Shown here: positions 1 to 64,000 of the stretch, piece after piece
Layout of the letters: every line of letters starts with the position of its first letter
How positions within the stretch are numbered: the first letter of the stretch is position 1
Assembly (NCBI GenBank): GCA_933822405.4
Contig: CAKOGP040001869.1
Span: 120,641-184,640 of the forward strand
Reading direction: 5' to 3'
DNA length: 64,000 nucleotides
Source of the DNA: Cylindrotheca closterium
Taxonomy: Eukaryota; Bacillariophyta; Bacillariophyceae; Bacillariales; Bacillariaceae
Translations under genes and position numbers: made by a program
Notes under the pieces: model-generated
Databases searched by the model: none
What the model was told of the DNA's origin: nothing
The model's input: only the letters and a program-made list of their open reading frames with translations

Positions 1-616
1 ACCCAGCCAACTATTTGCTGGAGGCCAGAGACAAATGCTTTCCAACTCCAGAGGACCCAAGATGCCCGACCGGACCAAATCCACCACTAGCATCATGGAA
101 AGTCAAGCCAGACTTGCGAAGATGAGGCAACTGGCAGAGGACGACAAGAAGAAACATCTAACTGGAAAATCCAAAACATCATCGAAAAAAGGTGCATTGT
201 CGAGTAAGGATTCCTTCTATGCCAATGTCGGAGACATTGATTTGGAAAAGGTCAGGAATACCAAGAGCAAATTTGCTAGGGAAGTGGAGGCCGAGGAATA
301 CGCCAAGAGTCGTCAAAAGGTGGTCGAATTGGAAAAGTTGGAAGGGACCAAGAACGCCGCCAAAAAGCGTCAAGACATCGAAACCAAGAGCTTTACCGTG
401 GAATACTTCTGCAAGACTTGCGGTACCCATAGTGTATTTCTCCCGAACAGTTGCGTGAATGCCAAGCATAATGTCAAAAAGAGACGCAAATTGGCTCAAC
501 AACAGACCAAGGAAGCCAAACGAACAAAGTTGCATCAGAAGAGTGCGGCCGATGGCGGATTGCGATTGGGTGCGGGTAACGAATGGGCTCGCCATATGAA
601 GGACTTTCATAGTTAA
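1..616 (+). CDS. Unrecognised basic protein with a CxxC...C...H motif, 5' open
   Basis: The frame is open from the left edge of the window to a TAA ending at 616. The first ATG is at 35 and a second, in a better context, at 62 (MPDRTKS), but the frame has no stop upstream, so the true start or an earlier exon may lie outside the window. The protein is very rich in Lys, with a charged helical middle (KFAREVEAEEYAKSRQKVVELEKLE). Near residue 126 a possible zinc site reads YFCKTCGTHSVF, followed by NSCVNAKHNVKKRRKL, giving CxxC then C and H ligands. The C-terminus ends WARHMKDFHS. Composition suggests a nuclear or nucleic-acid-binding protein, which is inference. I do not recognise the family. 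Confidence 0.6.
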   Translation, partial: PSQLFAGGQRQMLSNSRGPKMPDRTKSTTSIMESQARLAKMRQLAEDDKKKHLTGKSKTSSKKGALSSKDSFYANVGDIDLEKVRNTKSKFAREVEAEEYAKSRQKVVELEKLEGTKNAAKKRQDIETKSFTVEYFCKTCGTHSVFLPNSCVNAKHNVKKRRKLAQQQTKEAKRTKLHQKSAADGGLRLGAGNEWARHMKDFHS

Positions 617-785
617 ACAATAGAGGCTATTAATAGAATGACGCTACATGACATATTTTAGGCTTACGTAAAAATATGACATTGCCTAAGATTATAATCT
701 GTAACTGATTATGGGTGAAATCGAACGGCGGATAACAAAACTAGGAGAAGGCTATCCATAGAAAAGCGGCCAGCACATACTGCAC

Positions 786-1352
786 TTAGCTGGATTCCTT
801 CTCGCAGTGTTCCTTGTAAGCGGCTTCATCCATGAGGGATTCCAATTCACTTTCATCGCTGATAGTCATCTTGATGAACCAACCATCATCTTCAGCACCA
901 GTGTTGACCAAGGCGGGTTCGTCAGTCAAAGTATCGTTAATTTCCGTTACACTTCCAGTGACGGGGGCATAGACGTCAGAAGCAGCCTTGACGGACTCGA
1001 CACTGCCAAAGGACTCTCCCTTTTCGAATTCATCCTCAAGCTCGGGAAGGTCAACAAAGACAATGTCACCCAAAGCAGCCTGGGCAAAGTCAGTTACTCC
1101 AACGGTACCAACACCTCCGTCGACGGTGATGTATTCGTGAGCTAACAGTAGAAATGAAGCAAGGACCTATGAGAACAGAGCGAAACCATCTCAATCAAGA
1201 TTTGACAACAACCGCAGCAAAGACGTACCGGGAGTGTAGTACGTGGAGGCAAATCGGAGTGATGCGAATTGGGGAGCAACGACTTGAGTTCTCAAGGTTC
1301 TAGCAACGGAACGGCGTGCGATGGACCGGGCAAATGTAGCAGCAGTAGACAT
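786..1352 (-). CDS. GCSH: Glycine cleavage system H protein, mitochondrial
   Basis: Two exons, complement(786..1141, 1229..1352), 159 aa. The intron 1142..1228 starts GTACGT and ends AG, and splicing restores HEYITVDGG at the start of the H-protein fold. The lipoylation site lies in SVESVKAASD, with the lipoyl-lysine at about residue 93. The H protein shuttles the aminomethyl group among the P, T and L proteins of glycine decarboxylase in the mitochondrial matrix, a key photorespiratory step in diatoms. The first exon encodes an Arg/Ala/Ser-rich amphipathic presequence (ARSIARRSVARTLR), as expected for mitochondrial import. Length and motif order match the family; only the intron ends are inferred. 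Confidence 0.93.
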
Positions 1353-1702
1353 GATAGGTTTGGCGGTGAATACAAAGAAGATACAGTAGCAAAGGTCGTT
1401 TCGAGAACTGGATTGGTTGTTGCGATATCCTGATGTGCAGCCTCTGTCAGTGTCGCACTCAGACAACATGAGTGACACATTGACTATTACGTCATTGATC
1501 GATGATTAAATCAATCGATCTAGTCCAATACCTGTTCGATCTAGTCGACCAACCAGATGTCGACAAAAAATAACTTCCGCCGAACGCTGTTTCCATTCAT
1601 TTCATTCCTTGTCGTGTTTCCTCCGTTTCGGCTCTAGTAGCATCCCTCTCCTCTTTGCATTAAAACTAGGACTCAACCTCCAATTGGAGTATCGATTGAA
1701 CA
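1353..1702. other. Intergenic, shared 5' region of divergent genes
   Basis: This stretch separates GCSH (minus) from the small protein at 1703 (plus), so it should hold both promoters. It is AT-rich around 1500-1520 (ATCGATGATTAAATCAATCGAT) and contains TC-rich runs near 1600-1660. I see no gene or RNA here. Confidence 0.5.
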
Positions 1703-2248
1703 ATGCCACCACACAGTGTTTCTGGTGATGAGCTATGGGACGTTGATGAGGGTGCTGCAGTAGTGCCAGAGATTCCCGAAGGCGAATTTCTTGCCTTGCA
1801 TCGTTCCACTGGAGGAAAAGCAGTTTCCTTTTGGGACTCTGTCAGTTTCCGAGAAATTGCACCATTGACTGAGATTTCTGATGAAGAAATTGCCAATGTT
1901 TGGTACAGTGATGATGAATACGCCAAAATTAAAGAACATGTCACGGCTACCTTGAAGCGAGTGGCCAATGGCGAGCCCGCTGATTTGGAAGACGGATACT
2001 GCATGAGAGGGCTGGAAGGAAGGACCAAGTTTGGTGGAAGGAGGCGAAAGAATAACAAATCCGCTGCCCTCGATGCTGTTTGGAGTACGCAAATCCAACA
2101 ATGGAAAAAGAAGCAAAGCAATCCAATTCAAATTGCTGCTGCCTACAAAATACATTCTTTGCGGGCCAGATATCCCGCCATTGAAACTGGACAACGAGAT
2201 GCACGCTTTGTGAAAGACTTCATGGGCCCAATTCCGAAAAAAGAATGA
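1703..2248 (+). CDS. Lineage-specific protein with SDEE-WYS-RGLE motifs (copy 1)
   Basis: Intact single-exon ORF of 181 aa starting MPPHSVSGDE. It has no signal peptide and no membrane segment. The central block contains VSFWDSV, ISDEEIANVWYSDDEY, IKEHV and MRGLEGRTKFGG, then a basic stretch and a Gln-rich helix (AVWSTQIQQWKKKQ). The same motifs in the same order and spacing occur in the protein encoded at 57288..57797, so the two are paralogues of one family. I know of no experimentally assigned function; the charged, helical composition fits a soluble regulatory or nuclear protein, which is a guess. The stop is at 2246..2248. Confidence 0.8.
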   Translation: MPPHSVSGDELWDVDEGAAVVPEIPEGEFLALHRSTGGKAVSFWDSVSFREIAPLTEISDEEIANVWYSDDEYAKIKEHVTATLKRVANGEPADLEDGYCMRGLEGRTKFGGRRRKNNKSAALDAVWSTQIQQWKKKQSNPIQIAAAYKIHSLRARYPAIETGQRDARFVKDFMGPIPKKE

Positions 2249-2754
2249 AAATCCCGAGCTAGATACCTGTACGAGTACCAAAAGTAAACTACTGTATAAA
2301 AACTATTAGACGAAAAGCAATTTTCTACTACTTAGACTGGCGAAGCAAATTTTCATGCTCCTAAAGGAAAGTGAAAATTGCTCCAGAAGATTAGAGAAGA
2401 CGCTGACTGCCATTGACGTTGTCTTTTCACCGTTTTTGCTTCTTCTCGTCGTCTTCTTGTCCAACAATAGTCCCGGATTGAACACGATACCACTATATTG
2501 CGAAGACGAAGAACGAATGATCAAAGTTCCAAACTAAGACGACAAGAGAAGAGGAAGAATGAACTATATAATTTCCAAGCTTACTGGATTCCCCACACAG
2601 GACTTAGATTGTTAAAAAATGGGTAGAAATCACAACGAAAAGTAAGAACATGAAAACTTCTTCTATCATGCGAGGTTCACTATTGATTTCAAAGGAAACT
2701 AATACAACGAGCCAATGCAATGTGACCAAGCACCGCATAGCTTTCTCGTAGCAG
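2249..2754. other. Intergenic, no gene seen
   Basis: Convergent 3' regions of the 1703 gene and the LRR pseudogene. Short open frames here have no recognisable composition. Nothing else seen. Confidence 0.5.
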
Positions 2755-4235
2755 TCAGAATGTTTCACCCAACCCATCATACTTTGCAGACGATTCTCCC
2801 GAGTCATCCGTTGGTTTGTAGTAACGGATTTTCACTGCTCTTTCAACAACACGAGTGAATAAATTCAATGGCAAAGCGCCTGGCTTTTTCCGAGGTATCG
2901 CTGTCCTCCACGATTCAGCATGGACCAAAAAAACTGTCTCCAAATGAGTATCCTCTTGCCTGCTGAGATACCGGGAGATACCAAGTCGTTCTAGACTTGT
3001 GTTCTGCATTGAAAAATGAAGAAATCGTCGAAAGTCTTCGCGTTTGTACAGAAGACTTTCTAAGGATGAAAAGTTTCTAAGCACTTTCATCCGAGGAAGC
3101 TTTTCTGCAAATCGCAGGATATCACTTCAACCAATATGAATATGGCTTAGGATCAGCGTCTCCAAGCGGCAGCTGTCTCCAAGTAGTACGACAGCCAATG
3201 GCTCCAAGTTAAACTTAACACAACCGCATAGTTCTAGCGTCGTCAGATTTCTCAAGTTCGGTAGAATGGCAGTAGAAAATGACCCTCTGCGATCCATTGC
3301 GGTAACACTAAGACTTCTCAACGAAATGTTGGGCTTTCTGATCTTGCCAGGATGGAAGCCAAAATTGCTTGTCAAACAAATTGCTTGTCAAACAATCCAA
3401 AGACCCACACAATTTAACACTTTCAAGCTTGCAATCAACACTTTCAAGCCATAGAAGAAATCTCTCGACGTTTCTAGAGCACCATGCTTCAATTGATGTC
3501 AATTCTAAATGACGAAGCGTTGGGTGATTCTGGGGAGACATAAATAGTCGCGGCAATGTTGCAGCGTCAATTCGTTTGGTTAAAATCAGATCAAGACGCT
3601 CCAATGTCGTATTGCCCTCGAAACCGTCAACGAGAGCTTCACTGACACCGGGGAGTGAGAGGTTTCCAGTCACTGAGAGCCTCTCTAGAGCGTTGGTTAG
3701 TGATAAACACTGAGACAACGCTAACATTTGTGGTAGCGTAATTGTGTGTACATCTGAGCCCGAAAGCGAAACATCTCGCACCAACCCACTCAAAATTCCA
3801 GAAGCGAGACAATAAAACGATGCAACATCATGCATGGAGCCCTGAAACTTCAATCTATCCACTTTGCCGTAACTTGCGCCTAGAAGCACCAAGAACGCCC
3901 GCGAAGAATTGTATTGCAGTCCACAAAACATCATTTTTTTTCTACCTCCTGCTATCGCTTCGCAATAGATCGAGTAGCCGTTGATAAATTTCGGATTCAG
4001 CATTGACCGTACCACGGATACAAAGGTGATTAAACTCTTTTGCGATGGCCCAGCCGTCTTGGCCCCACTTCCTTGCAGTGTCAAAATCATTGTCAATAGA
4101 AAATGAGACAGAAAAATCTTCGGAATCATCCCTAGAGCTATCATCAAAGGACTCCTCCTCGTCGCTGTTTAATTCCTCATCGCCAAAGTCGTCGTCAGAG
4201 AAACTGTCACCATGCTCAATCAATTTATCTTGCAC
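2755..4235 (-). pseudogene. Leucine-rich-repeat protein, broken by several lesions
   Basis: Reading on the minus strand, an acidic N-terminus (SFSDDDFGDEELNSDEE) is followed by LRR-like segments such as ALERLSVTGNLSLPGVSEAL, TTLERLDLILTKRID, PTLRHLELTS and LRNLTTLELCG, ending near ALPLNLFTRVVERAVK, a C-terminal type common in diatom LRR proteins. The reading frame breaks three times. It shifts by one base just before a TAG and an A8 run at about 3935-3950. It shifts again at a perfect 16-bp tandem duplication (3362..3377 and 3378..3393), where omitting one copy restores frame. It then meets an in-frame TGA at about 3125-3127. No in-frame ATG opens the first segment. A complex intron structure could explain one break but not the duplication or the TGA, so I call it a pseudogene or a null allele. 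Confidence 0.75.
3362..3393. repeat. 16-bp perfect tandem duplication, frame-shifting
   Basis: The unit aaattgcttgtcaaac occurs twice back to back inside the LRR reading frame. Because 16 is not a multiple of 3 it shifts the frame. With one copy left out, the upstream frame (ending SLDCL) runs directly into the downstream frame (SNFGFHPGKI). Confidence 0.9.
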
Positions 4236-4548
4236 TTTTCACGATGGAAAATGAGAGATGATAGGAGATACTGTACTCGTACCTGGTACCGTACACTGTA
4301 CTATTTGTGAACGATGTTGGTGTGAAAGCGTTTCCGTTGATCAACAATCATCAACAACAAATGAAAATTGTGTCATTTTTTCTCTCCCGTCTGTTCTTCG
4401 TCAGATATGTAGATTGACGAAATATCGAATTCTGGATTCTGGATTCTCTGGCCATACCGAGAGTTAACCATCATCTCCCAAAACCCATCACCTCCCAAAA
4501 CCCATCACCCATCACCATTTTGTGAGCGACTTTCAAACAGAAGGGTAC
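4236..4548. other. Intergenic with a TACC/GGTA-rich cluster
   Basis: Holds the promoter side of the RsmE-like gene. A run of GTAC/GGTACC elements lies at 4269-4303 (TACTGTACTCGTACCTGGTA then CCGTACACTGTACTA). A short direct repeat of cccatcacc/cccaaaac elements lies at 4476-4516. No coding sequence seen. Confidence 0.5.
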
Positions 4549-5739
4549 ATGACGCCAAGCTCACGATCTACTTTCCTTTCACAGCGGTTGGGTCTTATTT
4601 TCTCAGTGATGCTGCTTCCAGGAACGACGACATGTATACGAGGTTTCACACCACACGTGACCAAGTTTTCCCACTGCCGATCCTTTCATTCGACGACGAC
4701 TCGTTTTCTAAACCGATTCTTGTTTGACAATCTAGAAACCAAGAGTGACGATGCTTTCAATACAACCAATACCTCGGAGACTGTTCCAAGAGTCATATTG
4801 GCAAAGGATGATTACCGGACTGTTCATGCTGCCAAGACACTAGGACTTTCAAATGGCGACAAAATACGAGCTGGTGTTGTCAGCTGTGGGGAGCACGATG
4901 GACTATGGACTGATGATGCAACAATTGAATGGATTCCAGAAGGAAAAGTGAAGAAACCAGAGGTTCAAAAGAACGGCAACCCACCAGGATCGCTTTCCAT
5001 TCAACTCGACAACTTGCTTCCACCCGATGCTCCATCAGATCAGATATTAGTCAGCCTACTTTTGGCACTTCCACGGCCGTGAGTTTCTATTGTTGCAATG
5101 TTCGCGAGACAGACAAGGAGGTTGCCTCGGTACTATACTTTGACTGTATCTCACCCCTTTTGTCTACGTCTGCCTACCATTGGATGGCCGCCCTCTCTTT
5201 CACCTCTGAAAAGACTTCAATTAGGTCGAATGTTGCCGATGATTTCTCAAATGGGGGTTGACCAGCTTATCTTGACGTCTGCGGATAAGGTTCCAAAGGA
5301 CTACTTTGGCTCTCACTTGTTTCGAAAACCAGAAAAATTGCAAGAACTGATGATTGAAGGTCTATGTCAAGCAGGAGATGTCCGACTTCCGAAACTCAAG
5401 ATCATTCGCAACCTACGACGGTTCTTGGACGAAGACTTGGAAGAAGTTTTTCCTGCAGCCGAATATGCCCGAGTAATTGCACACCCAAAGAGAGCTAGCG
5501 ACACGAAAGATCCGTTACGGATGGGCCAAGTCAAGTTTCCAGTAAACTCTCCCCCACGAATGGTGGTAGCAGTAGGACCTGAAGGAGGCTGGACGGAGCC
5601 AAATGAATTGGATTTGTTTCAAAAGCATGGATTCCAACAGTGTACTTTGGGGACTCGAACACTACGAAGTGATTGTGCCGTTGTGAGTCTGTTGGGGTTG
5701 GCTCATGAGGCTTGCTATCAACAAGGTCAAGGCTCATAA
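4549..5739 (+). CDS. RsmE-family rRNA (uridine-N3) methyltransferase, organellar
   Basis: Two exons, 4549..5078 and 5214..5739, 351 aa. The intron begins GTGAGT and ends AG at 5212-5213; splicing joins LALPRP to LQLGRMLPMISQMGV, the usual RsmE transition into the SPOUT domain. The catalytic-domain signatures are clear: a Gln/Ala-Gly region (EGLCQAGDVRLPKL), then VAVGPEGGWTEPNELDLF and TLGTRTLRSDCAVVSLL, which form the deep trefoil-knot SAM site. The family methylates U1498 of small-subunit rRNA. An Arg/Ser/Thr-rich N-terminus (FSHCRSFHSTTTRFLNRF) suggests import into an organelle, mitochondrion or plastid. The first open codon of the frame is a GTG at 4522; I chose the first ATG. Confidence 0.85.
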
Positions 5740-6095
5740 TAGTGAAGAGATTGAGAGCCGCATCCCATCAAGCGTTAATTGACTGGGAGGGTACAAATGT
5801 GTAATTAGTTGCAGTCCGATCCGAAACCTTTGACTTTTCATTTCGACGAAGCATTCGAAGCGGTCGATTGAGAATTCGTGTCATGATCAAGAATTTGTGT
5901 CACGCGTCAAAACAATAATTTAAGGAATGAGATGAAAATAAACCATCAAACTCGTTCACGACAATAACAGCCTCATCTCCGAATTGTACATAACCAACTC
6001 ATCTTATTTGGTGCGAGGCATCAAGGCACCAATAGATCGTTTACCTACTCCATTGTTGAGAGGCCGCGCTTCAAGTTCACAAGTGCTAGTCCACA
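5740..6095. other. Intergenic, no gene seen
   Basis: Between two plus-strand genes; it should contain the terminator of the first and the promoter of the second. No feature recognised. Confidence 0.5.
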
Positions 6096-7438
6096 ATGAA
6101 TTCTGAATTGGTTCCGTTTCAAGCGAACCCACGACTCGCAGGGGAAATTGGTTTGGGGCTATCAGCCGTCTTGTGGCTTGTAGCATCGTGGCGTCTAGTC
6201 TTCCATTTGTTTGTGCGGAAACAAGATGATAGCGAAAATGATGTAGACGAAGAATCTCCGACAAACGACCCAATGTCATCAAGTTGGTGCCAATGCACTC
6301 CTTCATCATGGTTCACACGACGGAGATCATTTCATACATTGCTGTGGATGTCTCAAACTATTGAAATATTTGCGTGAGTGAAATAGAAATGGTGAAAATC
6401 TTCCTTCTGCAAACGTGCATCCATCTCATATTTTCTTTCTGTAGGTACATCAACATATCTGGTCTGCATCCGTTGACAAAGACGCCAAGCTTTGCCGAAG
6501 AGCTTGGGTACATATTATTGGATGTGACAGGACGATCAGTACTGGAACTCTTGTCATTTGCAACCATTACAGGGCTTTGGCTCAAGACTGCTCTAAGGTC
6601 AGGGCCAACAAGAGGCTTGGGTCAAGGACATGACTTTCGGATTCGACTGTTTCCAGCACTGTTCTTGGTCACCGTTCTTCTCCTAGTTGTATTATCTGCA
6701 TCCTTGTCGACGGTTGTCTCTTTAGATGATCGATCTGGTAGTCTACAGAAGATTCAGAACTCGGATCTATCAAGGATTCAACTCTTGCTGGAAGCCGTTG
6801 CCTGGGGTCTTCACTCCCTAGTGGTTTTCGAATGTTTATTGTTGACGTGGAAGCGAATAGAGACAGTGGTGGAGCCATCTAGGGAGCGCAGAATACTGCT
6901 TTGCAAAGCAGTTTTGCCAATGTTGACAACGGCCGTGCTGTATCTTATCCGTTGTCTATGGCTTGTTGGCATTTACTTTCACATTCGAGGAACACAACGT
7001 GGATCTTGGTATTGGTGGATTGCCTTTCAGTGGTGCCCCACGTTACTTTCCGTCAGCATGCTTCTCTACTCGGCACGAAAACGCGACCAAACGACAACAG
7101 GCCAGCTGCAGGAGCCCCTGCTTCGACCAGCAAGACCACCCGCTGAAGCCTTTCTTGCATTCTCTAGGCACCGCAACGGCGAAGATGTTGACGATTCCTT
7201 TATTCTGAACAGTCCATCTGCAAGAGCGCTGATATCAGAAGTGGAATCAATATCTGACGTTGGGAGTGTTGAAGACCTCGAAAGTCGATCTTCTCGTAGT
7301 CAAGAAAACGAAAGGGCACCGCCCCCAACCGAATCATGCATAAGAGCAAATCTTCAACCATCCAAGCGACAGAGTGAGATGGAAGGACACGAAGAGCTCA
7401 ATACTGAGCTGCAACTTGCGCAAATGACTGAGAAATAA
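6096..7438 (+). CDS. Seven-pass membrane protein, possibly THH1/TOM1/TOM3-like
   Basis: Two exons, 6096..6373 and 6445..7438, 423 aa. The 71-nt intron starts GTGAGT and ends CTGTAG, and splicing reads IEIFAYINISGLHP. I count about seven hydrophobic segments, including LGLSAVLWLVASWRLVFHLF, FPALFLVTVLLLVVLSASLS, a segment around VAWGLHSLVVFECLLLTW, LPMLTTAVLYLIRCLWLVGI and WWIAFQWCPTLLSVSMLLY. The C-terminal ~110 residues are hydrophilic and Ser/Glu-rich. The layout (an ELGYILLDVTGRSVLELLSFA helix, then LLEAVAWGLHSL) recalls the TOM1/THH1 family of membrane proteins, but the similarity is weak, so this is tentative. There is no plastid presequence. Confidence 0.75.
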
Positions 7439-7458
7439 TAGCTTTTGATTTTCTATTT

Positions 7459-8511
7459 TTATCCAGATGACTCCTCGTCACCGCCTGCAGCGTCGTCGTC
7501 TTCGTCGTCCTCTTGTGATCCGCCACGGCCTCCAACAACTGGTCCAACGACAAACTTCTCAGAGTCTACTCTCTTTGATGCTGTCACGCCATCTGGAAAG
7601 ATGAGACGATCCATTCGAAGGACATCCTTCAGCACAACACCAGTGCAGTCAAGTTCGATTTGTTCTGGTATCGGGGCACCTTCTTCAACGAGGCACTCAA
7701 TATGCTTGCTCACTGGGATGATGAAACCATCACGTCTCAACGCGAGACTCTCCTCTGTGTTGGCGAAAACAATAGGAATCTTCAGTGGTCGGCCTGGGAA
7801 GTATCGAACAAAGTTAGCACAGTAGATGCTTCCTTGGACAGGGTGTCTCTGGACATTGCGTGGAACAACGCGGTGGACTGTTCCTTCGGTATCGCTTTCA
7901 TCTTCGAACACAGTAAGATCGTACACTCGGCTTTCGAATCGTCGATGGAATCGATCCAATTCACGTTGTAGTGTGGGCCATGGGGTTTTCAACATTGTCT
8001 TGGATTCTGGAGTGTTGGAAAGCACTCCAAGGTTGGGGTCACTTCCATACAACATACCAGGAATCATTTTGGCATATCGCAGTCTTCGGCAAGCGTTGCT
8101 TCCTTCTTCTTCGCGAATGTATGATTGCAACGTTCGGATATTTAGCGCTTGTTGCGCTTCGTTTCCAAGACCCTTGTCTACTCTAGGAGCACCATATTCG
8201 CTGCCTTTGCCTTTCTTTTCTGGGATGTCAATATCAGCTACCCCAAGTTGTTCCAAGACTTCATCGGGAATGATAAAGCCATCACTCGCAGTGTCTTCTG
8301 AACTTTCAAAGTTGGCTTCAAGAAAGGCGGCAACCTTTGGATCTGCGTCCACAGCTTCTTGCGTCAGTCCACTGACGAGTTGGCTAACATCCTCGACCTT
8401 GTAAGCAGAAGACAAAGCTCGGTTGCTGCATCTACTGCCACCTTGGAAAGTAATCGGTCGTTGAACAGAAATCAAACGAGATATCAAGGAATAGGAACGG
8501 ATTCGAGACAT
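7459..8511 (-). CDS. Ribosomal protein bL25, mitochondrial type
   Basis: Single exon, 350 aa. The start is the ATG at 8511 (MSRIRSYSLISRLIS), which gives an Arg/Ser-rich mitochondrial presequence; the frame stays open upstream but without coding character. The bL25 core begins near SNACRRLRYAKMIPGMLYG, the hallmark of the L25/TL5 family that binds 5S rRNA in bacteria, and continues through a C-terminal beta domain (FIIPVSKHIECLVEEGAPIP, IELDCTGVVLKDVLRMD). About 100 residues lie between the presequence and this core, longer than in bacteria. The end is an acidic tail (SQEDDEDDDAAGG). It converges on the 7-TM gene, with about 20 bp between stops. Confidence 0.85.
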   Translation of the reverse strand: MSRIRSYSLISRLISVQRPITFQGGSRCSNRALSSAYKVEDVSQLVSGLTQEAVDADPKVAAFLEANFESSEDTASDGFIIPDEVLEQLGVADIDIPEKKGKGSEYGAPRVDKGLGNEAQQALNIRTLQSYIREEEGSNACRRLRYAKMIPGMLYGSDPNLGVLSNTPESKTMLKTPWPTLQRELDRFHRRFESRVYDLTVFEDESDTEGTVHRVVPRNVQRHPVQGSIYCANFVRYFPGRPLKIPIVFANTEESLALRRDGFIIPVSKHIECLVEEGAPIPEQIELDCTGVVLKDVLRMDRLIFPDGVTASKRVDSEKFVVGPVVGGRGGSQEDDEDDDAAGGDEESSG

Positions 8512-8852
8512 GTCAGTGGTGCATGTGACAAGGTTGTGTGATGTGTTACTGTTTATTGTCTCTTTTCGTCTGAGCCACGGATCCGTTGACGGACAATTTT
8601 GAGGGTATTGCGAGAGAGAGTTTATCCGGGGGAGCGAATTCTTCATGCCCCCACTCACCACCAAGGATACCGGTAGAGTCACAACACTTTGTATTTCCAT
8701 CCTAATACATCGTATTAATATCTGAGGGTTAATACTACTAAAGTACTGCACGAGATATAGGTTGTTGATGACTAGCTTGAGTAAGGCAATCATACGTGAT
8801 TCAATTGAGTACAACTCTACAAGTATCTGATTTATCTGATGATTCTGTAACA
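8512..8852. other. Intergenic, no gene seen
   Basis: Lies between the bL25 start and the HisG stop, both on the minus strand. AT-rich (around 8690-8830). The open frame running through it has a composition unlike either neighbour. Confidence 0.5.
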
Positions 8853-9843
8853 TTACATTCGAGAATTTTCCAATTCCAATACCAAAATATCTGTAGCCCC
8901 GATATCGTGGAGGGCATCCATTTTCTCTGGAACTTCCTTCTTTAGCACGAGAGAAGATACTGCTTTCATTCCATCTGCTTCCAAGTTTGTGATGGTGGGC
9001 GATCTCTTTCCTGGAGAGACTTCTAGTGCCTTCGGCAGGAGATCTTCCGAGATGTTGTACATAACCAAGCAGTACTTTGTAGCTGTGATGAATCCTTCGA
9101 GACGCTTTCTGATAAGGTCTACTAGATCCTTGTGGGTAGAGTTGGGGTTAGCAATAAGCATAGCTTCTGTCTCCAATACTTCGTGGACAACCTCAAGACC
9201 GGCCGCCTAAATCAAACAGTCCGTTAGACGACGATCTTGAAAACAAAAAGGGGACATCCAGTTCACATGGTCCCTCAAAGATCCTCCATAAAACACTTAC
9301 CCTCATTGTGGTTCCTGTTTCCACAAGATCGACAACAGCATCTGCCAAACCTAGGCCACAGGCTGCTTCGACGGATCCGGAAATAAAGCTTATAGTTGTA
9401 TTAGTTCCCTTCTTCTCGTCGATCAATTTGAAAAATTCCTTGGTGGTCTCTGGGAAACTAGTGGCAATTCGTTTTCCAGCAAGCATTTCGACATCGGTAA
9501 TTTTCTTTACGACAGGAGCTTGAACAGAAAGCTTGCACTTTCCAAATCCAAGGTCCATCACTCTGTCGACGGTTACACCACTTTCCTTCACGACGTCCCA
9601 ACCAGTAATCCCGACGTCAATATCACCTTTTCCAACGAATGTGGCAATATCCTTGGCTGGCAGGAAGATCAAAGTAATTGGAAGTCCTGCTTTGCAGATA
9701 GCAACATCCAATCGATCGGCTCTGTTGAATTCAATACCTGCGCCCTTCAACATTTTCACGACCTTTTCGTACAAGCGTCCCTTCTTTGGGATGGCGAATT
9801 TGCAGTATCCTTCAGGACTAGAGTTGGGTGCGGAAGCGGACAT
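8853..9843 (-). CDS. HisG: ATP phosphoribosyltransferase, long form
   Basis: Two exons, complement(8853..9206, 9301..9843), 298 aa, the size of the bacterial long-form enzyme. The intron is GTAAGT...TTTAG, 94 nt, phase 0. The enzyme couples ATP and PRPP in the first step of histidine synthesis. Visible landmarks are the N-terminal FAIPKKGRLYEKVVKML, a periplasmic-binding-like core with DIDVGITGWDVV, the PRPP-binding region (ISGSVEAACGLGLADAVVDLVETGTTMR), and a C-terminal regulatory domain (IANPNSTHKDLVDLIRKRL ... DALHDIGATDILVLELE) that binds histidine in long-form enzymes. I see no signal peptide or clear transit peptide after this ATG; an upstream targeting exon cannot be excluded. Confidence 0.92.
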
Positions 9844-10094
9844 GATTGATGAAGTTTATTCTTTGGAGGTTGGAGTAGATTCGTGGTTGAGGCGTTGAAT
9901 GGAGGCAAAGATGGGGAGAGTTCAGGTTTTGCGATTTGGGAATCATATCGAAGGTGCGTCGTTTGCATTCCCAACCAATGAGAATTCTACGGTTGTAGTT
10001 TCGGTCGGTCGCCGTACGGGCGACTGTTGCTTGATTATTGGAGGATGCAGATGATTGATGATTCAATGGACTAGTATGGTAAGGGACTTTACCA

Positions 10095-11026
10095 TTACAG
10101 ATTGTGTTTGTATCTTATCTCTTCCTCAGAGATGCCACCGAGCTGCATAGACCTCTTGGTTGCAGCCACGACTGCTCCAATCGTAGCAGCTCTAAATCCT
10201 CTTTAGATAGAAGTGGGGGAAAAGATTTAGTGATCATGTCACGTTGATTTGACTGCAGATTGAAGAACGACGATGTATCTTACCCTCTTTCTAGCGCTTC
10301 GATACCCGCGATGGTAGTTCCACCTGGCGATGTTACATTGTCCTTCAGTTGGCCAGGATGTGTGCCGGTCTGAAGCACCATCTCGGCAGCTCCCTTGACG
10401 GTTTGAGCAGCCAATTCCAAAGCGGCAGCTCTTGGTAGTCCTGATCGGACACCACCATCCGCCAGAGCCTCAATAAATTGGTATACATATGCAGGCCCAC
10501 TACCACTAAGACCAGTGACAGCATTCAATAGGACTTCACTGATCTCCTTGGCGACTCCAACTGAACCAAAAATTGATTCCACAACCTTTCGATCATCGTC
10601 CGTACAACCATTGCCCAAGGCAAACCCAGAGGCTGCTTCGCCGACGAGACAAGGCGTATTGGGCATGACACGGACAACTCTTCGACCAGGAAGTTTGCTT
10701 TGTAGAAAATCGAGCGTCACGCCAGCAGCAATACTAATGATGACGGCATCACTGTTCACTTTGGCGATATCTTGACACACTTCGGCCACAACAAATGGCT
10801 TGACGGCAATAATCACAGCGTCCTTTGAAGCTCCAATCACGTCACCATTTGATTTGGTGGCATTAAATCCCTTTTCTTTGGCCATGTCTAGACTTGGTTG
10901 CCAAACATCAGAACAGGTGATGGCCGAAGGACCAGAAACAATCTTCTTTTCTACCAAACCCGACATCAATGCCGAAGCCATCATTCCAGAGCCAATAAAT
11001 CCGACGCTAAGAGCATTTTCTGTCAT
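10095..11026 (-). CDS. ProC: Pyrroline-5-carboxylate reductase
   Basis: Two exons, complement(10095..10200, 10284..11026), 282 aa. The intron of 83 nt starts GTAAGA and ends AAAG; splicing joins EALERG to GFRAATIGAVVAATKR, the usual C-terminus. The Rossmann motif GFIGSGMMASALMSGL near the N-terminus binds NAD(P)H, VVRVMPNTPCLVGE is the family signature, and the dimerisation/substrate domain contains GLSGSGPAYVYQFIEALADG and TSPGGTTIAGIEALE. It catalyses the last step of proline synthesis. There is no presequence, so the protein is probably cytosolic. The neighbouring HisG gene is also an amino-acid enzyme, but nothing suggests coupling. Confidence 0.95.
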
Positions 11027-12582
11027 GTTGTTGTTTGGTCTAGAAGCAATGTCGTGAGAAGTGATTGAGCCTGTTGGTCACGAAAAATCTTTTTATTTAT
11101 TTTCAGTCGACATGAGTGATCGATTCATTCGACTACAATTGCGAGAGACGGGCCGTTCTGGTTGTGGGGTACATTGTATACCTGAATTTTTAGCCAATAA
11201 GAGTTATTAATATTATTAATATTAGTCGATTCACTAAAGATGCGTCTACAGTATTAATTTTTATTAGTGGTATGAGCCAATCACAGCTCTCTATCACTAA
11301 TGATAGATTGATTCGACTATTAACTCCCTTCCACACTAAATTAGTACTCTACAGACTTCAAATGATGTTAGGGGATGATGGCAGTTTCTCTTTGTCTTAT
11401 CAAACAACTAAACACCTTGACTTAAGGACCAACCTTAGCCCTCGATCATGAGGAAGCGCTGTAGATCCCCTAGGATCACTTCTAGCTGCCCTGAAGAATG
11501 GGGTGGTAGGTTGGCAACTGAAATTGGCTGGTACTACATGAGGTAATAGATAGATCAAACAATAGAAACAGACTTTTCAATCTTGCACAAAGAGTACTAC
11601 TATGTATTGTCGAGTATCGTTCAGTCTTCCTCTCTGATGGCAGATTGAAATCAACTGCTGATACCAGTATAAGTAGGTAGTGCGTAGTATTCTCTTGTCC
11701 TTTGGAATCAAGTCATTGTCTCAAACGGGTGCAAACAGGTTGATTGTATTACCGTCAGAATAGAATACACAATACCCGAATCTGAAAGCATCATATATGA
11801 CTATACTGTAACAGACTTTCTTATCGCGGCTTCGGCCAACAAGGAACCATGAAAGGTTTCTGTCTATGTTTTCGCCTGTGAATCTTAATCAAAACTGGTT
11901 GATTATTGCATGCCTTCAATCGTAGAACACGTATTTACTCTCTTTGCGATGAAATCGGGCTTTGTGGTGGCCCTTACTCATCTTGCTTGGTTCCCTAAAT
12001 ATATTGAGTCAATTGAGGACACCGCCGATTGTCTATCGAATCCAATACTGGCTGGTTCTCGCAAGCCTCGCATAAGTAAGCGTTTCAATAGTATCATAGC
12101 AACAATATCAGCTGCTAGAGTCGAGCAGTATTTCATGCCTTGATTTACCTTCCTTCTAGATGGTTTGTTGTCGACACAAGATCGGGCTGCGTTCTCTTTA
12201 TATACACTGACATCACTTTCATGTTTCCAATCTTGAAGTGTTCGAGACACCAAAAATCGCGGCGCGATGAGCCTCCGAGTCTTGATGTATTCTGCAATAT
12301 GTAGGGACAGTAGATATTGTTATTGGCTTAGAGGTGCTTGGACATTATTTCAATACTGCAGGCGGTTCAGACGCATCGATTATCACACTAAACATTGATC
12401 TAACGTAGACGGAAGAAAGCGGTCGAACCAATGGACTCAATAGTGACTCCATGAACGACGGTAGGGCGACCGTCATCTCTGTATTGCACCAGCATCCTAA
12501 GTCCGATCTACACATATCGAACTTGTGTGCAAGTATACTGACAGAAAGATAGAGTTATTTCTTTCTTTCGGGAAATCTGAGA

Positions 12583-12628
12583 CTGGTCCTTTGAGTCGCA
12601 CGCTTCGCGCGCAACTCAAAAGGACCAG
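12583..12628. other. Strong imperfect inverted repeat (hairpin)
   Basis: CTGGTCCTTTGAGT pairs with ACTCAAAAGGACCAG with one bulged base. Inside it GCACGC and GCGCGC pair around a TTC loop with one mismatch, giving about 20 paired positions in 46 nt. Nothing coding overlaps it convincingly. It could be a structured RNA, a small-RNA precursor or a cruciform. No family recognised. Confidence 0.6.
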
Positions 12629-12827
12629 CTTCACACCACAACCCACCAGAGTCACTCCAAGAAACACCAAGCAGAAGAACCCGAAAAGAAGGCGCCAGTT
12701 GGCTATCTTCGATAGTGGATTGTTACCTCGTTCTAAATCCGTCTAAATCCTGGCGTAGCGTATGTCATCTTACGACGCCATGCATGAAACCTGTGTTGTA
12801 GAGCCGCTTCATTGCAATCCTATTGCC

Positions 12828-12902
12828 TTCTCCTCTTTTCTTCTCTCTTCGTTTTTTCTTTCCTTTTCCTTTCTTCTTCCTCTCTCCCCTTCTTTTCTCC
12901 CC
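12828..12902. repeat. Polypyrimidine tract
   Basis: About 70 bases almost only C and T on the plus strand, with small exceptions, ending just before CCGGGGAATC. It is not inside a gene and its role is unknown. Confidence 0.7.
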
Positions 12903-13453
12903 GGGGAATCTAGTATAAACTGCACCACCAGCATAAAATAAAAACCAGCTTAGACCTAATGATCATTTGCAATGTGCAATGGAACAAGAAATGAGAAGAG
13001 GTACTGTACTGTAGTACGAGGGAAGAAGGTAGAGCATGCTGAGAAAATGTACTTTTCACACTATTTTATAACACCTCTACTGATCGTCAAAATAGTTTCA
13101 ACATCAATAGTGAGATTCATTGCAGGCAATGGTATTTTTTTCAAAACCCCAGATGCAATGAAAAGGGCGGAAGCGTTCGGAGTAATATGAACTTAGCTCC
13201 TGATGTCTACGATAGTTTGCAATCTCAAAATTGTTTGAATTGTCGCTGCAATGCAGCAATCAATAGACACGAGAGTTTTGAAGCTACCCAAAGGTAAGAT
13301 CTTTAACTGTTGAAGATGTTGATTTATTTCTCATACTTTTTGAGATCATTTCGTGAAGATAAACTTCATAACTCAATCATACATACAATACTCTGCACAT
13401 CATCTTTACAGACCTTCGCGAAGTTGAGATTTGTTTCATTTATTTAATGTTTT

Positions 13454-14203
13454 TTAATATCCTGCAGCGGCAAGAACTTCGTTTACCTTGGTAAGCTCTC
13501 CTGCACATGCCTCTTCTGCCTTTCGCCGAAGGGCAGCCTTGGCCTTCTTTTGTTCGTAGTGTTCCTTGGACTCGGCTTTTCTCTTAGATTCGAGTCTCTC
13601 AAGAAGATCCTTGTGCTTCCAACCGATGGAGTCAGCCAAAGTTCCAAGAACAGTGTAATGGCGTCCAGGCTTGATGCGGATAGCACGGATGGCAGCTGGA
13701 ACAACAACACGGGTTTGCTTATCATAAGGTTGTGGGATTCCGTCGAAAGTGGAAAGACGGCTCAACGCCTCTTGACCACGGGCGGTCTTCTGGTGAACCA
13801 TACCGCGGATTGTGCGCCAGACCATCATAGCAGGGGACTTGAAGTGGAATGGACCTCTGGTGGGGTTTGTGTTCATGCGCTTTTTGCGGAATTGGGCATA
13901 CTTGACACGGTTTCTGACCACTGTGGAGATGAAAAGAAAAAGAAAATGAGACACACATTCTACATTGTTGATTGAGGGAGCAATCGTTTGCTCTTTATTC
14001 ATTGAATCCACAAGAAATCCACTGCGGAGGACCCCATCACCACAAAACTACGGGAAAGACTCACAGGAACCAGAGACAGTCATCTCATCGCATCTAACAA
14101 TAACGATCTTTTGTCCAGCAAGAAGCTCCTTGGCGACAATACTGGCCAAACGACCAAGAAGGTGGTCACGTCCGTCAATAACCTTAGTCTTTTCAAGCAC
14201 CAT
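13454..14203 (-). CDS. RPL13A: 60S ribosomal protein L13a (uL13)
   Basis: Two exons, complement(13454..13920, 14065..14203), 201 aa, the normal length for eukaryotic uL13. The 144-nt intron starts GTGAGT and ends CACAG. Exon 1 encodes [18 protein letters not shown], and exon 2 continues [18 protein letters not shown] and [20 protein letters not shown], all diagnostic. The C-terminal extension is Lys/Ala/Glu-rich. It is a core cytosolic large-subunit protein. An upstream ATG (14266) in the same frame exists, but the family start is MVLEKTKV. The start lies 196 bp from the probable start of the divergent PPR gene, so a compact shared promoter is likely. Confidence 0.96.
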
Positions 14204-14398
14204 GGTTTCTTTTGTTGTTTTCAATAGATGCTCGTTTCCTGAAAACACCTTGGAAACGTACGACATCAGACGATGACAAAAAGTAAAGAGATACGAGGTA
14301 AAGACCGGAGGACAACAGACAGATCAGGAATAAGTCCAAGGAGTCGACAATCACAAAATTTGCGGTATAGAAACACAAGAGAGCATGAACAGTCATCA

Positions 14399-16726
14399 AT
14401 GAAGAGTTCTCGGTTGGCTCTCCGGTCTCTCGGTCACTTTCAACGCAGATATATTCGGTCTAGAAAATTGCAGCCTTCGAATCTGTCGCATCAGGATGTG
14501 AATGAGGATGAAACATTTCATGGTCACGTTTCAATTAGAAGATTCTTCTCGTCTTCAACATCATCAAACACGCCCAGCATTCATCACGCGCAAGCCAGAG
14601 AATTCTTGGACAAACTGAAAACCGGAAGCTTCAACACTTCTATTGTTCCGCAGAGGGTTGAACAATTATTGATTGCTTTGCTCAAAGGCGACAACACTGC
14701 AAATGATGGCCCATTAGCATTGCAGCTGCTGAATTCTGCTATTATGCACTCCAACCTACCGAATGAGCGACTCATTCCAAGATTGTTCTCCCTGGCCTGC
14801 CAGATTATGGTACGAAGTGGCCATTCGCTGGCATGGAATGAAGTCCATCATCAAATATGGAGATTGCTAGATGGGCACAAGGAATTCTTGATCAATGATA
14901 TTCCCTACAATACCCATCATGTGAACGACGCCTGTGTTCAGCTAATATCGCTGACAGTCAGTCAGTATGGTAGAAAACGACGTATGGACCACAATACTTC
15001 CCAGAAAATACAACAATTGATCGCTGAACTGAAACGACAATACAAGGATCCAAAGATACCACTTGGAGCCAGTGTAGATGGCTTCAACTCTTTCATTATG
15101 TATTATTGTGACATTGGAAAGCCGAACAAAGCTTTGGAACAGCTTCACTGGATGTTGAATGTCTCATCAAAGTCCAAACAAATGTTGGAACCGAAACTCT
15201 CGAGTTTTTCATTGACCATATCTGGTTTTGCCAACGACAGTGACCCAGATAAGGCGACGGAAATCATTCAATGGATGTTGTCGTCATACAAAAACAAAGC
15301 GAGCCCAATCCCTGCTCCCAATCGAGCTTGTTTCAATGGCTTGTTGCACGCATGGGCAAAGAGCAGTCGCAAGGATGCAGGGTCAAAGGCAGAACGAGTG
15401 CTGGATTGGATGCAACAGCTGTACGAATCCGACCAGCTGGACACCCAGCCTGATGACATTAGCTTCGCCACCTGCATTAATGCTTGGGCTCGAAGTCCTG
15501 GACGCGAGTCACCAGCTCGTGCAGAAGCGTTGCTTCATAAGATGTTGATACTGCATGAAAGTGGCAATGGTGATAGTATCAAGCTTTCGTTATCGGCATT
15601 CTGTTCAGTGATGGATGCATGGGCAGGATCTGGTGATAGGGCTGCACCGCAAAAAGTGGACGCAATTTTAGATATTGTCGAAGAACGATCGAGCTCAATG
15701 GAGGACTTTGAACTTACAGCATTCCCATACACAATTCTCATCAAGTCATGGGAGCGTGCAGCCAGTGGGACAAAAGATCGGAATAGACAACTAGAGTGCA
15801 GCGACAACGCTTTCAAAGTCTTGACTCGAATGCAAAATATGGGCATAGTACCGCCGCCAACAACGTATAATGCAACCATCATGGCGCTAAATTCATCTTC
15901 GCCTATGAATGCAATTTTCTACTTTTTGCAGCTTGAAGAGCAGTACAGACAATGCAAAATAAAGCTTGATACAAGAACTTTCAATTGTGGCTTGAACGCT
16001 ATTGCATCCATGATGAAGCCAGATGCTGCAGAGAAGGCTACGGAAATGCTTTCGAGGATGAAGGAGTATGCAACTAAAGACTCATATGTGCAGCCTGATG
16101 AAACCACCTTTAACATAATTCTGAAGGTGTTGTCTCGAAGCAATTTAGAAGATGCAGCTCATCGAGCAGATGAACTTTTGCAGGACATGATTACTATGAA
16201 GTCAATACGATCATCGCATGTCAGTTTTTCCACTTGCATCATTGCGTGGGGGCGAAGTCAAGCCAAGGACAAAATTCAACGCGTAGAGAAGCTTCTTGTA
16301 CAATTCGAAAAGACGCAAAAGAAGAACCAAAAAGCGGGGAAAGTGGGGTCGAATGCAGTGTATAATGCAGTCTTATCGGTATGCTACCACAACGGATCGG
16401 GCGAGTTTCTGGACCAAGCTCGAGAAACGGCCACCATTGCCATGCAGACGCTTCGCAACGCCAAAGCAACAGCGGACAAGGCCACCTACGAATCTTTCTT
16501 CAAAGTCATGACATTTGCTCCAGTGGATCCAGCGAAAGAAAACCTTGTAGAGACCGAATTTCGTAGGTGTATCGAGGATGGTCTTGTCTCCGTGGATTCG
16601 CTCAAGGTGGTTAAAGCTGTATTTCCTTCTGTTGCTGAGAAGTACCTTGGTGAACACCACGGGACAAACGGAGAGTCTATTCCAAGGCAATGGTCCAAAC
16701 AGATAAGAAGCGGATCAAGAAGATAA
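14399..16726 (+). CDS. Pentatricopeptide repeat (PPR) protein, organellar
   Basis: Single exon. Starting from the ATG at 14399 gives 775 aa with an Arg-rich presequence (MKSSRLALRSLGHFQRRYI), typical of mitochondrial import; the frame also has an ATG at 14273 (817 aa). PPR units of about 35 residues follow one another, e.g. RACFNGLLHAWAKSSRKDAG, ISFATCINAWARSPGRESPA, AFCSVMDAWAGSGDRAAP, TTYNATIMALNSSSPMNA, TTFNIILKVLSRSNLEDAA and AVYNAVLSVCYHNGSG. PPR proteins bind organellar RNA in a sequence-specific manner to aid processing, stability or translation. The target here cannot be read. The stop is 2 bp from the stop of the converging deaminase gene. Confidence 0.9.
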   Translation: MKSSRLALRSLGHFQRRYIRSRKLQPSNLSHQDVNEDETFHGHVSIRRFFSSSTSSNTPSIHHAQAREFLDKLKTGSFNTSIVPQRVEQLLIALLKGDNTANDGPLALQLLNSAIMHSNLPNERLIPRLFSLACQIMVRSGHSLAWNEVHHQIWRLLDGHKEFLINDIPYNTHHVNDACVQLISLTVSQYGRKRRMDHNTSQKIQQLIAELKRQYKDPKIPLGASVDGFNSFIMYYCDIGKPNKALEQLHWMLNVSSKSKQMLEPKLSSFSLTISGFANDSDPDKATEIIQWMLSSYKNKASPIPAPNRACFNGLLHAWAKSSRKDAGSKAERVLDWMQQLYESDQLDTQPDDISFATCINAWARSPGRESPARAEALLHKMLILHESGNGDSIKLSLSAFCSVMDAWAGSGDRAAPQKVDAILDIVEERSSSMEDFELTAFPYTILIKSWERAASGTKDRNRQLECSDNAFKVLTRMQNMGIVPPPTTYNATIMALNSSSPMNAIFYFLQLEEQYRQCKIKLDTRTFNCGLNAIASMMKPDAAEKATEMLSRMKEYATKDSYVQPDETTFNIILKVLSRSNLEDAAHRADELLQDMITMKSIRSSHVSFSTCIIAWGRSQAKDKIQRVEKLLVQFEKTQKKNQKAGKVGSNAVYNAVLSVCYHNGSGEFLDQARETATIAMQTLRNAKATADKATYESFFKVMTFAPVDPAKENLVETEFRRCIEDGLVSVDSLKVVKAVFPSVAEKYLGEHHGTNGESIPRQWSKQIRSGSRR

Positions 16727-16728
16727 GT

Positions 16729-17468
16729 CTAACTTTCCTTCGTTTTCTTTTGTGTCTGAGATTCTTCATTGTTATCATCGCGATTTCGCTTCTTCCCATT
16801 CGGATCACCATAGATGAGCATGTTGATACGCCCAGTCTGTTGCTGAATGCCCTCGTGAGACACCGCAACAATTTCAATACCCTCCTTCTCGGCACAATCA
16901 GTGATGAGCCTAGGGGGGACACGACGTGTGACAATCTTCTTGACTCCGGCTACAACCAACGCCGCAAAACATCGCTTGCATGGAGGCATTGTAATATAAG
17001 CACTGAAGATGTACATAATTGAGTCTCGACTTCCCTGAAATCTGTACAACATTTGCAGCCTTCGACTTACGTTGCACCTTTGGTGGTTCGTCCCATCATA
17101 CAAGCTTGTCCAAGAGCCGCAATCTCAGCATGAACATCACTGTCGTTACTGGTATACAACGACCGATTATTTGCCACACTGATCATATTCTTCTTACTAT
17201 CTGTAAAAACACAAGCCATGCTTCCTTGTCTGAGTGTCGAGTTTCGAGTAACAAGCATCACCTGTCAAGTAATCAAGGTGACATCATCACATTGTCAATC
17301 AAGGAGCTAGTAGAGACTGGACTGCAGCAACATTCAGATACATACCAAATCCATCATGTTTTCATCTTGACTTAATGAATCGTCTGGTTTCCACCCATGC
17401 AGCTCAAAACCTTGCAGCAGTTGCCCATAATCATTCATCACAACCTTTTTTTGGAAAAGCTTCAACAT
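16729..17468 (-). CDS. Cytidine/dCMP deaminase-fold protein, three exons
   Basis: Exons complement(16729..17002, 17071..17261, 17346..17468), 195 aa. Introns are 84 nt (GTATGT...GACAG) and 68 nt (GTAAGT...TTCAG), and all frames join. The zinc site is complete: HAEIAAL supplies the His ligand and the catalytic Glu, and MPPCKRCFAALVVAGV supplies the PCxxC ligands. The start ATG at 17468 is the first after an in-frame TAA. The N-terminus (MLKLFQKKVV...FELHGWKPDD) is helical, and the C-terminus is a basic, possibly nuclear-localising tail (GKKRNRDDNNEESQTQKKTK). Small free-standing dCMP/cytidine-type deaminases act in pyrimidine salvage, while some relatives edit RNA; substrate cannot be assigned from sequence. 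Confidence 0.85.
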
Positions 17469-17632
17469 CTTGTGAAAGGAGCTGAAAAAGCTTTACTTTC
17501 GAAGACTATGACCAACGACACTCAACATGTCATGCCTGCTCATGACAAAGTTCAACTGTGTGACAGAAAAAACAAACGATCTCATGAAAGGTGACCACTG
17601 GTTCTAAGACTAAGAAAGAACAAAACGAAACC

Positions 17633-19258
17633 ATGTCACACGAAAGCACAGTGGGCAAGGAGGACCTAGTGGTAGGTCAGGAATATTTCGGTTCCATTGT
17701 CGTTCAAGTAAGCCAGGACGTCCAAGATTCAAAAGATACATACAAAATCAAGCGGACAGTAACCCTGAAGTCAGGCGTGGTATTGATAGAAGATTATCAC
17801 CGATCCAAAAGCCTCGGTGAAGTTGAATCCTACGAGAGCTCGTTGCCAGCCTCGGAAATCGACGAACCGAAGAAGGATGATAGTGATTTACGAGCGAAAG
17901 CTCGTGCATTACTCGCTGCGAAAAAGAAGAAAGCTGAGCCAGAGCCCGAGCCTAGTGAGTCTTCGGAATCTGAAGCTCCTCCATCTATTTTAGATGATAA
18001 CTGGGAAACTCTTCCAGCGGTAGTTATTGCAGAAGATGACGTCCCCGACTTGGAAGCGGTGGCTATGAAATCTGAAGAACCCACCCAAATAGGTGTCTGG
18101 CGAACAGATGAAAATACCAAAGATTTTGAACCCATGGATGTGGTCATTCACAAAGAAGAGCCAACAGATTTGGAACCAGATGAACCTCATGGACAAGTTG
18201 TTATAGCAAATGATGCCAAGCCAAACAAGGTCGGAAAGATTGCTCCAGGAAAGCTCATATTTTTGGCGCCTGACGCAACACCTGATCCAGTTGATTGTAA
18301 ACCCGTGGGACATTGGAGACCAGGAAGACTTGGACAAGGCTGGCCACCAACCGGTGATGGAGGTGAACCCAGGAAGGTTGGAAAGCTTCCGAAATGGCAA
18401 GCTGGCGGTGGCTGGAAAACCGGCAATGCAATTGTATACCCAAAGAAATCAGTACCCAACGTTAATTTTGGTGGCACTTCTCGAGGTGTTTGGAAGTCGA
18501 AAAATTCTGTAGACGACAAATGGAAAGCTCAACCTGTGACTCTGTACAAAGGTGATCCAGACATTGATGATGATAGACCACAAGGTGTATGGGGAACGGA
18601 CCCTGGTGCAAAACCAGACGTACTTGGACAATGGAAACCTAAAGACTTGCATTTTTATCCTCCTGGAGAGAGCCCTGAGAATGATAAGGAGTGTGTTGTC
18701 CAAGGCAAATGGTCGTTTGCAGAAAAAAGTTCGTGGCCGCCTTCGACGGAAAGCAAAACTGGTAGAAGTGTTGGCAAGCTGAACATGAGCAAATTAATGT
18801 CCCATCAAAAGGCTACAGTATTTCCAATTAAAAAGGCACCTAAAAGAAGTAACAGTGGTGGCGCTACCAATGGGGTCTGGAAGTTTAAGGACAAAGATGC
18901 CGAAAGGAAAGCTAGTAAATGGATTCCCGCGAACGTTGAAGTGGTCAAAAATGGAGAAGAAGCACATGATTGGAATGATGATGGGAGACCAAATGGAGTC
19001 TGGGGCGTCAGCGCCAAAACCGACCCCGATGATAAAGACTTGAAACCGACCGATGTCCACTTTTATCCTCCAGATGAAAAGCCAGAGGAGGATTTCAAAC
19101 CGGTTGGAAAGTGGAGAGTAACGCCACGCTCAAGTTTTCCTCCGACGTCTGTTAGTAGGTCTCTCAGTCCAATGCCTGATAGCAAAGAAGAAGCCGCGGC
19201 TAAAGAAGCGAGAAAAGTTGGAAAGCTACAGTTGCCTGGTGCATTTAGCGGAAAGTAA
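17633..19258 (+). CDS. GVW/WPP-module repeat protein, short paralogue
   Basis: Single exon, 541 aa from the ATG at 17633 (MSHESTVGKEDL); the frame extends upstream only to a GTG. I do not recognise the family. Residues ~8-75 form a domain shared with the next gene (GKEDLVVGQEYFGSIVVQV ... YKIKRTVTLKSGVVLIEDY). A Lys-rich segment and a short PEPEPEPSES linker follow. Then come three ~130-aa modules: one of type A (starts SILDDNWETLPAVVI, ends GQGWPPTGD) and two of type B (with VWGTDPGAKPDVLGQWKPKD and HFYPPGESP; then NGVWGVSAKTDPD, HFYPPDEKP). The end is KVGKLQLPGAFSGK. There is no signal peptide or membrane span, so it is probably cytosolic or nuclear. It is tandem with the giant paralogue. 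Confidence 0.85.
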   Translation: MSHESTVGKEDLVVGQEYFGSIVVQVSQDVQDSKDTYKIKRTVTLKSGVVLIEDYHRSKSLGEVESYESSLPASEIDEPKKDDSDLRAKARALLAAKKKKAEPEPEPSESSESEAPPSILDDNWETLPAVVIAEDDVPDLEAVAMKSEEPTQIGVWRTDENTKDFEPMDVVIHKEEPTDLEPDEPHGQVVIANDAKPNKVGKIAPGKLIFLAPDATPDPVDCKPVGHWRPGRLGQGWPPTGDGGEPRKVGKLPKWQAGGGWKTGNAIVYPKKSVPNVNFGGTSRGVWKSKNSVDDKWKAQPVTLYKGDPDIDDDRPQGVWGTDPGAKPDVLGQWKPKDLHFYPPGESPENDKECVVQGKWSFAEKSSWPPSTESKTGRSVGKLNMSKLMSHQKATVFPIKKAPKRSNSGGATNGVWKFKDKDAERKASKWIPANVEVVKNGEEAHDWNDDGRPNGVWGVSAKTDPDDKDLKPTDVHFYPPDEKPEEDFKPVGKWRVTPRSSFPPTSVSRSLSPMPDSKEEAAAKEARKVGKLQLPGAFSGK

Positions 19259-19553
19259 AGATGACATTAATATTAATACAATACTTTTTTTGTGTGCGAC
19301 AAGCAGTTTACGGGTATACGATATATATATCTGTTCGTCTTCATGTATCGGCATAATAGTGACATTTTTTAAAGCGCAATCGATCCGGATGCTCGGCATC
19401 GGATACGGGATTGCTGGCGCGATCAGTCATTATGTTGTGCGACACACAAGTGTGTGCCTTTTTTTGGCCAACCGATCCGAAAGTTTCAAGTTGTATCCAA
19501 AAAGGTAAACAAGTGATCGATTGTGGAAGGCAATCAACAAACCTCGTTCCACC

Positions 19554-22500
19554 ATGGCGGACATTTCAAAAATGACAAAGGAGGAGATGCTCGCCCAAAG
19601 TAATATTGGGAAAGGAGATCTTGTGATCGGCCAGGAATACTTTGGATCTACGATCACAAGTGTCAAGCAAGAAGTCACGGAGAAGGATGATTATTATCAC
19701 ATCAAACGAACTGTTTCATTGGCGAACGGCTTTATGCTGATGGAAGAGTCAAAAAGGCATACTAGTAATGGAGTGGTGGAATCTAAAGAATATGGAGCGG
19801 ATGCTGAAGACGCGGAGCCAGCACCAAAGAAGGATGATACTGAAGCTCGGGAAAAAGCTCGAGCGCTATTGGCGAAGCGTAAATCCGATAAAGCCTCAAA
19901 GAAGAAGGACAAGGTCAAAAAGGAAAAGAAGAAGAAGAAGAAGAAGAGGGAAAGTAAAACAGATGATGAAGAACCTGAACCTGGGAGTTCTGCAAACAAG
20001 TCAGAAGAATTGAAGCCACCCGAGCCTGAACCTGAACCTGAGCCTGAACCTGAGCCTGAACCTGAGCCTGAACCTGAACCTGAGCCTGAACCAGTCCGAA
20101 GAGCTCCGTCACCATCTCCTGAACCAGAGCCGGAACCTGAACTTGAACCGGTCCAAAGAGCTCCATCACCGTCTCCAGAGCCGGAACCTGAACCTGAACC
20201 AGAGCCAGTGCCTGAACCGGAACCGGAACCAAAAAAGCCTGGAATCTTGGACGATAGCTGGGATATTCTTAACGCTAGGGTGTATCCAAAATCTGAAGCA
20301 CCAGCGACTGCAAATGAGGATGAAGACGAACCACACGAAGGTGTTTGGAAGCACGATGACACTACAGATGAATCTCAGTGGCCTACAATGGATGTCGAAA
20401 TATATAGAGAGAAACCGACGGATCTAAAGAAAGAAGAACCATGCGGAATCGTTTCAGTAGGAAATGATTCGAAACCAAATCGAGTTGGAAAGTTGAATCC
20501 TGATCAACTCAAATTCTTTGCGCCTGGAGAGAAGCAGGATCCTGGAGACTGGAGTTTGGGATTCTGGAGGCCAAAATATGATAGAGATATGTCCTGGAAA
20601 CCACCAGGTCCAAAGATGAAAGACGAACCCAAGAAATTGGATCTTCCAGATTGGCTCAAAAATAAGAACTTTGCTCCTCAGAAAGCAACTGTATATCCTC
20701 TACAGAAAGCACCAAAGAGTGTCATCGATGATAAACCGCGTGGGGTTTGGAAACCTAAAATCCCAATACCGGATGATGTCAAACCAGAGGAAATCGTTTT
20801 GCATCCAACAAGCGCAACTATTGACGACGGTAAGAAGAATGGCCTGTGGGGGACCAAACCAGATTCGACGCCAAATGACAACGGCCAATGGCAACCCGAA
20901 CATCTCCTCGTATATCCGCCTGGTGAAACTCCTGATGATGACAACGAATGCACCCTTCGTGGGAAATGGGATAAACCAGAGGACGAGAAGAAAACTCCCG
21001 GTAAACTCGCTCCACCGACGGACGAAAAAAAACCGAACGATGGGAAGAAAAGTGTTGGAAAACTTAAATTACCTGGTGTATTCGGCAGTCAGCCAGCTTC
21101 CGATACGTTGAGTAGCGCTGCCCCCAGAGGAAGAAAGTGGACTCCAAAACCAAAGCCAGCAGCCAAACCTGACGAGGAAGGAACAGATTCAGCTTTGAAG
21201 CCTGGAGAGAAATCGATTGATGCCCCAGCTGCGGTTGCTGATTGGGATAAATTCCAAGCAACCGTTGTTCCACTATCCAAGAAACGACTTGGAGCCGATC
21301 TGGCAACAAAGAAAGGAGATTGTGTTGGAGTATGGGAGACTGAGGATGGTACAGACGATTCAGGTTGGGATCCCTTACATGTTGTTGTCTACAGAACCAA
21401 ACCAGATAATATTAAACCTGAAGATTCAACTGGACTTGTGGCCATCCCAGAGGATGTTAAAGACAAACCCATCCGGAAGTTGATGCCAGAGCAAATAAAA
21501 TTTTTTTTACCTGGGTTGAAGCCAAGTGACGAGTCTAGAGACAAATTGATAGGGTCATGGGTTGGAGGCAGCTTCCCACCGTCAAGCGAAAGTGCCCCAA
21601 AAAATCCAAAAATTGGAAACTTTCCCATTTGGACATGTGGTAAGGAATCGATCCCTATAAAGGCTCTTGTCTTCCCACGGCAAAGGGCTCCAAAAGAGAA
21701 TAAAATGGACGAAGATCCAAAGGGAATTTGGAAGTCCAAGGACCCGCTTCCCGATGACTGGGTTCCAAAGGAAGTCATCATCCACCCGAATAATGCATCA
21801 ATTGACAAAGGCACTCCAAATGGTGTTTGGGGTACGAACTTGAATTCAGCACCTGACAAAGATGGACAATGGAAACCAGAAGATGTACTCTTTTATCCAC
21901 CAAATGAATCTCCTGATGATGATTGTAATACGCTGGGTAAATGGACTCTTGGCGACAATGAAGAATGGCCACCTACTTCAGATGGACCAACAAAGCCACA
22001 GCGCTCCCATTCTCCTCACTATGCCCGTGATGTTGGCGATCGGGGAAGACAGATTCCTGACGATATTCCAAGAGAGATTATGGGTATCCCGGACGAGCTT
22101 CCACCGTGGCAAAAGGACAATGATTGGAAAGATGGAAAGGCTGTCGTTTATCCTGAAGGAAAGGCTCCCAAGAACAACAATGATAACGTTTCGCGAGGCA
22201 CATGGCGATCAAGAGACACATTACCCGACGACTGGATCCCGCAAGAGGTCACAATCTATCCGCAGCATACGGCTGTAAGTGACGATATGCCAAACGGGGT
22301 GTGGGGGACTGACCCTACTTCAAAACCTGATGAGAACGGTCAATACAAGCCAAAGGATGTGGTTTTCTATCCTCCAAGTGAGACTGTAGATGAAGAAGTC
22401 ACACCCCGTGGAAAGTGGGCTCTTGGAGAAAAGAGTAAATGGCCGCCGCCATCTGAGTCGCCCCAAAAACCTCGAAGAACATTCTCACCGTACCAGCCAA

Positions 22501-25500
22501 GGCAAGCAGACATGGAAAATGAACCGGGAATGATTGGGACAATATCAATGGGCGGTGACAATGATTGGGTGCCAATCAAGGCTATTGTCTTTCCTACCAA
22601 GCAAGCTCCAGAAGAGAACAAAGTTGATGAAGAGCCAAAGGGAATTTGGAAGTCCAAGGACCCGCTTCCGGATGACTGGGTTCCAAAGGAAGTCATCATC
22701 CACCCAAATAATGCATCAATTGCTGAAAACACTCCAAACGGTGTTTGGGGTACGAACTTGAATTCAGCACCTGACAAAGATGGACAATGGAAACCAGAAG
22801 ATGTACTCTTTTATCCACCAAATGAATCTCCTGATGATGATTGTAATACGCTGGGTAAATGGACTCTTGGCGACAATGAAGAATGGCCACCTACTTCAGA
22901 TGGACCAACAAAGCCACAGCGCTCCCATTCTCCTCACTATGCCCGTGATGTTGGCGATCGGGGAAGACAGATTCCTGACGATATTCCAAGAGAGATTATG
23001 GGTATCCCGGACGAGCTTCCACCGTGGCAAAAGGACAATGATTGGAAAGATGGAAAGGCTGTCGTTTATCCTGAAGGAAAGGCTCCCAAGAACAACAATG
23101 ATAACGTTTCGCGAGGCACATGGCGATCAAGAGACACATTACCCGACGACTGGATCCCGCAAGAGGTCACAATCTATCCGCAGCATACGGCTGTAAGTGA
23201 CGATATGCCAAACGGGGTGTGGGGGACTGACCCTACTTCAAAACCTGATGAGAACGGTCAATACAAGCCAAAGGATGTGGTTTTCTATCCTCCAAGTGAG
23301 ACTGTAGATGAAGAAGTTGTCCCCCGTGGACGATGGGAGTTGGGAGAAAAGAGTAAATGGCCACCACCATCTGAACTACCAAGGAAACCCCACCGCACTG
23401 TCTCTCGTAATCTGGAGCCAACTACCAAGACCAAAGAAGGTGATGCAGATGGGAAACCAGCAGTTCACAAGCTTCCAATCTGGCAAACTGATGACGACTG
23501 GGTCGAAGACAAGGCAATGGTTTATCCTAAGTCGAAGGTTCCAAGAGACAACACAGACGCATTGTCCAAGGGAACATGGAGGTCGAGGGACTTGCTTCCG
23601 GATGACTGGATTCCTCAAGAGGTTATGATATACCAACAGACACCTGATTTAAGTGACGATACGCCAAATGGTGTGTGGGGAACTGACCCAGCTTCAAAAC
23701 CCGATGAAAATGGGCAGTTTAAGCCAAAGGATGTCCTTTTCTACCCCCCAAGCGAATCTCCAGAGGAAGAAATTGTCCCTCGAGGAAGATGGGCAATGGG
23801 CAGCAAAAAGCAATGGCCACCAGCCTCCGAGGAATCGCCAAAGATACCACATCGCGTGAGCTCACTGAAACGGCAGAAAGAGACAACGACGCTGCCTGTT
23901 TGGCAAGACAAGGATGATTGGGTGCCAGTGAAGGCAATTGTATTCCCCAAGAATGAAGCTCCAGAAGAAAATCGGGATGATACATCAAGGGGCATTTGGA
24001 AATCGAAGGACCCGCTGCCGGAAGATATGGTGCCAAGTGAAGTCATAATACATCCAACCAATGCCCAAATCGACAAGGATGCTCCTACTGGCGTATGGGG
24101 AACCAACTCTTTTTCAACTCCAGATGAAAATGGGCAGTGGAAACCTGAAGATGTTTTCTTCTATCCTCCAAGCGAGAAACCACAAGAAGACTGTACTCCC
24201 CGCGGTAGATGGGAATTGGGAGAAGATACGCCTTCTTGGCCACCCACAACTAGGCCTCCAAAGCAACCCAACCGTGTGGAGAGTCCAGCATCAAGGCAAC
24301 GCCCTGCGCAAGATGCTTCAAAGTTGAAAGCCCCTTTGCCTTTTGACGGAAGTGGTCATTCAAGGAGCCAACGTCGCAAATCCCAGCAGCGACCATCGTT
24401 ACCGTCAATTCTGGAAGAAAACTGGGATTCTCTTCCTGCCACAGTTATTCCACCCTGTGACTCCAATGAGGCACCGGAAGATTCAACGGAACCACATCTC
24501 GGAACTTGGAAGCATGATGACAATATTGATGATAGTGATTGGGCTCCCTATGGTGTCATCATCAGCAAAAATCGACCGGATGGCCTTGGACAAGATGAAC
24601 CTCACGGAGCAGTAGCGGTTGATGAGGGTGCGAAGCCAAATAGCGCTGGAAAGATAGATCCAGAACGGTTGCATTTCTTCACACCAGGAGAAGAACCGAA
24701 GGCTCCTATGAAAAAGGTGGGCATCTGGAGACCTGAATCACCCACAGCAGGATGGCCACCACAGGGGAAAGGATCAAAAAAGCCTAGCTTTCCATCAATT
24801 CTGGACGACAACTGGGACATTCTTCCTGCAATGGTGATTCCAGCCTCAGATGAGGAAGCAGAAAAGACACCTGAAGATCCAAGTGATCCACACCTTGGGA
24901 CCTGGAAGCCAAATAAGGATACAAATGATAAAGATTGGGCTCCATTTGAAGTCGTGGTCAACAAAACTGAACCAGATGACATCTCCGAAGATGAACCTCA
25001 CGGCATTGTTGCAGTTCCAAAGGGTGTTGAACCAAACGATGCAGGCAAGTTGGATCCCAAGGATTTGCTCTTCCTTCCACCAGGAGAGAAGCCTGATTCT
25101 GGTATGAAGGAAGTTGGTCACTGGAGACCAAAGAAAGTTGACGGAGACTGGCCTCCGCCAAAGAAGGGTTTTACAAAAGCACAGCTTCCAACAAACAAGC
25201 TACCAAAGTGGCAGACTGATAGCGATTGGACCAAGGGCAGAGCCGTAGTTTACCCGAAGGAAATTGCACCGAAGAAGAACGAGGACAATGTCACCAGAGG
25301 TAGTTGGCATACAGAGACACCGCTATCAGAAGAGTCATTCGCAGACCTTTTGGAACCCCAAGAGGTCACCATTCAACCAGTTGGTGCAGAGCAAAAAGCA
25401 GATGTTCCAAATGGAGTTTGGGGAACAAATGTAGCCTCGGAACCTGACGAAAATGGACAATGGAAACCCGAAGATGTTCTCTTTTATCCTCCCAACAAGA

Positions 25501-28064
25501 ATCCTGGAGAGGGATATATACCAAGAGGACGATGGTCCCTTGTTGGCAGCGCTCCCAGATCCCTTCTTTCCCCCCAGCCACCAAAACGATCAAGCTCTCC
25601 CTCTCCTATTCTTCCTAGAAAAGGAGAATGGTCTGCAAGAAGCCCAACGACTCCAAATTCCTCAAGACAAGTTGGAAAATTAAAAGTGCCCAATGTTTTT
25701 GGTGAAATGGCTCCACCCATTAGTCCTGGACGCCCTGGTCGTCGTCCAAAACGAGTCTCAAAGCTGAAAAGAGAAAGCAGTTTGGTGAATTGTGACAAAT
25801 CCATCCTAGACGATAATTGGACGACACTTCCTGCAAAGGTATTCCCAGTATCAGCGGCCATCAACATGGCTGCTCCTGATGCGACTGATCCAGTTATTGG
25901 AGTCTGGAAGCCAAAGGACAACAGCAATGACTCGAATTGGGCACCTCTAGAGGTGATTGTGGAGAAGGAGGAACCCAAAGATTTGGACCCAGATGAGCCA
26001 CATGGAATTGTTGGTGTCAAGGAAAATGCAAAACCCACAGTTAATGGAAAACTTAAACCAACTGATGTTGTTTTTTATCCACCTGGGGAGGAACCACAGC
26101 CAGGTGATGATGTCAAGAAGGTTGGTTCCTGGAGAGATGGCAAACTGAATAAGAAGTGGCCCCCAGCAACTGTTGAGGAAGATTCCACGGATAAGAAGGC
26201 AAAATCAAATAATGCTGTTCCATCAGTTGTGGACAACAATTGGGACACCCTTCCCGCTGTTGTGATTCCAGCTTCAGACGCAAATAACGCACCGGAAGAT
26301 GCAACTGATCCACACCTTGGAACTTGGAAGCAAAACGACATGACAGATGACAAGGATTGGAGCCCACTAGATGTTGTAGTCAATAGGACTGAACCTGATG
26401 ATTTTGCTCCCAATGAACCGCACGGTATAGTAGTTATTCCTGAAGATTCTAAACCAAATTCTTTTGGCAGGTTGGATCCAAAAGACCTCCAATTCCTTGC
26501 ACCAGGCAAAAAGCCTGATACTGGTATGAAGGAAGTTGGCCATTGGAGACCAAAGCAATGGAACGGCAAGTGGCCGCCAACAAAGAAATCTGCAGAGAAA
26601 TCACCTCCTCTAACCAAGAAGCTACCAAAGTGGCAGACTGACAGTGGCTGGAGAAAAGACTCGGCTATCATTTTCCAGCCTGACAAAGCACCAAAGAAGA
26701 ACAAGGATAACGTGAGCAGGGGTATTTGGAAAACAGATGAACCTTTACCAGCCGCTTTACCAGCGCAAGAGGTTATTATTCAACCCATTGGTGCAGAGCT
26801 AGAGGACGAAGGCAAACAAAACGGAGTATGGGGTACCAGTGCAGATTCTGTGCCCGATGAAAATGGACAGTACAAACCCGGCAATGTTTTGTTTTATCCT
26901 CCCACCAAGGAACCTGGAGAGGAGTGTATCCCAAGAGGTCGATGGTCACTTGTTGGTCCTGCCCCCGAGTCTGTTGCTTCTGCATCCACAAAACCAACCC
27001 GCATCCTTTCGCCGATGGCTCCTAGCAACAAGGAATTCAAATCGCCTCGCCTACCAGGGAAAGTTGAAAGTAACGGAAGTGAAGAAGAAGCAGCAAAGTT
27101 AGCAAGAAAGGTTGGAAAGCTCAAGGTGCCTTTTGCTTTTGGCCAGAAGCCAAATACGGATGCTCCTATCAGCCCAGGGCGAGCTCTAAGTCGATCACCT
27201 GGTCGCCCTGGATCTGCTCGCCGCCCACTTCGCATGTCCAAATTCAACAAACAAGCAAGTTGGGTGAATCGCGGAAAGTCCCTCCTGGACGATGACTGGG
27301 CCACACTTCCAGCTAAGGTCATTCCAAAATCAACATCCAAAGATGTTGTCCCTGATGTAACCAATCCTGTGATTGGTGTTTGGAAGCACAAGGATGACGC
27401 CACAGACGACTCCGATTGGGGTCCTCTGGATGTGATTGTTGCAAAGGAAGAACCTAAAGACCTGGCCCCAAATGAACCACATGGAGTGGTCGTTGTCAAA
27501 CGGGATGCAAAGCCCACAACAGATGGAAAGCTGAAACCGGACGAGGTTGTTTTCTATCCACCTGGAGAAGAGCCTGAACAGGACATGAATAAAGTGGGTA
27601 CATGGAGAACTGGCAAGTTGAATAGTCCATGGCCGCCAGCAAAGATTGATAAAGCAGCAGCCCCCATTAGAAGAGGCAAATTGGCAACTCCAGTTATCTC
27701 GGGAGAACCCAAGGTTGCAGGCATCAAAAAAGTTCTGACGAAGACTGAAGATGATGAATCTGGAAAGGGCGACGGTGTTGCTACAAAAGCTGCAGAAAAA
27801 GAGCCAAACCCCGATGAAGCAACTGATTCCAAGCCTGCTGCTGAGAAACCAGTGATTGAACCAACCTCAACCACTACAGCCCAGCCACCGCCAAAACCTT
27901 TTCGAGCTTCAACAAGTGTGATCCAAGCAACCAAGCCAAAGCCACAACCACTACGAGCTTCAACAAGTGTGATCCAAGCAACCAAGCAGGATCCCAATAA
28001 TCCTCCTGCACCACGAAAGAGAGTCGGAAAGCTGAAGTTACCAGCTGCCTTCAGCGGGAAGTAA
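19554..28064 (+). CDS. Giant GVW/WPP-module repeat protein, 2836 aa
   Basis: One uninterrupted 8.5-kb exon; ATG at 19554 in an ACCATGG context. The N-terminal ~70 residues ([32 protein letters not shown]) match the upstream paralogue. Next come a Lys-rich block ([12 protein letters not shown]) and a ~70-aa Pro-Glu stalk (20023-20235). I then count 16 modules: 7 of type A ([12 protein letters not shown] ... DEPHGIV ... GHWRP ... WPP) and 9 of type B (KLPKWQTD ... [23 protein letters not shown] ... RGRW ... WPP), in the order A B A B6 A A B A A B A. Tags of the form VGKLKxPxxF occur near 21055, 25670, 27110 and at the C-terminus. No signal peptide, membrane span or catalytic motif is visible, so a structural or scaffold role is inference. 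Composition is rich in Pro, Asp, Glu, Lys and Trp. Confidence 0.9.
20023..20235 (+). repeat. Hexanucleotide GARCCT repeat coding for a Pro-Glu stalk
   Basis: gagcct/gaacct units alternate and encode (Pro-Glu)n, interrupted twice by the related segments [10 protein letters not shown] and [10 protein letters not shown]. The stretch separates the N-terminal domain from the first module of the giant protein. Confidence 0.9.
21822..22399 (+). repeat. Internal direct repeat, copy 1 (578 bp)
   Basis: Read base by base, this matches 22740..23317 without a difference I could see, at an offset of 918 bp. Similarity continues with scattered changes upstream to about 21710. It covers the end of one B module and most of the next. 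Confidence 0.9.
22740..23317 (+). repeat. Internal direct repeat, copy 2 (578 bp)
   Basis: Second copy of the 578-bp identical stretch. The offset of 918 bp is 306 codons, i.e. two B modules, so the reading frame is kept. Confidence 0.9.
27903..27987 (+). repeat. 34-bp direct repeat near the C-terminus of the giant gene
   Basis: The 34 bp at 27903..27936 recur at 27954..27987 (offset 51 bp, 17 codons) and encode [11 protein letters not shown] twice. Confidence 0.9.
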
Positions 28065-28180
28065 AAATGAGTAATAATGTTTTAAAAAGACCAGTGAAAA
28101 CAAATTTTTAAATATTGGAATATAAATTTTGCCAACATTTTCGTAGTCATATTCACATTTTTGAAATTCGTAAAATTGAT

Positions 28181-30727
28181 ATGATTCATTCGTTCATTCA
28201 TGGATTCATGGATTCAGTCGCCAACACCAACCATCGTCGAATTGAAAATCGCCTTTGCTCCTCAATGCCTTCCTTTATGGCATCGCCGATGCCATTTGCA
28301 TCGCCAGGGCGCGAAGCTTATTCTGAAAATGCACCTGCTAATGATAAGTCGTCGGTGCGATTGTCTTGCCTGAGTCCAGACGGCCGATCGGTTCATTCTC
28401 TTTCAATTGTAAGAGGACAAGGCCTCATTGAAACTCGTACCCTCCCATTGGATGGAACAGTAGAAGACAACGATGCGTCACCTTCTGGACCCTCTCTAAT
28501 ACGTGCCATACTGCCAGAGCAGATATCGCAAGCGTTGAGGAGATATCCGGCAATAGCACTACTTTGTGTGGATGTCGAATCCAATGCAACTTCCACTGTA
28601 CACCAAAGCCTGCCAAAACTGTGTTTGTACACACAGAGGGACGTCTTCGTTCTCGAAATTGGTTACCAAGTCACACCTGGAGTATCACAGACAGACAGAA
28701 CTGTTGTCAAGGTTACGGAACCTTTTGAAGGAGTCTTATTGGGATCCTCTCCTGGAACACGCGTTGTTTGCATTCGTCAGGCTCCTCAGCGTCACAATGG
28801 GTTTGCCATCATGTGCCCACCAAAATCGATGGCCATGATGATATTCGATCCCGAATCTAGCGAAACTAGCGTGGTGCTATACCACGGAACAAACGATACT
28901 ACCACTACGGCACTCGTGTACGGACAAGAACTCTATGACAAGAAGGATCATTTTACTAATTTTTGTTTTGGCCAATCGAGCGCCCTTTCACTTTTGTCCA
29001 ACACATCTATCATGATGTTGAAAGGATCCGGCGATGTATACATTGCTGGACCAGCTCTATTTCGAGGATCGGTGGTCCCCAGAGCTTTATTGGACACATC
29101 TTTGGAGTACTTGAGAAATGAAATCCAACAAACCGAACCGAATACTCCCAAGTGGCGGCAGACGCGATTGGCGTTGCAAAATCTAGCGGATGCATTTCCA
29201 GTTGGGGTAAAAGCTCAATTCTTGACAGCCGAAGCCCAGTCACCAATCTTTGAAGTCCCAGCTCAACTCCAAGGACCGGCTTTGATTGGTGAAGAATCCG
29301 ACGAGTTGGAAAGTATGGCCACTTGCATCGAATCGTTTGCAGCAGGAAATCTTGTTGGTTTTGCCATTGGACACACAGAAGGAATTGTCGAGTTCGGTGT
29401 GCTCGTTCCGAGCACTCTTGTTCCTCGATTTGCTTCAGAAAGCCACAAGGACATGCAGGTCTTGGACGATGAGTTCATCGGTGGAATGGTCATTACTCGT
29501 ATCGATCTGCGCGATGAGGAGGGCGATTTCGATCCGACCTCAAGCATGAACCTTGTCAAAGATCCATTGATCGATTCTGTTTTGCATTGCGTAACGGGGA
29601 CCCAAATCATCAGCGTTTCCACCAACACTCTCAAGATTATTGCCAAGGAGCTCAGTGATCAAGTCGGCACCGGGATGATGTCACCAATACTGAAACCGAA
29701 AACTGCTCAACCGAATACTACTGCTTGGCCGTGCTTGGACGTTACGAGTACTGAAGGCAACATTAATCGTGTCGTGGGTGCTGTTGTGAGTGGCGATGTC
29801 CAATTTGGTCACGTTCTGATTGCTCGACTTTCCAACAGTAAGTACTCTACTTCCCGAAGTTGCAACTTCTAAATGCATGACACAAATATTTCAAATCTGA
29901 CACTATATTTCTTACGCACATCAGACTCGATGGTCGCGGTCAATCTGACAGAGGCCCGCTTGTTGAAGGAAATGGAGATCTTTGACAAAAAGGAAGCCGG
30001 AAGTGCAAGTGATGCTAGGGTTGCAGAACTGAGCAATATAGCACCCCTGCACCAGATTATCGAACCACTTGCAAAGCAAGTAGTAGAAGGACTTGGGGGA
30101 CTGACAAAGGTTGTTGGAAGTGCCACTCCAATTGCCGCTGCGACTCCAGACCAGTTGGCAGCGGCAGTCGCGATCAAACAGAGTTGCGACGAGAAGATTT
30201 ATCTGCCACTAATTGAAATTACCGAACACTTGAAGAGTCGAAAGGAGATATTATCAGTCATGTACAAGAATCAAATGCTGCAACTTGACGCTGTTCAAAA
30301 TATGATTTCAAAGTTGAAGGAACGGGAAGCCATCATCAAGGAAATGACAGATGTAGCCAAAGCAAACTCGACCTCGCTCTCTCAGCGCAGTGCTGCAATC
30401 CTTCAATCCAGCAACGATCTAATGCCCAAGCTGTCTCAAGCTGAATACGATTACTTCCAAGAGCTGCGCAAGCTTGAAGAGAAGACTAGACAGTGGACAG
30501 CAGAATTTGAAGGGGTGCACAGTCGAGTCGATAGCCTTCAGCAGACAGTTTACGATGATACAATGCAAACTCTAGATGCGTTGCCGCAACAAAGAACTGA
30601 ATTGAGCCAGCTGCAAGGCAAGTGCACTACTTTGCTTGCCATCTTTGAGGACAAGCTGGATGACGCTGAGATGAAGCTAGATGACATCGCTGATGCTGCG
30701 GGTATGGAGCGAGACTCTGAAATGTAA
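28181..30727 (+). CDS. NUP88: Nucleoporin Nup88-like
   Basis: Two exons, 28181..29837 and 29925..30727, 819 aa. The 87-nt intron starts GTAAGT and ends ACATCAG, phase 1. The first two thirds look like a beta-propeller (repeated short strands such as LCLYTQRDVFVLEIGYQV and ALSLLSNTSIMMLKGSGDVYI), followed by an extended linker and a C-terminal ~200-residue coiled coil (LLKEMEIFDKKEAGS ... SKLKEREAIIKEMTDVA ... YFQELRKLEEKTRQW). This arrangement and the propeller motifs fit Nup88, which holds Nup214 and Nup98 at the cytoplasmic face of the pore. Alternative in-frame ATGs lie at 28208 and later. The start is only ~117 bp from the giant gene's stop. Confidence 0.72.
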
Positions 30728-30800
30728 ACTCTGCAACTGAAACTAATAGGAAGGGTTGTCTCGTCCTTTCCAAACATATGTTTAGCATGGTACTTCACTA

Positions 30801-31454
30801 TTAAAATGTATCCAGGGGGACAAGATATTGTCGGAATTCTCCATCTGATAGTTCAACCTGGAAGTATACTCCTCGGTAATCACCATCATATTGCTCCAGC
30901 ATGGCGTCTCCTGGCTTCCAAAGAGCATCGAACCCGAGGCCAGATTTTCGGATATCCGCAAAGCTGTAAACTCCACCAGAGTTATATTTGATGTAAACGC
31001 CATTTTTGATTTCTAGAGGGACACCATCCTTATCAGCACCGTGCAAGAGACCCCGTGGAAGCTCCAAGGTAGTCACAAACGATTTGAGAGCTTCAATCCC
31101 ATCCTGCATCGAAGATGCACAAATACCCAACATGCATCTTCCTTGTGCAGAATCCTTTGCTCGCTCTTCTGCAGCCGTTTCGGAAAGTATTCGAACTGCG
31201 GTTGGTATATAATCCTTGAGTTTCGAGGCAACTTCGTTGTCACCCTTGCCCCCTGCTGCTTCAGGATTGAAGAATCTGTCCCACTCACCAAGCAACAGAG
31301 ATGCGTCAGCGACGGTTTCAATTGCAGGAGCTTCAGCGTCCTCTGGAGACTGCAGCCAGGTCTTCAGAGAAGGCTCTTGAGCGGAGGCACTGAACGCAAG
31401 TGCCGTGTCCGACAGGTAAGTCGATAGGATAGTCAGAATAAGTATTCGGCTCAT
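30801..31454 (-). CDS. Plastid-targeted protein of unknown function, DUF1824-like
   Basis: Single exon, 217 aa. The N-terminus MSRILILTILSTYLSDTALAF is a signal peptide followed by an ALA-F junction, the ASAF-type motif with Phe at +1 that directs diatom proteins into the plastid stroma. The mature part contains GRCMLGICASSMQDGIEALK and NGVYIKYNSGGVYS, then YDGDYRGVYFQVE. This order (LGIC, YIKYN, Y-G-xRGV) reminds me of the cyanobacterial DUF1824 family, which would fit a plastid origin, but I cannot verify it. The gene converges on Nup88, with ~70 bp between stops. Confidence 0.8.
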   Translation of the reverse strand: MSRILILTILSTYLSDTALAFSASAQEPSLKTWLQSPEDAEAPAIETVADASLLLGEWDRFFNPEAAGGKGDNEVASKLKDYIPTAVRILSETAAEERAKDSAQGRCMLGICASSMQDGIEALKSFVTTLELPRGLLHGADKDGVPLEIKNGVYIKYNSGGVYSFADIRKSGLGFDALWKPGDAMLEQYDGDYRGVYFQVELSDGEFRQYLVPLDTF

Positions 31455-31910
31455 TTAGTAAAACTTGTGCGAGACAACGAGATGTTGCTTGCATCATCAA
31501 TTGACTTATTGACTGACTCGTTCGATCAAAAGTATCAAACATCGCCCAAGTCCAACATTCAGTCTCACACAGCGCTCATACTGGGGTCGTCTTCTTGTGC
31601 GGTACGGTACGGTACCTGGCAATGGAATCCAATTCTCTCAAGTAGTTTATTAAAATATTCCAGCTACTATACAAGCGTAGTTGCCTGAAAGAAATGTACA
31701 GCGTAGAAAGAAGAACGAGATGTTTGTAAACGACCTTTAAATAATATACAACAGATCGCAGGCTAGAGTGAATCTTCCATTGCGTAACAATCCAGCGGTG
31801 TCCATACTATCAGCCAATGCGATCTCCGGTATCCCGATATTTGGTTTTGTGATGACTTGTTGATTGGTTCGAAAGCATCGCATTTGCTCCAAGTTTCGCC
31901 CAATGCTGTC
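31455..31910. other. Intergenic with GGTACGGTACGGTACC element
   Basis: Upstream of the plastid gene (minus strand). Contains GGTACGGTACGGTACCT at 31601-31617, one of several such elements in the window. No gene seen. Confidence 0.5.
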
Positions 31911-32255
31911 TTACGCTTGAACACCGCCGGCCATGACATGCGGAGGCGCCTCATACGACATCCCCCCATCATTTGTGTACATTCCAGTCGCTACAGAACC
32001 TGGCGCCACGGAATTGTTACCACTGGCCCCTGCCAATTTCGACAGTCGCCGCTGTCGTTGCCTTTCTTGTGCTCGTTTCGCTCGGAAGTAATTCCCAATA
32101 CAAAGAACTGTGATGAAGCCAACTAGGAATACAACAAAGCAAACGGCCTGTTGCATATCAAGAAAAATGTTGATAATGGTGAGATCAGTTCAGAATGCGC
32201 TTGATTCACAAGGGCACTTTTTCATGATGAAACATACCAACACCACTTCCACCAT
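31911..32255 (-). CDS. Small single-span membrane protein
   Basis: The second exon (complement 31911..32147) encodes a hydrophobic helix, AVCFVVFLVGFITVLCIG, then a strongly basic segment (RAKRAQERQRQRRLSKL) and a Gly/Ala/Ser-rich tail. A splice with GTATGT (at 32237) and CAACAG would join an 18-nt first exon (32238..32255, MVEVVL) in frame, giving 84 aa with a normal N-terminus. An unspliced start at 32156 (MQQAVCF) is the alternative. The positive-inside rule puts the C-terminus in the cytosol. Family not recognised. Confidence 0.5.
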
Positions 32256-32811
32256 GGATCGCCCTCTCGATCGATAAGTCATCTTTTCTTGATTATTGAA
32301 GACACTTCAAAAACTACTTTCTAACTCAGTATACAGGCTTGTGACAAACTGTTTGCACAACACCTTCAAAAGGTAATGGTCCAAGTGTGTACTGAAGGAA
32401 CAAAGGACAAGAGGCTGATGTGCAACTTTCATCAATGATGAAAACGGGTTGGTGTGTTCAGCAACGGAAATGTGGGTGCGATAAAATTAGTCGATCTCGC
32501 GTCAGCCATTCTACAAAATGAAGACGATTATAAACCGACAACGGTGACTTCCGGGTTACGACCCACTGCCCGTCTGGCAGGAGAGGAATTCATTGGATGC
32601 CATATACCGGGACATGTTCAATGTACATGAAACAAATGAAAAACCATGGAGTAGGTAGCTACTACACTTCAAGTTAGTGACAACTTCATAGAGAAAAAAT
32701 ACCCAATCCATGTCTTATATAAATAAACCGTATTATACTTTTTCTACAACTGAAATCTTGCATTGAGGAAGGAACATGAAAACATAGTCCAAGATATGCA
32801 ATGTGAAACTC
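32256..32811. other. Intergenic, no gene seen
   Basis: Between two minus-strand genes. AT-rich toward 32690-32760. Nothing recognised. Confidence 0.5.
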
Positions 32812-33925
32812 TCATTTCACCCTGTGAATCAATCGGAAAGTTCTAGATATCACCTCGGAAGAGATTGCAGCCGGGTAGCCAGTGGCTTCGACTGCTTTAA
32901 AATCACCAGTACTGATCTGATCCAGAGAGCTGCACCTCAGAACGATTGGGAACTTCAACAAAGCATCATCCGCATCGTCATTCACCAAGCACCGAACACT
33001 AACCATGAAGCTGTCACCTTTTTGCAGTGCGCTGAGCTTCCATGTAATTACACGTTTGACTGGTTCATATATTCCCTCTCCTACATTAACCTCCACATCT
33101 TCTCCAATAACAGGATCTGGCAGCGCCAACGTAATTGACAAGTCCGTCAGATCGTAAAGATTTGTAAGCTTTGATCGGACTTGGACAGCGACTTGTACAA
33201 TGTCTCCCTTTCGCGTGACTCGTCGTTCCAAGAGCTACAATATAATGATGATTAATTCGTCAATAAAAAGTTTCACATCAATATATAATAGACAAAAATA
33301 CACAGACATTCTCTTCTTTGCTTACCAATGGCATGTGCTCAATTGTTTCTTTGAAATAATAGCTAGCAATCGGGACAAACCCCACTGTCGCTTTTGGAAT
33401 TGTTATTACGCTCGCTTTCTTGCGTTGGCCTTTTTGGGCATCCCACTTTTTGGAATATGACACATTTGGAGTCACGTCCACAATTTCTCCTGTCTTTGTC
33501 TTGGCATCCAAAAACCATGGGGAGTTCTTGTGTGCATCAGAAGATGTCATTTGTGCCATTACACCTCCTTGAACAAAAATCTCAGAAGCTCCTTCCATTT
33601 CTGGGTCCATAATGGCAATGGATGAGATTTCTTCGTGTATCTTAAAGTTGATGGAAATTAGGGGAGGGACTGAATTCGGTGCAACGTCTTTGGCCAAGTA
33701 CTTCTTTGGTGGATCTTTCTTTTCTGGACTAATTTTCTTAACTGGGGACTTTTTCTTTTCTGGACTGACTTTCTTGGGTTCTGAAGCGAGTGGCGCACCA
33801 ACACCAAAAGGATCGTAGCTGTCAATTGTGGGTTTGTTGTCATTGTCGTCAGCCTCCTCATCAAGATCAAACGTTCCGAAGGCTGCCGTGATTTCGGCGG
33901 CAGGATCCTCGTCCGTACTCGTCAT
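32812..33925 (-). CDS. Mu-homology-like (muniscin-type) adaptor, copy 1
   Basis: Two exons, complement(32812..33234, 33326..33925), 340 aa; the intron is GTAAGC...TGTAG, phase 0. An acidic N-terminus with DPFGVG is followed by a Lys/Pro-rich linker (SPEKKKSPVKKISPEKK). The C-terminal ~230 residues form a beta-rich domain: ISINFKIHEEISSIAI, IFVQGGVMAQM, LLERRVTRKGDIVQVAVQVR, LPDPVIGEDVEV and EPVKRVITWKLSALQKGDSF. The strand order, with a [V/I]xWKL motif before a length-variable tail, resembles the cargo-binding mu-homology domain of FCHo/Syp1 muniscins, endocytic adaptors of clathrin pits. The DPF motif fits binding to an adaptor appendage. No F-BAR domain is present. The assignment rests on pattern only. 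Confidence 0.65.
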
Positions 33926-34270
33926 ATTCTAGTGTATTCTTTTATCGTTTTGCAAATTGGATTACGTTGACAACGCTTTAGGGCATCCGCTTCTCTCTTG
34001 GATGGATGATACTTGATGGTAGTCACACAGCATCAGCTTCCGTTGAGCTTTCAGTTTCTCGTTTGGACGACTCATAGGACCGGCCAGCTCGACGAAAGGG
34101 GGGATAAGAATTTCAAAATTGCGCTGTCCCCCATAAATGCCATTAGTATTACATCTATTTCTGTACCTGATACTCCTGCTTCCGAAACCGACCAAAATGG
34201 CGCCAAAGCATTGGTACAACCACAAAACCATCATCAAGCTGCACTGTACAGAGAATGAAACCAGCCCAAC
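33926..34270. other. Intergenic between head-to-head paralogues
   Basis: 345 bp holding both promoters of the two mu-homology-like genes. No clear inverted symmetry and no RNA gene seen. Confidence 0.5.
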
Positions 34271-35362
34271 ATGATAGACCCTAGTCGCAAAGAGAAAAAG
34301 AAGCTGAACGTTTCATTTTCTTCAGACACGAAAAACGATAGCAGAGATAGCAGCAGGAACGTCAGTTTTGATCATCCAACCTTTGATACGTCATTTGATT
34401 CAGCCGTACTTCAATATTCGGCAGACAATGGTTCCTGGGATGGCAATTTGTTCGCAAATGACGATCCGTTCCTGACAGAAACGGATGCTATGGATCGATT
34501 TTCACCGCAACAGATAAGCCAGGTCAACGAGAGCGTCTCCATCAAGATTGAAGAACGACTGTCGATATTTTTTGATCAAATGTCGTCCTCACCCACATGT
34601 CGAGTGGTTGGAAGCATAGGGATCATTCCGAAACCGGACATGCCAGATGCATTTTGCTTGACTGTACGCGACAAGCGAGGACACATTGAACAGTATGAAC
34701 CCTCCAAAGTTTGCAGGAACGTAACAGGAAGTCTTGTGCATCTAGCTCTCGAGCCAGAAGACCAAATCTTTCAAATATCGTTGAACAAACCGGAAGCGAT
34801 GGATGCTCCTCTGATTAGATATTACTGTGTTCCTCAGTTGACACCAATGCCAATGGTAAGTAGCTTTATTTTGCTCGGAAATATGGTGTAGCCCTTTTCC
34901 TTTGGTTCATTAATTTCAATGTTGCTTCTCCTACTATACTAGCTGTTAAAATCAAAGGTTCAAAGAACTGGAATGCAATGTCAAGTGGGAATACGGATTC
35001 GAGCAAATCCAAAAAATAAGAGGCCGCTCGAAAAAATGGTGATCATGATGGTGATTCCGCCAGATATTAATGGCAACTCTGCTGTCATGTCTCGCAAAGG
35101 GGGGCTTTGGGATGATTTGAAACGAATTCTTTCGTGGACAAACGACAAATTACATGCAGGGGAATTTATAGATATTCGTGCACAATTTCAGTGTGCTGAT
35201 CTGGGAGCTGAAGCTACGACGACACTGCCGATTTTGGTCCGGTGTGATGGTCGCAGTTTGTTCAGTCGAATAGAGTTCTCAACCGAAAACTCAGATAACT
35301 CAACCAGGCCTGTGAAGCTTTATGCCGACCAAAAATCTAGAGTTTTGTATCGAAAAGTATAG
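34271..35362 (+). CDS. Mu-homology-like (muniscin-type) adaptor, copy 2
   Basis: Two exons, 34271..34855 and 34943..35362, 334 aa; the 87-nt intron is GTAAGT...ACTAG, phase 0. A Ser/Asp-rich N-terminus contains NDDPFLTE, echoing the DPF of copy 1. The folded part begins VSIKIEERLSIFFDQM, then CRVVGSIGIIPKP and PMPMLLKSKVQRTGMQCQVG, and later WDDLKRILSWTNDKLHAGEF. These align with ISINFKIHEEISS, HMPLLLERRVTRKGDIVQVA and EPVKRVITWKLSALQKGDSF in copy 1. The intron sits at exactly the same place (after MP[L/M]), so the two are diverged duplicates. The likely role is the same, cargo or membrane-trafficking adaptor, with the same uncertainty. Confidence 0.65.
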
Positions 35363-35756
35363 AATAATATTGGTTTTAAAAAAGACAACTGTTCGATCCC
35401 TTGAATCCCCCTTGTGCATTGGAACTCATCGCCTATGGTGTGTTCATATATGATTGAACAATTAAATTCACTGTGGAAGGAATCTTGCCAAGGACGTCCT
35501 TCTTGCAATCCTTAACATCAGGTGGGAGGACCTTGTAGTGTAGTCGAGCCCTCATTACCATGATTCTTCTTGACACAGTTTTATCCCAATGAGGATTTAT
35601 CCTCCAAAGTCGATTCAAAACATTTATCGACGTCGATCTCCCGTTAGGTGATTACTATTTTTCTAACAGTAGCATGGAAAGCACATGCCGGTAGTCTACT
35701 AGCAAACCATAAGACCCAAGAATTTTAAGTCTTCATCATCTCTTGATTTGCACCTA
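35363..35756. other. Intergenic, no gene seen
   Basis: 3' region of the copy 2 adaptor gene and of the TPR pseudogene. Short frames here have no recognisable motif. Confidence 0.45.
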
Positions 35757-37099
35757 TTATTCATTCTGTGACACCTGATACAGGTCAATCTCCTGACTTA
35801 GCTTCGATTCATTCTCCACGAGCTGCTCCAGCAAAGATCTGTGGTTTTCCATGTGTCTCTTCGTGTCAGCATCATCGTCACCAAGTGTTGTTCGGCGAAT
35901 CTTGAGTGCTTCTGCACTTGAAGCAATGGCTTGTTCCAGCCAAAACTGGTTATTCATATCAAAAGCTCCAAGAGTGGAATATACAATATTATCGTAGAAT
36001 ACTGCTGTATTCAGATGACCATCAAACGTTTCCTCGTAAAGATGCCATCAACGTATTAGAGCTTGTGCCCTGCTATCTATGTCATGTAAATTTGCTTGTG
36101 CTTTGTCATTTTTGTCAACAACGGACAAATCATTGAGCAATTGCACGAGCTGCTTCGTCTTCGGATGTTCATCGCTCTGCACCTCTCGACGAATCTCAAG
36201 AGCTTCGGGCAAGAGTATGGCTGCCCAAGTCCAGCAGGTTTCGATCAAGATACATACCTGCAAGTTGTTAATAGATATCTGCTGTGGTTGTGGTGCAGAT
36301 TTCACCTTCTAGGAGCATTTCGAAGTGAAGGACTGTCACCTTGTTCATCAAGTCGGCTGCAGCTTCAGGGTAGCCTTGTTTTTGCAACATGCGTGCTTTG
36401 TTGCGGAGAGATGTTATCAATACTTGTCTATTTGTGTCGGAAGGTTCTCGTTCCGCAAGTCGATTACATATTTCGATGCTTTTATCAAGCATCTGAACAG
36501 CATCGTCCAACCTATTTACCTCTGCCAACAGTCCCGAAATGCTATTGTACGACATTACAACGCGGTGGTCATCTACCCCATGTTTTTGTACTACGCTCGC
36601 AAGTAATTGTTTGAGAATCTTTTTTGCTTCTGAAATCTTGCCTTGCTTTTTTAGGCATACTACAATCATTTCGTACTACTTCCTCAATTCAGAATGATTT
36701 TCTGGCTGAATTTCGAGCCTGATATCCAGAGCTTTCCTGAACATTTCTTCGGCTTTTCCGTATTTCTCTTGATTCAATAAGACTCTATCAATGTTGCCGT
36801 AGGTGTTCGCCGTATCACCATGTCTTCCAATTTTTTCACACGTATCGCGAGTGATCTGTCAAGTTTTTCCAGGGCTTGATTGAAATTTCTTCATTCGCCA
36901 ACTCAATTCCCTTGCGACTAAGTACGCGGGCTACAGCAAGATCGTCTTCACCGAGTTCTTGCATTTGAATCTTTGGGGCTGTCTGCAACGGCTTCTTTTC
37001 ATTCTCCCCTTCACCGTTGCGATCGAAGATTTTGGCTTTCTTTTTTTGTTTCTTCAGCGGGCAGTCCTCAAGAGCTGTCCGTCCCTCAACCCAAATCAC
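35757..37099 (-). pseudogene. TPR (kinesin-light-chain-like) gene remnant
   Basis: Fragments in different frames carry recognisable tetratricopeptide repeats: FNQALEKLDRSLAIR, GRHGDTANTYGNI then EKYGKAEEMFRKALDIR, VVMSYNSISGLLAEVNRLDD, PEALEIRREVQSDEHPKT, HLNTAVFYDNI and EQAIASSAEALKIRRTTLGD. The repeated ALxIRR...GD/EHPxT pattern is of the kinesin-light-chain TPR kind that is abundant in diatoms. The frame shifts after SLAIRVKK, an in-frame TAG interrupts HSELRK|YEMIVV near 36677, and further breaks occur near 36300 and 36050. Introns cannot explain the in-frame TAG, since repeat sequence continues directly on both sides. No ATG opens the first fragment. Confidence 0.7.
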
Positions 37100-37104
37100 A
37101 AACC

Positions 37105-40100
37105 ATGTCTAAAAATGACACAACACATACTGTAATTTGGAATGAATCTACTATGGAGAAATCCATCTCGACGCTGGGATTGGACGACCACGGCGAATCC
37201 ACTAACACTTGTGAGAATAAGATAGCATGCCCCTGTCACCGCTACACTGCGATGGCGAAAGTTGAAGAGGCTTTGCTATCCAGCGACCAAGTCAAGATGA
37301 TGATCCAGTGGTTGGATGGAGAAACAGATGCAGAAGCTTTGCGAGCTCAGAAGATTCTGTCTTGTGGGAAGAGATTCAGATGTAGATATCGATATGGTAC
37401 ATCTTTTGCTATTTTGAACTGTATAAGGGATGTGTGTCAGAAGTTCCTCGAACCGCAACATGGAGAAGCCACGACGCAACTGAACAATGATCAATCATTG
37501 CCTCGACCAGAGTTCACGACAGCATCATCATCATTCGAAACTACATTCCCAAAGTTAGGAGGCAGCGACAAAGGAAATAGTAATACAAAATTCAAGCCAC
37601 ATCTAGCAGCTTCCAATATCCTCATACCAAGAAAGAAATCAAAGATGAAGAAAGTGGAAGCATCATCTCTCCAGAAGACAAACACCAATACTGTGACTAC
37701 CTTAGTCGGCAAAACGAAGAAAAAAAGGATACGGCCTCAGCTAACCCAAGCAACAACGGTCCCAAATAACTCTGTTTGGGGACAGCAATCGTCCAATCTA
37801 GGAAATAGAGATGGGAATATTTCAAAACTAACAGGGAAGAATCAAATGATGTCGCTGGAAAGTCGAATGAGTGGAGCCAAAGACCAACAGGTAACAACAA
37901 AAGTATCAAACGCCTGGGGTGAATCCAAAGTAGCTGTAGTGGTGGACTTGACTGAGAAGTCTCGACCTGTTGCGCAACCTATAGTATCAGCCAAGCCAAA
38001 TGTGGATCAACTACCGAATGCAGTACAACCAAAGCCTGTCATAGAATCGCCAGAGTGTCACGTATCTCGACTGGTCCAAATCTACATTGCCTTGATTAAG
38101 AATATGCTCATACCATCGACCGCTATGGAACTGCACCTGCTCATTCGGTTGTTGGCAGTTGACGGTGAGAATTGCAATCCTGTAGTAATGACCGAAACGT
38201 TGGTGGATCCAGAGGGGGTCTTTTTCCGGTCCATCTTCTCCAGCCCAGAAAGATGCAACACATTTGCTGCAAAGGCGTTATCTGAGCTGGGGGATATCAT
38301 TGAGAACCTAAGTATACCTCTCCTACAGTCACTTATTCAGTGCGTTCCACTCCGGAACAAGTGCTCTTCTTTGGTGGACCGCCTCTCCGCTATCGTACAT
38401 GAACGTATTGGGTGTGGGCTTGGAGTAGCGGAAGATGTTGTTGGAACGCATGCAATCTTGAGTCTACCATTTGAGGCAGGGAGGGATTCACGGCACAACT
38501 ATAAGACTCAAGCAGAAATGTCAATCTACAAGAACCGCGAAGACACCAGGGACTTTTTCCTTCATCAGTTGAGGGTATACATGAGTGAGAAGGGCAAAGG
38601 ATTTCAATCACAAAATATGGAAAATGCAAAAGAGAATCTACGGAGAGAATCGAGAAAGATTATTGGAAATGTTCTTAGTGTGAACATGCCTTGGTTTGCT
38701 GAATTTCTGTGTGAGCTGTTGTTGCAAGTTGGCCTGTCTCCAGTTCAAGAAACTGACGAAGAGGTGTTGAACATTGCTGATAAAGACAAGTTACAGGTGA
38801 GCAACACTGTACCAACCAAACTCATTTCTTTCATGTCTGACCTTTTCACTATTCCACAGAAACTACACAAACGGTTCTCTAGTCGAACTTCCCATACGAA
38901 CAAGAGTAGCAAGAAACTAGTTCTTGCCAAGCGAAAAGAATCAACAGCAGGCTCTCCCTGGATGGAAGCACAAATTAGCTTTCCGGGATATCAAGAGTTC
39001 TTCTTCATTTTTCTCTTGTCAGCCGATAGCTACAACTTGGGAGTGCACTTTCGAAATCACCTGGTCGCCACGATTCTAAGGTTATCGGCAGATCATGAAG
39101 TGAATCACTTGGAGAAACGGATACTAGACCTACAAATACTGGCACGCTTCCTTGGTTTCTTGATTTTTTCCCCGAACTGGCACGATGGCGGGTTGGAGTT
39201 GACAAAAATGTACCCTGACGATAGAACAATGAGAATTTCGGGCGGAATGCAACAACTAGACTGCCTTGGATTATCGTGCATAACCATCATTGAGGAATCT
39301 TGGCTCCAGGGTTATTCAATTTTGACGGTGCCGTGGACAATTGAGCTTTTAAGAATGGCAAAGTGGGACTCGTTATCGCTTACCTCGAGAGAATTTCGTC
39401 AAGTCCTGGCTAATTTCCGCGCACTTCAGAGTCGTTTGTGCGCTGGCGGTAACGAGACGACGCCACGATTTGGCCCCAGTATGCAACTTGTTTTATTTTC
39501 ATTGGAATCCTTTTTCCACTCGATCACCGGACTACCGAAGCTGACATCATTGCCTGTGGACAACCTTCCTGAAGCGGAAGATTTGCCAGAAAAATGCCTA
39601 GACGTGATTGCTGTTGGACTCAGTATGGGGTCAACGATTGCATCGATCCAGCACATTGAGGATCTTTCGAATCTCCTAGATTCTTTGAATAGTTCGCCGA
39701 TTGGTAGATCTCCCATCAAGACACGGAAGCTTAGACCATCAATTGTCAGCCACGGGCTAAGTGTTGCAACTGATAAAGTGATGGATGAATCGCCGCTGAA
39801 GAATGCCTCTGGAAACGCTTGGCAGCCCTCCACCCGGGCCTCGTGGAATGAGCTGGGGAAAAGGGGCGAAGGAGACATTGTGAGAAGGCTTCAAGACGCT
39901 TTCTTTCATCATAACCATGGCTTGAAGGAAATATGCGAATTTGCCATTTGTCAAGTCATGAAGAAAACTATCAATCAGCAAGTCCTACATTCCTATTGTA
40001 AAGATGCATTTGATCAACGATCGATTCATCTGTCCAGCTCGGAAACGGACATCGAACAAGCTCGGGCGTATGCCTTGGAGTTGTCAAATACTTGCCTGAA

Positions 40101-40872
40101 ACAAGATCTAGAGCATTCTGTGGAGACAACTTTGAAGGCTCTTGGACCTTCGAACCTTCATGACAAGGTACTGGAAGTGGCGACATCATTATCTGTGACA
40201 AATGGAATGCAAACTGGGCAACCGTTGCTTCATGCGCTGGTTTTGAACGAAGCAGACGGATATATGAATGCTCTAAAGCGAGAAGAAAAGAAGCAGCTCC
40301 CTCGAAAGGTGCTCACCTTTAATGACGACGAGCCAAGCCTTGATGATGTTATATTTTCATTGGGAGCTTTATATGACTATCTGGACAACAATGAGACGAG
40401 CAAATGGGGTGTTCACGACATTGTCCAGAGGATTGAATCGGCCATAGATGGACTGGCTAAATTAGAAGCGTCAATGGGAAGTGCTATTCCAGAAGAATCA
40501 GGTCTCCGAAAGCTATACGAGGTACTCTTCAACCTTGATGCAATGTCAGCTGATTTCCTTGATTGGTGCGTGGCACTTGACGCTGTCGACCAATCTGTTG
40601 TTCTTCCAAAGTATTTTCAACTCGCTGTGCACTTTTCCAAACACACAAGCTTTGGGCTTAGGCAGTTATCAGCGCGTATGGATGACAAGATCTTAAAGTG
40701 TTTATTGTTGTCATGGCCAGAGAACTCAGTTGCAACTACGGAATTGGCTTCATTGCTATCAGATATGGAAGATGCAACAATAGTCCAATTGGAGTTGTTG
40801 CAAACCGTTTTGAAAGAAGGCACAAGCTCAAGGGCTATGGATATTCTTGGCATCATCGAGCGAGATGATTAG
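37105..40872 (+). CDS. Codanin-1-like protein
   Basis: Single exon, 1255 aa from the ATG at 37105 (MSKNDTTHTVIW); the frame is open further upstream but lies on the TPR remnant. A Cys/His cluster (ENKIACPCHRYTAM) precedes a helical segment, then a ~200-aa Ser/Lys/Thr-rich disordered stretch. From residue ~320 the protein is all-helical (e.g. LVQIYIALIKNMLI, FPGYQEFFFIFLLSADSYNL, LQILARFLGFLIFSPNW). GDIVRRLQDAFFHHNHGLKE followed by EFAICQVMKKTINQQVL resembles the conserved C-terminal region of animal codanin-1, the factor that holds histone chaperone ASF1 in the cytoplasm. WLDGETD near the N-terminus also fits. I did not align it, so the name is provisional; it could be another large helical scaffold. 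Confidence 0.65.
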   Translation: MSKNDTTHTVIWNESTMEKSISTLGLDDHGESTNTCENKIACPCHRYTAMAKVEEALLSSDQVKMMIQWLDGETDAEALRAQKILSCGKRFRCRYRYGTSFAILNCIRDVCQKFLEPQHGEATTQLNNDQSLPRPEFTTASSSFETTFPKLGGSDKGNSNTKFKPHLAASNILIPRKKSKMKKVEASSLQKTNTNTVTTLVGKTKKKRIRPQLTQATTVPNNSVWGQQSSNLGNRDGNISKLTGKNQMMSLESRMSGAKDQQVTTKVSNAWGESKVAVVVDLTEKSRPVAQPIVSAKPNVDQLPNAVQPKPVIESPECHVSRLVQIYIALIKNMLIPSTAMELHLLIRLLAVDGENCNPVVMTETLVDPEGVFFRSIFSSPERCNTFAAKALSELGDIIENLSIPLLQSLIQCVPLRNKCSSLVDRLSAIVHERIGCGLGVAEDVVGTHAILSLPFEAGRDSRHNYKTQAEMSIYKNREDTRDFFLHQLRVYMSEKGKGFQSQNMENAKENLRRESRKIIGNVLSVNMPWFAEFLCELLLQVGLSPVQETDEEVLNIADKDKLQVSNTVPTKLISFMSDLFTIPQKLHKRFSSRTSHTNKSSKKLVLAKRKESTAGSPWMEAQISFPGYQEFFFIFLLSADSYNLGVHFRNHLVATILRLSADHEVNHLEKRILDLQILARFLGFLIFSPNWHDGGLELTKMYPDDRTMRISGGMQQLDCLGLSCITIIEESWLQGYSILTVPWTIELLRMAKWDSLSLTSREFRQVLANFRALQSRLCAGGNETTPRFGPSMQLVLFSLESFFHSITGLPKLTSLPVDNLPEAEDLPEKCLDVIAVGLSMGSTIASIQHIEDLSNLLDSLNSSPIGRSPIKTRKLRPSIVSHGLSVATDKVMDESPLKNASGNAWQPSTRASWNELGKRGEGDIVRRLQDAFFHHNHGLKEICEFAICQVMKKTINQQVLHSYCKDAFDQRSIHLSSSETDIEQARAYALELSNTCLKQDLEHSVETTLKALGPSNLHDKVLEVATSLSVTNGMQTGQPLLHALVLNEADGYMNALKREEKKQLPRKVLTFNDDEPSLDDVIFSLGALYDYLDNNETSKWGVHDIVQRIESAIDGLAKLEASMGSAIPEESGLRKLYEVLFNLDAMSADFLDWCVALDAVDQSVVLPKYFQLAVHFSKHTSFGLRQLSARMDDKILKCLLLSWPENSVATTELASLLSDMEDATIVQLELLQTVLKEGTSSRAMDILGIIERDD

Positions 40873-41128
40873 AGCGAGATTTTATACAAGATATAATCAT
40901 TTCTGCAGTCTATTTCTAATATACCGGTAGCAACATTTTATAACAAGGACTATGTTTGCCTATTTTGTGTGCTATTATTCTGTGAGTGACGTCTGAGCGA
41001 CAGAGCTGTGAGACAAACGACACGACGCACTCACAAAAAAACTGTTCGGCTGAGCTGGCAAAGAATTTCACTCCATGACGACGACCAAGGAATCATTTGT
41101 TCGATCAACAACACAAAAACGTAGTAAA

Positions 41129-41648
41129 ATGGATCTTCGTAATCTCTGGGCCAGCCTTTTCGTTCTTGTTGTTAGCTTGTGCTTGGCACAAGCCTTTGCA
41201 CCACAAGCACAAAGCCGATCGGAAACTTCTCTTGGTATTTTTGATAAGATTGGCGAATTCTTTGAGGAGTTGGATGCCTTTGTTGACGACGCTACCAGTC
41301 GAAGACTTGGAGCTGGAGCCTCTTTCTACGGAAAGCGCAAGAGTAACTTCTATGGAGAAAATGATTCTGGCCGAAAGAGAGATCGTACAGTTGCCGACCC
41401 AACCGGTGAGTTTTGATATCTGCGTTTTTCGCGAAATTTGACCAGCTTTCGCTTTCACTACTGACCAAATTCCTTTTAATCAATCTCATCAAACAGAGGA
41501 CTACCGAGGACCCACATCCACTGGCTTGTTCAAGTGGGTGCAAGATGAAAATGGACAGTTGCAACCAGTCTCCAGAATGAAGGAACGAAATCTTTCCAAG
41601 AAAATTAACTGGGAAAAGGTCTACTCTGAGGCCGGTGACAATAACTAG
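41129..41648 (+). CDS. Small plastid-targeted protein, unknown
   Basis: Two exons, 41129..41405 and 41497..41648, 142 aa; the intron is GTGAGT...AACAG, phase 1. MDLRNLWASLFVLVVSLCLA is a signal peptide, and AQAFAPQAQSRS gives a textbook ASAFAP junction with Phe at +1 and a Ser/Arg-containing transit region. The mature part has an acidic helix (IFDKIGEFFEELDAFVDDAT), a basic segment (FYGKRKSNFYGEND) and a conserved-looking end (GPTSTGLFKWVQDENGQLQP). No catalytic motif or membrane span. I do not recognise the family; it is probably specific to algae with a red secondary plastid. An upstream ATG at 41075 would bury the signal peptide. Confidence 0.8.
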
Positions 41649-42041
41649 AAATATCGGGGATCTTGATCCGAATGCTAGCATAGATATGGGCAAAGTGGAT
41701 AGTCAATAACAATGATACCAAGAAGACTTATCCATCCAACCTGTTGCGTGACACCCTTGTTGCCGTTGGGTCATTATGTACCATTCTTTTCGAAACAATG
41801 CTGACGACAGCTGAATGCGAATTATCATCCAAGTCCACAAACCAATGATAAGATAGATTTCCTCTTGCTAGCACACAACAAAAGTACTAATTAGATCACT
41901 TGTGGCACCATGAGTTGTACCATTTTCTGCATATGCCCTCCAAACTATACTTCGTACATAAAACATCAACTATCTGCAGTTCAACCCAGACGAGACAAGG
42001 AGAATATCTACATCAATTGTTCTGATATCGCTATCCATGAT
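41649..42041. other. Intergenic, no gene seen
   Basis: Convergent 3' regions of the plastid gene and the BEACH gene. Nothing recognised. Confidence 0.5.
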
Positions 42042-45000
42042 TTATCGATGCGCTCGCTTCAATTCAAACAACGCAACACTGCCATCTTCGGCACCGGTGC
42101 AGCAAACGCACTTTCCGGAACCATCGGTCGGGTTGCCCACAAACGACATACTGAGGCAGCTGAGGCCCGGTGCCGATTTATTATTGACCGATGGCCACAG
42201 CGATAGATCTGTGGTGAATTGAGCGCCTTCGCGGGTTGGAATCAATCGAAGCCCTCCATCCGAACAGCCCACCAATAGAATATTTTCTGAATACGCTAGG
42301 CATTGAACTGCTACTCCCACCGATGCAGCACTAATTTTTTTCATCGATCCATCCTTCAGAGTGAAAGAGGCCACCTTGCCGGTAGAAAGTCCAGTGAATA
42401 GGTGCAATTTGCCACTCATTGTTGACCACTTCAACACCGAGCATGGACCAGATCCGCGTTTGGCTTGCTCTTTGTGGATCACAACCTTAACCCCATCGCC
42501 GTGAATCTTCCACACACAAAAGCTTCCATCTGCACATCCAGCACCAATTACTACACTTTCTTCGTTCGGGACACAAGCTGACGAAACACACACAATCGGC
42601 GAATCGGCATCAAATAGTTCGGCCAGAGGCTCGCGGTCGATCGACACAGTTTCACCATTTGAGACTATCACAGACCAAACCTTGACTGTGGCATCCCAAC
42701 TGCCACTGACCATAATATGAGTCGACTGATCTCTCCATAGTTTTGATTCTGGAACAAAGTAAGGTCTATCCATGACGTCCAATCCAGTGACAGCATCGCG
42801 ATGTGAGTAGACTGATGCCACTGCACATCCACTGGTAATCCCATAGGCAAAGACCACATCATCGTGCCCCCCCGCAAAAGCAATCTTGCCACCATGCCCA
42901 TCGCTAATAAGAGCAAGACAAGCAAGTGCGTCTCGGGATGTGTGCGATCGGAATTCGGACAATTTGGGCTGACTGGAACTGCTTCCAGCTGCCCGACTCA
43001 TGGTAATATACGAGAACCGGCTCAACGTACTTGTGATTCCTTGTTGCTTGGCAGATTCTTCAGCCTCCTTGGCTGCCAAGGAAACGTTGTGAATCTTGAG
43101 ACCACCATCTAATGAAGTGGTGGCCAGTATGGATTGGTTGTTTGGTGGGGTTCCGCTAATCACAGAGCATCCACTCACTGTATCTGCATGAATACGAGAC
43201 TTTTCAATAAATTTGATATCCCATTCCGTGGACGCGGAAGCTCGAGCATTTGCATGGTCGGTTGCTGTTGGTGAAAGGGGACCTGCGCTGAAAGATGATG
43301 CATTCGACAGCGCAGGTGGGATGCCTCCAAATCCAGTGCCCGTTCGGTCCGACTTTTCAGACAAATCACCAGTTCCACTCAAAGGAATTCCAGGATGATC
43401 ATTCTTGCGACTCTTTTGGGGATTTGGCCCAGTTCCTCCGTAAAGATCATTAAACGGATGATGTCGATTCAGACCTTCTGACCCAAAGTCTGATTCCGAA
43501 GAATTGGTGGGAATTGGATTGAGAAATTCTGGCTGTTGATCTTGTTCTGGTTGATCCATGAAGTTGGTAGATGGAGTCTCCAGCAACTCCCAAGCACCCT
43601 CTCCCTTGCCTTCTTCCGTCCCACTAAAGGAAGCCCGTCCAATGTCTGGCTTAACAAAGGAGTCATCTACAGTTTCATGTCGGAGTGGATGTGGTCCAAT
43701 AAAGAGCTGATCGGGAACAATGCCAAACTCTGTCGCTTGCAGTTCGGCCTGAAACCGTTCTTCCGGTGTCGCCAAGGATGCCAAATCCGATGGTCCCATG
43801 TACGATGACGTGTGAAATAGGTTGTGTGCTTCTTTGGCTGCCTCTCCCCTCGATTTGCTTCCAAACACCAAATCAATCCACCGCGGTAGCATTTGCGTAC
43901 ATATCTCCGACTCGAGCGCCTTGGAATTCATTTTGAGAAAATGCCTTGGAGACCTGGCCCAAGGAGGCAACGAAACATCATTCACTCGATCTCCAGTCTG
44001 CGTAGCACCCAATTGAAGCCCCCGGGCATTAATAAGAAAGTCATAATCGTTGTTGGGATTATAAAATTCGGGAATCAGTTCCTTCACATCGGCATGATTG
44101 CTAAGGACGCATCTGTAGCAGTGATCAATGCTGTGAAACATACGATCAGGTGCATCAAATTTTCCTATCGAATGAAATATCGTGAACAATTTTGATGAGA
44201 CAAAAAGTTGGTCTTTCAAAAATACATCACACTTTCCTCTTCCTGGGTTCCAAAACAATCTATGCACCTACCATTTTGCAGACACAACATTTGCTCCGGC
44301 ATACTTCTAACCAAATAGTACAAAACATAACCAGCCGCCGAATAATGCGTTCCATACAAGAATGGATCTTCCATGTCCCTCATGGATTCGTACCTCTGTT
44401 GAAAATAATTCAATCGTTCTTGATTGAGTGCCCCCACTGGTTTGGTCATGTCCCGAAAGGTCGACTCCTTGGTCAAATCAAGTTTTGCCGAAGTGTAATC
44501 GGCAATGACCCAAGGGAAGACTGGATACCGGGATAAGTCTTGAAAGCTTCTTCCCGCTGCCGAATTGACTAGCAGTAAATAATCATAGTTGGTAATAATC
44601 TTCTTTTGCCAGTCTTGCGATGCTTGCAACAAGAATTCTCGATCGGTATGACATGGAACATTGTTGGGCAAGAGTCGAACCACTTGTTCTCGTTCGTGCG
44701 TCCTCTCCAAGGCCAACAGCGTAGACGTTTGGTCCTTCCAAAAGATTTCCACCGCCGAATCCTTCAATCCGTGATATCGTCTCGCATACGCTTGAATGTC
44801 AGCAGGATGCCAGGAAATGGCCCTCGAGTCTCCTTCCAAAACTCCTTGGGCAAATTGAAAGTAAATCCGCTCTTGCGTCATGACGAGACATCCCCTCTGT
44901 TGCTGAAGTGGCGTAAAAATAGAGCACCGTAGATTGGAGGTGAGCGGTCGTTCTCGAACATCGTACAAATTGGTGGGATCAAAGGGACGATCCAACATTG

Positions 45001-45784
45001 GTTTGAGCAACTCTTCCAATTCTGGCGAAGTTCCATGGCCTGGCTTGTAAAACTGCATGATTTGAAATAGTTGCTGACACAATTTAACACAAGATGTTGG
45101 CGACGAGTGCAAAAATGTCACCTTGAAGTTGGTCGAGCAACCCACTCCTTCCGAAGCTCCAATGCAATTGTTGGCCTTGCAAATGGTGTGTTTGGTGCTC
45201 GCAAATTCAATGCACATGGGATCAAAGTCGCCCGTCGTTGTGGTTAGATTGCTACTGGGAAATTCTTTGGGCGGTTCGTCCATTTTCGAAAAGGGAATTC
45301 GAACGATAGGGCGAGAAATATCATTTGGTTCCAAGACAATCGATTTGGAACACAAATGCAAGCGTCCTTCAATTTTGGTCATGTGAACAGTTGGATAAGA
45401 ATCCTTGTCGTATTTCTTCCTTTTGGATTTACTTTTGGACTTTTTGTTGCTGTTGTTGGCAGCAGCTGTTGAAGAAGATTGAAGTGAATTGCCTTGGGCC
45501 CAGGTCGTCTCTGGAGGCTTCTTGTGACGCGGACTGCTGACATTGGAAAAGACTGGATTTGCGGAAGAAGAAATGGGAGAGGAATAGACAATGACAGCCC
45601 AATCTTGAATGTGTTCTTCTCCATGCTCTAACAATAGCGTAGAAAATCGACCTTGTTGTGTAGAAGCTTTGATCAATCCTTGTTTGGGAGGATACAATGC
45701 TTGCGCCGCTTCTTTGATGGAAAAGGATTTGCCTCCGTTGCCATCGTTGTCGTTGTTGCCATTGAACCAAGAAACTCCCGTCAT
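42042..45784 (-). CDS. BEACH-WD40 protein of the FAN/NSMAF type
   Basis: Two exons, complement(42042..44164, 44272..45784), 1211 aa; the 107-nt intron is GTAGGT...GATAG, phase 1, and lies within the BEACH domain (CLQNG|KFDAPDRMF). Residues ~110-390 hold GRAM/PH-like strands (EGRLHLCSKSIVL; CSIFTPLQQQRGCLVMTQERIYFQF). The BEACH domain runs from NYDYLLLVNSAAGRSFQDLSRYPVFPWV through PFLYGTHYS, VLYYLVRSMPEQM and LPPWARSPRHFLKMN. A Ser/Gly/Pro-rich linker then leads to about five WD40 repeats (AVTGLDVMDRPYF, SGSWDATVKVWSV, GAGCADGSFCVWKI, TGAEDGSVALFEL). PH-BEACH-WD proteins act in vesicle and lysosome-related trafficking; FAN itself links TNF receptor to neutral sphingomyelinase in animals, a role not implied here. 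Confidence 0.88.
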
Positions 45785-46227
45785 GGCGATATGCGAATAT
45801 TTGTATATTTGTATCAACTATTATATATATATATATCTGTATAATCTATTGATAGCTCTCTACATGAAGCGTGGATACCTTGAGTAGATGATGCTACTGT
45901 ACCGGTACCGGTACTGTAGTGCTATTTTGAAAGTTGTCGTGTCATCTGTCGTGTTTTTGAGAGAATGAGAATACGAGGATGCCTTCCTAGTAGTTTTTGT
46001 ACAGCCTTTTTCTGCGGCCGTTAGTTAGAACACATGATTGTTTGATGGATTCGTTCGACCCATTCGAGTCGTGCGAGTTAGTCGATCATCGGTGGCAGTA
46101 CAGTATGGTGGATGGAAGCTTTCTCCTGAACTCTGTATACGAATTCAATATCATCACATCACTCCTGCAGTCCATGAAGCAAAACGTACCGCACATAACT
46201 CTGGACTAGAAATCAATAGAGTCTACC
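45785..46227. other. Intergenic with a near-palindromic TACCGG cluster
   Basis: Divergent promoters of the BEACH and OMA1 genes. The element CTACTGTACCGGTACC followed by GGTACTGTAG (45894-45919) is a near-perfect palindrome. An alternating TA run lies near 45822-45835. No gene seen. Confidence 0.55.
45894..45919. repeat. Palindromic TACCGGTACC element
   Basis: Near-perfect inverted symmetry around GGTACC, located ~110 bp upstream of the BEACH start. Similar elements occur at 49781-49807, 54352-54377 and 58215-58265. Confidence 0.6.
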
Positions 46228-47355
46228 ATGTTTGTTCTACCAAGATTTATTGGAGCCGCTTCCAGACAGTGTCTATCATCGACATTAACGAGAAGAGGAC
46301 GACCAAGACTTGTCGTGTCAACGAGGACAACAACAATCCCAAAAGCTTCCTTTCTGTCTACTAGTAGTTCTACAAGAGCCAATATCCAACCTCCTCATTC
46401 CAATAATTCCATTCCACCCTACATGATCGCAATGATATCGCTTCCTCTTGTTGGCGCAGGTTATTTATATGTGCGATATCAAGATGAGGTCCCATTGACC
46501 AAACGGCAACGGTGGATTGCAACTTCCACTAAATGGGAAACACAAATGGGGGATCAAGAATTTGCCAAGCTAAAGCGGCAATACAAGTCTGAGATATTGC
46601 CCAAAGATCATCGGGCCTCGGTCACTGTGCAACGAGTGGGATCTCGTATTGCGCAAGCGGCTCTGGAATTTTCGCAGGAATACAATAGTATTGGCAACAA
46701 CAACAACACCTTTGTGCAGCCGACCTTTACCGTGGTGCGATCGGACCAAGCCAATGCCTTCGTTTTGCCAGGGAATCACATCTTTGTCTTTACTGGACTC
46801 TTTCAGTACATCCAGACCGAAGATGAATTGGCAGCCGTCTTGGGACACGAAATGGCGCACACCTTGGCCCGACATGTGGGCGAAAAGATTTCCTCCAACC
46901 TGTTAGTGCAACTATTGGGAAGCTTGTCCTTATTGGTGGATCCATCGGGATCCCTATTGTCCTTGATTATTCCTTCTGCCTCGTTGTTAAGGGAAATGCC
47001 AAATTCACGGACTCAAGAGTTTGAAGCGGATCGGATTGGTATGCATCTCGCAAGTCGAGCCTGTTTTGACCCTCGAGCGGCGCAACACTTTTTCAAAAAG
47101 ATGAAACAAGAAGAAGAAAAAGGAAAGCGGTCTCGAAATAGTAGGCCACCCGAGTTCATGTCGACACATCCCTCTCATGATTCAAGGATAGACAGTATGC
47201 ACGGATGGTTGCAAGAAACCAATCCCATTTACAATCGAGAGGATGGGACTGTTTGTCGCAAGATGCGAGAGGATATTGCACAGTCAAGAAGGATTGCAGC
47301 TCAAAGGCACGCCGCTAGAGAAAACCAACATCAGCAGCAACGAGTCTTGGCATGA
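46228..47355 (+). CDS. OMA1: Mitochondrial metalloprotease OMA1
   Basis: Single exon, 375 aa. An Arg/Ser/Thr-rich presequence (RQCLSSTLTRRGRPRLVV) is followed by one membrane helix at residues ~65-84 (YMIAMISLPLVGAGYLYVRY). The M48 catalytic motif HEMAH (LAAVLGHEMAHTLARH) binds zinc, and the third ligand Glu lies in EFEADRIGMHLA. STHPSHDSRI near the end is also typical. OMA1 is the stress-activated peptidase of the inner mitochondrial membrane that cleaves dynamin-like fusion factors in animals and takes part in inner-membrane quality control in yeast and plants. Length and motif order fit the family. Confidence 0.9.
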   Translation: MFVLPRFIGAASRQCLSSTLTRRGRPRLVVSTRTTTIPKASFLSTSSSTRANIQPPHSNNSIPPYMIAMISLPLVGAGYLYVRYQDEVPLTKRQRWIATSTKWETQMGDQEFAKLKRQYKSEILPKDHRASVTVQRVGSRIAQAALEFSQEYNSIGNNNNTFVQPTFTVVRSDQANAFVLPGNHIFVFTGLFQYIQTEDELAAVLGHEMAHTLARHVGEKISSNLLVQLLGSLSLLVDPSGSLLSLIIPSASLLREMPNSRTQEFEADRIGMHLASRACFDPRAAQHFFKKMKQEEEKGKRSRNSRPPEFMSTHPSHDSRIDSMHGWLQETNPIYNREDGTVCRKMREDIAQSRRIAAQRHAARENQHQQQRVLA

Positions 47356-47737
47356 GCCTGGTGGGTAGAAATAAATAGTTGGTACCGCATTAGAAAAAAG
47401 CCCTTACAGTACTTTCTTCGAGTATCTCAAAATTCAAGACCGAGGAGAAAACGGAGCAACTATAAACTACAATATTATAGCACGTATATGCATATACATG
47501 AGTAACAATGATAAATTTAATGATTTAGTTGCTAGTGAGGCAAGGAATGACAACTGCCACGTAGCAATATTGTGCGCATCCCACAGCGGGAAGAGCATTC
47601 TCAGAGCACTTCCCATTCATACTCCTTCTCCACCAGAAAAATACGAACACGACCCAATAAGTTTATCATGATCACACAGAATCAATCATATTATAATAGT
47701 CTATGGCGCATATGCGAGTGTTGCGGTTCCCACCCAT
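47356..47737. other. Intergenic, no gene seen
   Basis: Convergent 3' ends of OMA1 and the small secreted protein. AT-rich around 47465-47530. Nothing recognised. Confidence 0.5.
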
Positions 47738-48004
47738 TTAGAGCTCTTCTGGAGTCTCTTCAGTGGCTTTCTTGGCAGCGTCTTCGATAGCCTCTGCGGC
47801 TTCAGCAGCAGTTTCTTTGATTTTGTCTGCAGCTTCGGCAGCCTTATCAGCCATCTTGTTGCTCTTTCCCATCTTTTCTTCGACGGTGGCCTTGGCACTG
47901 TTGATGGCACTATTGATCTTGTCCATGATTCCGTCGGCTTCAGCCATGGAAGAAAGCATGGCAACAACCAAGAAGGCAATAAGGAATATCTTGCGAGTGT
48001 TCAT
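47738..48004 (-). CDS. Small secreted Ala/Lys/Glu-rich helical protein
   Basis: Single exon, 88 aa. MNTRKIFLIAFLVVAMLSSMA is a clear signal peptide with probable cleavage at MAEA-DG or nearby. The mature ~65 residues have an 11-residue-like amphipathic pattern (KMADKAAEAADKIKETAAEA, AIEDAAKKATEETP), resembling LEA-type or apolipoprotein-type helices. There is no ASAF motif, no Cys and no ER retention signal, so export or residence in a vacuole is likely. It may bind membranes or protect against stress; this is inference from composition. Confidence 0.75.
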   Translation of the reverse strand: MNTRKIFLIAFLVVAMLSSMAEADGIMDKINSAINSAKATVEEKMGKSNKMADKAAEAADKIKETAAEAAEAIEDAAKKATEETPEEL

Positions 48005-48363
48005 GATGGAATGGAATGGAACGGGTATTATAAATGAGTGATAGGGATAGAAGGTGGAACGCCGATCTAAAAGGACCTCTTGCTAAATTGTAAAATGTCT
48101 TGCGCGTCATATTCATATCGTGTCACATGCATGAAGATACGAACGCTGCGTTGAAGAACACTTGGAAATCCAAGATTTGCGCGCCGGCAGCCTCTGAAGC
48201 GAACTCTCCATCGTCTGAAACTGCAATTGGTCAAATGAGTCGAGTCGTACTCTATCTAGAAGCATGAATTATTAAAATATTGTAGCACTACAGTGTGTGT
48301 ACTGTTACAGCAGCACCAAGTAGTCTCAGTTTGGAGCACTACTCCCTTTCTACGGTATTAGTC
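48005..48363. other. Intergenic, no gene seen
   Basis: Between two minus-strand genes. It contains a TGTAGCACTACAGTG-like imperfect symmetry near 48280-48300, similar to other intergenic spacers. No gene seen. Confidence 0.45.
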
Positions 48364-49452
48364 TCATTCACCTTCAGATTTAAAGTCTGCTGTTACATGC
48401 ACTGGAAGTAAAGACTCCAAACCCGGCCATGTAGCACCCTGCACTTGTTCTCGTTCCTCCAATGCTTCTGTATCATGCTCTTCATCCTCGTCTTCCTCGT
48501 TTTCTTCTCCTTCTGGAACAGCTTCCTTCTTTTTCTTTTTGGGCGCCTTGATGATTCGTCGACCCATTTCTTTGCCTTCTTCGGCTACTACGGCCTGCAC
48601 AATGGGATCCACCAAGAGCGGTGCAACTGATCGGCGTGCGGTTTGTTGGACTTCCATGACTCTACCATACAATCCGGGATCATGGCAAATGGGGAAGATA
48701 AAAGCCGCAGTGGATATTGCTTCTGCGGTGTACGCAGTTCTGGTCCGACTGGATTCGTGCAAGTCCACCCCTTGAACTCCAACCCATTCTTCATCATCTG
48801 CTTCATTGGCTGAGTTCGCTGATGTGGGCTTTTTAATTTTGGGTTCAGGTAGCGGTTCATCAAATAAATCTCCCGTAATCCGCCGTCTCTTGGCTTCCTT
48901 TCGATCTGTACTAGTACTCGTGGTGGCATCCGTAGCGTTGGCAGCTGCTGCTGACCCTGATTTCGCAGCATCTTCTGGAGTTAGGGAAGGATAAGGTGCC
49001 GAACTGCCTGTCTCACTGGTCGGCGGAAATCGTCGCTTGACACGTTCAAAGGGTGGTGGTGGCAATGCCTGATGTCCCTGGTGCATCATGGCGTGGGCGT
49101 CCATGGCAGCGTGGACCAAATTGCCAATGTAGTTGGCTGTCAGCTCAGACAAAAGTCGAACCGAATCTGGATCCGCCTCACCCGGATCCCCACTGGCGTG
49201 CATAATGAGTGGCATATCGACCGATAACGCTTGAACAACTTCGTCATAGGCGGCTCGTGATCTTTCCTGGCGTGTGGGAGGTGGCGGTGGGACCACTGGG
49301 TAGGAGTGTTGATAGGTGCGCGTTTTGGATGTTGTTGCGGTTTGCTGGGTTTGCGTCGCATTCATAGCTGTACGGGAGGTTGTAGGAGTGGATGAGCTGC
49401 TACTACCAGCAGCAGCAGCAGCAGCAGCCGTTGTAAGAGGATTGGTACTCAT
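48364..49452 (-). CDS. Nuclear-type protein, possible histone-fold domain
   Basis: Single exon, 362 aa. The N-terminus is low complexity: poly-Ala, poly-Ser, then VVPPPPPTRQ. A helical block, RAAYDEVVQALSVD ... ADPDSVRLLSELTANYIGNLVHAAMDAHAMM, has the alternation of a histone fold as in TFIID/SAGA subunits, but I could not pin it to a TAF. Downstream are basic stretches (RKEAKRRRITGDLFDEPLPE; KAPKKKKKEAV) that look like nuclear signals, a conserved-looking segment (WVGVQGVDLHESSRTRTAYT, FIFPICHDPGLYGRVMEV), and an acidic run (EENEEDEDEEHD). A transcription or chromatin role is inferred from these alone. Confidence 0.65.
   Translation of the reverse strand: MSTNPLTTAAAAAAAGSSSSSTPTTSRTAMNATQTQQTATTSKTRTYQHSYPVVPPPPPTRQERSRAAYDEVVQALSVDMPLIMHASGDPGEADPDSVRLLSELTANYIGNLVHAAMDAHAMMHQGHQALPPPPFERVKRRFPPTSETGSSAPYPSLTPEDAAKSGSAAAANATDATTSTSTDRKEAKRRRITGDLFDEPLPEPKIKKPTSANSANEADDEEWVGVQGVDLHESSRTRTAYTAEAISTAAFIFPICHDPGLYGRVMEVQQTARRSVAPLLVDPIVQAVVAEEGKEMGRRIIKAPKKKKKEAVPEGEENEEDEDEEHDTEALEEREQVQGATWPGLESLLPVHVTADFKSEGE
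49407..49427 (+). repeat. (CAG)7 microsatellite
   Basis: Seven CAG units on the plus strand, read on the minus strand as the poly-Ala run at the N-terminus of the histone-fold candidate. Likely length-polymorphic. Confidence 0.9.
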
Positions 49453-49866
49453 TAAAAAGGATAACTATGTTGGGAGATGTAATGCTACCGGTATGGTGAT
49501 ATGTCGTTGCGATATTGAGGGAAAAGGGAAGCATCATCCGCTATTTAGGGGCTTTTATGGAAATTGAGGGGAAGGGGGAATGAATCATCGAACATGGGGG
49601 AATTATTTTGTTGAATATTTGGAGAAGGATCAATGGGGAGTTGACGTCCCCAACACACACGCTCTTACGTCACAAACGGCCTCTCACACTAATGCTGGGA
49701 GAAGGAACTCTATTTTTGAACGAACCCGTATTGAAACCTTCTCCAATTCACGGCATCATAATTCAAATACCGGCATCCTGCTACAGTACCGGTACCAGTA
49801 CTGTACTCTGCTTATAAAATTCATCATTATTATATCTGAACTGCCAAAGTTTTCCATTAATTGAAC
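49453..49866. other. Intergenic with palindromic element, divergent promoters
   Basis: Lies between the histone-fold candidate (minus) and the MFS gene (plus). CTACAGTACCGGTACCAGTA plus CTGTACT at 49781-49807 is a near palindrome about 60 bp upstream of the MFS start. No gene seen. Confidence 0.5.
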
Positions 49867-51411
49867 ATGCCACCTTTGCCCAGGCAAGAAACAGAGCTAC
49901 ACCTCTGTCCCAATGTCTCACTGGAAAGCGACAGTGACAATGAATCTTCAGAGTCTACCGGTAGATGGGAAGCAAGCTCTGCTGACTGTCATTTTAGTGC
50001 GAATGACAAGTTTAGAGAAAATCCACATGGCTTTATCCAATATGACGTGAATGTTAAAAGCACGAATACAACAGAAAAGAGAACACATCTTCATCCTACA
50101 ATATCCTTGCCAATCTTAGTCTTTATTGACATGGTGGCCGTCTCCTTGGTTGTCCCTCTGCTATTCCAATACTATCAACAGGCTGGAATTGCCAGTGCCA
50201 ATCAGCGCGAACTGTTAGCGAGTGTGTTTTCAGCGGCACAGATTGTGGGTGGGTTGGGATTGGGGGCCCTGATAGATGCCAGGTACTTGACCCAAAAGAA
50301 TTTACTGTTCATGTCATTTGGAGGATCGGCTCTGGCATATTCCATGATTGTGTATGGTGGCTTTGGCTGGCTGATCGCGAGTCGAGTCTTGGTTGGTTTG
50401 GTCAAACAAACCATGACAGTCACGACTTCCATCCTCACAAAACATACCACTGAAGACAATCGCACGAAACACATGGGACGTTTGGAGTCTAGCGTAACGG
50501 CGGCTTGGGTCATTGGACCATCCTTGGGGGCCATCATGTTCAAGCATGTGCACCCCAAGGCACCAGCACTTCTCGCTTCCGGCCTTTTTGTTGTGAATAT
50601 CATTTTGGCAGCCATCTTTCTGAAAGATAATGACTATACTGATACGGATTCGCAAACTGTCAGCAAACAATGTGCAAACAAGACAAGAATCGCCACCAGC
50701 AATGCCTCGTTCTGGTCCAACCTCAAGTCATGCTTTCGATCAAAATCTCTTGGTTCTGTCATTGCTTCGCTGCTAGTCTTTTGCTGGATCACCCGGGCCA
50801 CTTCTTATTCGGGATTAGGAACCTACTATGAGGACATGTACCAAGTAGAGCCTCACGTCAAGGGATACATTCAGTCCTACCAACGCATTGTGGGATTTAC
50901 CGTTCAGAGTATTTGCGTTGGTCCCTTGCTCCATTATTTGGGCAGAGGTGCCAAGAGCCCTGAAGCCAGGGCAATTTCCATTTCGGCTCTCATCTTGGGA
51001 GTGGCCACTCTGGCCGAACGACAGCAATCCTTGCCATTGTTCCTAATGGTTCTTTCGCCACTCATTTCGACGAGCATGACGCTCATGCACTTGTCGTTAC
51101 GATCGCTGTTGACCAGAGAGGCACCTAAGGATTCCCTCTTTTCGGTATTTGCGGCTCTGGATGTCTTGCAAAATGTGGCGGCTGTCACTGTTCCGTTCTA
51201 CAGAACCTTTCTGTTTCGAATATTGAATCAAGTGACAAGCGACGATGAGATAGCAGAAGCCGCCACCATGGAGGGAGACCCCAATCCCTTGTCTTGGGTC
51301 ATTTCATCCTCACTTCACTGGTTGGTAGCCTGGGGCATCATGTCCTACTTGCTGCTGGTGCTGCCTCAACAAGTAGAGAGAAAGACTGCAAAGAACACAA
51401 AATTGGAATAG
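49867..51411 (+). CDS. Major facilitator superfamily transporter (MFSD9-like)
   Basis: Single exon, 514 aa from the ATG at 49867 (MPPLPRQETEL). About 80 hydrophilic residues precede twelve hydrophobic segments in two groups of six, split by a cytosolic loop (DNDYTDTDSQTVSKQCANKT). Motif A-like sequence occurs after TM2 (GLGLGALIDARYLTQKN), and TM5 shows GPSLGAIMF. The order and the YEDMYQVEPHVKGYIQSYQR stretch resemble the MFSD9/tetracycline-resistance-like branch. The substrate cannot be inferred. There is no plastid presequence; an acidic di-Ser N-terminal region (LESDSDNESSEST) may be phosphorylated and act in sorting. Confidence 0.82.
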   Translation: MPPLPRQETELHLCPNVSLESDSDNESSESTGRWEASSADCHFSANDKFRENPHGFIQYDVNVKSTNTTEKRTHLHPTISLPILVFIDMVAVSLVVPLLFQYYQQAGIASANQRELLASVFSAAQIVGGLGLGALIDARYLTQKNLLFMSFGGSALAYSMIVYGGFGWLIASRVLVGLVKQTMTVTTSILTKHTTEDNRTKHMGRLESSVTAAWVIGPSLGAIMFKHVHPKAPALLASGLFVVNIILAAIFLKDNDYTDTDSQTVSKQCANKTRIATSNASFWSNLKSCFRSKSLGSVIASLLVFCWITRATSYSGLGTYYEDMYQVEPHVKGYIQSYQRIVGFTVQSICVGPLLHYLGRGAKSPEARAISISALILGVATLAERQQSLPLFLMVLSPLISTSMTLMHLSLRSLLTREAPKDSLFSVFAALDVLQNVAAVTVPFYRTFLFRILNQVTSDDEIAEAATMEGDPNPLSWVISSSLHWLVAWGIMSYLLLVLPQQVERKTAKNTKLE

Positions 51412-51791
51412 AAAAACTGTTGACACAAGTCAGCAATCCTGCATATACTAGATAATTTTAATAGAATCCATGCCATTAGACGTAAATAAACCATTGCATA
51501 ACTACAAAATCTATGTCGAATAGACTAGAGAAAGTATCGACTTCATTTTTGGCAGGGTTGTGTCCAGAAATACTATCTACTCATGTAGCAAGTCTTATCA
51601 TGGTATACATCCCAACTGGCAAGCTCGCCATAACCAATCTTGTGCTTCATATGGTTTTCCTCGCAGTAGTGCAAAGAGGTACGAGTGAATCATCGTCCAG
51701 TGCTGTGATTTGATACCGGGCTACCGTCTCTTCATGGGATTGTCGACGAATGTCGAGTTCAACGTTCCTGTGTTGCTATCATACAGAAGAA
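51412..51791. other. Intergenic, no gene seen
   Basis: Convergent 3' ends of the MFS and Elp6 genes. A 66-codon open frame at 51513 has no supporting features. Confidence 0.5.
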
Positions 51792-52751
51792 TCATTGCAC
51801 TCGCAGGCGAATAGCCTTTACTCCATTATCATGAATGCAGTAATTGAAGACTAGCTTGTTCCAAGCCGTTGTTGCACTTGACGTGGTTGCAACAGTAGTA
51901 TTGGTCGACGATTCGGACCATCCCCTTCCACTGGGTAATTCGGAAAAAATGAGCCGACCATGAGCTTCTCGCGAATAACCAGAAGCCAAGGGCAATACAT
52001 CTACGACGCCATCCATGCTTTCGAGCAAACTGCGTTCCCAGGGAATCCAATCTTGTTGGTCTTGCCGGCGAGCCAAACGAAGTGCCAAGCCTCCAGCACC
52101 AACCCACCCACTTTGATCCTTGATAAAATCTTCTTCGGATTGATTCAATAGTGTCTGATCAAGCTGATTGGATACACGAATCAAGATACCAACTTGGTCC
52201 ATTTTGCCCAAACGAGAAACGAGAGCAATCAGAGTGTCGATGAATTGGTAGACCAAACTTTCCGACAACATGGTGGCAAGGGTGGACATGTCATCCAAAA
52301 TAATCCAACAGGGAGAATCAGTGGTCGATGCCAATTCCAATTTTTCCAGTAGCCACTCTTTGGCTTGTTGATACAACTGTTTTAGAAAGGCTTCCTCGCT
52401 CCATTCTTCTTCCTCGTCATCTTTCAAGTCGAGCGTTGCAGTGGCCAATTCACTCGCCAGAGAGCGGATCGTCAAGGTCTTGTTTCCACCGCCAGCGCTC
52501 GTTAAGGATTCATCCCGTAAATAGGAAGCCCCCGCATCGCATCCCATTTTCTTGAGACCCGTTGCCACTTGCATTTCTGTAACTGGTGTCCCCAACAACC
52601 ACAGGACAGGGCAGGTTGCGTTGACCGCTTGTTTGGCGTAGGTATAGCAGACAAAGCGGCCGTCTGTCTCGATAGAATCACAAATAAGAACTTTACGAGC
52701 AACCCGAGGCGAAAACGGAAAGACTTCTTCCAGCGGAATGTTGGCATTCAT
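51792..52751 (-). CDS. ELP6: Elongator complex subunit Elp6
   Basis: Single exon, 319 aa from the ATG at 52751 (MNANIPLEEVFPF); the frame also opens at 52946. Elp6 is a RecA-fold protein without a functional Walker A. KVLICDSIETDGRFVCYTYA at the N-terminus is the conserved Elp6 opening, followed by PVLWLLGTPVTEMQ, a LDLKDDEEEEWSEE insert, CWIILDDMSTLATM (the degenerate Walker B strand) and LVYQFIDTLIALVSR. With Elp4 and Elp5 it forms the ring that regulates tRNA binding by Elongator, which modifies wobble uridines. It is head-to-head with eIF4E across 410 bp, so two translation genes may share a promoter region. Confidence 0.8.
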   Translation of the reverse strand: MNANIPLEEVFPFSPRVARKVLICDSIETDGRFVCYTYAKQAVNATCPVLWLLGTPVTEMQVATGLKKMGCDAGASYLRDESLTSAGGGNKTLTIRSLASELATATLDLKDDEEEEWSEEAFLKQLYQQAKEWLLEKLELASTTDSPCWIILDDMSTLATMLSESLVYQFIDTLIALVSRLGKMDQVGILIRVSNQLDQTLLNQSEEDFIKDQSGWVGAGGLALRLARRQDQQDWIPWERSLLESMDGVVDVLPLASGYSREAHGRLIFSELPSGRGWSESSTNTTVATTSSATTAWNKLVFNYCIHDNGVKAIRLRVQ

Positions 52752-53161
52752 GGTGAGAGGTGGTGATGTTGTTTGTGTTGGTTGTGGTTTCGATCTGAGA
52801 AAATGTTTTGATGGATGTGATTTGTTGCATAGTTTGGGGGAACACCCAATATAGTCTGCCCGTCCCCTCCGGTGCAAGAATTTTGTGGTGACGAACAGAG
52901 ACGTACGACCTGTTCGTAGCAAGACGGAGGGACGACCATCCAACATTGGGAAGTGATAACAACAACATCAACGTTTGAAGTTTGGATTCACGACTATTTC
53001 CAAACGAAATCGATAGAAAGAGCAGTCAGAAAGCGATTCATATCGACCTCATTCTATTCAATACATCAAGAACAAGACGCTCTCTTCAACCTTTGCCTTG
53101 TTTCTTCACTTTACGCACCTCAGCTTCCAAGACCTTCCATTTCCATATCCAACAAGCTAAA
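52752..53161. other. Intergenic, bidirectional promoter region
   Basis: Between Elp6 (minus) and eIF4E (plus). Reading frames continue through it on both strands without motifs. No RNA gene seen. Confidence 0.5.
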
Positions 53162-53914
53162 ATGTCCGCCGCGAATATTGTTGCCATAGAAGTCGATGCC
53201 AATGAGACTGTGCATCTCCATAGAAAATGGACCATGTGGTTCGATAATCCTCGTTTGGCGGATCCCGACAAGGATTGGAAGGACAATTTGACCAACTGTG
53301 GTTCGTTTGACACGATAGAGTCCTTTTGGCGCATTTTCAACAACTTGAAGGCATCTTCTCAGCTACCTACCAACTCCAACTACCACGTCTTCAAGGAAGG
53401 CGTCATTCCCATGTGGGAAGACCCACAAAATAAGGACGGCGGAAAGTTTGTCTTGACGATACCCAAGAAGGATTCCAAGAGTGGAAGGTGCGATGAATGG
53501 TGGCTCTTTACCGTCCTTGCCATCATCGGTGAAACTTTGGATTTGGATGGAGATGAAGTGTGTGGGGCTGTTGTGTCGATTCGCAAAAACCAAGACAGAA
53601 TTGCGCTCTGGTTGCGAAGTAACGACAAGAATCGATGCTCGCTCATTGGAGCCCGATGGAAGAAGTGTTTGGAAATGAACCGAACAATACTGAAATTTCA
53701 GGAACATGCAGCTGGTACGTTCATTATGATTATATATGTGCTATTGATCTGCAGACCGGATTCATTTCCAACTGGAGGATGAATTGGACTGGCTGAATAT
53801 GATATTGTGTGACGAGACGTGCCTCTTCTTACCAACTTTCTCCCTTTCTCTCTGTTGCTTTCAGCTGCTGCCAGTGGACGTTCCTTTCGTAACGAGAGTA
53901 CGTTTGAGGTATAA
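53162..53914 (+). CDS. EIF4E: Translation initiation factor eIF4E
   Basis: Two exons, 53162..53714 and 53865..53914, 200 aa; the 150-nt intron is GTACGT...TTTCAG, phase 1. The last exon encodes only ~16 residues (ASGRSFRNESTFEV). Cap-binding tryptophans are in place: KDWKDNL, then MWEDPQNKDGGKFVL with the Trp-Glu pair that stacks and hydrogen-bonds the m7G cap. FDTIESFWRIFNNL and WWLFTVLAIIGE are the other family landmarks. HRKWTMWFDNP is the usual N-terminal strand. It binds mRNA caps and recruits eIF4G. Without splicing, the frame would end at 53782 in a hydrophobic stretch unlike any eIF4E. Confidence 0.93.
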
Positions 53915-54536
53915 CACACCTCATATAGCTCTGCTTTATCAGAGCACTACGGGAAGATACAACAACATACGGGTGAGGATGATCGAGGAATGGCAGAAAT
54001 GCCTTCGTCTTCCGAATCTTTCCTTCTGGTGAAACTAGTTACAATGGGTGTAGCCGGGTCTTACTAGAGGAAGAATGGCGATTTGGTTCCAGTACTTAGA
54101 GGATTAGGCGTTTATCCCCATCACCACTGTTCTTGTTGTCTCCCGAACACCAACACTTCTGACCCTTCTGAATACAACGGTGGAGAAGTGATGGTTATCA
54201 GGTTCCCTCAACTTTTATATCTATCTGTCCACTTAATCTCGTAATAGACCAAACGATCTTTCTTTTTTGTAAGCAATATGTCGTCCTTCGTCATCAGAGT
54301 TACGTTACTGAATTGTGAGATGAAGATCTTCGACTACCGGTTTCACTTACTGCGGTACCGGTACTAGTACTGTACACTGCACTAAACTTTTCGGTCTACT
54401 TCCATACGACTCAATCGACTCGCTGACTCAAATCATTTCTGAAAACACAAATCTGCTTGACGAATGACGACTACTTCATGAATTCTCGAAGCAAACCCAA
54501 CGGATTCTTCATCCACTCCCAAAGACGAAGCCAACA
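53915..54536. other. Intergenic with palindromic element
   Basis: 621 bp between two plus-strand genes. The GCGGTACCGGTACTAGTACTG element at 54352-54377 lies ~160 bp upstream of the ABC1K start. No gene seen. Confidence 0.5.
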
Positions 54537-56183
54537 ATGATGCCACGAATAATGTTCCTTTCCTTGGTGCTACTGCCATATGCGGTTGCTTTTCTTTCCA
54601 ATCCAAACGGCCAAATGCTATCCCCTGTCAAGACGACAACTATGAACCCAAAGATCTCTCATTTGGAAATGTCTTCTCGGGCTACCACAAGCAGCAGCAG
54701 TAGTAGTAGTCGGAGGAAGAAAAGCGTCACTGATCGATCCCAAGAAGAAGCAGTCGCCTTGATTCAAGACATCATTCAAGCCGCTGTTGACGCTGGTCCA
54801 AGAGCTGGTCCCGCCCGAACCTTTCAGGCGTACCGGGCCTTTGCTGATACCTTCAAAGAATTCTTGCCCACTCCACCCCTCCCTGGAATGAGCAGAGAAG
54901 TTCCCACCTTTTCTGTACCAAAGGTCCTTCGAACTCTCTTTGAAAAGTTGGGGGCCACTTACATAAAATTGGGACAATTTATTGCCTCAAGTCCAACCTT
55001 GTTTCCCAAGGAATACGTGCTGGAATTCCAAAAGTGTTTGGACAAGACGGATCCATTGGAATGGTCCATTATCAAGCGCGTGATCGAGAAAGAGCTGGGG
55101 CCCATTTCCAAGTCCTTTGACTATGTGGACACTAAACCTTTGGCATCGGCGTCCATTGCCCAAGTTCATACTGCCAGACTCAAGACAGGAGAAGAAGTCG
55201 TCATCAAGGTTCAAAAGCCAGGAATTGATGCTTCTCTCAAGGCGGATCTAGGATTCATATACGTGGCTGCCCGTGTCTTGGAGTTTTTGCAACCTGATTG
55301 GGAGCGAACTTCGCTCGCAGCTATCGCCGGAGACATTCGGTCGTCCATGTTGGAAGAATTGGACTTTGAAAAGGAGGCACGGAATACCGAAGAGTTTCGT
55401 CGTTTCTTGGCAGAGAACAAACTCTTGAACAAGGCAACGGCACCCATGGTCTACCGCGACTATACCACCAAGAAAGTTTTTACCATGGAACGATTGAACG
55501 GTATCAGTATGCTCGATGAAGAAACCATTTCCAAGGCGAGCAATGATCCCACCATGGGACAAGAAGCCATTGTGACCGCCCTCAACATTTGGACAGAGAG
55601 TGTAATGAAAATGCCATGGTTCCATGCCGATGTACATGCTGGAAATCTTTTGTTGTTGGATGATAACAGGGTCGGATTTATTGACTTTGGCATTGTGGGA
55701 CGGGTCAGCGACAAGACCTTTCAGGCCATCAACGAACTCAGTACTGCCTTGGCTCTAGCCGACTACAAAGGCATGGCCGAAGCCTTGTGTAACATGGGTG
55801 CCACGGATGAAGAGGTTGATACAGAAAAGTTTGGCAAGGATATTGAAACCGTTATGCGCCGAATTGCCAATGTGCAAACCGATGTCACTGTTGCAGAAAT
55901 GTCTGATGGGTCCGTCTCGGGTGCCATTAACTTTGATGAAACCGAAATCACCAACCTATTGCTCGAGCTTGTCGATGTTACAGAAGACAACGGACTCAAA
56001 CTTCCTAGAGAGTTTGGGCTGTTGGTCAAGCAAAGTCTCTACTTTGACCGGTACCTCAAGATCCTAGCACCCGAGTTGGATGTCATGTCCGATTCAAGAG
56101 TCACTGGGTTGGGTGATTCTGCCAAGATGATCGAGGGAAAGGGAAACAATGAGGATTCTAAAGATGTAGTCATAGATGTATAA
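54537..56183 (+). CDS. ABC1/UbiB-family kinase, plastid-targeted
   Basis: Single exon, 548 aa. MMPRIMFLSLVLLPYAVAFLS is a signal peptide with an AVA-F junction, i.e. a plastid presequence. The ABC1K-specific KxGQ motif appears in TYIKLGQFIAS and the Ala-rich loop in LASASIAQVH. The ATP-binding Lys is in EEVVIKVQKPG, the ExD motif in EELDFEKEARN, the catalytic loop in WFHADVHAGNLLLL and the DFG in VGFIDFGIVGR. Plastid ABC1Ks associate with plastoglobules or thylakoids and influence prenylquinone and tocopherol metabolism and photo-oxidative stress. Which member this is cannot be said from the sequence alone. Confidence 0.92.
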   Translation: MMPRIMFLSLVLLPYAVAFLSNPNGQMLSPVKTTTMNPKISHLEMSSRATTSSSSSSSRRKKSVTDRSQEEAVALIQDIIQAAVDAGPRAGPARTFQAYRAFADTFKEFLPTPPLPGMSREVPTFSVPKVLRTLFEKLGATYIKLGQFIASSPTLFPKEYVLEFQKCLDKTDPLEWSIIKRVIEKELGPISKSFDYVDTKPLASASIAQVHTARLKTGEEVVIKVQKPGIDASLKADLGFIYVAARVLEFLQPDWERTSLAAIAGDIRSSMLEELDFEKEARNTEEFRRFLAENKLLNKATAPMVYRDYTTKKVFTMERLNGISMLDEETISKASNDPTMGQEAIVTALNIWTESVMKMPWFHADVHAGNLLLLDDNRVGFIDFGIVGRVSDKTFQAINELSTALALADYKGMAEALCNMGATDEEVDTEKFGKDIETVMRRIANVQTDVTVAEMSDGSVSGAINFDETEITNLLLELVDVTEDNGLKLPREFGLLVKQSLYFDRYLKILAPELDVMSDSRVTGLGDSAKMIEGKGNNEDSKDVVIDV

Positions 56184-56361
56184 TTTTAGAAATGAAGACA
56201 TGGCTTGTATCCTTTCGATTGTGGAATCACATATATTAGTCAGGTGGCGTTTACAAGGAGAAACTTGGATTCTGAATGCCTCCTATCCAACGCGATTCCC
56301 TCTAGTTCAGTAGTCCAACATCTGTTGCATCGTTTGTACAGTATAGTTACTTTTTACATTT

Positions 56362-56874
56362 CTAGATACCACCTCCAGAGTGCCCCCCATCGAAATCTTC
56401 ATCTGGTGAAATACTAACAGTCAACCCTTGACGCTGAAGTCCCAAACAGAATTGTTCGGCTTGCTTCTTCCATGTTTTGGTAACGGTAGCCTTTCCAACT
56501 CCGTGCGTCTGGACACAAATTTCAAAGGAAGCCTTACGATCCAGTGTTCCGACGACTTTGCAAAGACTGCGAATAACGTAGTTGAATGTGTGCACTTCGT
56601 CGTTGTGCAACACTACTCTCCACATTTCTTCCTTATTCTTTTGTTCTTCCGCCTCCGATTCAACTTTGTCTTTTTCGATGGTGGTCACGCCCTTCTTTGT
56701 CGATTTTGACTTTTCACGTTCGGCCATGTATAGTTGTGTGGAAGAAGAAGTTGAAGAAAAAGACGCGGGAGAAATAGAAGAAACTTGTGGCATCTTCGGC
56801 ACCACGGTGAATGCCGATGATATAGCAATGCAGCTAACTAGGAGGACGACAATTTGAATGAGTCGATGGGTCAT
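56362..56874 (-). CDS. ClpS: ClpS adaptor, plastid-targeted
   Basis: Single exon, 170 aa. The N-terminus (IQIVVLLVSCIAISSAFTVV) is a signal peptide ending in SSAF, a plastid presequence. The ClpS core starts WRVVLHNDEVHTFNYVI, with the HND loop that recognises N-degrons, then SLCKVVGTLDRKASFEICVQ and the VHTHG-type segment (QTHGVGKATVTKTWKKQAE). A Lys/Glu-rich linker precedes the core. ClpS delivers substrates with bulky N-terminal residues to the Clp protease in the stroma. The family's final strand is present (GLTVSISPDED), with a Gly-rich tail. Confidence 0.92.
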   Translation of the reverse strand: MTHRLIQIVVLLVSCIAISSAFTVVPKMPQVSSISPASFSSTSSSTQLYMAEREKSKSTKKGVTTIEKDKVESEAEEQKNKEEMWRVVLHNDEVHTFNYVIRSLCKVVGTLDRKASFEICVQTHGVGKATVTKTWKKQAEQFCLGLQRQGLTVSISPDEDFDGGHSGGGI

Positions 56875-57287
56875 AGTGTTATTGACTGGAAATTATGGAA
56901 GAATCGTGTAGCTTTTTTTAGATTGTTGTTGAAGTATTGTGTGTGGGTGGACGTCGGAAGGTGAAATGTGGAATGTCAAACATCATCGTTCATCCACGTG
57001 GAGAAACACATCGAAATTTCCAATATGAATTATTGACTTGGTCGACTAATCGGTCTGCATCTGTCCCAAACTGACTAAGACGATTCAAATTGAGCTGAAT
57101 CACAATGCGCAGAAAGACAGGAAAGCAAAATGATTTCAAATCATCAGATATCAATGCCAATGATTCATCTCCAACTCGAGGCTCAGCAAAAGCACAGATT
57201 GATATTGCGATAAATCAATGTCAATTCTATTGATCTTCTAGTTTTATATTCTATGCGACTGCTTTAGCTTGCATCACTGTTTGGTGT
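56875..57287. other. Intergenic, no gene seen
   Basis: Between two minus-strand genes. AT-rich around 57190-57260. Nothing recognised. Confidence 0.5.
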
Positions 57288-57797
57288 TTATTCTCGTGCG
57301 ACTTCGGCATCTTGCTTTCCCTGAAGTTCCGCAAGGCATTGGCTCACTTTTGTGTGCTCGCGATACATTTCAGCTAGAAATTCAGGATCCGGAATATCTT
57401 GGATGTCTTGCTGATCTTGATGAAGGAATACTGCACCCCAAGAACTCCTTCTGGCCTCGTATTTTTGTTGACTTCCTTCAGTTGTTTTGCTTTCAAGGCC
57501 TCTGAATGTCCAATTGTCATCACTGGTGTCAAGCAGTCCTCTCTCCATCTTTTGGACAGTGTGTTTTGCTTGTTTTTTGATTTCTCGAAGTTGTGGGATG
57601 GAGTACCAGATCGCTTGTCGCTCTTCGTCAGAAAAGTCCGAAGCCCTCTCAATGTCGTATTCCGTAACCATTTTGGAAAACGAAACTTTTCGCACGGGTC
57701 TCTCATAATGCAATGCGTATGATTGTTTTTCAGAGTAGTCGTTGTTTGTGATATCATTGTAGTCAATGACGCTTTTGATGTCTGCCAATGGTGCCAT
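57288..57797 (-). CDS. Lineage-specific protein with SDEE-WYS-RGLE motifs (copy 2)
   Basis: Single exon, 169 aa from the ATG at 57797 (MAPLADIKSV); the frame opens further upstream. The block RKVSFSKMVTEYDIER, then FSDEERQAIWYSIPQLREIK, TFRGLESKTTEGSQQKYEAR and WGAVFLHQDQQD follows the same order as in the 1703..2248 protein. The shared invariant points are VSF, SDEE, WYS, IK, RGLE and AV...Q.Q. The two copies are 55 kb apart and on opposite strands, so this is a dispersed family, not a recent tandem duplicate. Function unknown. Confidence 0.8.
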   Translation of the reverse strand: MAPLADIKSVIDYNDITNNDYSEKQSYALHYERPVRKVSFSKMVTEYDIERASDFSDEERQAIWYSIPQLREIKKQAKHTVQKMERGLLDTSDDNWTFRGLESKTTEGSQQKYEARRSSWGAVFLHQDQQDIQDIPDPEFLAEMYREHTKVSQCLAELQGKQDAEVARE

Positions 57798-58648
57798 GTT
57801 TGTGTTGTCGTTGACGATGTTGTGGAAGAAAAGTTTTTGTTCTTGAAAATTGTGAGATTGCAATTACTTTCTGACAATTTCGCGTCCGTCGGGCCCAAGG
57901 AAATTCCTCGGAAAGAAGCTGCTTCGCTGGTTCTTCAATCCTGTTTTTATTTAATTATTTTCTGTCAAGGGGCGTAACGATTTCCCGTGTCGGTTTCGGT
58001 TTGCCCTTAGAACTGAAAAGCCGATGCCCATGGTTTGACTTCTGCAGCCATCCTTTTTTGTCCTTACCACAGAGGTACACAGAATCTTTGCAAACCGAAA
58101 GATGGCTTCAGAGTGGGGACTGCATTGCCGTTTCGGGGACCAGTCCGGAAAAGTTATTAGAGCAGTAAGACCGAAAAACCAAACCTGCTTACAGGATTGT
58201 TGAATGAACGGTGGAGTACTGGTACCAGGGGTAACTGGTGCCGGTACCTGGTACGGTACCGGTATTTCAGATACAGTATAATAATTTAATAACATCTTCT
58301 GGTACTGTACCACCTATTAGGTAATAAAACAACAGTTTCAATTTCTGAAAAGATACGATCAGAAAGGCTCGAATGATTTATTACTGCGCTCGTTTGGCTC
58401 TCTAATATCGGTAGTGAGTGCGTGGTATCGGTAGTAGTGGATCAATTTCAATTTCGACCCACTTCGAAGTTCTTCTCAGTAGTAGAATACTTTTGGCAAA
58501 TCTTTCTGAAATTTGAATTTGCATCGACAGCTGGCAGCTGGACCGCTTCGAAATGACGCCACTTCAACCAATGGAATATAACAGATACCATAGCCGATGT
58601 CGTACCCTCATCACCACTCACTTCTCGCGAAATGAAAAGGCAAATAAA
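57798..58648. other. Intergenic with a dense GGTACC cluster
   Basis: 851 bp between two minus-strand genes. At 58215-58265 a chain of ACTGGTACC, GGTGCCGGTACC and TGGTACGGTACCGGTA elements is the densest such cluster in the window. Another GGTACTGTACC follows near 58301. No gene or RNA recognised. Confidence 0.5.
58215..58265. repeat. Cluster of GGTACC-type palindromes
   Basis: Several overlapping copies of GGTACC and CCGGTA within 50 bp. See also 45894, 49781, 54352, 31601 and 4269. Confidence 0.6.
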
Positions 58649-60624
58649 TCACGTCACCGGGTAGACACGTTCATCTTTCATCATGTTGGCATAGTGACGA
58701 AGAATCGTCGTTGTAGAGAGATTGAATGATTTCCCATCGTCTGATTCCTCGTCATCTTCGTCTAGCTCTTCACCTCTAGACAATTTCGCAAACATTCCGT
58801 CTAGCCTCTGTTTCAGTGATTCTGTTCTGTTCACTCGAATGGAAGATCCCTCTACCTTTGAGAATGGGTCAGAATCGCATATCCATGCCTTGATTACAGC
58901 TCTGTGTTCGGCTAATGCCACTAGTTGTCCACAAGCAAAGGCATCACACCTATCGCAAATGATCAGGGCACTAGGTCGGTTCCCATCCGAGCATGCAGCT
59001 TCCTTTGGTTCTGGGTTGGGTTCAAGCAGCGACATGATTCCGGTCTCGACACTGCCAAAAGCAAGCTCATCGGCATGTGCAAAAACGGAGCATATCAACA
59101 AGTCTTGTGCCGCATGTACATCTTCATCCTTGGACGACGCATTGAAGGAAGTTTGTGAATCCAGAGCCATGATCAATTCTGATGGAAATATCTTGTTTGC
59201 AGAATATAGTGCCTTGTCATAGGAATGGTTTAAGCCACCATCAATCACCAATTGTGATACTCGCTGGGAATTTGATGCGCTTCCGCAAGTCTGGGCTTCC
59301 AGGTTGGCACAAAAAGCAGGATAGGCTGCTAATGCTTCGGCAAACGGTGAGATGATGCGACCATTGGAAGATAGCAGTAAATCGTTCCAGACATCCGTCA
59401 GCGCCAGCAGTACTGGTAGATTGTGTCGAGGGTTAGTTTCCACAAAGTGGTTGTCCATGGTGTGCGCTCCATCCACGAATTGTCGCGTGAGTTGCCAGCC
59501 AAACACAATAGCCAGTGGCTAAAAGAATGAATCAAATTGAAATGAAAACAATGAAATGGGTTGGATTGGATTGGAAATACATAAATGGAGAGCACTTGAC
59601 AGATGTGCACGAATAGTGCAGCACTCACCAATAATGTAGCAGCAGTAAAAGTTGAAAAGGGTTCACATGCTGCCCCATCGGGAAGAACAAAGACATTGTC
59701 CCGCTTCAACTCTGTATTAATTTTGCGATTTGCAGTCACAATCATCATATGTTTGGCAATGACAGCGGCTCCATTTCCGTTCTTCTCCATTCCCTGCAAC
59801 AACCAAGCTTTCAAGGTACTGGTTGCCACCATCGTCTCTTCATTTCCATTCATGGCAATGCTAATCACCATGGTAGAAGACGGATCCAAATCTCCAATCA
59901 CCGCTGCTGCCCGAACGGGATCCACCGAGGTCAAGAATTTAATTCGACGAGTTCCTCCACCTCCCAATCGCAATCGATTGTTGATATCATTCAATCCTGC
60001 CTTTCGTACAATCGCAGCCGTTTGGTCCTTACATAACGCCATGTAGACAAAACGAAGCGCCATGATAGGGACCCCCCGTCCCACTACAATTACATCCTTG
60101 ATCATGCTTCCCGTGATTCCATGATGCTGACCCCGCCGTATGGATTCGGAGACTTGCTTAATCCGGTCCCATTCATAGTGGATCTTGCGCAAGGCGTTGC
60201 CTCCCTCGGAATTTAACATGCGAGAGCCTTCTGGAGCTCGTAAAGACAAGTAATAGGACATTTGCGCTTTTGGCTTTTCGGTAGACTGTTCGTTGCTGCT
60301 GTTGCGACGAGTGCGATCTCGGTTTCGCAGTCGCACTGGATTGTCGGGATCGTTGTCGCCCCAAGCTAATCGTTTGATACTACCACGAATCCCGCGAGCA
60401 GAAGCTAATCGCAACAGATGATTCAGCGTCTCCAACGTCATGCGCTGACGGGACAAGTCTATCACCACCATGCGGTTGGCATTGGCATTGTGGACGGAGA
60501 CTAAGGAAGATACTCGTTCGTTGTCTTTGCATAACTCTTGTAATCGCAATGGCTCAATTTCGTCCCGAGCGTGTCGCTTCAAAATGGCCCAGGCTTGAGA
60601 GGCTGTGGCTCGAGTCCCGGCCAT
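58649..60624 (-). CDS. Glucose-6-phosphate isomerase-like, active site degenerate
   Basis: Two exons, complement(58649..59518, 59629..60624), 621 aa; the 110-nt intron is GTGAGT...TTTAG, phase 0. Family landmarks: IKFLTSVDPVRAAAVIGDLD (the VDGTHIAE strand), LPDGAACEPFSTFTAATLL, FGWQLTRQFVDGAHTMDNHF and NPRHNLPVLLALTDVWNDLL. Several catalytic features look altered. The phosphate-binding SKTFTT stretch reads SIAMNGNEET. GEPGTNGQHAFYQ reads DGGLNHSYDKALY, so the active-site His is not in register. The Glu of the MESNGK region may be kept (NLEAQTCG). It may be an inactive relative or act on another substrate. There is no plastid presequence. MAGTRATASQ is the first Met in a coding context. Confidence 0.72.
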
Positions 60625-60630
60625 GGTAGT

Positions 60631-60655
60631 GTAGAGTAGAGTAGAGTAGAGTAGA
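60631..60655 (+). repeat. (GTAGA)5 microsatellite
   Basis: Five exact pentanucleotide units just upstream of the GPI-like start codon, presumably in its 5' UTR. Confidence 0.9.
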
Positions 60656-60864
60656 CAGCGTGTAGAGGAAGCTAGCAAACTGTACCGATAGGAGCAAATG
60701 ATGGACTGGTTTGGATGTGAACTATGTAGTCGATCGAGTCGACTTTTGAACAAAACCAAGCAGTAGACACTCGGACCAAGGCAACACCAAAGAACTATAT
60801 ACACCAAAGCAAAGCTGACTTCCAAACTTCCATAGAACAACAAATACAGTAGGTATCACCCATA

Positions 60865-61392
60865 ATGCCATCTCGTTTCGATGAGACCCTTGAAAAATTT
60901 CGGGATTTGATCATGCAGATCGAAGTTCGTTATCATGAGGAAGAAAATGCTTCAGATTTGCTAAAGAAATGCCGAAAACTCATGACAAAACTCGAGTCGG
61001 AAACCATGAATGCGGAAGATGCTTCGCAAGAACAAGAGTACATTGACACTGTGTTGGCGTGTAAGATGCAACTTCAATCCTACTCACTAATCAATGATCA
61101 ACGCGACGAACTATTCGTTGGTGCCAATACTACACCACAAACTCCTGCAGCAAGAAGAGATGGGCCACCGTCCAGCAGTGACCCACTGAGTAGGCAAAAC
61201 GACATGGTCCGCAATGCCTTGCAAACCATGAGAGAGACGGAGGAAATTGGAGAAGAAATTGGACAAGAATTACACAGGAATCGTGAAAGATTGCAGAATA
61301 CAAAAGGCAATGTGACTCGAATTCAGGACATGACAGGCCAGGCCAACAACATGCTCACTTCCATGATAAAGCGATCGAAGCGATGGTTCTAG
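60865..61392 (+). CDS. Vti1-like Qb-SNARE without a visible membrane anchor
   Basis: Single exon, 175 aa. The N-terminal half is a helical Habc-like domain (FDETLEKFRDLIMQIEVRYH, DLLKKCRKLMTKLESETM). The SNARE helix runs from MVRNALQTMRETEEIGEEIG through QELHRNRERLQ to MTGQANNMLTSMIKRSKRWF. EIG...L...RE.L is typical of Vti1; the zero-layer position, Gln or Asp in known Vti1s, reads Asn here (HRNRER). The protein ends with RWF-stop exactly where Vti1 proteins begin their transmembrane helix, and I found no downstream exon encoding one. It may be a soluble SNARE, lipid-anchored in some other way, or have a missed exon. Confidence 0.75.
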   Translation: MPSRFDETLEKFRDLIMQIEVRYHEEENASDLLKKCRKLMTKLESETMNAEDASQEQEYIDTVLACKMQLQSYSLINDQRDELFVGANTTPQTPAARRDGPPSSSDPLSRQNDMVRNALQTMRETEEIGEEIGQELHRNRERLQNTKGNVTRIQDMTGQANNMLTSMIKRSKRWF

Positions 61393-61769
61393 TTTAAACA
61401 TTAAAATGTAATAGCTTCATCAGCTCTATCCTTCGTAGGAACGGTTACCTTTTCTATTCCAACATACAATATAGCTCTCAAGCCAATCTTTTTAGGCCGT
61501 GCTGTACATAATATAATTAATCTGACACCACCTTGAACTGATTGAAGCTTCCATGTTTGTTTCTTCTTATTATTTGCAACCAGTACTATAATTTTCTCGA
61601 CTAGCCCATCGAGTACGGTTGCTTACCCTAGAGATTGCTTCCGATACTACCGGTAATAATACGTAATATAAAATCTTTACTAATTTATATATTCAAATTG
61701 ACATGTACCTGGAATGTACCTGGTTCGTACATTCGATGATTCATCATGTGTGCGTGCGTGTGTAAATTC
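61393..61769. other. Intergenic, no gene seen
   Basis: Convergent 3' ends of the SNARE and Ser/Lys-rich genes. I looked for a hydrophobic exon completing the SNARE and saw none. CTACCGGTAATAATACG is at 61650. TG-rich run (gtgtgcgtgcgtgtg) near 61747. Confidence 0.5.
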
Positions 61770-62987
61770 TTAGAGTGGAGGACGAGGATCTTCATGAATA
61801 TCAAGGGTATCATTCATTAGTTCGGCATACCGAAACATGTACCATTGCAAGCTGTTCACTGGAACCTTTTCGTACTTTTGCCCATTGACAGTGATATAAA
61901 CTTCTTCCACAAATTCTGGACCGGCAACTCCTTCAATGAGTTCAGCGACTTCCTTCTTCAGGTCCACCCGGTTGTCCGCATCTTTGGTGAGTGCAAAATT
62001 GGCATCGCTGCTGGCAATCAATTTCTTGCTGCGAGCTTCCATGTACTTGGCCAAATCTTCTTCATCCAGCGGTAGTTGCTCCTCTTCCAACGGGACATCA
62101 TCATCATTTGCGGGGGATTGCTTGGAATCTGGCGTAGAACTAGATCCGATTTCCACTTGAGCAGGAATAGCACCACCAGAGCCACCGCTACTGCTAGCAG
62201 TGCTTTCTGTATTGGAACTGTTGTGGCGTGATTTGTGAGACGATTTCTTCTTCTGGGAATCATTGCCGAGTTCTCCATTTTCATCAATCTTTTCGACAGT
62301 GGAACTGAATGGAATGCTGTCATCATCCGCGGAAAAGCGAGAATGACTAGATCCGGACGTGGACCCTCGTCTTTTTGACTTGGCTTTGGAATTGGAGGAC
62401 ATGCTGCCTCTACGAGTTGCCTTCTTTTCGGACATGCCACCCATGCTGCCTCTTCGTTTGGACTTAGAAGAAGACCCTGAAAGATTGGATTCCGATCTCT
62501 TGGTTTCTTTCTTACCGGCCATCATGGACATACTGTTTGAACGTTTGGGGTCCTCAGCTCTCTTCTCTGCCTTCTTGCCTCCCAACTGACCCAAACTGTT
62601 GCTCCGTTTTGGGCTTAAACCAGCTTTTCTATCTTTCCTTCGACTGCTCGATTTCCCCTTAGACTTTTTACTGCTGGTAGACTTGAAGGATTTAGTGGAC
62701 TTGAGACTCTCATCTTCACTCCGAAGACTCAAGGAGTCATCTGAAATCAGACTGACATTGTCGTCAATCTTCAGCGATTTGCTACTCGCTTGTTTGACAG
62801 TTCCTTTCTTTGCCTTCTTAAGATTCCTCTTGGATTTGCTGGACTTTGTAGACTTGAGAGACTTTCGACTGCTCGAAGATTTGCGACTGCTGACACTGCC
62901 AGAGGAAGACTTCTTCTTTTTCTTGCTCTTTGGAGACCCAACGTCGTTAAGCATCTCAATGCCTGTCATGCTCATGCTTTCGCTCAT
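61770..62987 (-). CDS. Ser/Lys/Arg-rich protein with RRGS repeats
   Basis: Single exon, 405 aa. The first ~240 residues are disordered and highly basic, with runs such as SSRKSSSSRKSLKSTKSS and four or more copies of a KRRGSMGG / TRRGSMSS / KRSNSMSMM type motif, each a good basophilic kinase site. The C-terminal ~110 residues are different and folded-looking: LPLDEEDLAKYMEARSKKLI, LKKEVAELIEGVAGPEFVEE, VYITVNGQKYEKVPVNSL and WYMFRYAELMND. This is likely a small helix-strand domain. I do not recognise it. No signal peptide, so not a silaffin-type secreted protein despite the Ser/Lys content. Confidence 0.78.
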   Translation of the reverse strand: MSESMSMTGIEMLNDVGSPKSKKKKKSSSGSVSSRKSSSSRKSLKSTKSSKSKRNLKKAKKGTVKQASSKSLKIDDNVSLISDDSLSLRSEDESLKSTKSFKSTSSKKSKGKSSSRRKDRKAGLSPKRSNSLGQLGGKKAEKRAEDPKRSNSMSMMAGKKETKRSESNLSGSSSKSKRRGSMGGMSEKKATRRGSMSSNSKAKSKRRGSTSGSSHSRFSADDDSIPFSSTVEKIDENGELGNDSQKKKSSHKSRHNSSNTESTASSSGGSGGAIPAQVEIGSSSTPDSKQSPANDDDVPLEEEQLPLDEEDLAKYMEARSKKLIASSDANFALTKDADNRVDLKKEVAELIEGVAGPEFVEEVYITVNGQKYEKVPVNSLQWYMFRYAELMNDTLDIHEDPRPPL

Positions 62988-64000
62988 TTTACTACTGTCT
63001 TACTGGTATAAAGGTTGATAAGTTAGGGGGATAGTGTGTGGTTCTTGCTTTCGAATGGCTAGAGAAGCTAGTCACTTTGTCGCTACCGATACAGTACAGC
63101 ACGATACAGTAAATACAAGTCTTCTGGAATTTTACGGAGCAGCAAGCAAGATAAGAGTTCCATCCACAGGTAGACACAAGCAGACTGGCTGGCTCAGGCG
63201 CCTTACGATTGGATTTAACAAAGGAGTCATTTGAGAGATGAAATTATTTATCGTGAAAAAGGCCCAGACTCAATCACGAGCAGTGATTGCGCGTGCTGGA
63301 AATACCGGATGCCGGACAGACTTCAGGCTAAAGTCGAGCAGGCTTACAGACGACTGCGATGAAATCATGATAGCTTGACAGCTCACAGCTCAAAGCTGAT
63401 AATCGTACTGTACTGTAGATTACCCGGCGCTGCATGATGTAACCTTGTCTTGGGAAATCGCACGCGTATGCTACCATGGAAACTATGTCAATAATCTACA
63501 TGCTACAGTACACAGTACATAAGAGAAGCAAGTAGGTTTGGCACAGTAGCGCAAGGTACTCGTACCACTTTACGTTAGTGCGATAGGGACTGGTTTGCAA
63601 CGAGGTCGAATCATAGGACAATCATTGACTACAAACCGGGACCAAATAGGTACAGAGCAATGGTGAAAATGAGAGAAAACAGAGTGTGGTGAGGGCGGGG
63701 AACAAGCAAAAGCTGGCAGTCTTGACCATGTAGCTATGCCCTTCTAGTGTCTCCATCGTCTCACAAGCTCTCATTGCAAACATCCTGTCTCCAATCTTCC
63801 GTTCACTTTCATCGACTAACTGAAGCCGCGCATCTCAGTGGACTCAACGGAATGGAGACTAGCCCATACCGGTATGTACGTCTTATTCCTTCTTGCCGAT
63901 CAATACGCACATGATAGTCCCAAGCCAAATACAGTACCTCAATAATCGGAAACCTGGAGACTCTCAAGTCCCATAATTGGAAAACACGAGATTCAAACTG
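62988..64000. other. Intergenic to window end
   Basis: 1 kb upstream of the Ser/Lys-rich gene. Contains GATACAGTACAGCACGATACAGTA near 63086-63112 and TACTGTACTGTAG near 63408, of the same type as other intergenic elements. A 66-codon open frame at 63034 has no supporting features. No gene recognised; a promoter for a gene beyond the right edge is possible. Confidence 0.45.

Follow-up and report, generated by a model that had tools for sequence, protein, structure and literature searches.

The locus lies in a window of 64,000 nucleotides of Cylindrotheca closterium DNA (contig CAKOGP040001869.1, positions 120,641 to 184,640). Two adjacent genes, a short one (P0001) and a long one (P0002), are found on the same (+) strand as one open frame each, with a gap of 295 bases between them. 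The initial annotation had proposed a tandem gene pair with a long product of 2836 residues, which was confirmed by direct reading of the frames; the mass of this product is 315 kDa. P0003, from an MMETSP transcript marked complete, is a full-length relative of P0001 with 82% identity. The genes and their parts outside the modules are the following:

17633..19258, + strand: short gene, P0001 (ATG 17633, stop 19258; 541 aa), with head, linker, modules A-B-C and C-terminal VGKL tag
19554..28064, + strand: long gene, P0002 (ATG 19554, stop 28064; 2836 aa), a single open frame with 16 modules
17633..17839, + strand: head (N-terminal) domain of P0001, residues 1-69, by head profile
19587..19793, + strand: head (N-terminal) domain of P0002, residues 12-80, by head profile
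19797..20240, + strand: charged linker of P0002, KKDK-rich then PEPEP-rich, read directly
19217..19255, + strand: C-terminal tag of P0001, VGKLQLPGAFSGK, VGKL motif
28023..28061, + strand: C-terminal tag of P0002, 13 residues, VGKL motif

Both head domains fit one profile, in agreement with the N-terminal domain proposed as common to the two proteins, and both sequences are among its 14 seeds. The charged linker is likewise present in both. With the head profile, 23 of 29 family proteins give a match, the exceptions being C46, C249, C392, P0019, P0005 and P0007. Since C46, C249, C392 and P0019 give no match, the plan of head, array and tail is not universal. P0005 and P0007 look 5'-incomplete. 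The possibility that the head is a copy of the tail domain was rejected, as the profile score of 12.5 was equalled by 4 of 100 shuffles. The proposed common VGKL tag proved to be a family trait: [VI]G[KR]L occurs outside modules in 42 copies in the 29 proteins, against 0.82 expected (200 shuffles, maximum 4), and 36 of these copies sit 9-13 or 21-30 residues past a module end. A further 23 copies fall within modules, and the tag forms the protein end in 13 of the 29 proteins.

Modules were located with an HMM seeded with nine P0002 modules and then iterated. It returned the expected 3 modules in P0001 and 16 in P0002, each with an E-value from 3e-23 to 4e-36 in a 20-sequence set, the match of nine of the 16 being partly by construction since those nine served as seeds. 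The same counts recur with E-values scaled to 20000 sequences. The repeated module described as about 130 aa is therefore real, whereas its length has to be corrected: the matched cores span 100-118 residues, and the figure of about 130 counts the spacers in. The modules, all found by HMM, are:

17996..18349, + strand: P0001 module 1, type A (residues 122-239), E 3e-31
18413..18742, + strand: P0001 module 2, type B (residues 261-370), E 8e-30
18803..19144, + strand: P0001 module 3, terminal type C, in the same clade as the last modules of 10 homologues
20253..20603, + strand: P0002 module 1 (A)
20667..20987, + strand: P0002 module 2 (B)
21240..21578, + strand: P0002 module 3 (A)
21657..21974, + strand: P0002 module 4 (B)
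22119..22448, + strand: P0002 module 5 (B)
22560..22892, + strand: P0002 module 6 (B), copy of module 4, also by block duplication and tree
23037..23366, + strand: P0002 module 7 (B), copy of module 5, also by block duplication and tree
23493..23822, + strand: P0002 module 8 (B)
23913..24245, + strand: P0002 module 9 (B)
24420..24761, + strand: P0002 module 10 (A)
24807..25157, + strand: P0002 module 11 (A)
25224..25538, + strand: P0002 module 12 (B)
25812..26165, + strand: P0002 module 13 (A)
26235..26579, + strand: P0002 module 14 (A)
26649..26948, + strand: P0002 module 15 (B)
27291..27638, + strand: P0002 module 16 (A)

From P0001-P0019 and the C46 gene, 121 of 124 matches were retained (>70 positions, E<1e-3) and gave one 114-position module profile; 159 were kept at E<1e-4. 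The module alignment (A2) comprised 21 references and 30 of 39 listed modules. The module consists of three tandem units of about 36 residues with the pattern W-x-P-x-x-V-x-[IF]-x-P...P-x-G-x-W, and the profile scores for this triplication (24.4, 14.7 and 21.8) were each reached by 0 of 100 column shuffles.

P0002 also contains a larger repeat:

21681..22490 (copy 22599-23408), + strand: duplicated two-module block, period 918 nt, 93.8% DNA identity, 270 codons

Over these 270 codons dN is 0.038 and dS 0.17 (dN/dS about 0.22), and pN was below pS in 49 of 49 module pairs (7/7 A modules and 8/9 B modules, one B omitted). The coding sequence is under purifying selection. Besides the block copy, 14 of the 16 P0002 modules belong to two clades private to this protein, in line with the growth by module duplication put forward earlier. 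In 11 proteins the last module falls into one shared clade (support 0.985); therefore, module positions have identity and inner modules expand by lineage.

Protein searches gave at least 23 homologues, a lower bound because each search scored only about 8000 candidates. One of them is NCBI-named (hypothetical protein of a Bacillariaceae MAG) and two come from MMETSP transcriptomes. All 23 carry at least one module, and 22 carry at least two. In this diatom genome the module is present in six genes, or seven if the borderline C548 is counted. The pattern matches in viral contigs (69) and prokaryote contigs (30) held no relative, in scans that reach close relatives only. Six short family peptide strings did not occur in the searched literature, the scope of which excludes most subscription journals and bioRxiv preprints. 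Among the literature matches listed, titles and abstract starts gave no description of large scaffolds of this type, and titles gave none of tandem ubiquitin-like arrays in diatoms.

At the curated Pfam-A cut-offs, P0001 matched 0 families and the best E for P0002 was 0.44. When 51 modules were searched singly, none exceeded the cut-off (best E 0.0051, Cornifin, one module); no module matched immunoglobulin, spectrin or plakin repeats in Pfam, and a PDB search with the module profile was empty up to E 10. The 14 head sequences also stayed below the Pfam-A cut-offs (best E 0.047), with a best PDB profile E of 0.7. Neither Pfam nor the solved structures hold a family that accounts convincingly for module or head domain, so the description as a new family stands, and Pfam shows no credible enzyme domain, as had been stated. 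The C-terminal domain common to C46 and P0019, which at first suggested a glutaredoxin-type end, gave no credible Pfam or PDB match, with one HAD-hydrolase at E 0.028. P0013 carries HMA_PCA1 (PF24534) as a precomputed domain and exceeds the cut-off of that family only when the whole protein is scored (27.8 vs 24.5 bits). This candidate was rejected: zero stretches pass singly, the best match spans 25 of 68 profile positions, P0002 reaches 10.7 bits, and 2 of 51 modules match with a best E of 0.18. We read the P0013 match as the sum of numerous weak local hits along the repeats.

Hydropathy scans agreed with the reported absence of a signal peptide and membrane span. There is no membrane-type stretch in P0001 or P0002 (the highest Kyte-Doolittle mean over 19 residues is 0.91 and 0.90, respectively), and the most hydrophobic 11-residue segment among the first 60 residues averages 1.65 and 0.49.

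Elsewhere in this genome, at least three genes, C541, C392 and C249, pair the module with 3-16 ubiquitin-like domains. They lie outside the window, hence beyond the view of the initial annotation. Their module scores are 66, 41 and 40 bits, and that of C548 is 22 bits, against a maximum of 13.1 for 1000 shuffled segments. Stretches of the Ubiquitin family (PF00240) number 5 in C541, 16 in C392 and 4 in C249, while C548 has 22 ubiquitin-like units; in C541 and C392 these domains fit ubiquitin-like models of the UBX and Npl4 types as well. A profile of the C392 units (domain E 0.01) matched these four genes and found no ubiquitin-fold domain in P0001, P0002 or C46, and Pfam gave no ubiquitin match in P0001 or P0002. 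Only one double glycine separates ubiquitin-like domains across C541, C249 and C392 (it is in C392; C541 has none), so that most units can be neither released nor conjugated in the usual way. C541 has its head, tail and terminal-module clade (0.944) in common with P0017 and P0020-P0025, which bear ER/K-rich, coiled-coil-like segments (by eye) and 5-8 modules where C541 has the ubiquitin-like array. Since C541 agrees with those homologues at the head, the last module and the tail, the protein middle seems exchangeable, and this single gene seems to be the counterpart of the P0017 group.

With a probability of about one half, P0001 and P0002 are multivalent bead-array scaffolds of the diatom, presumably cytosolic, with a length set by duplication. 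A small head and a flexible charged linker lead into the W/P module array, and VGKL..P..F motifs follow selected modules, often at the protein end. The array would offer one unit, for binding or for mechanics, in many copies a fixed distance apart; duplication is observed in P0002, and altering the array length may be its purpose. The middle may be a spacer or platform that can be swapped while head and tail stay fixed, since in C541 a ubiquitin-like array takes the place that a coiled-coil-like segment and modules occupy in homologues. Head and VGKL motifs might dock partners, with the beads setting reach and valency. That the module occurs beside ubiquitin-like chains hints at a class of large scaffold proteins not yet studied. 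A bolder version is tentative and rather unlikely: a giant cytosolic diatom class in which the new, triplicated W/P fold and ubiquitin-like folds, most of them not conjugatable, would serve as interchangeable beads between a constant head and tail, forming adjustable rulers or springs that organise structures specific to diatoms, for example the silica-forming apparatus or gliding machinery.

The fusion of the module to 3-16 ubiquitin-like domains in three genes, as well as the UBX- and Npl4-type matches, could also mean that the module is a recognition domain in a diatom ubiquitin-related network, the fusion genes being proteasome- or p97-type adaptors and P0001 and P0002 their multivalent partners. 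This is unlikely, since P0001, P0002 and C46 have no ubiquitin-like domain, the lone inter-unit double glycine argues against usual conjugation of most units, and at 16 units a spacer role is equally likely.

An equally doubtful alternative is a disordered, strongly charged, P/W-rich protein with unfolded modules that either forms condensates or coats the silica deposition vesicle on its cytosolic side. It draws on the roughly 15 prolines per 114 module residues, on the 149 of 159 modules that fall on the disordered side of a charge-hydropathy boundary, and on the many silicon-transporter matches of this diatom genome (n=12). The charge-hydropathy figure also tells against the bead array, yet as a test of folding it is uninformative, since the ubiquitin-like array taken as folded control falls on that side too. 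However, W/G/P positions are near-invariant in the aligned modules, WFYVIL residues amount to about 28 per 114, and clades are position-specific, which suggests that the modules are folded units.

Calreticulin-P-domain-like arms, as a chaperone or lectin extension, come to mind since the module motif G-x-W-x-P-x-x-[IV] resembles calreticulin type-2 repeats (GxWxPxxV/I-like). This was rejected as very improbable because P0001 and P0002 have no Pfam Calreticulin match, the PDB search was negative, the module profiles miss the calreticulin-matching loci of this genome (L030 and L031) and hydropathy gives no sign of a signal peptide. Least probable of all is that the frame is open by chance or that an assembly artefact made the repeat array, as the 93.8% identity of the 918-nt-period block could suggest. 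Against it stand the low dN/dS in that block, pN below pS in every module pair compared and a similar architecture in homologues from other sources, including transcriptomes.

For the preferred bead-array scaffold, the 315-kDa member and the sister genes, which have up to 16-22 ubiquitin-like domains, suggest the existence of large scaffolds in diatoms. Should these serve as spacers or platforms in shell formation or movement, the length of the array would be a variable that can be tested and edited. With the profiles for head, module, VGKL and tail, the family can be searched for across diatom genomes.

A screen for silaffin-like proteins in diatoms demanded an N-terminal ER signal peptide (PMC5501833). 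P0001 and P0002 resemble such proteins in diatom host and lysine-rich repetitive sequence. They differ in that the hydropathy scan, the only criterion applied, shows no strongly hydrophobic N-terminus.

Titin, plakins and filamin are giant cytoskeletal or adhesion scaffolds assembled from modules in tandem. P0002 is similar in its long array of one small domain, its duplication-set length and its charged or proline-rich linker repeats, whereas its module gives no Pfam match to immunoglobulin, spectrin or plakin domains. Polyubiquitin, ISG15 and OASL are tandem ubiquitin-like proteins, and C541, C249 and C392 also hold ubiquitin-fold domains in tandem. Unlike them, the three genes checked have one inter-unit double glycine and P0001 and P0002 are devoid of ubiquitin-like domains, while the diatom arrays reach 16 (C392) or 22 (C548) units and are joined to the W/P module.

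The two genes lie on the same strand of the window, separated by 295 bases:

17633-19258, + strand, short gene, an open frame for P0001 (541 residues, 59.4 kDa)
19554-28064, + strand, long gene, an open frame for P0002 (2836 residues, 314.5 kDa)

Both proteins open with a head domain of about 69 residues (GQEYFGS..V..V......Y.IKR.V.L..G..L.E), followed by a charged linker, which contains PEPEPE in P0002. The remainder is an array of one type of W/P-rich module, and the C-terminal end is VGKL..P.AFSGK. An HMM was seeded from nine P0002 modules (five A-type, four B-type) and iterated; it found 3 modules in P0001 and 16 in P0002, the same numbers as in the initial annotation. With each P0002 module assigned to the type whose seed profile scored higher, the order is A B A B B B B B B A A B A A B A.

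The module splits at its conserved G-x-W sites into three pieces, each W-x-P-x-x-V-x-[IF]-x-P...P-x-G-x-W, and its near-invariant positions are mainly the W and G of these sites plus several prolines. Profile-profile scores among the pieces were 24.4 (first-second), 14.7 (first-third) and 21.8 (second-third), compared with maxima of 14.5, 11.3 and 15.2 in column-shuffled controls, where 0 of 100 reached the observed score for each pair. Since the module consists of three inner units, P0001 should carry 9 units and P0002 about 48.

Within the P0002 gene, a two-module block of 270 codons is duplicated with a period of 918 nt (dN 0.038, dS 0.17). Among the P0002 modules, pN was lower than pS in 49 of 49 pairs (21 A-A from seven modules and 28 B-B from eight of the nine B modules), of which only the direction is meaningful because synonymous sites are near saturation. 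The P0002 frame is genuine coding sequence under constraint. By direct reading, the homologue P0018 also holds a two-module block in two almost identical copies, so recent internal block duplication occurs beyond the P0002 gene too.

Three protein searches retrieved 23 homologues (P0003-P0025). P0003, an MMETSP transcript marked complete, is 82% identical to P0001 along its full length; P0010 is another MMETSP transcript, and NCBI lists P0023 as a hypothetical protein from a Bacillariaceae MAG. Contig scans of limited reach gave no viral or prokaryote relative. The window's own genome (47.6 Mb) has 12 silicon transporter family matches, 11 of them at E < 1e-80; nine near full-length ones lie on C4 and C361 (3 and 6, respectively). 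These matches identify the genome as that of a diatom. The family had been described from the sequence as unrecognised, and this stood: Pfam and PDB gave no credible family for whole proteins, the module profile, single modules or the head domain. The single contrary result was P0013, which as a whole protein exceeds the cut-off of PF24534 (HMA_PCA1), with no individual stretch reaching it. A literature search, judged by titles and abstract openings, found no paper on this module family.

A FastTree phylogeny of 159 modules places the last module of each of 11 proteins, P0001 among them, in one clade (support 0.985), while the P0002 B modules (all nine, 0.945) and A modules (five of seven, 0.934) form separate ones, indicating that terminal modules retain their identity and inner arrays expand by lineage-specific duplication. 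Outside the modules, [VI]G[KR]L occurs 42 times in 29 proteins against an expectation of 0.82 (200 shuffles gave at most 4), counts that are not independent events since the proteins include close relatives. Most copies (36/42) sit 9-13 or 21-30 residues past a module end, and the motif terminates 13 of the 29 proteins. The modules themselves hold another 23 copies, roughly one third as dense as those outside. This placement suggests that VGKL is a putative short docking motif.

Further module genes were found in the same genome, each read as a single open frame:

L009:2063-4798, + strand, C46 gene, 911 residues, 3 modules, paralogue of the window genes
C541 gene, 697 residues, in the order head, five ubiquitin-like domains, one module, tail
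C249 gene, 822 residues, module first, then ubiquitin-like domains (Pfam counts 4 stretches, our own profile 3)
L022:4060-8322, + strand, C392 gene, 1420 residues, module first, then 16 ubiquitin-like domains
L026:808-7887, + strand, C548 frame, 2360 codons, borderline module at the start, 22 tandem ubiquitin-like domains

C46 and P0019 share a C-terminal domain (YPQFFY or FPQFFY, then VYLGG) that had no credible match in Pfam or PDB. The first module profile, built without the modules of C541, C249, C392 and C548, scored their cut segments at 66, 40, 41 and 22 bits, respectively, with a maximum of 13.1 in 1000 shuffled segments. For C548, the domain E-value was 0.0091, and 5.6e-4 with the widened profile; E-values from our module, head, tail and ubiquitin-like profiles assume 20000 proteins, a chosen figure. 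C392 matched C249 (E 9e-26) and C548 (E 3e-16) across the module and the segment after it. Module-less frames were also seen. C223 has adjoining + strand frames (L025:1279-3858 and 4142-9310) in which 10 and 20 ubiquitin-like domains follow in tandem and whose tails resemble that of C392 (E 2e-12 and 1e-10), and C68 (L027:874-3645, - strand) and C113 (L028:522-2699, - strand) have 9 and 5 such units; module profiles found no W/P module in any of the four.

P0017 and P0020-P0025 consist of a head, an ER/K-rich segment that by eye resembles a coiled coil, 5-8 modules and a tail domain. Both the head (E 6e-9) and the tail (E 2e-8) profile match C541, and its sole module clusters with the last modules of these proteins (support 0.944). 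Between the same head and tail, five ubiquitin-like domains in C541 stand in place of the coiled-coil-like segment and modules, an exchange that is a lead rather than a rule since it was seen in one gene.

Fusion to such arrays raises the alternative of a ubiquitin-system platform. Double glycines number two in C392, three in C249 and none in C541, and only one, in C392, lies between two ubiquitin-like units. This near-absence speaks for a structural role of the arrays in these three genes rather than for conjugation. A disordered coat or condensate would agree with the charge-hydropathy plot, in which 149 of 159 modules fall on the disordered side, but the same plot wrongly places a ubiquitin-like array there as well. 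Calreticulin-like arms are poorly supported.

Three neighbours in the window showed no functional link to the module genes:

14273-16726, PPR-repeat protein
30804-31454, - strand, DUF1824 protein
42045-44267, - strand, BEACH-WD40 protein

In addition, at 28115-29869 and 29873-30724 an open stretch and, right behind it in the same frame, a Nup88-like segment may together form one nucleoporin gene split by an intron.

Beyond the established anatomy, inner triplication, duplication, constraint, family and fusion to ubiquitin-like arrays, we read the P0001/P0002 family as cytosolic bead-array scaffolds, with a probability of about 0.5; the cytosolic place, folding, docking and spacer role are inferred. 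The head and VGKL motifs would dock, a flexible linker would join the head to the array, and the repeated unit would fix valency and length. Tandem-domain scaffolds are a known general kind; what is new, as far as found, is the module itself, together with the VGKL system and the tie to ubiquitin-like arrays.
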